A stretch of DNA of 36,949 nucleotides from Acidimicrobiales bacterium (GTDB lineage: Bacteria > Actinomycetota > Acidimicrobiia > Acidimicrobiales > VFJN01): the NCBI GenBank assembly GCA_035316325.1, contig DATHJB010000123.1, positions 1 through 36,949 on the forward strand, given 5' to 3'. A program made the position numbers and the translations under genes. Numbering within the stretch: position 1 is the first letter of the stretch; every line of letters begins with the position of its first letter. Below are positions 1 through 36,949 of the stretch, piece by piece. Under the pieces are notes generated by a model. The model worked only from the letters and a program-made list of their open reading frames with translations, made no database searches and was not told where the DNA came from.

Positions 1-39
1 GGTGGGGAGCGAGCGAACGCTCGCCGAAGGGGGAGTTCC

Positions 40-1368
40 ATGACCGATGCACTCGACCGGTCTGTCGCGCCCGGGAACGAGCCGGAACCTGACGGAGCAG
101 CGCAGGTACCGGCGGCGAGCCCGCCGCCGGTGCCGTTACCGGCAAGCCGGCCGGAGCACTGGTTCCTCGCCGCGCTGCTGCTGGGAGCCGGCTTGATCCA
201 TGCCTCGATGGCGCCGTCGCATCTGGGGGAGGCGGCCGTGGAAGGCGCCGGCTTCGTGGCAGCGGCGTGGGCACAGCTGCTGCTCGCCGTCGCGGTGCTG
301 CTACGGCCGACACGTCGTGTGCTCGTCGCCGTGGTCGTCACGAGCGCGGCGTTGATCCTGGCCTGGGTGGTGAGCCGGACCGTCGGCCTGCCGTTCGGCG
401 AGGACTCGGGGCACGCGGCGACGGTGTCGCTCGTCGACGGGGTCTGCGTCGCCGTCGAGGCCGTGGCGTTGCTGCTGGCCGGGGGGCTGGCGCTGGGGGC
501 CGTGCCGGCGGTGCCTCGCATCCGGGGTGTGGCGATCGCCGGGGCGATCGGCGCCGTCGTGTTCGCGACCGCGGCGATCTCGTCACCGTCGGCTCGGGAC
601 CACGCCGCGGGCAGCCACGGCTCCGACGGTCACGGCGCCGCGGGACACGACGACGGCGCTGCCGCGGGTGGTGGTCATGGCCACGGCGCGGCAACAGAGG
701 GCGACGACCTGGGCTTCTCGGCCTTGTCGAACGGCCACCAGCACGAGAACGGCGTCGAGCCGATGACCAGTGAGGACACCGTGTCGTTGGCCAAGCAGCT
801 GGCGGTGACCGCGGAACTGGTGGAGAAGTACCCGACCATCGCCGCCGCCGAGGCCGCCGGCTGGCGGCGGGCGGGGCCGTTCTCGCCCGGCCTGGGCACC
901 CACTACGGGGCACCCGACTACCACCTCAACCCGGACGGGACGATGGACACGCGGGAGGACCTGCTCTCACCGATGCTGGTGTTCGACGGCCTCGGCCCCG
1001 ACGCCAAGATCGCCGGCTTCATGTACCTGGCCTACGGCACCGAGGCCGAGCCCGAGGGCTTCTCCGGCCCCAACGACCACTGGCACTACCACGAGAAGGT
1101 CTGCATCGTGAGCAGCGCCGATGGCGGCATCGACACCCCGTTCGGCGCGGATCTCGAGGGAGTGACCGAGCAGATGTGCACCGAGGCCGGGGGAGCGTTC
1201 ATCGACTTCACCGGCTACATGGTCCATGTGTGGAACGTGCCTGGCTACGAGTCGCCGAACGGGATGTTCACCGAGCTCAACCCGGCGATCAGCTGCCCCG
1301 ACGGCAGCTACTACCGCATCCCCACCGAGGAGTTGGGCACCAAGAAGTCGGTCTGCAAGAACGCCTGA
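40..1368 (+). CDS. Membrane protein with His-rich segment and conserved C-terminal domain, function unknown
   Basis: 442 aa. I do not recognise a named family. A Pro/Ala-rich N-terminus (about 1-38) is followed by five likely membrane helices (about 41-58, 66-88, 93-112, 130-155, 163-181). Residues 188-235 carry many His with Gly, Ala and Asp (HGSDGHG, HGHG, GHQHE), which looks like a metal-binding tether. The C-terminal domain (about 242-442) is soluble and likely extracytoplasmic. It contains HWHYHEKVC (347-355) and several later Cys, so it may bind a metal or form disulfides. The ATG at 40 follows a strong GGGGGAG ribosome site at about 30-36. The gene is convergent with a TetR-like gene, with a strong hairpin between them. 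The coding call is firm; a metal-related role is inference from the His content alone. Confidence 0.85.
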   Translation: MTDALDRSVAPGNEPEPDGAAQVPAASPPPVPLPASRPEHWFLAALLLGAGLIHASMAPSHLGEAAVEGAGFVAAAWAQLLLAVAVLLRPTRRVLVAVVVTSAALILAWVVSRTVGLPFGEDSGHAATVSLVDGVCVAVEAVALLLAGGLALGAVPAVPRIRGVAIAGAIGAVVFATAAISSPSARDHAAGSHGSDGHGAAGHDDGAAAGGGHGHGAATEGDDLGFSALSNGHQHENGVEPMTSEDTVSLAKQLAVTAELVEKYPTIAAAEAAGWRRAGPFSPGLGTHYGAPDYHLNPDGTMDTREDLLSPMLVFDGLGPDAKIAGFMYLAYGTEAEPEGFSGPNDHWHYHEKVCIVSSADGGIDTPFGADLEGVTEQMCTEAGGAFIDFTGYMVHVWNVPGYESPNGMFTELNPAISCPDGSYYRIPTEELGTKKSVCKNA

Positions 1369-1393
1369 CCGGCGTCCCCCGCCCGGGGAACGC

Positions 1394-1432
1394 GCGCGGC
1401 GACGAGTGGCGGCATGCTGCTCGTCGCCGCGC
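1394..1432. terminator. Hairpin between convergent genes, likely bidirectional terminator
   Basis: Bases 1394-1406 and 1420-1432 are perfect reverse complements (13-bp stem, GC-rich). The 13-base loop contains GCATGC. It lies between the stop of the membrane protein (1368) and the stop of the minus-strand TetR-like gene (1463). There is no clear T-run on either side, so it is not a textbook intrinsic terminator. U-tract-poor hairpins are common in high-GC actinobacteria. Confidence 0.6.
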
Positions 1433-1462
1433 TGTCGTCATGCGGACGTCGACGGATACGGC

Positions 1463-2056
1463 TCATCCGTCACCGTCCTCTCGGGTTGACCGATCGCGGC
1501 GCGCCGGTGCGGTCATGGCGGCGGTTGCCATGTCGAGGAGGTTGTCGAGCCAGCGGTCGAAGGGCAGGGCGGCGCGGACCGGGGTGCCCGGCGGCGCATC
1601 CTCCAGGCGGGCGCGATCGGCGCTGAGGTGTTGGCACGCCATGATCACCGCCAGGAGCCGCTCGGTGGCGAGCTCCGGTTCCATGGTCTGGCTGAGCTGG
1701 GCGAGCAGCGCGGTGCCGATCACGCGGGAGACGCCGGGGGCGTGGTCGGCCATGGCGCTGAGGAGGATCTCCGGTCGCCGCATCTCGTCGGCGGAGACCC
1801 TCACCCAGGCGCGTGCCGAGGGGCCGTGGCGGATGTACTCGGCGATCGGCCGGACCATGGCTTCGACGAGCGCGGCGAGGTCGTCCTGGCGCCCTTCGGC
1901 GATCAACGCCGCATAGATGCCCTCCTGGAGCTGGGCGACCCGGGGCATGTGCCGCTGCGTGAGAGCGAGGCGGAGGCCGTCGCGGTCACCGAAGTGGAAC
2001 TGCAGGGCCGAGCGGTTGCGTTGCGCAGCGGCCTCGCGGATCTGCCCGAGCGACAC
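1463..2056 (-). CDS. TetR-family regulator with a missing or broken 5' end
   Basis: From the GTG at 2056 the frame encodes 197 aa, starting inside the DNA-binding domain (SLGQIREAAAQRNRSALQFHFGDRDGL) and followed by an alpha-helical ligand-binding region. The first HTH helix lies upstream in the same frame: codons 2057-2200 read ...TRERLLDAAERLWAERGVDG, the expected TetR N-terminus. That stretch has no ATG, GTG or TTG. A TAG at 2201-2203 closes it. An in-frame TTG at 2216-2218 lies only five codons before this TAG. So the native start is lost, a nonsense or indel change has occurred, an unusual start is used, or the sequence has an error. From GTG 2056 the product would lack part of the HTH and probably not bind DNA. 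It is divergent from the ABC operon, its most likely target if functional. Confidence 0.7.
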   Translation of the reverse strand: MSLGQIREAAAQRNRSALQFHFGDRDGLRLALTQRHMPRVAQLQEGIYAALIAEGRQDDLAALVEAMVRPIAEYIRHGPSARAWVRVSADEMRRPEILLSAMADHAPGVSRVIGTALLAQLSQTMEPELATERLLAVIMACQHLSADRARLEDAPPGTPVRAALPFDRWLDNLLDMATAAMTAPARRDRSTREDGDG

Positions 2057-2226
2057 GCCGTCGACGCCACGCTCGGCCCACAGGCGCTCGGCGGCGTCGA
2101 GCAGCCGCTCGCGCGTGCGCCCGCCCCGCGCGGTGCCGGCCCGAGGCGGCGATGTCGCCGAGGGTGTCGAGGGACTGCTGTTGGTGGTCGCCTCGTGAAG
2201 CTAAGTCGTCCCGCTCAACGTTTCAA

Positions 2227-2256
2227 GACATACGGATTAGTTGGACTGGGTGTCGA
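2227..2256 (-). promoter_or_regulatory. Possible promoter for the minus-strand TetR-like gene
   Basis: On the minus strand, TCGACA (forward 2251-2256) is followed after 18 bases by TATGTC (forward 2227-2232). The -35 is a good match and the -10 is weak. A start near 2220 would fit a coding start around 2200-2218, upstream of the first usable GTG. The 2057-2407 stretch otherwise holds the orphan N-terminal TetR codons, this candidate, and the ABC-operon promoter and operator. Confidence 0.3.
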
Positions 2257-2288
2257 CGAGGTGGTCGCCGCTCACGCCCAACACTCCA

Positions 2289-2318
2289 TTGACAGGCTGA
2301 CTGGTCACTGGATACCTT
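2289..2318 (+). promoter_or_regulatory. Promoter for the ABC transporter operon
   Basis: A perfect -35 TTGACA (2289-2294) is followed after 17-18 bases by ATACCT (2312-2317) or TACCTT (2313-2318). It lies about 90 bases before the first permease start at 2408, in the right orientation. The -10 overlaps a palindrome at 2308-2324, so repression by a DNA-binding protein is expected. Confidence 0.55.
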
Positions 2319-2324
2319 GTCCAG
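2308..2324. promoter_or_regulatory. Candidate operator palindrome over the -10 of the ABC operon
   Basis: CTGGATACCTTGTCCAG is a 17-base imperfect palindrome: CTGGA/TCCAG arms plus an inner A/T pair, 6 of 8 pairs matching. Length and symmetry fit a TetR-type operator. It covers the -10 region of the promoter at 2289-2318. The divergent TetR-like gene is the obvious candidate binder, but that gene appears damaged. It does not match the motif shared by the sites near 8979, 10770, 11697 and 17110. Confidence 0.5.
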
Positions 2325-2407
2325 CAATTGGTCGAAGGCGAGAGGGCGGTCTCGCTCAGGTCGATCGACACAGGTGAGCGTGCCGGCCATTTCCGTGGGG
2401 GACCAGG

Positions 2408-3352
2408 TTGCCCAAGTTCGTACTTCGTCGACTCGTGCAGGTGCTGCCGGTGCTCCTGCTCGTGTCGTTCGCGACGATGGTCCTGATCGACCTCGTCCCG
2501 GGCGACCCGGTGAGGTCGATCCTCGGCGAGTCGGCGACGCCGGAGCAGGTGCTGGCCAAGCGGGCACAGCTCGGGCTGGACCAATCGGTGGTCGGCCGTT
2601 ACGTCGACTGGCTCGGCAACGCGCTCCACGGTGACTTCGGGACGTCGCTGCAGGGCAACCAGGACGTCGGCGGGGCGATCTCGCAACGGCTGCCCGTGAC
2701 CCTCGAGCTCGCGGTGCTCGCGGCTCTCATCGCCCTGCTCCTCGCCCTGCCGAGCGGCATGTACGCGGCCTACCGCCGGGGCGGCTGGTTCGACCGGGCC
2801 ACCGAGGCCGTGTCCTCGGCGCTGGTGTCGCTCCCCCCGTTCCTGACCGCGACGATCTTCGTGTTCTTCCTGGCCGTCAACGCGCAGGTGCTGCCGGTGA
2901 CCGGTTGGGTGCCGCTCAGCCAGGACCCCGGGGAGAACCTGCGGCATGCGATCCTGCCCGCCCTGGCGCTCGCGCTCCCGGAGGCCGCCGTGTGGATGCG
3001 GCTGCTCCGAGCCGACATGGTGGCCACGCTCCAGGAGCCCTACGTCCTCGCGGCGGTGGCGAAGGGCATGCGGCCGACCAACGTCGTCGTGCGCCAGGCC
3101 CTCCGTCCCTCGGCCATCTCGCTCGTCACCGTGGCCGGGCTCAGCCTCGGCCGGCTCGTCGGCGGCTCGATCGTCGTCGAGTTCATGTTCGCCCTCCCCG
3201 GGCTGGGCAACCTGATGATCGAATCGGTCATCCGGCACGACATCGTGATGGTCCAGGGCCTCGTCTTCGTCGTCGCCGTCGCCTACGTCGTCATCAACCT
3301 CGCCGTCGACGTCGCCGTGGCCTACCTCGACCCGCGGGTCCGTCAGGGCTGA
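2408..3352 (+). CDS. ABC transporter permease, DppB/OppB type
   Basis: 314 aa inner-membrane permease of the peptide/nickel/opine importer family. The N-terminal helix (about 5-28) leads into the family motif around VPGDPV (30-35) and GDFGTS (75-80). Further helices follow at about 100-120, 143-165, 180-195, 236-260 and 284-305. The EAA loop that contacts the ATPases is at about 212-235 (YVLAAVAKGMRPTNVVVRQ). The TTG at 2408 is preferred because it begins the conserved MPKFVLRRL start and has a GGGGG ribosome site at about 2396-2400. It is the first gene of an operon, and its stop overlaps the next ATG (TGATG). Substrate is unknown; dipeptides, oligopeptides or similar amide solutes are typical. 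Confidence 0.93.
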   Translation: MPKFVLRRLVQVLPVLLLVSFATMVLIDLVPGDPVRSILGESATPEQVLAKRAQLGLDQSVVGRYVDWLGNALHGDFGTSLQGNQDVGGAISQRLPVTLELAVLAALIALLLALPSGMYAAYRRGGWFDRATEAVSSALVSLPPFLTATIFVFFLAVNAQVLPVTGWVPLSQDPGENLRHAILPALALALPEAAVWMRLLRADMVATLQEPYVLAAVAKGMRPTNVVVRQALRPSAISLVTVAGLSLGRLVGGSIVVEFMFALPGLGNLMIESVIRHDIVMVQGLVFVVAVAYVVINLAVDVAVAYLDPRVRQG

Positions 3353-4290
3353 TGGCCGTGGCGCAGGTCTCCCGGGCCGCCGTGAGCGACGATCAGGTCG
3401 TCGCGGACGGTGTCGCTCCCGACCCGTCGGCGCCGACGTCGCCGCCCGGAGCGGGCCGTCGGCGGCGTTCGCGGCGCCTGGGCCTGTGGCTGGCGGTGAC
3501 CTGGCTGGTGGTGATCGTCCTCGCCGCCCTCCTCGCCGACCTGCTGCCGCTCAAGTCCTACAGCGAGCTCACCGGCGTCGCGGCGCAACGTCCCGGCTTC
3601 CGGGGCGAGCTCCTCGGCACCGACCTCCTGGGGCGGAGCATGCTCTCCCGGGTCGTCTACGGGGCCCGGGCGTCCCTCGCCGTCTCGTTGGGGGCCGTCC
3701 TCATCGGGGCGGTGGTCGGCGGGCTCGTCGGCCTGGTGGCCGGGTTCTACCGGGGCGGGTTCGACCACGTGGTGACGACTCTCGTGAACAGCGTCCTCGC
3801 GTTCCCACCGCTCGTGTTCCTGATGGCCATAGCGGCGACGGTCGGTGCGAACCTCGTCAGCCTGGTCATCGGGCTGGCCGTGCTCACGATCCCGACGTTC
3901 ACCCGTCTCGCTCGGGCGAACTCCTCGACCTTCGCCGAGCGCGAGTTCGTCCTGGCGGCGCGCTCGATGGGCGTGCGCAACCCGCGGATCCTGCTCCGTG
4001 AGGTGCTGCCGAACGTGGTGCCCGTGCTCCTCTCCTACATGTCGCTGCTGCTCGCGGTCCTGATCATCGCCGAGGGCTCGCTGAGCTTCCTGGGGCTCGG
4101 CGTCCCTCCCCCGACGCCGAGCTGGGGCGGGATGATCGCCGCCGGCCGCCAGCACCTGGCCGACGCGCCCCACCTCGTCTTCGTCCCCGGTGTCGCCATG
4201 TTCCTCACGGTCTTCTCGCTGAACGTCGTCGGGGACCGGGTCCGCTCGCACTTCGACATCACCCCCACCACCACGGGGGGAACAGCATGA
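3352..4290 (+). CDS. ABC transporter permease, DppC/OppC type
   Basis: 312 aa. Partner permease of the gene before it. The cytoplasmic N-terminus (1-43) is long and ends in a basic patch (RRRRSRR). The first helix is at about 44-66, followed by the family motif GTDLLGRSMLSRVVYGARASL (about 89-109) and a block of helices. The EAA loop EREFVLAARSMGVRNPRILL precedes the last two helices. The ATG at 3352 shares one base with the upstream stop, so translation is coupled. A much longer upstream reading of the same frame is not coding. The C-terminus overlaps the next ATPase start by four bases. Confidence 0.93.
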   Translation: MAVAQVSRAAVSDDQVVADGVAPDPSAPTSPPGAGRRRRSRRLGLWLAVTWLVVIVLAALLADLLPLKSYSELTGVAAQRPGFRGELLGTDLLGRSMLSRVVYGARASLAVSLGAVLIGAVVGGLVGLVAGFYRGGFDHVVTTLVNSVLAFPPLVFLMAIAATVGANLVSLVIGLAVLTIPTFTRLARANSSTFAEREFVLAARSMGVRNPRILLREVLPNVVPVLLSYMSLLLAVLIIAEGSLSFLGLGVPPPTPSWGGMIAAGRQHLADAPHLVFVPGVAMFLTVFSLNVVGDRVRSHFDITPTTTGGTA

Positions 4291-5432
4291 GCACCAGCGA
4301 CGCCCTGCCGACGGGGGAGCCGGGCGTCGGCGACGGTGCTCCGCTGCTGGACGTCCGTGACCTGCGGACCGCCTTCGACGCCGGTGGCGGCTCGACGGTC
4401 CGCGCCGTCGACGGCGTGTCCCTCACGCTGGAGCGTGGTCGCACGCTTGGCGTCGTGGGGGAATCGGGCTCGGGCAAGACGGTGCTCTCCCGCTCGATCA
4501 TGCACCTCTTCGCCGATCAGGCCGGTGTCACGACCGAGGGCGAGATCTGGTTCGACGGGCGGGACCTGCGCGCGCTGCGCCGCCCGGATCTGCGCGACGT
4601 GTGGGGCAAGGAGATCGCGATGGTCTTCCAGGACCCGATGACCTCGCTCAACCCCGTGCGCCGGGTCGGCGTCACCCTGTCGGAGGCGATGCGCCGTCAC
4701 CTCGGGCTCTCGCGGTCGGCCGCGGCCGCCCGGGCCGTGTCCCTGCTCGAGGAGGTCGGGATCCCCTCGCCGCAACATCAGATGCGCGCCTACCCGCACC
4801 AGCTGTCGGGCGGCATGCGCCAGCGGGTGATGATCGCCTCGGCGCTGAGCTGCGGGCCGAAGCTCCTGGTCGCCGACGAGCCGACGACCGCGCTGGACGT
4901 CACCGTGCAGGCCCAGATCCTGGACCTCATCGACCGCGAGCAGCGCGAGCGGTTCATGGCCGTGATCCTCATCACCCACGACCTCAGCATCGTCGCCTCA
5001 CGGGCCGATGCGGTGGCCGTGATGTACGCCGGCGAGGTCGTCGAGCACGCCGCGGCCGACTCGCTGTTCTCCCGGACCCGGCACCCGTACACCGAGGCGC
5101 TGGTCCAGGCGATCCCCCGGGTGGAGGACGAGCCCCACCAGCGACTGTTCAACATCCCGGGCATGCCTCCGCAGCTCGCCGCGCCGCCGACCGGATGTCG
5201 GTTCGCCGACCGCTGTCGGTACGCCCAGGACCGGTGCGTGGACGAGCACCCGCCGGTCGACTCGGACGCCCAGGCGGATGGCCACGTCGCCCGCTGCTTC
5301 TACCCCGTGGGCTCCGACGAGGGTCGAGAGGCGTTGGAGCGCAACGCCGCCCGGGGCGCCAACGCCGTCGGCACGCCGGTGCAGCTCGTCGCGAAGCGGC
5401 CCAGCCGGCCCCGGTCGAAGGAGGCCGTCTGA
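4287..5432 (+). CDS. ABC transporter ATP-binding protein, DppD/OppD type
   Basis: 381 aa cytoplasmic ATPase that powers the importer. Walker A GESGSGKT (58-65), Q-loop FQDP (114-117), signature LSGGMRQR (173-180), Walker B LLVADEPT (193-200) and switch His231 are all intact. The C-terminal oligopeptide-transporter extension contains [15 protein letters not shown] and a four-Cys cluster ([14 protein letters not shown] plus a later Cys), typical of the DppD/OppD branch and often linked to an Fe-S cluster. The ATG overlaps the preceding gene (ATGA). The 40-residue tail after the Cys motif is longer than usual. Confidence 0.93.
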
Positions 5433-6487
5433 TGGCGGGCATCGGGGCCGACCACATGCGCGACGCCGACGACGTGGTCCTGGCGGTCGAGGACGTCGTC
5501 GTCGACCACGGCAGCTCGGCCCGCCGGCGGCGAGCCGTCAACGGCATCAGCCTCGACCTGCTGCGCCAGGAGTCCGTGGGCGTCGTCGGTGAGTCCGGTT
5601 GCGGGAAGTCGAGCCTCGCCAAGGCGATCATGCAGCTGCCACCCCCGACCGCAGGCGCGGTCCGGCTCGAGGGCGTCGACCTCACCCGGCAGCGGGGGGA
5701 AGCGCTCCGGTCGAGCCGGCGCCGGATCCAGATGATCTTCCAGGACCCGATCGCGTCGCTCAACCCCCGGCGCCGCATCCGCGACATCGTCGCCGAAGGC
5801 GCCGCGGCCTGGACGGCTCGTGGGGAGCGGTCCGGCCTGCGCGACCGCGTCGACGACCTGCTGCGCAGCGTCGGGCTCGACGCCGACGCGGTGGGCGATC
5901 GCCGTCCGCGTGAGTTCTCGGGCGGCCAGTGCCAGCGGGTCGCCATCGCCCGGGCCCTGATGCTGCAGCCCGACGTCCTGATCGCCGACGAACCGGTCTC
6001 TGCCCTCGACGTGTCGGTCCAGGCCCAGATCCTGAACCTGCTGGACGACCTCAAGCGCGAGTTCGAGCTGGCGATGATCTTCATCTCCCACGACCTGGCC
6101 GTGATCAAGAACGTGAGCGACCGGGTGGTCGTGGTCTACGCCGGGCGGGTGTGCGAGGTGGGCGACGTGGCCTCGATCTTCGATCGACCTGCGCACCCGT
6201 ACACGAAGCTCCTGCTGCGCTCCATCCCCGTCATGGACACCGGCCGGCGCCACGCCCCCACGGGCAATGGCGCCGCGGCGCCGGCGGCGCCATCGGCCGA
6301 CGTCATCCAGCGGGGGGTCGAGCTGGTGCGGGCCGACGAGACCGGCTGCCCGTTCCGGACCCGCTGCCCGCGGGCGGTCGAGCGGTGCGCCGTCGAGGTG
6401 CCCGAGATCCGGCAGGTGTCGCGGGACCACTTCGTCGCGTGCCACGAGGCCGACGTCGATGAGCCCGCGGGACGCGGGCCGGCCTGA
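5432..6487 (+). CDS. ABC transporter ATP-binding protein, DppF/OppF type
   Basis: 351 aa. Second ATPase of the importer. Walker A GESGCGKS (53-60), Q-loop FQDP (103-106), signature FSGGQCQR (162-169), Walker B VLIADEP (182-188) and His220 are present. The Cys at signature position 167 is unusual; Gln-Arg positions are kept. The C-terminal HPY extension (AHPYTKLLLRSIP) and the Cys cluster CPFRTRCPRAVERC match the DppF/OppF branch. The ATG at 5432 overlaps the upstream stop by one base. With the two permeases and DppD-like ATPase this gives a complete importer core; no binding protein is adjacent. The best candidate partner is the lipoprotein at 17183. Confidence 0.93.
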   Translation: MAGIGADHMRDADDVVLAVEDVVVDHGSSARRRRAVNGISLDLLRQESVGVVGESGCGKSSLAKAIMQLPPPTAGAVRLEGVDLTRQRGEALRSSRRRIQMIFQDPIASLNPRRRIRDIVAEGAAAWTARGERSGLRDRVDDLLRSVGLDADAVGDRRPREFSGGQCQRVAIARALMLQPDVLIADEPVSALDVSVQAQILNLLDDLKREFELAMIFISHDLAVIKNVSDRVVVVYAGRVCEVGDVASIFDRPAHPYTKLLLRSIPVMDTGRRHAPTGNGAAAPAAPSADVIQRGVELVRADETGCPFRTRCPRAVERCAVEVPEIRQVSRDHFVACHEADVDEPAGRGPA

Positions 6488-6504
6488 CGGAAGGGATTGC
6501 ATCC

Positions 6505-7749
6505 TTGAAGTTCCACTGGTTCCACCTCATGCCGTACCCGGACCTGCCGGAGGACTTCCGCGACCGGTACCGGGGGGTCTGGGTCGACGTGCCGGCGCAC
6601 GAGCTCTACGACCCCGTGCGCGGTCACGCCCTGTACCACGAGTACCTGGACGAGCTGGAATACGCCGACGAGGTCGGCTTCGACGGCATCTGCGTCAACG
6701 AGCACCACCAGAACGCGTACGGCCTGATGCCGTCGCCGAACCTGATGGCGGCGACCCTGGCCCGGCGGACCCAGCGGTCGAAGCTCGTGATCATGGGGAA
6801 CTCCGTGGCGTTGTACAACCCGCCCACGCGGATCGCCGAGGAGATGGCGATGCTCGACGTGCTGTCCGGAGGGCGGGTGGTGGCCGGGTTCCCGGTGGGG
6901 ACGCCGATGGACACGGCGTACTGCTACGGCCAGAACCCGGTCACCCTCCGGGAGAAGTACCAGGAGGGAGTGGGCCTGATCCTCCGCGCCTGGACGGAGC
7001 GCGAGCCCTTCGCGTTCAACGGGCGCTACACCCAGCTGCGCTACGTCAACCCGTGGCCCCGTCCGATCCAGCAGCCGCACCCGCCGGTCTGGATCCCCGG
7101 AGGGGGAAGCGTCGAGACCTGGGACTGGTGCGTCGAGAACGACTTCCTCTACGCCCACCTCTCCTACAACGGCTACCTCAGGGGCCGGGCGACCATGGAG
7201 GGCTACTGGGAGTCGGTCGAGAAGGCCGGCGCCGAGGTGAACCCGTTCCGGGCCGGCTTCCTCCAGTTCGTGGGCATCGCCGACAGCGACGCCGAGGCCG
7301 AGCGGCTCTATGCCGAGCCCGCGCTGTACTTCTACAACCGCTGCCTCCACCTCTACCCCGGCTTCGCCAACCCCCCGGGCTACACCTCGCCTGCCACGGT
7401 GCGGCGGGGCATCGAGGGCCAGGTGCAGGCAGCTGCCAAGCAGAAGGCCGAGCTCACCTGGTCGGAGATCGTCGACAACGGCTACGTCGTCGCCGGCAGC
7501 GCCCAGACGGTCATCGACCGCCTCAACGATCTCGCCGACGTCATGCGGGTGGGCCACCTGATGGTGCTGTGCCAGTACGGGAACATGCGGCGCGAGGTCG
7601 TCATGGAGAACACGCGCCGGTTCGCCACCGAGGTCGCGCCCGCGCTCCGTCCCCGGTTCGAGGAGTACGAAGACCGCTGGTGGCCGACGCAGACCCTCGA
7701 GGCGCTCGCCGCGCCGCGGGCCGTCTCGTCGCCGGCGGTCACCGAGTAG
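6505..7749 (+). CDS. LLM-class flavin-dependent oxidoreductase
   Basis: 414 aa, bacterial-luciferase-like TIM barrel using FMN or F420. Visible family marks: N-terminal strand MKFHWFHLMPY, VNEHHQN (64-70) near the flavin, SPNLMAATLARRT (77-89), DVLSGGRVVAGFPVG (118-132), and QPHPPVWIPGGGS on the later strand. At 414 aa it is longer than the usual 300-360 because of a C-terminal extension. The TTG at 6505 is chosen for the ribosome site GGAAGGG at about 6489-6495 and the conserved first strand. It sits 17 bases after the ABC ATPase and 21 before an amidohydrolase, so it is probably co-transcribed with the importer. It may oxidise the imported solute; the substrate is unknown. Confidence 0.88.
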   Translation: MKFHWFHLMPYPDLPEDFRDRYRGVWVDVPAHELYDPVRGHALYHEYLDELEYADEVGFDGICVNEHHQNAYGLMPSPNLMAATLARRTQRSKLVIMGNSVALYNPPTRIAEEMAMLDVLSGGRVVAGFPVGTPMDTAYCYGQNPVTLREKYQEGVGLILRAWTEREPFAFNGRYTQLRYVNPWPRPIQQPHPPVWIPGGGSVETWDWCVENDFLYAHLSYNGYLRGRATMEGYWESVEKAGAEVNPFRAGFLQFVGIADSDAEAERLYAEPALYFYNRCLHLYPGFANPPGYTSPATVRRGIEGQVQAAAKQKAELTWSEIVDNGYVVAGSAQTVIDRLNDLADVMRVGHLMVLCQYGNMRREVVMENTRRFATEVAPALRPRFEEYEDRWWPTQTLEALAAPRAVSSPAVTE

Positions 7750-7770
7750 CGACCACAAGAGGAGAAATGC

Positions 7771-8922
7771 ATGGAGTCCACCAGCACGGCCATCTCCGAC
7801 CACATCTCGGTGGACGACCACCTCGTCGAGCCGCCCGAACTGTGGCGCGAGCGCCTGCCGGCGCGCTTCGCCGACGAGGCACCGCGGGTGGAGCGGGTCG
7901 AACCGAACCACGACGCCTGGATCTTCCAGGGCAACGTCGAGAAGCTCTTCCCGACCGCCCAGCGCCGCGCCGACGGCGCCATGACCGTCGAGAACACGTT
8001 CGCCGACATGCGGCCCGGTTGCTACGACCCGATCGCCCGGCTCGAGGACATGGACGCCGACCACATCGTCGCCGCCCTCAACTTCCCCACGATGTCGGGC
8101 TTCGCCGGCACGAAGTTCTCGACGTGCGCCGACAAGGACCTCGGCCTCGCCTGCATCCAGGTCTACAACGACTTCCTGCTCGACGAGTGGTGCGCGGCCG
8201 CCCCCGGCCGCTACATCCCGATGGTGCTGATCCCGCTGTGGGACCCGCGCCTGGCGGTGCAGGAGATCGAGCGGACGGCGGCCAAGGGCGCCCGCGCCGT
8301 CTCCTTCTCCGAGGATCCCTACCGGCAGGGGTTCCCCTCCCTGCACGACCCCGACCACTTCTGGGACCCGATCTTCGACACCGCCCAGGAGGCCGGTCTG
8401 CCCCTGTGCATGCACATGGGTGGGTCGTCGGGCATCATCGCCCACCGCGAGGATCGTCCGTGGTTCACGAAGCACGCCATGTGCTACGTGAACTCCCAGC
8501 TCTCGCTGGCGGACTGGTTGACGTCCGACAACCTCGAGCGGTTCCCGCGGCTCAAGATCTGCATCTCCGAGGGTGGCATCGGGTGGATCCCCCACCTCCT
8601 GGAGCACCTCGACGGCATGTACCGGCTGTACCCGGAGTGGGGTCGTGACGCCGTGCCCGAGTTGCCGTCCACCTACTTCCGCCGGAGCGTGTACGGCTGC
8701 TTCATCGACGACGCCGCCGGCATCCGGTTGGTGGACACCCTCGGCGTCGATCAGGTGATGGCCGAGACCGACTACCCCCACGGCGACAGCCCCTGGCCCC
8801 ACAGCCACGAGACGCTGGTGGCACAGATCCAGCACCTCAGCCCCGAGGACCAGTACAAGGTCGCCCGGGGCAACGCCGAGCGCGTCTTCGGGTTCGAGCC
8901 GTCCGGCCTCGGCCTCCTCTAG
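7771..8922 (+). CDS. Amidohydrolase-2 family metal-dependent hydrolase
   Basis: 383 aa TIM-barrel enzyme of the ACMSD/amidohydrolase-2 group. Likely metal ligands: the VDDH motif (14-17) in the first strand, H215 in MHMGGS, and D334 in AETDYPHGDS. The SVDDHLVEPP opening is shared with the paralogue at 24972, and the two align along their whole length (YNDFLLDEWCAAAPGR versus YNDWLLEEWCGAAPDR). Members of this group hydrolyse C-N or C-O bonds or decarboxylate; which of these applies cannot be told. The ATG at 7771 has the ribosome site AGAGGAGA at about 7758-7765. It is the last gene of the 2408-8922 operon. Confidence 0.87.
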   Translation: MESTSTAISDHISVDDHLVEPPELWRERLPARFADEAPRVERVEPNHDAWIFQGNVEKLFPTAQRRADGAMTVENTFADMRPGCYDPIARLEDMDADHIVAALNFPTMSGFAGTKFSTCADKDLGLACIQVYNDFLLDEWCAAAPGRYIPMVLIPLWDPRLAVQEIERTAAKGARAVSFSEDPYRQGFPSLHDPDHFWDPIFDTAQEAGLPLCMHMGGSSGIIAHREDRPWFTKHAMCYVNSQLSLADWLTSDNLERFPRLKICISEGGIGWIPHLLEHLDGMYRLYPEWGRDAVPELPSTYFRRSVYGCFIDDAAGIRLVDTLGVDQVMAETDYPHGDSPWPHSHETLVAQIQHLSPEDQYKVARGNAERVFGFEPSGLGLL

Positions 8923-8973
8923 CTCAGCAAACGGTTGACGGGGTGACAAGTGGCCGTCCGCGGTGTCGTTGAC

Positions 8974-9003
8974 TTGACACTGCGTTCAGTAGATGATCAG
9001 ATC
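8974..9003 (+). promoter_or_regulatory. Promoter with embedded operator motif (site A)
   Basis: TTGACA (8974-8979) serves as -35; TCAGAT (8997-9002) lies 17 bases on. A second reading uses TTGACT (8969-8974) with GATGAT (8992-8997), also 17 apart. The spacer holds ACTGCGTTCAGT (8979-8990), an ACTG-N4-CAGT dyad. The same sequence, with few changes, is found before 17183, before 11757 and at the TetR start at 10765. A repressor bound here would block RNA polymerase. It drives the LLM gene at 9056. Confidence 0.6.
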
Positions 9004-9055
9004 GTCTACGAATCGTCGAGCGCCTTCGCGGCGCGGTGCTGGAAGGTGTGCCCTG

Positions 9056-10114
9056 ATGGAGTTCGGTCTCTTCACGCTGTTCGACTTCTATCCCGGTCGT
9101 CAGGATGAGGTCCGGTACTACCGGGACACGCTCGAGCTGAGCGTGCTGGCCGACGAGCTCGGCTACGACTCGATCTGGGTGGGGGAGGAGCACTTCTACT
9201 CGTTCGGGGTCTGCCCGAGCCCCCAGATCTTCCTCACCGCCGTGGCCGCCCGGACCGAGCGGATCCGCCTCGGGACCGCGATCAGCCTGCTCCCGTTCGA
9301 CAACCCGCTCCGCAAGGCCGAGGACTTCGCCGTGCTCGACCTCCTCAGCGGGGGCCGGCTCGACTTCGGTGTCGGCCGGGGGGCCATCGCCAAGCACTTC
9401 CAGGGCTTCGACGTCGATGCCGGCGAGAGCCGCGACCGGTACCAGGAGGCGATCTCGGTCATCAAGCAGGCCTGGAGCGGCGGTGAGGTCGTGCACGACG
9501 GGCAGTTCTGGCGGGTACCCGGCGTCACCGTGTCGCCGGCGCCGGTGCAGCGCCCCCATCCGCCGATCTACCAGGGGACGGTGAGCGTCGAGTCCTACGA
9601 GGCCGCCGCTCTGGCCGGCGACAACGCCTTCGTCGTGCCCTGGACGACCGGTCCGCACGCCGAGCTACGGCCCCGGCTGGACCGGTACCGCGAGCTGGTG
9701 CGTGCCAACGGCGCCGAGGGCCGCGAGGCGGCCATGTTCTTCCTCTTCATCGACGACGACCACCGCCAGGCCGTCCGCGAGGCGCGCGAGGTCACGGGCC
9801 GGTACTCACAGCACATCACGTCGCACGCCGCGGCGCGCGGGGGCAAGGACCCCAAGAGCACGCTCTTCGACCGGGCCGAGTTCATGACGTCGATCCCGGA
9901 CCACGTCGAGGAGCGGGGCGTGGTCGGCCGGCCCGACGCCTGCATCCGGCGCATCAAGGAGCTCGACGACGAGCTCGGCCTCGACAAGGTCGCCTTCTAC
10001 TTCCATCCCGGGGCCCGGGACGTGGCGAGCGCTCGGCGGACGATCGAGCGGTTCGCCCACGAGGTCATGCCGCACTTCAAGGATGCGGGCATGCGGCTGG
10101 CGACCGGCGTGTGA
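9056..10114 (+). CDS. LLM-class flavin-dependent oxidoreductase
   Basis: 352 aa luciferase-like TIM barrel. Family marks: MEFGLFTLFDFYPG, IWVGEEHFYSFG (40-51), CPSPQIFLTAVAARTERIRLG (53-73), LSGGRLDFGVGRG (97-109), and PVQRPHPPIYQG. The ATG at 9056 is chosen over earlier in-frame codons because GGAAGG (9041-9046) sits at the right distance and the conserved first strand begins there. It is a single-gene unit: its own promoter with an operator motif lies upstream, and the next gene is convergent. FMN or F420 cofactor and substrate are not decidable from sequence. Confidence 0.88.
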   Translation: MEFGLFTLFDFYPGRQDEVRYYRDTLELSVLADELGYDSIWVGEEHFYSFGVCPSPQIFLTAVAARTERIRLGTAISLLPFDNPLRKAEDFAVLDLLSGGRLDFGVGRGAIAKHFQGFDVDAGESRDRYQEAISVIKQAWSGGEVVHDGQFWRVPGVTVSPAPVQRPHPPIYQGTVSVESYEAAALAGDNAFVVPWTTGPHAELRPRLDRYRELVRANGAEGREAAMFFLFIDDDHRQAVREAREVTGRYSQHITSHAAARGGKDPKSTLFDRAEFMTSIPDHVEERGVVGRPDACIRRIKELDDELGLDKVAFYFHPGARDVASARRTIERFAHEVMPHFKDAGMRLATGV

Positions 10115-10139
10115 ACCGCGGTCGCCGCCCTGGCCGCGA

Positions 10140-10158
10140 TGCTGGACCTACGCCAGCA
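10140..10158. terminator. Weak hairpin between convergent LLM and TetR genes
   Basis: TGCTGG (10140-10145) pairs with CCAGCA (10153-10158) around a 7-base loop that contains the TetR stop codon. There is no T-run. It could help end transcription from both sides, but the stem is short. Confidence 0.25.
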
Positions 10159-10765
10159 CCATCTCGTGCCAGCTCCGGGCGAGCAGCGGGGTCGCCTTCT
10201 CCTGGTCGAACCCGAAGTTGTGGATGACCTGGTAGTACGAGAACCGCTCGAGCTGCACGAACATGAGAAACGCCCGCAGCCGGGCATCGTCCTCCTTCAG
10301 CGGGCGCTTCTCCTTCTCGCGCAGCTCGATGATCTTGGCGCTCATCACGCCGAGGAACGCCCCGGAGAACTGGTCGCGCGCGGCGGCGAGCTCGTGGCGC
10401 TCGCGTGGGTCGCCCTGGTACCAGGCGGCGAGCACGTCCTTGGTCTCGGTGTAGAGGTCGAGGTAGCGGCCGATCCACGCCGTGAGCGCTTCGACGGTGA
10501 GCGTCTCCTCGCCGAGCCGTTCGACCAGCGCGATGGCGAGATCGAGGTGGCCGCGCTGGAACACCTCGGCGAGCACCTCGGAGCGGTTCTTGAAGTGCAG
10601 GTAGAAGGTGCCGCGGCTGATGTCGGCGACCTTGACGATGTCGTCGATCGATGTGTCCGCGTAGCCGTTCTCCGCGAACGCTGCCGCTGCGGCGTCGATG
10701 ATCCGGTTCCGGGTGAGGAGCTTCTGGTCCTCACGGAGCGACGATCGGGGCCTGGAGGCAGTCAT
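10148..10765 (-). CDS. TetR-family transcriptional regulator, likely autoregulated repressor of the island
   Basis: 205 aa. N-terminal HTH: RNRIIDAAAAAFAENGYADTSIDDIVKVADISRGTFYLHFKNRSEVL (about 19-65), a full TetR DNA-binding domain with recognition helix near ISRGTFYLHF. An all-helical ligand pocket follows (about 70-205), rich in Phe and Tyr (LMFVQLERFSYYQVIHNFGF), which suggests a hydrophobic or acyl-CoA-like ligand. The ATG at 10765 has no ribosome site. A TATACA -10-like element ends 9 bases before it, so the mRNA may be almost leaderless. A copy of the motif shared with three other promoters abuts the start codon, so the protein probably represses itself and those promoters. Ligand unknown. 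Confidence 0.92.
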   Translation of the reverse strand: MTASRPRSSLREDQKLLTRNRIIDAAAAAFAENGYADTSIDDIVKVADISRGTFYLHFKNRSEVLAEVFQRGHLDLAIALVERLGEETLTVEALTAWIGRYLDLYTETKDVLAAWYQGDPRERHELAAARDQFSGAFLGVMSAKIIELREKEKRPLKEDDARLRAFLMFVQLERFSYYQVIHNFGFDQEKATPLLARSWHEMVLA

Positions 10766-10780
10766 TGGACACAGTGTATA
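10761..10780 (-). promoter_or_regulatory. Operator motif and -10 at the TetR start (site D)
   Basis: Read on the minus strand, TATACACTGTGTCCAATG ends with the ATG of the TetR gene. TATACA resembles a -10, and its distance to the ATG (9 bases) predicts an almost leaderless mRNA. The core ACACTGTGTCCAAT matches the operator core at sites A, B and C. Overlap of -10, operator and start codon fits tight autorepression. No convincing -35 was found. Confidence 0.55.
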
Positions 10781-10828
10781 GCCACCGCGCGCGGCGGTGC
10801 TTCACAAGTCGCAGGGCCGGGGGCGCGG

Positions 10829-11611
10829 TCAGTGCGGCGACGGAGCGGCGAGCGCGCCCTCGGCGTCGCGGGCGTCCCGGACGACGGTGTACGCCACGGG
10901 TCGCGACTGTGACGCGATGCGGAGGGCCCAGGCTTGGCCGTCCGGCGACGTCGCCGTCACGGCGGCGCCGGACGGGACGGGGTGGGTGAACCACATCTCC
11001 AGCAGCCCGGCCGACGAGAACCGCAGGCATTGCGCGGTCCTCGCCATCAACGTCGGGCCCTGCACCACGATGTTCTTGTAGCCCGACGCCCACGCCGTGC
11101 CGGCATCGGCGTGCACGCCGTAACGCTCGCGGACCAGCCGCCCGAAGGCGAGGACGTCGGCGTCGCTCACGACGAACGTCTCCGACCGGCCCGGTCCGTC
11201 CACGACCGGATGCGGCGGGACGGTCACCGTCGCCTCCGACCCTCCGGCCCTCGGGATGGCCGGAACCCGTCCGACCGTCGTGGCGCTGGCGACGAGCCGG
11301 CCTCCGCTCGAGGCGTCGACCTGCAGTGCCACCGCCGTCCCCTCGCCCCGCCATGGTCGGGCGACGCTCGGGGTCAGCACGACGTCGACCCCGGAGGGGA
11401 CCGCACCGGCCCGGCTGACGGAGCGCTGGTACACCTGCAGCGTGCCTTCGGGCCACGCCAGGTCGGCGTCGATGCGTTCGGGCATCAGCAGGAGCGCCCA
11501 CAGCGCCGGCGACGGACGCTGGCGGCTCACGCCGAGCCAGTTGCAGGCCTCGCGGGTCCACTCGGGGTCGACCTCGAGCCGGGTCGTCAGTCGCCGCGGC
11601 GGGACGTGCAT
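10829..11611 (-). CDS. MaoC-like (double) hotdog protein
   Basis: 260 aa. The C-terminal half (about 143-245) resembles MaoC dehydratases: FVVSDADVLAFGRLVRERYGVHAD, then the hotdog helix end GYKNIVVQGPTLMA, then a strand-rich tail. In R-specific enoyl-CoA hydratases the active site is Asp-x4-His; here the matching residues appear to be E162 and H167, a conservative Asp-to-Glu change. The N-terminal half may be a second, degenerate hotdog, as in FAS1-like dehydratases. The ATG at 11611 begins MHVPPRRL. The gene lies 63 bases upstream of the TetR gene on the same strand, and the TetR also has its own promoter. Role as an acyl-CoA hydratase is possible but unproven. Confidence 0.75.
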   Translation of the reverse strand: MHVPPRRLTTRLEVDPEWTREACNWLGVSRQRPSPALWALLLMPERIDADLAWPEGTLQVYQRSVSRAGAVPSGVDVVLTPSVARPWRGEGTAVALQVDASSGGRLVASATTVGRVPAIPRAGGSEATVTVPPHPVVDGPGRSETFVVSDADVLAFGRLVRERYGVHADAGTAWASGYKNIVVQGPTLMARTAQCLRFSSAGLLEMWFTHPVPSGAAVTATSPDGQAWALRIASQSRPVAYTVVRDARDAEGALAAPSPH

Positions 11612-11627
11612 GCGGACACGCTATCCG

Positions 11628-11647
11628 CTTAGTGGACGTCGTGTTCA
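11628..11647 (-). promoter_or_regulatory. Possible degenerate operator copy upstream of the hotdog gene (site E)
   Basis: On the minus strand, ACACGACGTCCACT matches about 10 of 14 positions of the operator core found at sites A to D. It lies 17-36 bases before the ATG at 11611. No good -10/-35 pair is visible. This may be chance; it is listed because it sits in the shared intergenic region next to site C. Confidence 0.25.
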
Positions 11648-11688
11648 TTTCAAAGACACTGCTGCGCTCCTCTGCTTGGCGCGGTCGA

Positions 11689-11718
11689 CTGACGCTGTGT
11701 ACAGTGAGAGGCCGTGAT
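11689..11718 (+). promoter_or_regulatory. Promoter with embedded operator motif (site C)
   Basis: CTGACG (11689-11694) is in the -35 position and CGTGAT (11713-11718) in the -10 position, 18 apart; both are weak matches. Between and over the -35 lies ACGCTGTGTACAGT (11692-11705), which matches the core of sites A, B and D and contains a CTG-N4-CAG dyad. A transcription start near 11725 would serve the VOC-led operon at 11757. Confidence 0.5.
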
Positions 11719-11756
11719 GTCTAGTGACTAGCGCCGATGGAATCGGAGGGTGCGCA

Positions 11757-12353
11757 GTGGGGGACTTCGAGTTCAGGGGGATCAACCACCTCGCCCTCGT
11801 CTGCCGGGACATGGCCGAGACGATCGAGTTCTACGAGGGCGTGCTCGGCATGCCCCTGGTCTTCACGATCGACCTCCCCAACGACGGCGGCCAGCACTTC
11901 TTCTTCGACGCCGGCAACGAGACCCTGGTGGCGTTCTTCTGGTTCCCGAACGCTCCCGAGGCCGAGCCCGGGCGGGTGGCACCGGCGCTGCGCGTCGACC
12001 AGGGCGATTTCACCTCGGCGATCGGGTCGATGAACCACCTGGCCCTCACCGTCCCCGCCGACCGCTTCGACGAGAAGGTCGAGCTGTTGCGCAGCCGGGG
12101 GGTGGACGTCTCCGAGGTGCTCAACCACGACTTCAGCGAGCGGCAGATCACCCGCCGCGTGCACGACGGGGTGTGGCTGCGCTCCGCCTACTTCTGGGAC
12201 CCCAACGGGATGCTCCTCGAGCTGGCCACCTTCACCCGGCCGTTCACCGCCGCCGACGTCCGGCACGATCCGCGGACGAGCACCGGCGAGACCGTGGCGC
12301 TCGACCGGGTTCGGCGCCCGAACGCCCCCACTCCTGCCGGAGGTGCGTCGTGA
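11757..12353 (+). CDS. VOC-superfamily (glyoxalase/extradiol dioxygenase fold) protein
   Basis: 198 aa with two beta-alpha-beta-beta-beta modules. The first starts at INHLALVCRDMAETIEFYEGVLGMPL (about 10-34) and the second at MNHLALTVP (about 92-100). Likely metal ligands are H11, H94 and E156 (in GMLLELA). That His/His/Glu set fits a metal-dependent VOC enzyme such as an extradiol dioxygenase, glyoxalase or epimerase. The GTG at 11757 is chosen over a GTG at 11724 because TCGGAGGG (11743-11750) sits just before it. It is the first gene of a seven-gene run to 17045; its stop overlaps the next GTG. Confidence 0.87.
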   Translation: MGDFEFRGINHLALVCRDMAETIEFYEGVLGMPLVFTIDLPNDGGQHFFFDAGNETLVAFFWFPNAPEAEPGRVAPALRVDQGDFTSAIGSMNHLALTVPADRFDEKVELLRSRGVDVSEVLNHDFSERQITRRVHDGVWLRSAYFWDPNGMLLELATFTRPFTAADVRHDPRTSTGETVALDRVRRPNAPTPAGGAS

Positions 12354-12790
12354 TCGACGAGGAGCAGGTGAAAGCGCTCGTCGGCACCGTCTTCCCCGGC
12401 GGGACGATCACGATCGAGGCCTGGGAGCACCGGCTCATGTGCGACACGCTGCTGGTCGAGCCACCGGCCGACGGCACCGCCCACCCCTTCTACGCGTACC
12501 AGGCGACCCGGGCGGGCATGGGCCTGGACCTCGACGAGATGTTCGCTCTGTGCCTGGCCGATCCCGACGACGGCGGGATGTTCGGGGAGCACGAAGCCGA
12601 GCTCGACCGCCCCCTGCGCGTCGGCGAGACCTATGCGGTGCGCGGTTCGATCACCGACGTCGAGCGCAAGCAGGGCCGGACGGCCGGCACCTTCGACATG
12701 ATCACCTTCCGGCTCGAGCTCCTCGACGACCGCGGGCGGCGGGTGGCGACGGCCCGGAACAAGTGGATCTTCCCGAGGAGGGAGTCCTGA
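12350..12790 (+). CDS. FAS1-like / MaoC N-terminal-type hotdog protein
   Basis: 146 aa single hotdog domain. The C-terminal block GETYAVRGSITDVERKQGRTAGTFD... and NKWIFPR is typical of the FAS1-like dehydratase (MaoC N-terminal) group. These small proteins usually pair with a catalytic MaoC subunit, here the next gene, to make a two-subunit acyl-CoA hydratase/dehydratase. No Asp-x4-His active-site pattern is seen, so it is probably the substrate-binding partner. The GTG at 12350 overlaps the VOC stop (GTGA), and its own stop overlaps the MaoC ATG (TGATG), so the pair is translationally coupled. Confidence 0.8.
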   Translation: MIDEEQVKALVGTVFPGGTITIEAWEHRLMCDTLLVEPPADGTAHPFYAYQATRAGMGLDLDEMFALCLADPDDGGMFGEHEAELDRPLRVGETYAVRGSITDVERKQGRTAGTFDMITFRLELLDDRGRRVATARNKWIFPRRES

Positions 12791-13197
12791 TGGACGTCGC
12801 CGTGGGGGACGAGATCCCGGCCTGGGTGGTCGCTGCCGTGTCGGTCGAGAAGATGAAGATCTTCAGCGCCCTCATCCGCGACCCCAACCCGATCCACATC
12901 GACGCGGCCGCCGTGCAGCGGCTCGGCCTGGGCGATCGGGAGATCAACCAGGGCCCGATCAGCATGGGGTACCTCTACAACATGCTGGGCGACTGGCTCG
13001 GGGGCGTCCACCACGTCACCCGGCTGAGCGTCCGGTTCGGCGCCAACGTCTACGCGGGCGACGAGGTGGTCGCCACCGGCACCGTCACGGCGGTCGAGGA
13101 CCTCGGCGGGCGGCGGGTGGCCACCTGCGACGTGCGCCTCGAGGTCGTCGGCGGCGCAACGGCGATGACGGGCTCGGCCGTGGTCACGCTGCCGTAG
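12790..13197 (+). CDS. MaoC-type (R)-enoyl-CoA hydratase/dehydratase subunit
   Basis: 135 aa hotdog domain. The hydratase motif RDPNPIHID (30-38) carries the catalytic pair D31 and H36, and GPISMGYLYNMLGDWL (about 54-69) forms the central helix. This is the expected catalytic subunit for hydration of a 2-enoyl-CoA, working with the FAS1-like protein encoded just upstream. ATG at 12790, one-base overlap with the previous stop. A similar small-plus-MaoC arrangement is known in actinobacterial steroid side-chain breakdown, but nothing here specifies a steroid substrate. Confidence 0.87.
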   Translation: MDVAVGDEIPAWVVAAVSVEKMKIFSALIRDPNPIHIDAAAVQRLGLGDREINQGPISMGYLYNMLGDWLGGVHHVTRLSVRFGANVYAGDEVVATGTVTAVEDLGGRRVATCDVRLEVVGGATAMTGSAVVTLP

Positions 13198-13242
13198 CCC
13201 GGGTTCGCAGCAACGACGAGATCGACAGCAGAGGAGCAGATC

Positions 13243-14298
13243 GTGGCATACAGGGTGATCCAGTGGGCGACCGGCGGGGTCGGCGGTGACAGCCTCCGGT
13301 TCCTGCTCCAGGACCCGGACATCGAGCTCGTCGGCGTCTACGCCTACTCGGAGGACAAGGTGGGCAGGGATGCCGGCGACCTGGTCGGCCTGCCCCCCGT
13401 GGGGGTGCGCGCCACCGGCGACCGCGACGAGATCCTGGCCCTCGAGGCCGATCTCGTCATGCACAACGGCCTGCTGACCCCGACCGGGTGGCCGGAGATG
13501 GACGAGGACGTCATGGCGCTGCTGCGCTCGGGCAAGAACGTCATCTCGACGGCGTCGTACTTCTACCCGGCGGCGCACGGCCAGGACTACCTGCAGCAGT
13601 TCGTCGATGCCGGGGAGGAGGGCGGCGTCACGCTGTTCGGCACGGGGATCAACCCCGGCTGCCTCCTCGATCGCCTGCCGGCGACGATGACCTCGCTCTG
13701 CTCGGACATCAAGAAGATCGACATCACCGAGAACTCGGGCGTCGCCTCGCACCCGAGCGCCAACATGATCTTCGAGCAGATGGGGATGGGCCAGGACCCG
13801 GCGACCTTCACCAAGGACGCGCCCATCGGCGAGATGTTCCGGCGCATGTTCGGCGAGGTCGTCTACCTGCTCGGCCACTACCTCGGCGTCGACATCGAGG
13901 GCATCGACGTCGAGCTCCGGCTCGGGCTGGCCACGCGCGACATCGACCTGCCGGTCGGGCGCGTCGCCAAGGGCACGATCGCCGGCACCCGCTGGACGCT
14001 CCACGGCCTGGTCGGCGGCGAGCCCTACATCTCGATGCACGAAGGCTGGCACGTCGACAACGACCTGCCCGACTGGGACACCCGGCGGGTGTGGAGCGCC
14101 CAGATCGAGGGCACCCCCTCGTACCTCCTGGAGGTGACGATCGCCCGCACCTGGACCGACGAGCAGGTGCCCTTCTACCAGGCGATGCTGCACTCGACCG
14201 CGGCGTTGGCCGTGAGCGCGATCCACGAGGTCGTCGCCGCTCCGCCCGGCGTGATGATCGCCCCGGTCTTCGACCCCTACCAGCGCCCGAAGCGCTGA
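13243..14298 (+). CDS. DapB-like NAD(P)-dependent dehydrogenase (diaminopentanoate dehydrogenase-like family)
   Basis: 351 aa. The N-terminal Rossmann fold opens with YRVIQWATGGVGGDSLRFLL, the glycine motif (8-15) of dihydrodipicolinate-reductase-like proteins. The middle contains NVISTASYFYPAAHG and GTGINPGCLLDRLPATMTSL, seen in the family often labelled 2,4-diaminopentanoate dehydrogenase or dihydrodipicolinate reductase. It lacks a clear DapB C-terminal signature and is longer than DapB (about 250-270 aa), so lysine biosynthesis is unlikely. A role in oxidising or reducing an amine or acyl-CoA-linked intermediate is inference. GTG at 13243 with GAGGAG at about 13232-13237. Confidence 0.82.
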   Translation: MAYRVIQWATGGVGGDSLRFLLQDPDIELVGVYAYSEDKVGRDAGDLVGLPPVGVRATGDRDEILALEADLVMHNGLLTPTGWPEMDEDVMALLRSGKNVISTASYFYPAAHGQDYLQQFVDAGEEGGVTLFGTGINPGCLLDRLPATMTSLCSDIKKIDITENSGVASHPSANMIFEQMGMGQDPATFTKDAPIGEMFRRMFGEVVYLLGHYLGVDIEGIDVELRLGLATRDIDLPVGRVAKGTIAGTRWTLHGLVGGEPYISMHEGWHVDNDLPDWDTRRVWSAQIEGTPSYLLEVTIARTWTDEQVPFYQAMLHSTAALAVSAIHEVVAAPPGVMIAPVFDPYQRPKR

Positions 14299-14312
14299 CG
14301 TCGGAGCCATCC

Positions 14313-15080
14313 ATGCCGGACGAGACCGCAGAGGGACGGAGGCGCCGGGTCGGGCTCATCGTGCCCAGCTCCAACGTCACGATGGAGCACGAGGTCCCGG
14401 CCATGCTGCGGCAGGTCGACGCCGTGTCGTTCTCCTTCCACGCCAGCCGCATGACCATGCGGTCGGTGTCGCCGACCGAGCTGGCGGCGATGAACGCCCA
14501 GGGGGAGCGATGCGTCGACGAGCTCGCCGACGCCCGCTGCGACGTGCTCGCCTACGCGTGCCTCGTCGCGGTCATGGCCCAGGGGCCGGGCGCGCACCGT
14601 CGCATCGAGGGCGAGCTGCAGCAGGCCGCCCGGGCCCGGGGCTTCGACGCACCCCTCGTCTCCAGCGCCGGGGCGCTGGTGGACACCATCGCTCGCCTCG
14701 GCGCCGATCGGGTTGCGATCGTCACGCCCTACGTGCCGTCCCTCACCGAGGCCGTCGTCCGCTACCTGGCGGCCGAGCGCATCGCCGTGACCGACCAGCG
14801 CAGCCTCGGGATCCCCGACAACTACGAGGTCGGCTGCATCCCCGGGAATCGCGTCCAGTCGGCCGTGGCCGAGCTCGACCTGAGCGGAGCCGACCTGCTC
14901 GTCCTCTCGGCGTGCGTCCAGATGCCGTCGCTCGACATCATCGGTGCCGTCGAGGCGCGCACCGGGCTGCCGGTGATCACGGCGGCCACCTGCACGGCGG
15001 CTGCGATCCTCCACTCACAGGGCATCGACCCGGCGGCGGTGCCGGGCGCCGCGGCCGGCGCCTGGTCGATCGCCGCGTGA
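14313..15080 (+). CDS. Maleate isomerase / arylmalonate decarboxylase-like Asp/Glu racemase-family protein
   Basis: 255 aa. RVGLIVPSSNVTMEHEVPAML (about 12-32) is the typical opening of maleate cis-trans isomerases. Two cysteines sit where the catalytic pair is expected: C83 in YACLVAVMAQG and C201 in SACVQMPS. This fits cis-trans isomerisation of maleate-like diacids, as in nicotinate catabolism, or a related decarboxylase/racemase. It lies 14 bases after the DapB-like gene and overlaps the crotonase by four bases (GTGA). The ATG at 14313 is chosen because the long upstream extension of the frame is a shadow of the previous gene. Confidence 0.85.
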   Translation: MPDETAEGRRRRVGLIVPSSNVTMEHEVPAMLRQVDAVSFSFHASRMTMRSVSPTELAAMNAQGERCVDELADARCDVLAYACLVAVMAQGPGAHRRIEGELQQAARARGFDAPLVSSAGALVDTIARLGADRVAIVTPYVPSLTEAVVRYLAAERIAVTDQRSLGIPDNYEVGCIPGNRVQSAVAELDLSGADLLVLSACVQMPSLDIIGAVEARTGLPVITAATCTAAAILHSQGIDPAAVPGAAAGAWSIAA

Positions 15081-15868
15081 CCCCGCGAACGATGCGCGAC
15101 ATCACCACCACGTGCACCGACGGCGTCGCCGAGATCGTGTTCTGCCGGCCGCCCGTGAACGCCACCGACGAGCAGTCCTGGACCGAGATCGCCGCCGCCT
15201 TCACCGCCCTGCGAGACGATCGGGACGTCCGGGTCGCGATCCTCACGGCCTGCGGTTCCAGGGCGTTCATGGCCGGCCAGGACCTCCGCAGCGATCCCTT
15301 CTCGATGGACGGCAAGGCCCCGTCGCGCCTCGTCGACCCCGGGAGCGTCGTCCGCGACGCCATGTGGGCGGTGTACGACTGCGCGGTCCCCGTGGTGGCG
15401 GCCGTCAACGGCCCTGCCATCGGCGGCGGGCTGGCGCTGGCCGCGCTGTGCGACATCATCGTGGCCTCGGACACGGCGACGTTCGGCACGACGGAGATCA
15501 ACGTCGGGCTGCTGGGTGCCAGCGCCCAGCTCACCCGGCTGGTCGGCACCTACCGGGCCCGGGAGATGTTCCTCACCGGGAAGGTGGTGTCGGCCCAGCA
15601 GCTCGCCGACTGGGGCGCCGTGAGCCGCGTCGTGCCGCCGGACGAGCTCATGGCGGAAGCGCGGGCGATCGCGTCCGATCTCGCCGCCAAGAGCCCGATC
15701 GCCCTCCGGCTGGCCAAGGAGTCGCTGAACCGGGTCGAGGGCCTCCCCCTCAAGGACGCCTATCGCCTCGAACAGGACTACACGACGCGCCTACGCACGT
15801 TCGAGGACGCCGCGGAGGCGACACGGGCGTTTCTCGAGAAGCGTCCACCCACGTGGCGCTGGCGCTAG
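15077..15868 (+). CDS. Crotonase-family (enoyl-CoA hydratase/isomerase) protein with altered active site
   Basis: 263 aa. Crotonase fold with oxyanion-hole regions AFMAGQDLR (63-71) and NGPAIGGGLALAALCDII (111-128). Canonical hydratases use two Glu, one after GGG and one in the later PE motif. Here the first is Ala (A120 in GGGLALAAL), while the second is kept (E140 in TTEINVG). One-Glu members include isomerases, dehalogenases and hydrolases, so simple hydratase activity is doubtful. The GTG at 15077 overlaps the previous stop; ATG 15092 is an alternative start. Confidence 0.85.
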   Translation: MTPRTMRDITTTCTDGVAEIVFCRPPVNATDEQSWTEIAAAFTALRDDRDVRVAILTACGSRAFMAGQDLRSDPFSMDGKAPSRLVDPGSVVRDAMWAVYDCAVPVVAAVNGPAIGGGLALAALCDIIVASDTATFGTTEINVGLLGASAQLTRLVGTYRAREMFLTGKVVSAQQLADWGAVSRVVPPDELMAEARAIASDLAAKSPIALRLAKESLNRVEGLPLKDAYRLEQDYTTRLRTFEDAAEATRAFLEKRPPTWRWR

Positions 15869-15908
15869 CGCGGCGCGCACGTGTCCACCACCAGATAGCA
15901 GGAGCGTC

Positions 15909-17045
15909 ATGAAACTGCAGGTCGATGGATCCGTCCGGCGGGAGTGGGTGGGCCTTCCGTCGCCCACCGGTTGGCCGCGGGAGGGCTGGGGCGGGCACCC
16001 GTGCCAGGGCATCTACTACGCCCCGGCCGCGGCGAAGCCGTCGGTGGCGTTCGTCGCCACGCACTACAACCTCGACTTCACCGAGCACTACCTCGGCCCG
16101 CTCCTGGCCGAGCGGGGCTTCGGGTTCCTCGGCTGGAACACCCGGTTCCGGGGTGCCGAGGCCCTCTTCCTGGTCGACCACGCCATCGCCGAGATCGGCG
16201 CGGGTGTCCGCTGGCTACGGGAGCAGGCGAAGGTGGACACGGTCGTGCTGCTCGGCAACTCCGGTGGCGGGAGCCTCATGGCCACCTACCAGGGACAGGC
16301 CGAGCGGCCGACGTTGAACCCGCTCCCGGGCGGGCGGCTCTGCCGCGGCCTCGACGACCTCCTGCCGGGTGACCTCTACGTCTCGGTCGCCGCCCATCCC
16401 GGCCGGGCGGACCTCCTGGCCTTCATGATGGACCCGTCGGTCACCGACGAGAGCGACCCGACGTCACGGGACGCGTCGCTCGACATGTACGACCCGGAGA
16501 ACGGTCCCCCGTACTCGGCGGAGTTCCAGGCCCGCTACCGGCAGGCGCAGCTCGACCGCAGCGCCCGGATCACCGACTGGGTCCACCGCGAGCTCGAGCG
16601 GCTCCGCGGCGGATCGGTCCGCGACCGCTACTTCAGCCCGCCCCGGCTCTGGGCCGACCTCCGCTTCACCGACGGCACCATCGATCCGTCCAACCGCAAG
16701 GTCCCCGGCTGCTTCCTGGGCGATCCCCGGCGCGCCAACAGCGGGACGACCGGCATCGGGCAGGTGTCCACCCTGCGCACCTGGCTCTCGATGTGGTCGC
16801 TGGAGGACTCGCAGTGCCGCGGCCAGCTCCACCTGCCCAACATCCTGATGCCGTCGCTCGTGGTCGAGGCCGACGGTGACGCGGGGGTCTACCCGAGCCA
16901 CACCCAGGAGATCTTCGATCTCATCGGCAGCGAGGACAAAGAGCGGCTGACCCTGCCGGGCGACCACTACTTCCGGGAGCCCGACGGCGCTCGTGCGGAC
17001 GTGGCCGACGCGATCGCCGGGTGGGTGCGCGAGCGCGCCCGCTGA
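15909..17045 (+). CDS. Alpha/beta hydrolase
   Basis: 378 aa cytoplasmic hydrolase. The nucleophile elbow GNSGGG (116-121) gives S118. A candidate acid is in the EADGDAGVYPSHTQE segment, and the catalytic His is likely in LPGDHYFREPDG near the C-terminus. A long insertion (about 130-270) forms a lid, which explains the length above a minimal 270-300 aa. ATG at 15909 with AGGAGCG about 8 bases upstream. It is the last gene of the 11757-17045 run, 40 bases after the crotonase. Ester, thioester or C-C bond hydrolysis are all possible. Confidence 0.85.
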   Translation: MKLQVDGSVRREWVGLPSPTGWPREGWGGHPCQGIYYAPAAAKPSVAFVATHYNLDFTEHYLGPLLAERGFGFLGWNTRFRGAEALFLVDHAIAEIGAGVRWLREQAKVDTVVLLGNSGGGSLMATYQGQAERPTLNPLPGGRLCRGLDDLLPGDLYVSVAAHPGRADLLAFMMDPSVTDESDPTSRDASLDMYDPENGPPYSAEFQARYRQAQLDRSARITDWVHRELERLRGGSVRDRYFSPPRLWADLRFTDGTIDPSNRKVPGCFLGDPRRANSGTTGIGQVSTLRTWLSMWSLEDSQCRGQLHLPNILMPSLVVEADGDAGVYPSHTQEIFDLIGSEDKERLTLPGDHYFREPDGARADVADAIAGWVRERAR

Positions 17046-17052
17046 GGACCGA

Positions 17053-17069
17053 GCCGCACCGGCAGCGGC
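17053..17069 (+). terminator. Weak hairpin after the alpha/beta hydrolase gene
   Basis: GCCGC (17053-17057) pairs with GCGGC (17065-17069) around a 7-base loop, followed by CTCGTGGTTT. It lies just after the stop at 17045 and before the next promoter. The stem is short and the T-run poor, so this is a weak call. Confidence 0.25.
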
Positions 17070-17102
17070 CTCGTGGTTTGAATAGGCGCCGCGTTCTTCT
17101 AG

Positions 17103-17132
17103 TAGACAGTGCGTTCAGTCTATGGGTAGGAT
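17103..17132 (+). promoter_or_regulatory. Promoter with embedded operator motif (site B)
   Basis: TAGACA (17103-17108, 5 of 6 to TTGACA) and TAGGAT (17127-17132, 4 of 6 to TATAAT) are 18 bases apart. The spacer and the -35 edge carry ACAGTGCGTTCAGT (17107-17120), nearly identical to site A (8978-8990 region) over about 20 bases. A start near 17139 would serve the lipoprotein-led operon at 17183. Confidence 0.65.
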
Positions 17133-17182
17133 GTCGTTCGCAATTCGCGCGGTGGGCGCGACGACTACCAGGGGGGCAAGTG

Positions 17183-18778
17183 ATGATCCGAACTCGAAGC
17201 CGGGCGTGGGTGTCCATGCTCGCCGTGGTGACCGGCATGGCGTTGGTCGCGGCGGCTTGCGGGGGCGACAGCGGCGGGTCGGCCACCACGTCCGAGTCGG
17301 GCTCGCAGGGCGCGCCAGCCGACGAGGGCACGCCGCAGTCGGGCGGATCGGCGACCTACCTGCACTACATCGATCTCACGAGCGACTGGGATCCGTGGAC
17401 CATCCTCCCGTCGGGCTATCCGAGCTGGGGGACCCGGGGGTTCGCCGTGTACGGGGCCCTGGTGACCGAGGACACCCGCACCGGCGAGGTGACCGGCGAG
17501 ATCGCCGAGTCGGTCGACTCCGAGGACGGCAAGACCTGGACGGTCCGCATCCGGGACGGCGTCGAGTTCAGCGACGGCACCCCGTTCGACGCCGAGGCGG
17601 TCAAGTTCAACTGGGAGCTCGCCCAGGACCCGGAGCGGGGGGCCATCAGCCTCACGCAGCTGAACGAGATCGAGTCGATGGAGGCCACCGAGCCCCTGGC
17701 GCTGACCGTCGAGCTCAAGGAGGTCAACTTCCAGTGGCCCAGCACGGTGGCGCGGTTCATGAACTTCATCGGCTCGCCGACGGCGATCCAGGCCGAGGGC
17801 GACGACTTCGGCACCGCGCCCGTCGGCGCCGGCCCGTTCCTGGTCGACGAGTGGGTCCCGAACGACACCGCGCACCTGGTGCGCAACCCGAACTACTACA
17901 AGGAAGGCCAGCCCTACCTGGACGAGCTGACCATCCAGACGATCACCGATGAGCAGCAGCGGTTCGACACGTTCCGCACCGACAGCAACGTGATCCTCTT
18001 CACCGACAACGACCTCACGCGCCAGCGTGCCCGCGACGAGGGCGCGACCATGACCGAGGACACGCTGCAGGGTGGGACGTCGTTCCTGTTCAACGCCGCC
18101 TCCGGCGTCTTCGCCGACGTGCGCGCCCGCCAGGCCTTCGCCATCGGCGTCGACATGGAGGCCATGGCCGACGTGGTGACCTCGGGCGCCGGCGACGGGG
18201 TCGCCAACCTCTTCACCGAGGACTCGCCGTACTTCGACCCCGAGATCACCCGGCCGGAGCCCGACCCCGACCGGGCGCAGGAGCTGTGGGACGAGGTGGC
18301 CGACGAACAGGGCGGGCCCGTGGAGTTCACCCTGCTCGTGACCGTCGCCACCCAGCCGTGGGGCGAGTACGCGCAGGCCGAGCTGGCCAACTACGGCGTG
18401 GACATGAAGCTCGAATCGGTGCGCGGCAACGAGATCATCCCCCGCATGGTGGCGGGCGACTTCGACGTGGCGACGAAGTCGACCACGTTCGGCGCACCCG
18501 ACCCGATCTTCTACTACGCGATGCTCAGCGACTCGTCCACGAACTTCGGCTACTACTCCAACCCCGACATGGACGAGGCGATCATCGCCGCCCGCGAGTC
18601 GGAGGGAGATGCGGCGGTCGAGCAGTGGAAGGAGGCCCAGCGCATCTTCTGGGAGGACATGCCGAACCTCTTCTACGGCCGAGTCGTGCTGGGGACGCTT
18701 CCCGCCGACAACGTCCACGGCATCGAGCTGTCCACCCAGTCGCTCCTGTTGAGCGACGAGGTCTGGGTCGACCAGTAG
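17183..18778 (+). CDS. ABC transporter solute-binding lipoprotein, family 5 (peptide/nickel type)
   Basis: 531 aa extracytoplasmic lipoprotein. The signal peptide (1-25) ends in a lipobox, with C26 in LVAAACGGDS, and a Ser/Gly-rich linker follows. The mature protein shows the SBP family 5 pattern: ESVDSEDGKTWTVRIRDGVEFSDGTPFDAEAVKFNWE, then GAGPFLVDEWVPNDTAHLVRNPNYY. ATG 17183 is chosen for GGGGGG at 17171-17176; GTG 17180 is an in-frame alternative. No permease is adjacent, while the importer core at 2408-6487 has no binding protein, so the two probably work together. It leads a ten-gene run with a regulated promoter. Ligand unknown. Confidence 0.9.
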   Translation: MIRTRSRAWVSMLAVVTGMALVAAACGGDSGGSATTSESGSQGAPADEGTPQSGGSATYLHYIDLTSDWDPWTILPSGYPSWGTRGFAVYGALVTEDTRTGEVTGEIAESVDSEDGKTWTVRIRDGVEFSDGTPFDAEAVKFNWELAQDPERGAISLTQLNEIESMEATEPLALTVELKEVNFQWPSTVARFMNFIGSPTAIQAEGDDFGTAPVGAGPFLVDEWVPNDTAHLVRNPNYYKEGQPYLDELTIQTITDEQQRFDTFRTDSNVILFTDNDLTRQRARDEGATMTEDTLQGGTSFLFNAASGVFADVRARQAFAIGVDMEAMADVVTSGAGDGVANLFTEDSPYFDPEITRPEPDPDRAQELWDEVADEQGGPVEFTLLVTVATQPWGEYAQAELANYGVDMKLESVRGNEIIPRMVAGDFDVATKSTTFGAPDPIFYYAMLSDSSTNFGYYSNPDMDEAIIAARESEGDAAVEQWKEAQRIFWEDMPNLFYGRVVLGTLPADNVHGIELSTQSLLLSDEVWVDQ

Positions 18779-18795
18779 AAGGCGATGCTGTCACC

Positions 18796-20544
18796 GTGAC
18801 GTACGACCTCGTGCTCCGGGGCGGCGAGGTCGTCGACGGCCTCGGCGGCCCGCGAGCTCGGGCCGACGTGGCCGTCGCCGCCGGCGCCATCGCCGCCGTC
18901 GACCCGCCGTCGGCCTCCGCCCGCTGGTCCGCCGACCGGGTGATCGACGTCGACGGGCTCGTCGTGTGCCCGGGGTTCATCGATCTGCACACCCACTACG
19001 ACGCGCAGGTCCTGTGGGATCCCGCGTGCACGCCGTCGCCGTTCCACGGCACGACGACGGTCGTCGGGGGGAACTGCGGGTTCACCCTGGCCCCGGCGGC
19101 ACCGGTGGAACAGGCCTACCTCCTCGCGATGCTGGCCCGGGTGGAAGGGATGGACCCGGACTCGCTGTCGATCGGGGTGACCCGCCCGTGGCCCACCTTC
19201 GACGAGTACCTCCGGGCCCTTGACGGGACCCTCGCCGTCAACGCCGGCTTCCTCGCCGGGCACTCGACGATCCGCCGATCGGTGATGGGGCCACGTGCCG
19301 TGGGCGAGGCCGCGACCGCCGACGACGTCGAGGCCATGCGGGCGCTGCTCGGCGCCAGCCTGGCCGCCGGTGCGCTCGGGTTCAGCTCCTCCTGGTCGGC
19401 GACCCACAACGACGCCGACGGAGAGCCCGTCCCCTCCCGGCACGCGTCGGCGGACGAGCTCGTGGCGCTGTGCGACGTCGTCGGTCGTCACGAGGGCACC
19501 ACCGTCGAGTTCATCCCCAACGTCGCCGGCCGCGACCCGTTCAGCGACGATCTCGTCCAGCTCATGGGCCGCATGTCGGTCGCCGCCGATCGCCCGCTCA
19601 ACTGGAACATCCTGCTGGCCGGCCGCTCGACCGAAGCCCTCGTCCGCCACCAGCTCGGCGCGTCCGACGTCGTGGCGTCGATGGGTGGGGAAGCGGTCGC
19701 GCTCGCGCTGCCCGACCTGATGCAGCCCCGGTTCTCCCTGCGCACCGGCTTCGGCTTCGACACCTTCCCCGGGTGGTCGAAGGTCATGGCTCTGCCGGTG
19801 CCGGAGAAGCTGAAGGCGCTGTCCGATCCCGGGCTCCGGGCGGACCTGCGGGAGGCAGCCCTGGGCGAGGCGCGGCCGTGGGTCTGGGAGCAGCTCGTGT
19901 TCGAGGCCACCTCTACCGGCCACCAGGGTTGGAGCGCCGGAGAGGTCGCCGCCGCCCGCGGTGTCACCGCCTTCGACGCCGTCGTCGACGTCGCCGTCGA
20001 GGACGGGATGGACACTGTCCTGCGGCCGCCGGCGATCGACGACGACGACGAGAGCTGGGCCCTCCGGGCCGAGGTGTGGGCCGACGACCGGGTCGTGCTC
20101 GGTGCGACCGACAGCGGCGCCCACCTCGATGCGCTCTCCACCTTCAACGCACCGACGGCCCTGCTCGGACCGCACGTGCGAGATCGCGGAGTGATGGAGC
20201 TGGAGGAAGCGGTCCACCGGCTCACCGACGTGCAGGCCCGCCTGTACGGACTCCGTGATCGCGGCCGGCTGGCGGTCGGCGCCCGAGCCGACGTCGTCGT
20301 CTTGGACCCGGCGACGGTCGGCCCTGGGAGCGTGGAGCTGCGCCACGACCTCCCCGGTGGGGCTGCCCGCCTCTACGGCACCGCGAGCGGCATCGAGCAC
20401 GTCTTCGTCAACGGGACAGAGATCGTGCGGGGCGGGGACCTGACCGGTGCCCGCCCCGGTGCCGTCCTCCGGTCCGGCCGCGACACCACCAGCGTGCGAC
20501 CGCAGACCCGGCACCGGGCACGGCCGGGCGGGCGCCCCCGATGA
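18796..20544 (+). CDS. D-aminoacylase / N-acyl-D-amino-acid deacylase-type amidohydrolase
   Basis: 582 aa. Composite beta-sandwich plus TIM barrel. The metal motif HTHYDAQ (H65, H67) lies in the first barrel strand. GGNCGF (91-96) supplies the Cys typical of D-aminoacylases, and TDSGAH marks the late-strand Asp/His region. The C-terminus (ARADVVVLDPATV) closes the beta-sandwich. It would hydrolyse an N-acyl, ureido or similar amide bond. The GTG at 18796 starts the conserved MTYDLVLRGGEVVDG; the longer upstream frame is a shadow of the binding-protein gene. Paralogous to the gene at 26246. Confidence 0.87.
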   Translation: MTYDLVLRGGEVVDGLGGPRARADVAVAAGAIAAVDPPSASARWSADRVIDVDGLVVCPGFIDLHTHYDAQVLWDPACTPSPFHGTTTVVGGNCGFTLAPAAPVEQAYLLAMLARVEGMDPDSLSIGVTRPWPTFDEYLRALDGTLAVNAGFLAGHSTIRRSVMGPRAVGEAATADDVEAMRALLGASLAAGALGFSSSWSATHNDADGEPVPSRHASADELVALCDVVGRHEGTTVEFIPNVAGRDPFSDDLVQLMGRMSVAADRPLNWNILLAGRSTEALVRHQLGASDVVASMGGEAVALALPDLMQPRFSLRTGFGFDTFPGWSKVMALPVPEKLKALSDPGLRADLREAALGEARPWVWEQLVFEATSTGHQGWSAGEVAAARGVTAFDAVVDVAVEDGMDTVLRPPAIDDDDESWALRAEVWADDRVVLGATDSGAHLDALSTFNAPTALLGPHVRDRGVMELEEAVHRLTDVQARLYGLRDRGRLAVGARADVVVLDPATVGPGSVELRHDLPGGAARLYGTASGIEHVFVNGTEIVRGGDLTGARPGAVLRSGRDTTSVRPQTRHRARPGGRPR

Positions 20545-20574
20545 CGCACCACGACCGCCCAGGAGCGATTCCGC

Positions 20575-21405
20575 ATGCAGCTTGAGCGCCACGACCTCGA
20601 CATCCGCGGCCTGCCGACGGTCTACCGAGGAGGTTCCGGTCGACCGCTCGTCTTCCTCCACACGGCCGGTGGACTGCAACCGGACAACCCGTTCCTCGTC
20701 CGGTTGTCCGAGGAGTTCGAGGTGATCGCCCCGCTCGCTCCCGGGTTCCGCGACCTGGGCGAGCTGGACGACATCCTCGACGTGCGCGACCTCGCCCTCC
20801 ACTACGACGACGTCTTCGAGTCGCTCGGTCTCGAGCAGGCCCTCGTCGTCGGCTACTCCTTCGGCGGGATGGTCGGCGCCGAGCTCGCTGCCCACTACCC
20901 CAAGCGCGTCGCCGACCTGGTCCTGATCGCACCGGTCGGGCTCTGGCTCGACGAGCACCCGACGGCCGACCTCTTCGCCACGCCGGTCGTCGAGCTCGAC
21001 GACCTCCTCTGGGAGGACCAGGAGGCGCGGGCCGCCTACGCGGCAGCCGCCGGGACCGGGGCGGCGCAGGGCAACGGCGCGTCGGCCGGCGCGGCGAGCG
21101 ACGGTGCCGACAACCGCGCCGACCACGTGGAAGCGCTGTTGGAGACGTCGCGGGGCCTGTCGGTCCTGGCGAAGTTCCTGTGGCCGATCCCCGACAAGGG
21201 CCTGTCCCGCCGACTCCACCGGGTCACCGCCCGCACGCTGATCCTCTGGGGCGAGGCCGACCGCCTGGTGCCCGTCGAGCACGCGGCCGTGTTCGAGCAG
21301 CTCATCGCCGATGCCCGCGTGACTACGTTCGCCGGGGCCGGCCACGCGCTGCCGCTCGAGCGCACCGACGAGGTGTTCGACACCATCCGGACGTTCCTCG
21401 AGTGA
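20575..21405 (+). CDS. Alpha/beta hydrolase
   Basis: 276 aa, minimal alpha/beta hydrolase. Nucleophile elbow GYSFGG (93-98) with S95, acid D229 in WGEADRLVP, and H257 in AGAGHALPLE complete the triad. An Ala/Gly-rich stretch (about 152-180) lies in the cap. The pattern resembles meta-cleavage-product or ester hydrolases. ATG at 20575 with AGGAGCG about 10 bases upstream. It follows the D-aminoacylase by 30 bases and precedes the acyl-CoA synthetase. Not closely similar to the hydrolase at 15909. Confidence 0.88.
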   Translation: MQLERHDLDIRGLPTVYRGGSGRPLVFLHTAGGLQPDNPFLVRLSEEFEVIAPLAPGFRDLGELDDILDVRDLALHYDDVFESLGLEQALVVGYSFGGMVGAELAAHYPKRVADLVLIAPVGLWLDEHPTADLFATPVVELDDLLWEDQEARAAYAAAAGTGAAQGNGASAGAASDGADNRADHVEALLETSRGLSVLAKFLWPIPDKGLSRRLHRVTARTLILWGEADRLVPVEHAAVFEQLIADARVTTFAGAGHALPLERTDEVFDTIRTFLE

Positions 21406-21455
21406 CACCGCTGGCCGCCGCTTCGTCCGCGAGTCGAACCCAGAGGAGCAGCGAG

Positions 21456-22997
21456 TTGGAAGCGATCCCCCTGCCCGAGGACGGCGTGGTGTTCAGGAAC
21501 GTCCTGGAGCACTTCGGCCGGGTCACGCCGGACCGGGTCTGCGTCACCGACGTCGACGGCGAGGAGTGGACCTGGGCCGAGGCCGTCGCCGAGATGAACG
21601 CCTCGGCCGCCCGACTCGAGGAGCTGGTCGGTCAGGTACCCCGCATCGCCGTCATGCTCGGCAACGGCCGCGACTGGCTCCGCGCCTGGTGGGGCGCCGC
21701 GCGGCTCGGCATCCCGGTGGTCGCGATCAACACCGCCCTGCGCGGCGAGCAGCTCCGCCACGTGTGCGCCGATGCCGAGGTGAGCCACGTCGTCACCACC
21801 GAGGCGATGGTCGCCCGGTTCAAGGAGCTCGACCTCGACATCCGGTGCATCGACCCCTCGCTGATCCGGGGCGAGCGCGGCGCCCGGCCCTCGATCGACC
21901 CCGTGGTCCACCCGTGGGACACCGCCGTCGTCAACTTCACCTCGGGCACGACGGGCCCGTCGAAGGGCGTCGTGACGACCCACCGCCACCTCTGCGCCGC
22001 GGCTGCACCGGCCTGGGGGCTGACCCACGACGACGTCGTGTTCGGCCACATGCCGCTGTACCACACCGGCGGCATGGCGCCCACCATGGCCGGCTGGAAC
22101 GCCGGTGGCCGGGTCGTCCTGCGCAGCCAGTTCAAGGCCTCGACGTTCCTCGACGAGCTGCGTGCCACCGGGTCCACGTTCGTGGTGCTCGTGAGCACCA
22201 TGGCGCCGGTGCTGTACGCGACGCCGGAGCGGCCCGACGACGCCGACAACCCCCTGCGGAACGTCAGCATGAACCCGCTCCTCCCCGACGCCGAGGGCTT
22301 CATGAAGCGCTTCGGGATCGACTACCTCCAGGTCATGTACGGGATGACCGAACTGCCCCAGGCCACCCGCCACGGCTGGACCGGCGAGATCGACCGGCCG
22401 ACCACGGCCGGCCGCCTGTGCCCCGGGTTCGAGGCTCGTATCGTCGACGAGAACGACATGCCCGTGCCCACGGGCCAGGTCGGCCAGCTGGTCATCCGGT
22501 GCGACGAGCCCTGGACGATCGCCTACCAGTACCTGAACCGGCCCGACGCCACGGCGGCCGCCTGGCGCAACGGCTGGTTCCACACCGGCGACATGTTCAG
22601 CGTCGACGCCGACGGCTTCTACTACTTCGCCGACCGGGCCACCGATTCGCTGCGGCGCCGCGGCGAGAACATCTCGAGCTACGAGGTCGAGCGGGAGGTG
22701 CTCGCCCACCCGGCGATCAGCAAGGCGGCCTGCGTCGGCGTGGCGACCGAGCACGGCGACCACGACGTGAAGGTGTTCGTGGTCCGCGACCACGTCGACA
22801 TCGACCCGGTCGAGCTCGTCGCCTTCCTGGTGCCCCGCCTCCCGTACTACGCGGTCCCGCGCTACGTCGAGGTCGTCGACGACCTGCCGCTCACCCCGAC
22901 CGGCCGGGTCCGGAAGGACGTCCTGCGGGCGCAGGGCAACGGGCCGGCCACCTGGGACCGCGAAGCCGCCGGCATCGTCGTCCGGCGAGACGACTGA
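21456..22997 (+). CDS. AMP-binding acyl-CoA synthetase (CaiC-like)
   Basis: 513 aa adenylate-forming enzyme that activates a carboxylic acid to its CoA thioester. P-loop SGTTGPSKG (163-171), YGMTE (295-299), HTGD (376-379) and hinge DSLRRRGENISSYEVE are present. In the C-terminal motif the usual catalytic Lys after Gly appears to be Arg: PTGRVRKDVL (481-490), with a Lys three residues on (K487). The TTG at 21456 is preferred for AGAGGAG at 21442-21448; a GTG at 21402 overlapping the upstream stop would add 18 residues without conserved content. It links hydrolysis products to CoA chemistry. Confidence 0.87.
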   Translation: MEAIPLPEDGVVFRNVLEHFGRVTPDRVCVTDVDGEEWTWAEAVAEMNASAARLEELVGQVPRIAVMLGNGRDWLRAWWGAARLGIPVVAINTALRGEQLRHVCADAEVSHVVTTEAMVARFKELDLDIRCIDPSLIRGERGARPSIDPVVHPWDTAVVNFTSGTTGPSKGVVTTHRHLCAAAAPAWGLTHDDVVFGHMPLYHTGGMAPTMAGWNAGGRVVLRSQFKASTFLDELRATGSTFVVLVSTMAPVLYATPERPDDADNPLRNVSMNPLLPDAEGFMKRFGIDYLQVMYGMTELPQATRHGWTGEIDRPTTAGRLCPGFEARIVDENDMPVPTGQVGQLVIRCDEPWTIAYQYLNRPDATAAAWRNGWFHTGDMFSVDADGFYYFADRATDSLRRRGENISSYEVEREVLAHPAISKAACVGVATEHGDHDVKVFVVRDHVDIDPVELVAFLVPRLPYYAVPRYVEVVDDLPLTPTGRVRKDVLRAQGNGPATWDREAAGIVVRRDD

Positions 22998-23018
22998 CCC
23001 CCGACACAAGGAGGACCG

Positions 23019-23564
23019 ATGACTGACGAACCTGTCGCGGCGGCGGAGCTGGCGTCGCTCCGGCGCCGACTGCAAGTCCTCGAGGACAAGGAGCAGATCC
23101 GCGACGTGCTCGTCCGGTTCGGGTACAACGCCGACCTCGGCCGGTTCGACGACTTCCTCGCCACCCTGACCGACGACTGCGTGTGGGACGTCTCGGGCGG
23201 GCTGCGGCTGCCGGAGGGCGGCGTCTCCGACGGGCTGGTGTCGGTCGGCCACGAGCAGGCGCGGCGGACGGTCACCGGGCCGGGGCACCTGGCCATCGTC
23301 AACCGCGAGCAGCACCTCATGGTCGACTTCATCGTCGACGTCGACGGCGACGACGCCACCGCCGTCGGCCAGCTCGCGGTCACCTTCCACGGCCCGGCCG
23401 GGTTCGGGCTCGTCACCTGCCGCATGTGCCGCACCAAGCTCCGGCGGGTCGACGGGCGGTGGCTGATCAGGGAGATCGTCTTCCGCGAGCTCGGCGCCCC
23501 CGACTGCGGCGAGGTCATCGACGCCGCCGGCCTGCTGGGCCCGGCGTTGCCGACGGCGATGTGA
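23019..23564 (+). CDS. SnoaL-like (NTF2-fold) protein
   Basis: 181 aa. The opening helix LEDKEQIRDVLVRFGYNADLGRFDDFLATLTDDCVWDVSG (about 20-59) is typical of SnoaL-like domains, a cone-shaped NTF2 fold used by small cyclases, isomerases, dehydratases and ring-hydroxylating dioxygenase beta subunits. Catalytic residues cannot be assigned. ATG at 23019 with a near-perfect AAGGAGG at 23008-23014. It sits inside the long operon between the synthetase and an amidohydrolase, so it probably acts on a pathway intermediate. Confidence 0.82.
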   Translation: MTDEPVAAAELASLRRRLQVLEDKEQIRDVLVRFGYNADLGRFDDFLATLTDDCVWDVSGGLRLPEGGVSDGLVSVGHEQARRTVTGPGHLAIVNREQHLMVDFIVDVDGDDATAVGQLAVTFHGPAGFGLVTCRMCRTKLRRVDGRWLIREIVFRELGAPDCGEVIDAAGLLGPALPTAM

Positions 23565-23565
23565 C

Positions 23566-24975
23566 GTGAGCACCCCGACCGACACCGTCGCGCGGGTCAG
23601 GGCACAGCTCGACCACCCGGTGATCGATGCCGACGGGCACCTGATCGAGTTCGTCCCCCTGGTCGAGGAGCTGGCCCACGAGGTCGGCGGCGGCGACCTC
23701 GTCGACGGCTTCCGCCGCTGGCTGGCGCCCCCGACCGGTCCCCTGCGCTCGCGGCCCCGGCCGGGCAAGCGGGTCTTCTACTCGTTCCCCGGCGAGGCCC
23801 TCGACCGGGCCACCGCGACCGTCCCTCACCTGCTGTACGACCGGCTCGACGAGATCGGCATCGACTTCAGCATGCTGTACCCGACGGTGGGCCTCGGCGT
23901 GCTCGCCCTCCCCGACGCCGACCTGCGGGCGGGCCTGGCCCGGGCCCTCAACGCCTACTACGCGACGGTGACCGAGGGCCTGCGGGACCGCCTCGAACCC
24001 GTCGCCGTCATCCCGCTCGTGCACCCCACCGAGGCGCTCGAGCTCCTCGAGCACGCCGTGGTCGACCTCGGCTTCCGGGCCTTCGTGACCAGCGCGATCG
24101 TCCACCGCACCGAGCTGCGGACGGACGGATCGACGGCCCAGTGGATCGACACCGTCGGCCACGAGAGCGCGTACGACTACGACCCGTTCTGGCGGCGCTG
24201 CGTCGAGCTCCGCGTCGCCCCGAGCTTCCACATGGTCGGCTACGGCTGGGGCACGCGCACGTCCCGGACGAACTACGTCTACAACCACCTGGGCAACTTC
24301 GCGGCCGGCCAGGAGCCGGCCTGCCGATCGATCGTCATGGGCGGGGTCGCGGCGCGGTTCCCCGAGCTCAGCTTCTCGTTCCTCGAAGGGGGCGTCGCCT
24401 GGGCGTGCCAGCTGTTCGCCGATCTCGTCGGGCACTACGGGAAGCGCAACCGCGACGCCATCGGGTCGCTCGATCCGGGCGGGGTCGACCTCGACCGGTT
24501 CGACGACCTCTTCCGGCGCCATGCCCGGGGCCGCCTGGCCGCGCACCGGCTCGGGCGCGACGGGGTGCTCTTCGGGCGGGGAGCGGTCGCGGAGGACCCC
24601 GCCAGCATCGACGACTTCGCCGAAGCGCGGATCACCGGGATCGACGACATCGTGCGCATGTTCACCACGCAGTTCAGCTTCGGCTGCGAGGCCGACGACC
24701 CGCTGAACCGGCTGGCGTTCGACCGGGGGCTGAACCCGGGGCACACGCAGCTGCGGGCCATGTTCGCCTCCGACATCGGGCACTGGGACGTGCCCGACAT
24801 GCGCGGCGTGCTCCCCGAGGCCTACGAGGCGGTCGACGAGGGCGTGCTGTCGGCGGAGGACTTCCGCAAGTTCACCTACGAGAACGCCTGGCGCACCCTG
24901 ACCGCCGTCCGCCCCGACTTCTTCGCGCCGACGGCCATCGCCGGCGCGGCCGCGCCCCTGGAGGCCGTCCGATGA
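23566..24975 (+). CDS. Amidohydrolase-2 family metal-dependent hydrolase
   Basis: 469 aa. The first-strand motif VIDADGH (19-25) is in the metal-ligand position. PSFHMVGYGWG supplies a candidate His, and MFASDIGHWDVPDM contains the late-strand Asp. It is about 90 residues longer than the paralogues at 7771 and 24972, and diverges from them, so it probably has a different substrate. The GTG at 23566 is one base after the SnoaL stop. The stop overlaps the next ATG (ATGA), coupling it to a second amidohydrolase. Confidence 0.85.
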   Translation: MSTPTDTVARVRAQLDHPVIDADGHLIEFVPLVEELAHEVGGGDLVDGFRRWLAPPTGPLRSRPRPGKRVFYSFPGEALDRATATVPHLLYDRLDEIGIDFSMLYPTVGLGVLALPDADLRAGLARALNAYYATVTEGLRDRLEPVAVIPLVHPTEALELLEHAVVDLGFRAFVTSAIVHRTELRTDGSTAQWIDTVGHESAYDYDPFWRRCVELRVAPSFHMVGYGWGTRTSRTNYVYNHLGNFAAGQEPACRSIVMGGVAARFPELSFSFLEGGVAWACQLFADLVGHYGKRNRDAIGSLDPGGVDLDRFDDLFRRHARGRLAAHRLGRDGVLFGRGAVAEDPASIDDFAEARITGIDDIVRMFTTQFSFGCEADDPLNRLAFDRGLNPGHTQLRAMFASDIGHWDVPDMRGVLPEAYEAVDEGVLSAEDFRKFTYENAWRTLTAVRPDFFAPTAIAGAAAPLEAVR

Positions 24976-26249
24976 AGGTCCTCGGCAAGGGTGCGACCCC
25001 GGGCCGGCGGCAGGAGCGGGGCGCGGTGACGTTGCTGCCCCGCCCGGCGGCCCGGCCGGTGTTCTGCCCGGTCATCTCCGTCGACGACCACCTCGTGGAG
25101 CCGCCGACGCTGTTCGAGGGCCGGTTGCCCGCCCGGCTGCGCGACGCCGCCCCGCGCGTCGTCACCGACGACGACGGCCTGCCGCGGTGGCTGGTCGACG
25201 GTGAGCGGCTGCCGATCGGCATGCCCAACGCGCTCGTCGGCCGACCGATGGAGGAGTGGAACGTGGCCCCGGCGCGCTTCGACGAGTTCCTCCCGGGCGT
25301 CACCGATCCCCACGAGCGCGTCGCCGACATGGAGGTTGCCGGCATCTGGGCGTCGCTGCCCTTCCCGTCGATGGTGTGGGGCTTCGCGGGGTCCCGGTTC
25401 GCGGCGATGACCGACCGCGAGCTGGGCCTGGCGTGCCTCCGGGCCTACAACGACTGGCTGCTCGAGGAGTGGTGCGGGGCGGCCCCCGACCGGTTCATCC
25501 CCTGCCAGGTGGCCTGGCTGGCCGACCCCGACGGCGCCGCGGCGGAGGTGCGCCGCAACGCCGAGCGGGGCTTCCGAGCGGTCAGCTTCAGCGAGAACCC
25601 GGAGGGGCAGGGCATGCCCTCGATCCACAGCGGAGCGTGGGACCCCTTCTTCGCCGCCTGCGAGGAGACGGGCACGGTGGTCAACCTGCACGTCGGGTCG
25701 CGCGGCGCCATCACGACGGGCTCGACCGATTCGCCGGTCGAGGTGACCGTGGCCCTGTTCCCCGTCAGCGGCATCGTGGCGCTGACCGACTGGATCTTCT
25801 CCCGCGTGCCGCTGCGGTTCCCCGGGATCAAGGTCGCGCTGTCCGAGGGCGGTGCCTCGTGGGTCCCCATGGTCGTCGAGCGCCTGCGGCGCGCCTACCG
25901 TCAGGCGTCCGCATCCACCCACTGGAGCGCCGCCGACCCCGACCCGGTCGACGTGATGCACCGGAACTTCTCCTTCACCTCGATCGAGGACCCGACCGCG
26001 TTCCAGCACCTCGACGTGATCGGGGCCGGCAACGTGATGGTCGAGGTCGACTACCCGCACGGCGACAGCTCGTGGCCCGACACCCAGGCCCTGCTGGCGG
26101 CGCAGCTCGCCCACCTGCCGCCCGACGACGTCGCGCGGGTGTGCTTCGCCAACGCCGCGGCCCTCTACCATCACCCGGCACCCCCGCCGGACCGGATCGA
26201 GCGCTCGGAGATCGGCCCGGCCCTGACCGCAGCGGGCCCCGGCCGATGA
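24972..26249 (+). CDS. Amidohydrolase-2 family metal-dependent hydrolase
   Basis: 425 aa. Contains ISVDDHLVEPP (35-45; D38, D39, H40), the NLHVGSRG His, and VEVDYPHGDSSWP with the late Asp. It is a clear paralogue of the 7771 product: the two share SVDDHLVEPP, an RLPAR segment, GFAG, YNDWLLEEWCGAAPDR-type stretches and the YPHGDS end. It has an extra N-terminal tail of about 25 residues. The ATG at 24972 overlaps the preceding stop. It probably acts on a related amide or ring substrate in the same pathway. Confidence 0.86.
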   Translation: MKVLGKGATPGRRQERGAVTLLPRPAARPVFCPVISVDDHLVEPPTLFEGRLPARLRDAAPRVVTDDDGLPRWLVDGERLPIGMPNALVGRPMEEWNVAPARFDEFLPGVTDPHERVADMEVAGIWASLPFPSMVWGFAGSRFAAMTDRELGLACLRAYNDWLLEEWCGAAPDRFIPCQVAWLADPDGAAAEVRRNAERGFRAVSFSENPEGQGMPSIHSGAWDPFFAACEETGTVVNLHVGSRGAITTGSTDSPVEVTVALFPVSGIVALTDWIFSRVPLRFPGIKVALSEGGASWVPMVVERLRRAYRQASASTHWSAADPDPVDVMHRNFSFTSIEDPTAFQHLDVIGAGNVMVEVDYPHGDSSWPDTQALLAAQLAHLPPDDVARVCFANAAALYHHPAPPPDRIERSEIGPALTAAGPGR

Positions 26250-27901
26250 GCCTCGACGTCGTCATCCGCGGCGGGCTGGTCGTCGACGGCAGCGGCGCAG
26301 GGGCGGCGGCGGCCGACGTCGGCATCCACGCCGGGCGCATCACCGCGGTCGGCGATGTTCCCGACCAGGGCGCGACCGAGGTCGATGCCCACGGGCTCGT
26401 GGTGGCCCCCGGGTTCGTCGACATCCACACCCACTACGACGCCCAGGTCCTGTGGGACCCCCTCCTCACGCCTTCGTGCTTCCACGGCATCACGACGGTG
26501 GTCGCGGGCAACTGCGGCTTCGGCATCGCTCCGGCCCGCCCGGGGCACCGGGGCCTGCTGGCCCGGACGCTCGAGCACGTCGAGGGCATGAGCCTCGAGG
26601 CCCTGGAAGCGGGCATCGCCTGGGAGTTCGAGAGCTTCGCCGGCTACCTGGACGCCGTCGACCGGCGCGGGGTCGCCCTGAACTTCGCGGCCTACGCGGG
26701 CCACACCCCGCTGCGGATCTGGGTCATGGGCGCCGACGCCTACGAGCGGGAGGCGACGGCGGCGGAGATCGCCCGGATGGCGCAGGCGCTCGCCGAAGCC
26801 ATGGACGCCGGCGCCGCCGGGTTCGCCACCAGCCAGTCGCCGGGCCACGTCGGCGACGGCGGGCGGCCGGTGCCGTCGCGCCTGGCGTCGACGGAGGAGC
26901 TCCGCGCCCTGCTGGCCCAGGCGGGGGCCGAGCAGCACGGGGTCGTCGGGATCGTTCCGGGCGACCAGCTTCCCCACGCCGAGCTCTACGCCCTCCAGCC
27001 CGAGGTCGGTCGCCCGGTGACCTGGACGGCGCTGCTCACCTACCCCGACGGCCGCCAGGAGCGCATGCTCGACATCCACCGGCAGGGGAGCGCCACGGGC
27101 GCGGACGTCCGGCCCCAGGTGTCGGTGCGGCCGCTGTCGATGCAGTGTCGCATGGACCGTCCGTTCTTCTTCGACGGCCGGCCGAGCTTCGCCGCCCTCC
27201 ACCAGCAGGCGCCGGAGGAGCGGATCCGCCGCTACGGCGACCGTGTCTGGCGGGAGCAGGCCCAGGCCGAGCTCGATGCCGGGGTGCCCCGGATCCGGTG
27301 GGACTCGTTCGTCGTGGAGGAGACGCGGCAGGCGCACCTGGAGGGCCGGCCGCTCGGCGCGATCGCCGCCGAGCGCGGATCGACGCCTCTCGACGCGCTG
27401 CTCGACATCGCCCTCGCCGACGATCTCACCACGCGGGTCCGCTGCGTGATCGCCAACGACGACGTGGCCGGCATCGGTCGGCTGCTCGGCGAGCCCGGGA
27501 CCGTCGTCGGCCTCTCCGACGCCGGCGCCCATGCCAGCCAGCTGTGCGACGCCGGGTTCTCCTCGGAGCTCCTCGGCACCTTCGTCCGGGAGCGCAACGA
27601 GCTGTCGCTCGAAGCGGCCGTCCGCAAGCTGACCGGCGAGCCGGCAGATCTCTTCGGCTTCGGCGATCGCGGCTACCTCCGGCCCGGGTCCGCCGCCGAC
27701 CTCGTCGTGTTCGACCTCGCCACCATCGGCGTCGGCCCCCTGCGTCGCGTCCACGACCTCCCGGCCGGCGCCGACCGCCTCGTCGCGGACCGGCCGGCCG
27801 GCGTGCACGACGTGCTCGTCAACGGCCGCTTCCTGGTGCGCGACGGGTGCCTCGACGTCGACGCCCGTAGTGGGGTCGTCCTGCGGTCGGCCCGGACGTG
27901 A
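26246..27901 (+). CDS. D-aminoacylase / N-acyl-D-amino-acid deacylase-type amidohydrolase
   Basis: 551 aa. HTHYDAQVLWDP (61-72; H61, H63) and AGNCGFGIAP with C90 are the family metal and cysteine motifs. LSDAGAH is the late-strand Asp/His region, and SAADLVVFD closes the beta-sandwich. It is a paralogue of the 18796 product, with long matching blocks around the first metal motif. The ATG at 26246 overlaps the upstream stop (ATGA), and the stop overlaps the next GTG. Two such enzymes in one operon suggest two related amide substrates or two steps. Confidence 0.87.
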   Translation: MSLDVVIRGGLVVDGSGAGAAAADVGIHAGRITAVGDVPDQGATEVDAHGLVVAPGFVDIHTHYDAQVLWDPLLTPSCFHGITTVVAGNCGFGIAPARPGHRGLLARTLEHVEGMSLEALEAGIAWEFESFAGYLDAVDRRGVALNFAAYAGHTPLRIWVMGADAYEREATAAEIARMAQALAEAMDAGAAGFATSQSPGHVGDGGRPVPSRLASTEELRALLAQAGAEQHGVVGIVPGDQLPHAELYALQPEVGRPVTWTALLTYPDGRQERMLDIHRQGSATGADVRPQVSVRPLSMQCRMDRPFFFDGRPSFAALHQQAPEERIRRYGDRVWREQAQAELDAGVPRIRWDSFVVEETRQAHLEGRPLGAIAAERGSTPLDALLDIALADDLTTRVRCVIANDDVAGIGRLLGEPGTVVGLSDAGAHASQLCDAGFSSELLGTFVRERNELSLEAAVRKLTGEPADLFGFGDRGYLRPGSAADLVVFDLATIGVGPLRRVHDLPAGADRLVADRPAGVHDVLVNGRFLVRDGCLDVDARSGVVLRSART

Positions 27902-28932
27902 GCGGCGTGAGCGGTCCACCGGAGCTGCGCTTCGGCGCCTTCGTCCCCCAGGGCTTCATGCTCGAGCTCGGCGACGTGCCGGTGGCCGACCTCTGGCGGG
28001 TCAACGTCGAGCACGCCCGCGCGATCGAGGAGCTCGGGTTGGACGGGCTGTGGGTGAGCGATCACGTCCACAACGCCCCGTGGATCGACCACGGCCGGCC
28101 GCCGGGCACGCCGAAGCGCAGCACCCCGGTGCTCGAGTGCTGGTCGCTGCTGGCCGGGCTCAGCCAGCACACCTCGCGGATCAGGCTCGGACAGCTCGCC
28201 ACGTGCAACTCGTTCCGCCCACCCGCGCTGCTGGCCAAGATCGCCGCGACCGTCGACCACATGAGCGGCGGCCGGATCGACCTGGGTCTCGGCGCCGGCT
28301 GGTTCGAGCGGGAGCACCTCGGTTACGGCGTCCCGTTCCCGGGGGCGCGGACTCGCATCGAGATGCTGGGCGAGGCGGTCGAGATCATCCGACTCCTGTG
28401 GAGCGAGCCCGAGGTGACCTTCAGCGGTTCGCACTACACGATCGACCGCGGCCGCTGCGACCCGAAGCCGCTGCAGGCCCGGGTGCCGCTCGTCATCGGC
28501 GGGTCGGGGCCGACCACGCTCGGCATCGTGGCCGCCCGCGCCGACACCTGGAACTACGTGGGCTCCCTCGACGACCTGCCGGCGACCAAGGCGAAGCTGG
28601 AGGCGAGGTGCGACGCCGCCGGCCGGCCCTTCGAGGAGATCAGGATCAGCTGGTTCGAGACGGGCATCGTGATCCGCCGCGACGAAGACGAGGCCCGCCG
28701 CATCGTCGAGGACCTGCGCGCCCGCCGCGGCATCCCCGAGTTCCGTTCCTGGCTCTGGGGAACGCCGGCGAAGGTGCAGGACGCCATGGGCGAGTTCGTG
28801 GAGCTCGGCGTCAGCGAGCTCGTGCCGCAGTTCGGCGACCACCCCGACACGACCTCGCTCGAGCTGTACGCCACCGAGGTCGTCCCCGGGCTGCGCCCCA
28901 CGACAACCGCGGAACCCGGGGGCCGACGATGA
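27898..28932 (+). CDS. LLM-class oxidoreductase, probably F420-dependent
   Basis: 344 aa luciferase-like TIM barrel. RFGAFVPQGF opens the barrel; WVSDHVHNAPW (52-62) and HMSGGRIDLGLGAGWFEREH (121-140) followed by YGVPFP are typical of actinobacterial probable F420-dependent members. GTG 27898 overlaps the previous stop (GTGA); a second GTG at 27907 is a possible start. It overlaps the next LLM gene by four bases. Confidence 0.88.
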   Translation: MSGVSGPPELRFGAFVPQGFMLELGDVPVADLWRVNVEHARAIEELGLDGLWVSDHVHNAPWIDHGRPPGTPKRSTPVLECWSLLAGLSQHTSRIRLGQLATCNSFRPPALLAKIAATVDHMSGGRIDLGLGAGWFEREHLGYGVPFPGARTRIEMLGEAVEIIRLLWSEPEVTFSGSHYTIDRGRCDPKPLQARVPLVIGGSGPTTLGIVAARADTWNYVGSLDDLPATKAKLEARCDAAGRPFEEIRISWFETGIVIRRDEDEARRIVEDLRARRGIPEFRSWLWGTPAKVQDAMGEFVELGVSELVPQFGDHPDTTSLELYATEVVPGLRPTTTAEPGGRR

Positions 28933-29807
28933 GGTTCGGCGTCCTGCTGCCCCACATCGTCCCCTACGCCGACCGCGCCACGCTCGAGGCCTGGTGCGCC
29001 GGCATCGAGGCCGGACCGTACGACACCGTCGTGGTCGGCGAGCGGCTCGTCTACGACAACCTCGACCACACGGTCAGCCTGACGGCGGCGGCCCTCCTCA
29101 CGTCGCGGCCCAGCATCCTCTTCGGGCTGAGCGTGATGCCGCTGCACGCCGCCGCAGTGGTCGCCAAGCAGCTGGCGTCCGTCGACGTCCTCTCGCAGGG
29201 CCGGCTCCGGGTCGCGGTCGGTGTCGGCGGTCGGCCCGACGACTACGAAGCCGCCGAACGGCCGATGCGGCACCGGCACGCTCGACTCGACGAGCAGGTG
29301 GCGGCGCTGCGCCGCACGTGGGCGGAAGCCGCGGCGGGGCCGGGGCGCGGCGTCGGCCCCGCGCCGCTCCAGGCCGGTGGGCCGCCGATCTACTCCAGCG
29401 CCCGGGGGCCGAAGTCCCTCGCCCGAGCCGCTCGGTGGGCCGACGGCAACTACGGCGGTTCGATGCCCCTGTCGCCCGAAGCCATCGAGGCCAAGGGGGC
29501 CGAGGTCCGCGCCGCGTGGTCCCAGGCGGGCCGGGTCGGGCCCCCGTACCTGATGGACGGCGTGTGGTTCGCGCTCGGGCCCGACAGCGACGAGCTCATC
29601 CGCAGTGCCGGCGAGCGCTACTTCGGCGACGTGCCGCTGCGCGCCGACTTCCGCTGGACCCCGGCACTGGCGCCGTGCTCCGGAGAAGCGAAGCTCGAAG
29701 CCATGATCCGGGCCTACGAAGCGGCCGGATGGGACGAGCTGATCCTCATCCCCACGAGCCCGGCCCTCGACCAGCTCGACCGCCTCTCGACCTTCCTCCT
29801 CCGCTGA
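28929..29807 (+). CDS. LLM-class flavin-dependent oxidoreductase
   Basis: 292 aa, on the short side for the family. MRFGVLLPHIVPYADR opens the barrel. VVVGERLVYDN (34-44) replaces the more usual histidine motif, and DVLSQGRLRVAVGVGGRPDDYEA (86-108) is the phosphate-binding region, with Gln in place of the first Gly of SGGR. The middle of the barrel looks shortened. The ATG at 28929 overlaps the previous stop. It is the last gene of the 17183-29807 run, and its stop lies within a perfect 20-base palindrome shared with the convergent crotonase gene. Confidence 0.87.
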   Translation: MRFGVLLPHIVPYADRATLEAWCAGIEAGPYDTVVVGERLVYDNLDHTVSLTAAALLTSRPSILFGLSVMPLHAAAVVAKQLASVDVLSQGRLRVAVGVGGRPDDYEAAERPMRHRHARLDEQVAALRRTWAEAAAGPGRGVGPAPLQAGGPPIYSSARGPKSLARAARWADGNYGGSMPLSPEAIEAKGAEVRAAWSQAGRVGPPYLMDGVWFALGPDSDELIRSAGERYFGDVPLRADFRWTPALAPCSGEAKLEAMIRAYEAAGWDELILIPTSPALDQLDRLSTFLLR

Positions 29808-29820
29808 CCGCGGTCAGCGG
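29801..29820. terminator. Perfect 20-base palindrome spanning two convergent stop codons
   Basis: CCGCTGACCGCGGTCAGCGG reads identically on both strands. It contains the plus-strand stop TGA (29805-29807) and the minus-strand stop (29814-29816); both genes end CGC-TGA. As RNA it could form an 8-bp stem with a CGCG loop. No T-run follows on either side. It may be a bidirectional terminator or a protein-binding site. Confidence 0.55.
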
Positions 29821-30587
29821 TACGTGGGCGGGCGCTTGTCGCCCGAGGGGAGATGCGGCGGCTGGTTGCCGATGTGCGTGTAGGCCAGTGCGTTCTGCAG
29901 GCCGACGGTGTGCAGCATGTCCAGCGACTCCCAGATGGCCCGGATGGTGCCCTGGATCGCCTTGGGGTTCCGCGCCGCGATCGAGGTGGCGATCTGCCGC
30001 GCCCGGGGGCGTAGGTCGGCGCGGGCCACGACCTCGGTCACGAGACCGAGCCGCAGAGCCGTCTCGGCCGTGATGCGCTCGTCGTTGCCCATCAACGCCC
30101 AGCGCAGCACGTCGCCGAGCGGCACTCCCCGCCACAGCATCCCGATCGGCTCGACGGCGGAGACGATGCCCACGTCGGCGTGGGGGTCGAAGAACTCGGC
30201 GTCATCCGAGCAGATGACGATGTCCGCCTCGTTGATGAAGTACTGCCCACCGCCGGCGCACAGCCCGTGGACCGCGGCCACGACGGGCTTCCACACCTTG
30301 TGGTGGAGCTTCGGCGACAGCATCGTCCCGGGGTCGAAGCTGTTCCACACGTTGTCCTTGAGGAACCACCGACTGCCGCCCTTGACGTCGACACCCGTGG
30401 AGAACGCCCGCTCGCCGTTGGCCTGGAGAACGGCGACGTGGATGTCGTCGTCGTCACGAACGGTCGCCCACGCGTCGGCGATGTCCCGGGCCATGGCCTC
30501 GTTGAAAGAGTTGAGGGCCTCGGGCCGGTCCAGCGTGATCGTCGCCACGTGGTCCTCGACCTCGAAGCTGACGGCCTCGAGCTCCAT
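29814..30587 (-). CDS. Crotonase-family protein lacking both catalytic glutamates
   Basis: 257 aa. Crotonase fold: VATITLDRPEALNSFNEAM (14-32), oxyanion region AFSTGVDVKGG (61-71), and GLCAGGGQYFINEADIVI (108-125). The two Glu of canonical enoyl-CoA hydratases appear replaced by Y116 (after GGG) and H136 (in FFDPHADVG). It is therefore unlikely to be a simple hydratase; isomerase, hydrolase, lyase or dehalogenase activity is possible. ATG at 30587 with GAGGAGG just upstream on the minus strand. It follows the P450 gene by 11 bases, so the two form an operon. Distinct from the crotonase at 15077. Confidence 0.87.
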   Translation of the reverse strand: MELEAVSFEVEDHVATITLDRPEALNSFNEAMARDIADAWATVRDDDDIHVAVLQANGERAFSTGVDVKGGSRWFLKDNVWNSFDPGTMLSPKLHHKVWKPVVAAVHGLCAGGGQYFINEADIVICSDDAEFFDPHADVGIVSAVEPIGMLWRGVPLGDVLRWALMGNDERITAETALRLGLVTEVVARADLRPRARQIATSIAARNPKAIQGTIRAIWESLDMLHTVGLQNALAYTHIGNQPPHLPSGDKRPPTYR

Positions 30588-30598
30588 CGTCGTCCTCC

Positions 30599-31837
30599 TC
30601 ACGGGTGCACGTGGAGGTGCTCGACCGAGCGGAAGAGCGCGTTGGGCGAGTAGGCCAGGGGCCGGCCCGGCACGAGGTGCATCTCGGGCGTGAGCTCGGT
30701 CAGCAGCTCGAGGGCGATGCGCAGCTCCATCCGGGCCAGCGGTGCGCCCAGGCAGAAGTGCACGCCCCGGCCGAAGGCGAGGTGCTCGCCGGCGTTGGAC
30801 CGCCTGACGTCCAACGCGTCGGGCTCGGGGAAGTGCGCCGGGTCGTGGCCCGCGGCGGCGAAGAGCAGGACGAGTCTGGCCCCGGCCGGAACCGGGGTAC
30901 CGCCGATCTCGGTGTCGACGGCGGCCGTCCGGCGGTGGCCGAGCACCGGACCGTCGAAGCGCAGCGACTCCTCGACCGCGTCGGGGACCAGCGCCGGGTC
31001 CTGTACCAGGAGGTCCCACTGGTCGCGGTGGGTGAGGAGGTGGCGCAGAGCGTTGCCCATGGCGTTGGTGGTCGAGTCGTGCCCGGCGAGGGCCATCGAG
31101 TACACGATGTTCACGACGTCGTCGCCGGTGACCACATCGGGGTGCTCGTCGTGGTAGCGCAGCAGGTCGCTGGTGAAGTCGTCCCGGCGGGCCGCGTCAC
31201 GATCGGCGACGAAGTCCTCGGCGTAGCGCCAGAAGGCCGTGACGTTGTGGGCCACCCGGACCTGGTCGTCGGCCGGGAGGCGGCCGTAGGTGAACAGCAC
31301 CCGGCCCGCCGACCAGGCCTTGACCTGCTCGAAGTCGGACTCGGGGATGCCGAGCAGGCTCAACCCGGCCCACCCGGGGAGCGGGAACGTCAGGGCGGCG
31401 ACGAGGTCGGCCTCGTCGCCGCCGACGATCGCTTCGACGAGCCCACGGGCGTAGGACCGCACCTCGGGTTCGAGCGCCCGCAGCCGCCGCGGCGACATGC
31501 AGGCCAGGACCGCCTTGCGCATGGGCGCGTGCCGGGGCGGGTCGGCGTTGTTGAGCGTCGGCACCCGCTTGTAGCCGTGCTCCCTCAGGACGCGCTGCGC
31601 TTCGTCCACCGGTGGCCAGATGGGGGACGAAGCGTTCTCGGCGAGGAACGTGGTGCGGTCCAGCAGGCAGGCCTCGACATCCGCGTAGCGGGTCACGATC
31701 CAGTGGTCGAGGTCCCGGTCGTAGAACACGGGTGCCTCGTCCCGCAGCGCGGACAGCTGCGGGTAGGGGTCGACCAGGAAGCCCTGCTCCAACCAACCGA
31801 CACCCTCGGAGACCGGACACGCTCGGACGCCGTCCAC
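30599..31837 (-). CDS. Cytochrome P450
   Basis: 412 aa soluble bacterial P450 monooxygenase. I-helix AGHDST (251-256) carries the oxygen-activating acid/Thr. The ExxR motif is E290-R293 (EESLR), and the heme loop is FGRGVHFCLG (355-364) with ligand C362. It needs ferredoxin and reductase partners, and none is encoded in the window. The GTG at 31837 starts MDGVRACPVSEG. There is no strong ribosome site; a TACGGT 6 bases before it would fit a leaderless mRNA, but no -35 is clear. Operon with the crotonase; the product may be a hydroxylated acyl-CoA or its precursor. Confidence 0.93.
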   Translation of the reverse strand: MDGVRACPVSEGVGWLEQGFLVDPYPQLSALRDEAPVFYDRDLDHWIVTRYADVEACLLDRTTFLAENASSPIWPPVDEAQRVLREHGYKRVPTLNNADPPRHAPMRKAVLACMSPRRLRALEPEVRSYARGLVEAIVGGDEADLVAALTFPLPGWAGLSLLGIPESDFEQVKAWSAGRVLFTYGRLPADDQVRVAHNVTAFWRYAEDFVADRDAARRDDFTSDLLRYHDEHPDVVTGDDVVNIVYSMALAGHDSTTNAMGNALRHLLTHRDQWDLLVQDPALVPDAVEESLRFDGPVLGHRRTAAVDTEIGGTPVPAGARLVLLFAAAGHDPAHFPEPDALDVRRSNAGEHLAFGRGVHFCLGAPLARMELRIALELLTELTPEMHLVPGRPLAYSPNALFRSVEHLHVHP

Positions 31838-31892
31838 GCGGCCACCGTACCTACGACAGCATTTCGGCCCGGTGTCGGCTCCGCTCGGCCTC

Positions 31893-33476
31893 TTACGGCT
31901 CGGCGCAGGACCAGTTGGCCGCGTCGTTCACGTCGAGGGCGGCAGGGTTGTCGACGCCTCCGGCGAACACCGAGGCCTCGGGGTAGGGGCACAGCCGGAA
32001 CGACCGGCCGGGTGCGTCGGCGACCAGCGAGTCGGGCGCGTGGCCGTTCTCGACCCAGTCGACGATCGCCGACAGGGCCTGGTCCGGGACGTCGACCGGT
32101 CCGGGGCCGCCGCCGCAGTGGAGCAGCCCCGGTACGGGGAACAGGCGGGCGAACGAGTCGACGTCGCCTCGACGACGGATGTCGGCGATCCCGTCGTAGT
32201 ACTCGATCGTGTCGTTGATGGAGATCGCGTTGTCGGCGACGCCGTGCCAGATCAGCAGCTTGCCGCCGGCCCGCTCGAAGCGCGCCAGGTCGGCGGGATC
32301 GGCTTCACCCGAGGCCTGGTACACCCGATCGAACAGCTGGCGCCACTGGCGGACGTAGCCCCGGTCGTCGAAGCGGAACTGGGTGGTGAAGTCGTAGTCC
32401 GGCCCGAACAGACCCTTGCTGTAGGTGTCGAACACCGTGAAGCCGGCCGGAGCGGTCGTCGCCGTCCACGGCGGTGGAGTCAGACCGACCAGGAACGACG
32501 ACCAGCCGATGGGGTTGGCCAGGCTGAACCCCGGATAGCTCGCGCCGGGAGTGTCGAGGCCCCCGAGGACGATGTCGAGCAGCTCCAGCTGGGGCGGCGT
32601 GAAGATGCCGAGCGAGGCAGGGTCGAACGAGACCCGGCTGGGGTCCCAGATCAGTCCGTCGTCGGCGCCGTCGGCGTCGTCGAACTGCTCGACGACCGCG
32701 GCCTCGAGCTGGGCGAGCTGCTGCGGGGAGACCCAGGTGTCGGGGTTCTCCAACACGAGATCGGCGACCCGGCCGAAGAGCAGGATGTTCTGCGGATCGA
32801 TGCCCGGTGCACCCAGGATCACGCCGTCGAAGGTGTCCGGGTACGTGCTGGCCTCGGCGTTGCCCATGCGGCCGCCGCCAGAGCAACCGGAGATGTAGCT
32901 GAAGAGCTCGTCCTGTCGCCCCGACAGCCCGTAGAACGCCCGGGTGATCCGTTGCGTCGCGACCGCAGAGACGTGGACTCCCCGCTGCCCGTAGTCGAAG
33001 GCTTTGGTCCGGTCGATGGCGAACCGCCAGTCGATCCCCGGCGTGGGGCTGCCGCCGTCGGTTCCGGCGACGGCATAGCCCTCGCGCAACTGCGCATCCG
33101 GTGGTGGTGGCACGATCCCTGCCGACCCTCCGACACCTACGAAGAAGTACCGCTGCTCGAACCCCTCGGGCAGCGCCACCATGAAGTTGACGTGGTTGGG
33201 GTCGGGCCCCGGGCCCTGGGTCACGACGTAGCCATCGACCCGGCAGTACGAGACCGCGGGCGCCGCGGTCGTCATCTCCACCGCCGAGACGATCTCGACC
33301 GTCCGGGCATCCCGGGAGATCGGCCGGCCCGCGCGGCGCTGGATCTGCTCGACGTTGCAGTCGAGGCCGGTCCGATGGTGCCGGGGTTGCCCGGCGTCGG
33401 CCGCGGTCGCGACGACGACGATCGAAACGAGAGCGGTCGCTGCGAAGAGCGAACGCCGTACCGATGTCCCCCACAT
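31893..33476 (-). CDS. Secreted tannase / feruloyl esterase-family hydrolase
   Basis: 527 aa. A signal peptide (about 1-28: basic start, hydrophobic core, ATAADA cleavage region) sends it out of the cytoplasm. The CS-D-HC catalytic pattern of tannases and feruloyl esterases is complete: C198-S199 in SGCSGGGRMG, D415 in HGVADNAIS, and H453-C454 in LLHCGGGPGP; the two Cys normally form a disulfide beside the triad. SKGLFGPDYDF and RFDDRGYVRQW are in the family C-terminal part. Likely an esterase on aromatic esters. ATG at 33476 with GGGGGACG upstream. It stands alone, divergent from the Gfo/Idh/MocA gene and 55 bases from the P450 gene start. Confidence 0.9.
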   Translation of the reverse strand: MWGTSVRRSLFAATALVSIVVVATAADAGQPRHHRTGLDCNVEQIQRRAGRPISRDARTVEIVSAVEMTTAAPAVSYCRVDGYVVTQGPGPDPNHVNFMVALPEGFEQRYFFVGVGGSAGIVPPPPDAQLREGYAVAGTDGGSPTPGIDWRFAIDRTKAFDYGQRGVHVSAVATQRITRAFYGLSGRQDELFSYISGCSGGGRMGNAEASTYPDTFDGVILGAPGIDPQNILLFGRVADLVLENPDTWVSPQQLAQLEAAVVEQFDDADGADDGLIWDPSRVSFDPASLGIFTPPQLELLDIVLGGLDTPGASYPGFSLANPIGWSSFLVGLTPPPWTATTAPAGFTVFDTYSKGLFGPDYDFTTQFRFDDRGYVRQWRQLFDRVYQASGEADPADLARFERAGGKLLIWHGVADNAISINDTIEYYDGIADIRRRGDVDSFARLFPVPGLLHCGGGPGPVDVPDQALSAIVDWVENGHAPDSLVADAPGRSFRLCPYPEASVFAGGVDNPAALDVNDAANWSCAEP

Positions 33477-33581
33477 TGCACGTCCCCCTCAAGTCGGACG
33501 ATGCCACCCCTGCCCAACGTACCGAGCACACCATGTCGGCTCGATGTCGGAGATCGGCGTCGACGATGCGGGAGCGCGAAC

Positions 33582-33598
33582 TTGACGGTAGTGTCAGG
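33582..33598. promoter_or_regulatory. Possible operator-like inverted repeat upstream of the oxidoreductase gene
   Basis: TTGACGGTAGTGTCAG contains TGAC-N6-GTCA arms and a TTGACG that could be a -35, though no good -10 lies 17 bases on. Read on the minus strand, TGACACTACCGTCA matches about 11 of 15 positions with the left part of site A. It may be a distant member of the same operator set or unrelated. Confidence 0.25.
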
Positions 33599-33630
33599 CG
33601 CTGACGTCCGTCGACGTACGAGGGGGAGAC

Positions 33631-34755
33631 ATGGACCCGGAGACCGGAACCGGACCGCCCGTCCGCGTCGGGATCGTCGGCGTCGGTTGGGGATCGGTCG
33701 TGCAGGTCCCCGCCTTCCGGATGGTCCCGCAGTTCGAGGTCACCGCGCTGTGCTCGCAGCGGGAGGAGCGCGTGACGGCGGCGGGGGAGAAGCTGGGCAT
33801 CACCGACCTCAGCACCGACTGGCGGACGTTCGTCACCCGTGACGACCTCGACCTCATCTCGGTGTGCACGCCGGTCGACCTCCACCACGAGCAGGCCCTC
33901 GCCGCGATCGCGGCCGGCAAGCACGTGCTCGTCGAGAAGCCGGTCGGCATCGACAGCGGCGAGACGCGCAAGATGCTCGACGCCGCCGAGGCGGCTGACG
34001 TCCGCCACGCGGTGTGCTTCGAGAACCGCTGGGACCCGGGGCGGCTGCGGATGTGGGAGATGGTGCGCGACGGCCACGTCGGTCGGCCCTACCTGGCCCT
34101 GGCCCGCAGCGGCGCCGACTTCTGGCACCCGACCCGGGGCCTGCAGTCGGAGTGGATGTACCGGCGTGCGCACGGCGGCGGGTACCTCATGGGCATGGGT
34201 TCGCACGACCTCGACTTCCTGTGCGCCCTGTTCGGCGAGCCCGAAGCGGTGTGCGCCGACGTGCGGACCTCGGTCCCCACCCGCCCCCGGGCCGACGGCA
34301 GCACGCTCGAGGTCGACGCCGACGACACGTCGGTCGTGCTGCTGCGGATGCAGAACGGCATGCTCGCCAGCGTGGCGACGACCGCGGTCGCGCTGCAGCA
34401 GGACTTCCGGAGCTTCGAGGTGTTCGGCAGCGAGGGCTCGCTGTCGATGGACGGGTCGGTGATGGGGGAGCAGCCGGCCGAGATCCGCTCCGGTGCGGTC
34501 GGGCAGGACGACCTCGTGTCGATTCCCGGCAGCGACCGGATGCCGGCCAGCGGGCTGCCGCTCCCGGCTCGGCGCGCCGCCTCGGCGATCCGCTCGCTCG
34601 CCCTGCTGCTCGAGGACTGGGCGCCGGCGTTCTCCGCCGGGCCCGACGCCGCGTCGCCCCTGGTTCCCACACTGCACGATGGCCACCGCGTGCAACGGGT
34701 CGTCGATGCCGCCCGGCGCAGCAGCGAGGGTGCGGGGTGGGTCCCGGTCTCGTGA
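33631..34755 (+). CDS. Gfo/Idh/MocA-family NAD(P)-dependent oxidoreductase
   Basis: 374 aa. Rossmann domain with VGIVGVGWGS (13-22), VCTPVDLHHEQALAAIAAGKHVLVEKP (78-104; EKP is the family Lys/Pro motif), then GGYLMGMGSHDLDFLCALFGEP in the C-terminal domain, where the catalytic His usually lies. It oxidises or reduces a hydroxyl or carbonyl, often on sugars or cyclitols; substrate not known. ATG at 33631 with GAGGGGGA at about 33620-33627. Its stop overlaps the next GTG, so it is coupled to the DUF35 fusion and thiolase. Confidence 0.9.
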   Translation: MDPETGTGPPVRVGIVGVGWGSVVQVPAFRMVPQFEVTALCSQREERVTAAGEKLGITDLSTDWRTFVTRDDLDLISVCTPVDLHHEQALAAIAAGKHVLVEKPVGIDSGETRKMLDAAEAADVRHAVCFENRWDPGRLRMWEMVRDGHVGRPYLALARSGADFWHPTRGLQSEWMYRRAHGGGYLMGMGSHDLDFLCALFGEPEAVCADVRTSVPTRPRADGSTLEVDADDTSVVLLRMQNGMLASVATTAVALQQDFRSFEVFGSEGSLSMDGSVMGEQPAEIRSGAVGQDDLVSIPGSDRMPASGLPLPARRAASAIRSLALLLEDWAPAFSAGPDAASPLVPTLHDGHRVQRVVDAARRSSEGAGWVPVS

Positions 34756-35954
34756 CCGTGATCCAATCGATCGGCACCTACCTCCCACCGTGGGGCACAA
34801 CGGCGGCGCGCTGCGCCGGCCACGACGAGGACGTGGTCACGATGGCGGTCGCGGCCGGCCGCCGGGCCATGGGCTCGTCGCCCGCCGGCACGATCCGCTC
34901 CGTCGTCCTCGTCAGCCGGGACGTGCCCCTGCTCGAGGGCGGCAACGCGGCGCCACTGCTCGCCGGCCTGGGCGTGGATGCCGCCACCGAGGTGCGCGAG
35001 GAGCTCGGCGGCGCTCCGGCCGCGCTGGCAGCCGCGGCGGCGGCGCCGGCAGGCACGCTGGTCATCGGCGCCGACCTGGGACCCGCGGGGGCCGCCGCCC
35101 TCCTCCTCGGCGGCGCCCGCGGGGCGGAGCTCACCCTGGCCGGTCGGGTCAGCCGCAGCCTCCCGGTCGTCACCCGCGACGCGCACGGCGAGGTCACCGA
35201 CTACGCCGACCCCCGGCTGGCGCGAGAGCGGGGCGTCGGCGTGTCCCTCGAACGGGCCGGCCTGGCCGGCAAGGTGGCCGCGGTCGCCGGACTGGGTCAC
35301 AAGCTCGCAGCACCGCTCAGCGCCGGCGACCCTCCGGCGCTCCCCACGGTCGGCGCCAGCGCCGCCATCTTCGCCCTCGCGGCCGTCGCGGAGCGGGGCG
35401 GCGGCCGGATCCTGGCCGTGGAGCAGGCCACGGTTGCCATCGCCGACCTGGCCGGCGGCCCAGCGGTCCCAGCGGTCCCGGTGGCGCGGAACGAGCCGGT
35501 GCCGCTGCCGCCTCCGTCGGGCACCGCGACACCCGGGCCCGGCATCGCGATCTCCCTCGCCGCCTACGAGCGGGCCTTCGACGCCAAGCTGCGTCTCGCC
35601 GCCGCCCGCTGTGCGGTCTGCGGCTGCCTGTCGTTGCCGCCCCGGTACCGGTGTCTCGGGTGCGGGTCGGAGCAGCCGACCGAGCTGGTCGACCTACCTC
35701 GCGACGCCACGGTCTACAGCACCACGACGGTCCACGTCCCGGTCCCCAGCCTGGTCACGCCCTACTCGCTGGCCCTCGTCGATCTGGGTGGCAGCGGCGT
35801 CCGGCTCCTCGCCCACGTCACCGGCGCGCCGCCCGGGTCGGTGGCGATCGGCGACGCGGGCGACATGGTCCTCCGCCGGGTGGCCGTCCGGTCCGGCGTG
35901 CCCGACTACGGCTACGCGTTCCTGCCCCGCGAGCGCACGGAGGTCGCAGCATGA
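34752..35954 (+). CDS. HMG-CoA-synthase-like domain fused to DUF35 zinc-ribbon/OB-fold domain
   Basis: 400 aa. Residues 1-230 resemble a thiolase-fold HMG-CoA-synthase-like domain (IQSIGTYLPPW, GHDEDVVTMAVAAGRRAM, LLEGGNAAPLLAGLGV). The loop that should hold the nucleophilic Cys reads EELGGAPAALAAA (about 84-96); the only Cys before 287 is C21, so this domain is probably inactive. Residues 265-400 are DUF35: helix AISLAAYERAFDAKLRLAAARC, a zinc ribbon C287/C290/C301/C304, and an OB fold. DUF35 proteins scaffold or gate thiolases and related aldolases. GTG at 34752; ATGA overlap with the thiolase gene. Confidence 0.85.
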   Translation: MTVIQSIGTYLPPWGTTAARCAGHDEDVVTMAVAAGRRAMGSSPAGTIRSVVLVSRDVPLLEGGNAAPLLAGLGVDAATEVREELGGAPAALAAAAAAPAGTLVIGADLGPAGAAALLLGGARGAELTLAGRVSRSLPVVTRDAHGEVTDYADPRLARERGVGVSLERAGLAGKVAAVAGLGHKLAAPLSAGDPPALPTVGASAAIFALAAVAERGGGRILAVEQATVAIADLAGGPAVPAVPVARNEPVPLPPPSGTATPGPGIAISLAAYERAFDAKLRLAAARCAVCGCLSLPPRYRCLGCGSEQPTELVDLPRDATVYSTTTVHVPVPSLVTPYSLALVDLGGSGVRLLAHVTGAPPGSVAIGDAGDMVLRRVAVRSGVPDYGYAFLPRERTEVAA

Positions 35955-36949
35955 GGCGCGTCGCGATGGTGGGCGCCGGGATGACGCCGTTCGGCGAGCT
36001 CTTCGACCTCGGCGTGAAGGACATGCTCCCGATGGCGGTCAGCGAGGCGATCGCCCACGTCGACAAGGGCTTCGACCGCTCCGACATCCAGGCCGCGTGG
36101 TTCGGTGAGCTGGTCACCACCGACGGGTTCGCAGCGGGGATCCTCGCCGACTCCTGTGGCCTGCTCGACATCCCGGTCTCGCGGGTCGAGAACGCCTGCG
36201 CCACCGGCAACGACGCCGTGCGTCACGGGATGCTCGCGGTGGCCAGCGGGCTCTACGACGTCGTGCTCGTGGCCGGCGCCGACAAGGTCCGTGAGACCTC
36301 GACCCGCACCACCTTCTGGGACTGGATGGGGATGACCCGCGACATGGCGTGGGACTTCCCGCTCGGCCTCGTGGCTCCGGCCAACTTCGCACTGCACGCG
36401 GCGCGCTACCTGCACGAGTCGCCGGCCACGCGCGAGCACATGGCGATGGTCGCGGTGAAGAACCACCGGCACGGCGCCTCGAACCCCAAGGCGCAGCTGC
36501 GCTTCGAGATCACCGTCGAGCAGGTGCTCGACGCGCCGATGGTGGCCGAGCCGTTCGGCCTGTTCGACTGCACGCCGCAGAGCGACGGCGCGGCGGCCGT
36601 GCTGCTGGTCGGCGAGGAGGTCGTCGACCGCTACACCGATCGGCCGGTCTGGGTGCGGGGCGTCGGGCTGGGGGTCGACCGGGTCATGCACCAGCACAAG
36701 CCGGACATGACGACGTTCCCGCCCACGGTCAAGGCCGCCAGGCAGGCCTACGCGATGGCCGGCATCGGCCCGGCCGACGTCGACGTCGCCGAGGTGCACG
36801 ACTGCTTCACCACGGTCGAGCTGATCGACTACGAGGACCTCGGCTTCTGCGATCGGTTCGGCGCCGCCAAGCTGGTCGAGGCCGGGGACACGTCGGTCGG
36901 GGGACGCATCCCGGTCAACCCGAGCGGGGGGCTGAAGGCCAAGGGACAC
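35951..36949 (+). CDS. Thiolase-family acetyl-CoA acetyltransferase / lipid-transfer-type thiolase (3' end outside window)
   Basis: At least 333 aa, open to the window end. MRRVAMVGAGMTPFGELF is the standard opening of SCP-x/lipid-transfer-type thiolases. The active-site Cys is C83 in VENACATGNDAV, H283 lies in EVHDCFT, and the sequence ends in NPSGGLKAKGH, just before the last catalytic Cys/His region. Thiolases cleave 3-ketoacyl-CoA or condense acetyl-CoA; relatives paired with DUF35 proteins act as retro-aldolases. The ATG overlaps the DUF35-fusion stop, so the two probably form a complex. Confidence 0.9.
   Translation, partial: MRRVAMVGAGMTPFGELFDLGVKDMLPMAVSEAIAHVDKGFDRSDIQAAWFGELVTTDGFAAGILADSCGLLDIPVSRVENACATGNDAVRHGMLAVASGLYDVVLVAGADKVRETSTRTTFWDWMGMTRDMAWDFPLGLVAPANFALHAARYLHESPATREHMAMVAVKNHRHGASNPKAQLRFEITVEQVLDAPMVAEPFGLFDCTPQSDGAAAVLLVGEEVVDRYTDRPVWVRGVGLGVDRVMHQHKPDMTTFPPTVKAARQAYAMAGIGPADVDVAEVHDCFTTVELIDYEDLGFCDRFGAAKLVEAGDTSVGGRIPVNPSGGLKAKGH

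Follow-up and report, generated by a model that had tools for sequence, protein, structure and literature searches.

Thiolase-superfamily enzymes are paired with a DUF35 or OB-fold protein in the benzoylsuccinyl-CoA thiolase BbsAB and in Ltp2-ChsH2, Sal-Shy and IpfDE. The archaeal acetoacetyl-CoA thiolase/HMG-CoA synthase (HMGCS)/DUF35 complex (6ESQ/6ET9) comprises three folds, the same three that are found at the locus described here. In PhlABC (PpATase), the Friedel-Crafts acyltransferase of Pseudomonas protegens, a dead HMGCS-like subunit (PhlA) and a DUF35 subunit (PhlB) accompany the catalytic thiolase PhlC. Parts of the report on this enzyme state that PhlA lacks the catalytic Cys (Gly115) and Glu (Cys83), that PhlC alone is catalytic, and that active PhlABC is obtained only upon expression of the whole phlABC operon (PMC6392133). 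A further gene of interest, EGO55_13555 of the edc cluster (Caenibius tardaugens), is called HMG-CoA synthase and, in the available portion of the report, was left by its authors without a place in estradiol degradation (PMC7793797). We searched for a role of this gene in the available portions of PMC12239570 and PMC8700777, and none is given there.

The fusion gene and its domains

The window analyzed here, a whole contig of 36,949 bases, ends with a gene encoding a shortened HMGCS-like domain fused to DUF35, followed by a thiolase gene. The features of this region are the following:

33631..34755, + strand: Gfo/Idh/MocA oxidoreductase; its stop overlaps the fusion start (GTGA)
34752..35954, + strand: gene of the 400-aa pseudo-HMGCS-DUF35 fusion; begins with GTG, a start in line with that in relatives
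34752..35543, + strand: shortened HMGCS-like N-terminal domain, residues 1-264 approximately (fold match and profile matches); catalytic residues lost
34917..34919, + strand: Arg56, aligned with catalytic Glu82 (Arg in 23/23 clade members)
34998..35027, + strand: former nucleophile loop EELGGAPAAL, residues 83-92 (alignment with 6esq_I)
35013-35015, + strand: Ala88 at the Cys114 position (alignment with 6esq_I)
35286..35288, + strand: Ala179, aligned with catalytic His238
35610..35663, + strand: DUF35 zinc ribbon, Cys287/290/301/304 (zf-ChsH2 match, alignment)
35688..35855, + strand: DUF35 OB fold, residues 313-368 (OB_ChsH2_C match)
35951..36949, + strand: SCP2-type thiolase, truncated where the contig ends; carries Cys83, HDC285 and GH333

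The oxidoreductase and fusion genes are likely co-transcribed.

The N-terminal part of the fusion yielded no match in a Pfam search and only an insignificant HMGCS hint in NCBIfam (E 0.086, residues 22-59), single-sequence searches linking it weakly to HMGCS. A profile built from 18 relatives matched both the PhlA-type chain 9skh_A (1.3e-14) and the archaeal HMGCS 6esq_I (3.7e-8). The latter was also the top-ranked structural match of the predicted model (VIA-align, Z 21.7 over residues 1-263, with 258 aligned and rmsd 3.5). The model thus points to an HMGCS/KAS III fold, in agreement with the HMGCS-like character originally predicted for this part. Generic KAS III-type chains trail 6esq_I by just 1-2 Z units, so that an assignment to HMGCS in particular cannot come from the fold alone.

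The C-terminal part is, as had been proposed, a DUF35 domain with a four-Cys ribbon (Cys287, Cys290, Cys301 and Cys304). OB_ChsH2_C matches residues 313-368 in Pfam with 47.5 bits (cut-off 27.1). The zf-ChsH2 model gave 21.8 bits for residues 281-308 in hmmscan, slightly below the 23.2 cut-off, and 25.5 bits when the same model was used in a genome search.

The synthase active site is lost in the fusions

When the window protein is aligned with 6esq_I, Cys114, Glu82 and His238 of the archaeal enzyme are replaced by Ala88, Arg56 and Ala179. The fusion hence lacks the catalytic Cys, Glu and His of an HMG-CoA synthase, and EELGGAPAAL is indeed a nucleophile loop without Cys, as the original prediction had read it. 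An apparent 4-residue deletion at this loop proved to be an alignment artefact that vanished once more sequences were added.

The same loss was found in the other fusions. Over 79 distinct HMGCS-DUF35 fusion loci, which are not 79 independent events, Cys114 is kept in 0/79, Glu82 in 0/79 and His238 in 2/79; all three residues are kept in 19/19 separate HMGCS, 18 of them from one phylum. Cys and Glu were absent from 55/55 fusions in the first alignment (23 from the short clade described below and 32 long), from a further three (3/3), and from all 22 fusions of a second survey, in which L073 repeats L032. That second survey found the three residues kept in 18/18 separate HMGCS (L075 repeats L031). 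The fusion counts cover matches returned with a locus, excluding short matches without the DUF35 part, and one survey of relatives scored at most four candidates per genome. Plasmid records with a match numbered 26 and 62; six were opened and five aligned, the sixth (L113) being left out because the fusion is split there into two ORFs. A search within the same family found the fusion in 1/7 genomes, namely the window's own. The fusions at L032 and L034 were at an early stage read as catalytic; a better alignment placed Gln and Thr at their Cys site, and that reading was rejected.

The short form present in the window represents one clade of 23 sampled fusions. Long fusions, of approximately 470-490 aa, form a separate branch of the tree; one of them is carried by the same genome (G000:C84, L011), and another lies in an edc-like cluster of Novosphingobium sp. 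ES2-1. Of the 23 short-clade members, 12 lack the four-Cys ribbon, which has been lost repeatedly. A zinc-less fusion retains OB_ChsH2_C (44.0 bits) and gave no zf-ChsH2 match at E 0.01. Its DUF35 part is assigned from sequence, since the 50 Foldseek matches listed for its model are all synthase-type folds. Two points thus go beyond the original prediction: the loss of catalytic residues is common to every fusion examined, so that fusion goes with a dead site, and the zinc ribbon is absent from part of the clade.

The adjacent thiolase and the gene neighborhood

The coupling of the fusion to a thiolase that had been suggested is borne out both in the window, where the thiolase start (ATG 35951) overlaps the fusion stop by 4 nt (ATGA), and elsewhere. 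In the first survey a thiolase adjoins the fusion on the same strand in 54/54 loci, starting at most 66 nt downstream in 53/54 (counted from where the profile match of the fusion ends rather than from its stop codon); at locus L034 it lies directly upstream. The second survey found an adjoining thiolase in 21/22 loci. From the alignments, the combination of a dead active site and an adjacent thiolase is general among the fusions examined and looks like a rule.

The window thiolase keeps the nucleophile Cys83, HDCF and GH; the residue after GH falls beyond the contig end, and the thiolase of a relative (locus L015) reads GHPPGAT. HDCF and GHP are motifs of SCP2-type thiolases. With the nucleophile Cys present in 56/56 aligned thiolase rows, the active site is apparently intact. 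The best sequence match is the archaeal thiolase 6esq_A (208 bits, compared with 125 bits for Ltp2, 6ok1_A).

In M. branderi the fusion has as neighbors Mce genes, seven acyl-CoA dehydrogenase genes and a second DUF35/thiolase pair, and catabolic neighbors are found in further relatives as well. These argue for a reaction other than the CoA-free C-acylation of phenols. The window contains CoA genes (an AMP-binding ligase, two enoyl-CoA hydratase-like proteins and one MaoC-like protein), none of which adjoins the fusion/thiolase pair. No acyl-CoA dehydrogenase was detected among the 30 window ORFs scanned, several of which may be wrong frames: ten of the first twenty, run on Pfam, were without family or possibly in the wrong frame, and ten others were scanned later.

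Alternative roles of the N-terminal domain

An inactive synthase domain next to a seemingly working thiolase is probably, therefore, a structural partner and not itself an enzyme. The main alternative, possible although clearly less probable, is that the old synthase pocket is re-used to bind the acyl chain or CoA of the thiolase substrate, with Arg56 binding an acidic group, so that the domain would be a substrate-binding or specificity subunit instead of a mere scaffold. The residue replacing Glu82 is Arg in 23/23 short-clade members, not a random mix. The N-domain is under purifying selection in 11/12 hand-chosen pairs (dN/dS 0.13-0.47), and passages of PMC6392133 describe PhlA, PhlB and PhlC as lining one continuous cavity. 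The same source, in the passage concerned, has bound phloroglucinol touched by PhlC residues only, and Thr at the Glu82 site in 27/32 long fusions indicates that the charge is not general.

An improbable alternative is retro-aldolase activity of the pair on steroid side chains, as in Ltp2-ChsH2 or Sal-Shy. In favor of the steroid parallel drawn originally are the relationship of the DUF35 part to ChsH2 (6ok1_B, 37 bits), the Mce genes in the M. branderi catabolic cluster, and HDFF instead of HDCF in the thiolases of six relatives. The parallel is weaker than the scaffold reading: Ltp2 is not the closest solved relative of the window thiolase, which retains Cys83, HDCF and GH. The catalytic residues described in part of PMC12329534 are Tyr302/Cys304, within a YDCY motif, for CtSal and paired Tyr for TcLtp2; the window thiolase has His283 where Tyr302 of Sal is read to fall, and hence lacks the aldolase residue.

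It is very improbable that the N-domain has no function and is decaying as a relic. It is shortened, has lost its active site, and its rate of evolution far exceeds that of the thiolase (55% identity between the window and L015, compared with 88%). Its open frame is nevertheless kept across the 23 clade members, which belong to several genera, with many invariant residues and dN/dS below 0.5 in all but one pair, and pseudogene decay was rejected on these grounds.

Least probable of all is that the domain still condenses acyl-CoAs, independently of Cys or through a displaced nucleophile such as C21: the HMGCS-type fold is retained and some long fusions (e.g., L032, L071) carry Gln at the Cys site, the substitution of decarboxylating ketosynthases, but the loss extends to Glu and His, C21 is Cys in just 1/23 clade members, and the alignment around residue 90 and across the N-domain of the 23-member short clade shows no invariant Cys, so that C21, named originally as the alternative nucleophile, was rejected.

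Discussion

We consider it probable that the fusion is a non-catalytic synthase/DUF35 subunit that partners the adjacent thiolase and builds its complex, equivalent to a fused PhlA and PhlB of PhlABC. Among the readings considered, a scaffold role is favored because it matches PhlABC, whose PhlA, without Cys and Glu, is still needed for the complex; at the window locus too, a synthase part without these residues adjoins a thiolase with its nucleophile intact. The halves of the fusion, the first being an HMGCS fold minus nucleophile (Ala88), general acid/base (Arg56) and His (Ala179), would probably stand in for PhlA and PhlB, and likewise for HMGCS and DUF35 of the archaeal complex. In this arrangement the thiolase would be gripped by the OB fold; oligomer formation and closure of a shared cavity would fall to the dead synthase domain, and the chemistry to Cys83 of the thiolase. 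Being fused, the two non-catalytic parts would be held at a 1:1 ratio. The most likely reaction is thiolysis of a 3-oxoacyl-CoA that is bulky (cyclic or aromatic), as a step of a catabolic pathway.

Some observations fit this scaffold reading less well. The fast evolution of the N-domain is looser than expected were most of its surface interface, and one pair (L023/L024) has a dN/dS of 1.48, at dS 0.01; the sequence link to HMGCS is weak; and in the window the CoA genes stand apart from the pair and the scanned ORFs include no acyl-CoA dehydrogenase.

DUF35-fused "HMG-CoA synthase" or OB-fold genes in catabolic clusters are probably non-enzymes that belong with the thiolase beside them, and DUF35 domains can lose the whole zinc site yet stay conserved. 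The edc cluster's "HMG-CoA synthase" may itself be such a fusion, which offers a possible answer for EGO55_13555. More tentatively, fusion to DUF35 could define a distinct and widespread class of gutted synthases serving catabolic thiolases, in which the synthase site is not kept once both parts form one chain, the short-clade pocket would have been rebuilt with the invariant Arg56 as part of the thiolase's site for bulky acyl-CoA, the zinc ribbon would be optional in that clade, and the edc protein would be a member partnering its adjoining thiolase.

The long fusions share with the window protein the domain order, the dead active site and the adjoining thiolase; they differ in a longer synthase domain and in a Glu site occupied mostly by Thr instead of Arg. 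For BbsAB, Ltp2-ChsH2, Sal-Shy and IpfDE, the available descriptions mention no HMGCS-like domain. The archaeal complex has a separate, active HMGCS with Cys114 and Glu82, whereas in the window the synthase part is fused and these residues are gone. PhlABC is encoded by three separate genes, is biosynthetic and CoA-independent, and has a longer synthase chain (362 aa); in the window, the dead synthase and DUF35 form one shortened chain.

Gene arrangement and fold of the fusion

The window takes up the whole of C123 (36,949 bases), one of the 244 contigs of the 6.37-Mb genome G000. At its right end three genes overlap:

33631-34755: Gfo/Idh/MocA oxidoreductase gene, overlapping the start of the fusion gene by GTGA
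34752-35954, plus strand: fusion gene (400 aa), overlapping the thiolase start by ATGA
35951 to contig end: thiolase gene, incomplete

The last thiolase residues are Gly332-His333, because the contig stops there. In the fusion, Pfam places the DUF35 OB fold at residues 313-368 (47.5 bits; cut-off 27.1) and the zinc ribbon at residues 281-308 (21.8 bits against a cut-off of 23.2; 25.5 bits in the genome search). The window fusion retains the intact four-Cys ribbon foreseen in the original prediction (Cys287, 290, 301 and 304). The zinc-ribbon domain scores above the family cut-off at 17 places in G000, that of the window counted.

No significant Pfam or NCBIfam match was obtained for the N-terminal 264 residues. 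A profile built from 18 relatives matches the PhlA-type chains 9skh_A (1.3e-14) and 5m3k_A (2.5e-12), as well as 6esq_I, the HMG-CoA synthase (HMGCS) of the archaeal thiolase/HMGCS/DUF35 complex (3.7e-8). The AlphaFold2 model of the fusion has a mean pLDDT of 78.6, falling below 50 at residues 136-153 and 258-279, and a pTM of 0.62. In structural alignments its residues 1-263 match 6esq_I with a Z of 21.7 (258 aligned, rmsd 3.5), and the model matches PhlA-type 9skh_A (Z 21.1) and 5mg5_A (Z 20.8) and MucABC 9vbt_B (Z 20.4); generic KAS III-type chains (OleA, FabH) come next, at about 20. The predicted fold of the N-domain is thus that of the HMGCS/KAS III group, in shortened form. Z values differing by 1 or less were counted as ties; within this group, it is mainly the sequence profile that points to HMGCS.

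The synthase domain lacks catalytic residues

The active site was compared in an alignment of 6esq_I, a separate HMGCS (L031) and 55 fusions, 23 of the shortened window type (short clade) and 32 with a longer synthase domain. The position of Cys114 (6esq_I numbering) is occupied in the short clade by Ala (17/23), Gly (5/23) or Ser (1/23), and none of the 32 long fusions has Cys. Glu82 is replaced by Arg in 23/23 short members, while of the 32 long ones 27 have Thr at this site, two Ser, two Ala and one Val; at His238 all 23 short members have Ala, and His is retained among the 32 long fusions in L034 alone. The window fusion has Ala88, Arg56 and Ala179 at the Cys114, Glu82 and His238 positions, so that the synthase domain proposed to be dead from its Cys-less nucleophile loop is indeed without the nucleophile. 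C21, the candidate for a displaced nucleophile, was ruled out, being conserved in only 1 of the 23 short-clade members. Three plasmid fusions (L070-L072) lack all three residues.

A second survey covered the class of a Halieaceae locus (L032; profile matches in 6/229 genomes), the phylum to which the Thermoanaerobaculia locus L031 belongs (43/199 genomes) and some other loci, and yielded 40 loci, 22 fused and 18 with separate HMGCS. Its fusions have Cys in 0/22, Glu in 0/22 and His in 1/22 (L093), whereas all three residues are present in 18/18 separate HMGCS. With duplicates between surveys identified (L073 = L032, L075 = L031), 79 distinct fusion loci (55 + 3 + 21) have Cys in none, Glu in none and His in two, and all three residues stand in 19/19 separate enzymes, 6esq_I included, 18 of these 19 being from one phylum; counted loci are not independent events. 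At the level of sequence, fusions without the catalytic Cys and Glu versus separate HMGCS with them looks like a rule.

The partner thiolase

The predicted coupling to a thiolase gene holds beyond the ATGA overlap of the window: the window is the 55th such locus, a thiolase lying on the same strand at all 54 others. In 53 of the 54 it starts no more than 66 nt downstream of the point where the profile match to the fusion ends, and at L034 it is directly upstream. In the second survey a thiolase adjoins 21/22 fused and 18/18 separate HMGCS genes; none was found in the sequence stretch around fusion L092. The nucleophile Cys of the thiolase is retained in 56/56 aligned rows. The HDCF motif reads HDFF in six thiolases (L022, L026, L036-L039), whose chemistry may be different, and HDAF in L031; the HDFF thiolases all belong to one zinc-less subgroup. 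The best match of the window thiolase is 6esq_A, the thiolase of the archaeal complex (208 bits), followed by BbsB (150), Ltp2 (125) and PhlC-type chains (92 or less).

Repeated loss of the zinc ribbon

All four ribbon Cys are absent from 12/23 short-clade members and 5/32 long fusions:

Short clade: L017-L020, L022, L026, L027, L033, L036-L039
Long fusions: L042-L045, L048

The remaining 38/55 have all four; partial losses number 0/55, the Cys having gone four together. On the tree, zinc state changes at least three times, and four times with the zinc columns left out; judged from these comparisons, the ribbon appears to have been lost repeatedly among fusions. The OB fold is still scored in zinc-less L017, L022 and L033 (44.0, 35.2 and 37.5 bits), the zf-ChsH2 row being absent, and the L017 model has a pLDDT of 82.0 and a pTM of 0.83. 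Some of the segments that stand in for the ribbon look similar between short and long fusions (Asp/Asn-x-x-Thr/Ser-Gly).

Distribution and selection

A single scan turned up 16 full-length short-form relatives in Nocardia, Rhodococcus, Aldersonia, Pseudonocardia, Frankia and actinobacterial MAGs, and one more copy lies on a Mycobacterium branderi plasmid. The short form occurs in 6/396 sampled genomes of the phylum, the window's own included; long fusions or separate HMGCS gave matches in 39/246 genomes. It forms one clade (SH-aLRT 100) on a long stem, in quick trees that carry long-branch warnings. Of 12 pairs that were chosen, 11 have an N-domain dN/dS of 0.13-0.47; the twelfth (L023/L024) has 1.48, at a dS of 0.01. 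The thiolase is much more constrained than the N-domain (dN 0.073 versus 0.392, window versus the short-form relative L015).

G000 has two more long HMGCS-DUF35 matches, C84:4232-5677 (L011/L040) and C182:16959-18314; the former has Ser, Val and Ala at Glu82, Cys114 and His238 and a thiolase about 20 nt downstream.

Catabolic neighbourhoods

The following genes lie in the window:

12343-13197: MaoC-like ORF
14510-15868: enoyl-CoA hydratase-like ORF
21180-22997: AMP-binding ligase
29814-31019, minus strand: enoyl-CoA hydratase-like ORF
30599-31837, minus strand: P450, near the fusion operon
31893-33476, minus strand: tannase/feruloyl-esterase-like protein (Pfam Tannase, 224 bits), near the fusion operon

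No acyl-CoA dehydrogenase was found among the 30 window ORFs scanned. Luciferase-like monooxygenases and amidohydrolases (Amidohydro_2, _3) recur at 6505-10114, 18286-20544 and 23566-28932, accompanied by parts of peptide-type ABC transporters.

Relatives carry the gene in catabolic surroundings. In M. branderi its neighbours are Mce genes, SDRs and seven acyl-CoA dehydrogenases; Nocardia has a CoA transferase, SDRs and, together with a DUF35-like protein, a second thiolase; acyl-CoA dehydrogenases occur at L015 and in Frankia, the latter with a ligase too. In R. opacus PD630, ring dioxygenase and acyl-CoA synthetase genes adjoin a long fusion that is annotated as two ORFs.

The long fusion of Novosphingobium sp. 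ES2-1 (L072:14001-15404), with Thr, Leu and Ser replacing the three catalytic residues, lies on plasmid p3, typed as conjugative. One extra small gene apart, the annotated gene order there is that of the estradiol degradation (edc) cluster as given in excerpts of PMC7793797 and PMC8700777, and the fusion occupies the place of EGO55_13555, the unassigned edc HMG-CoA synthase gene. Since the two hold the same place in the gene order, EGO55_13555 may be a member of the dead HMGCS-DUF35 fusions.

Comparison with known systems

The pairing of an active with an inactive thiolase-superfamily member in phlABC, and DUF35 proteins fused to members of that superfamily, were noted in 2010 (PMC2954200, in part), and DUF35 domains are described as scaffolds holding these complexes together (PMC12329534, in part). 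According to portions of PMC6392133, PhlA is an HMGCS-like subunit without the Cys (Gly115) and Glu (Cys83), catalytic residues come from PhlC only, one cavity is lined by all three subunits, and active PhlABC requires the whole operon. That the emptied synthase pocket of the fusion binds substrate would agree with the invariance of Arg56 in the short clade, but in PhlABC, by the same portions of PMC6392133, phloroglucinol contacts PhlC only; such binding is possible, though the less likely reading. In the literature searched (titles and starts of abstracts, mostly without subscription papers), fused dead HMGCS-DUF35 proteins are not described as a class, and there is no account of DUF35 zinc-site loss. 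By analogy, the most likely reading of the window fusion is that of a PhlA and a PhlB joined into a single shortened chain, which would serve an apparently intact thiolase. The type of complex is already known, and what is new is the fused, shortened form without an active site: PhlABC has the same dead synthase, DUF35 protein and thiolase, whereas in the window the first two are a single shortened chain.
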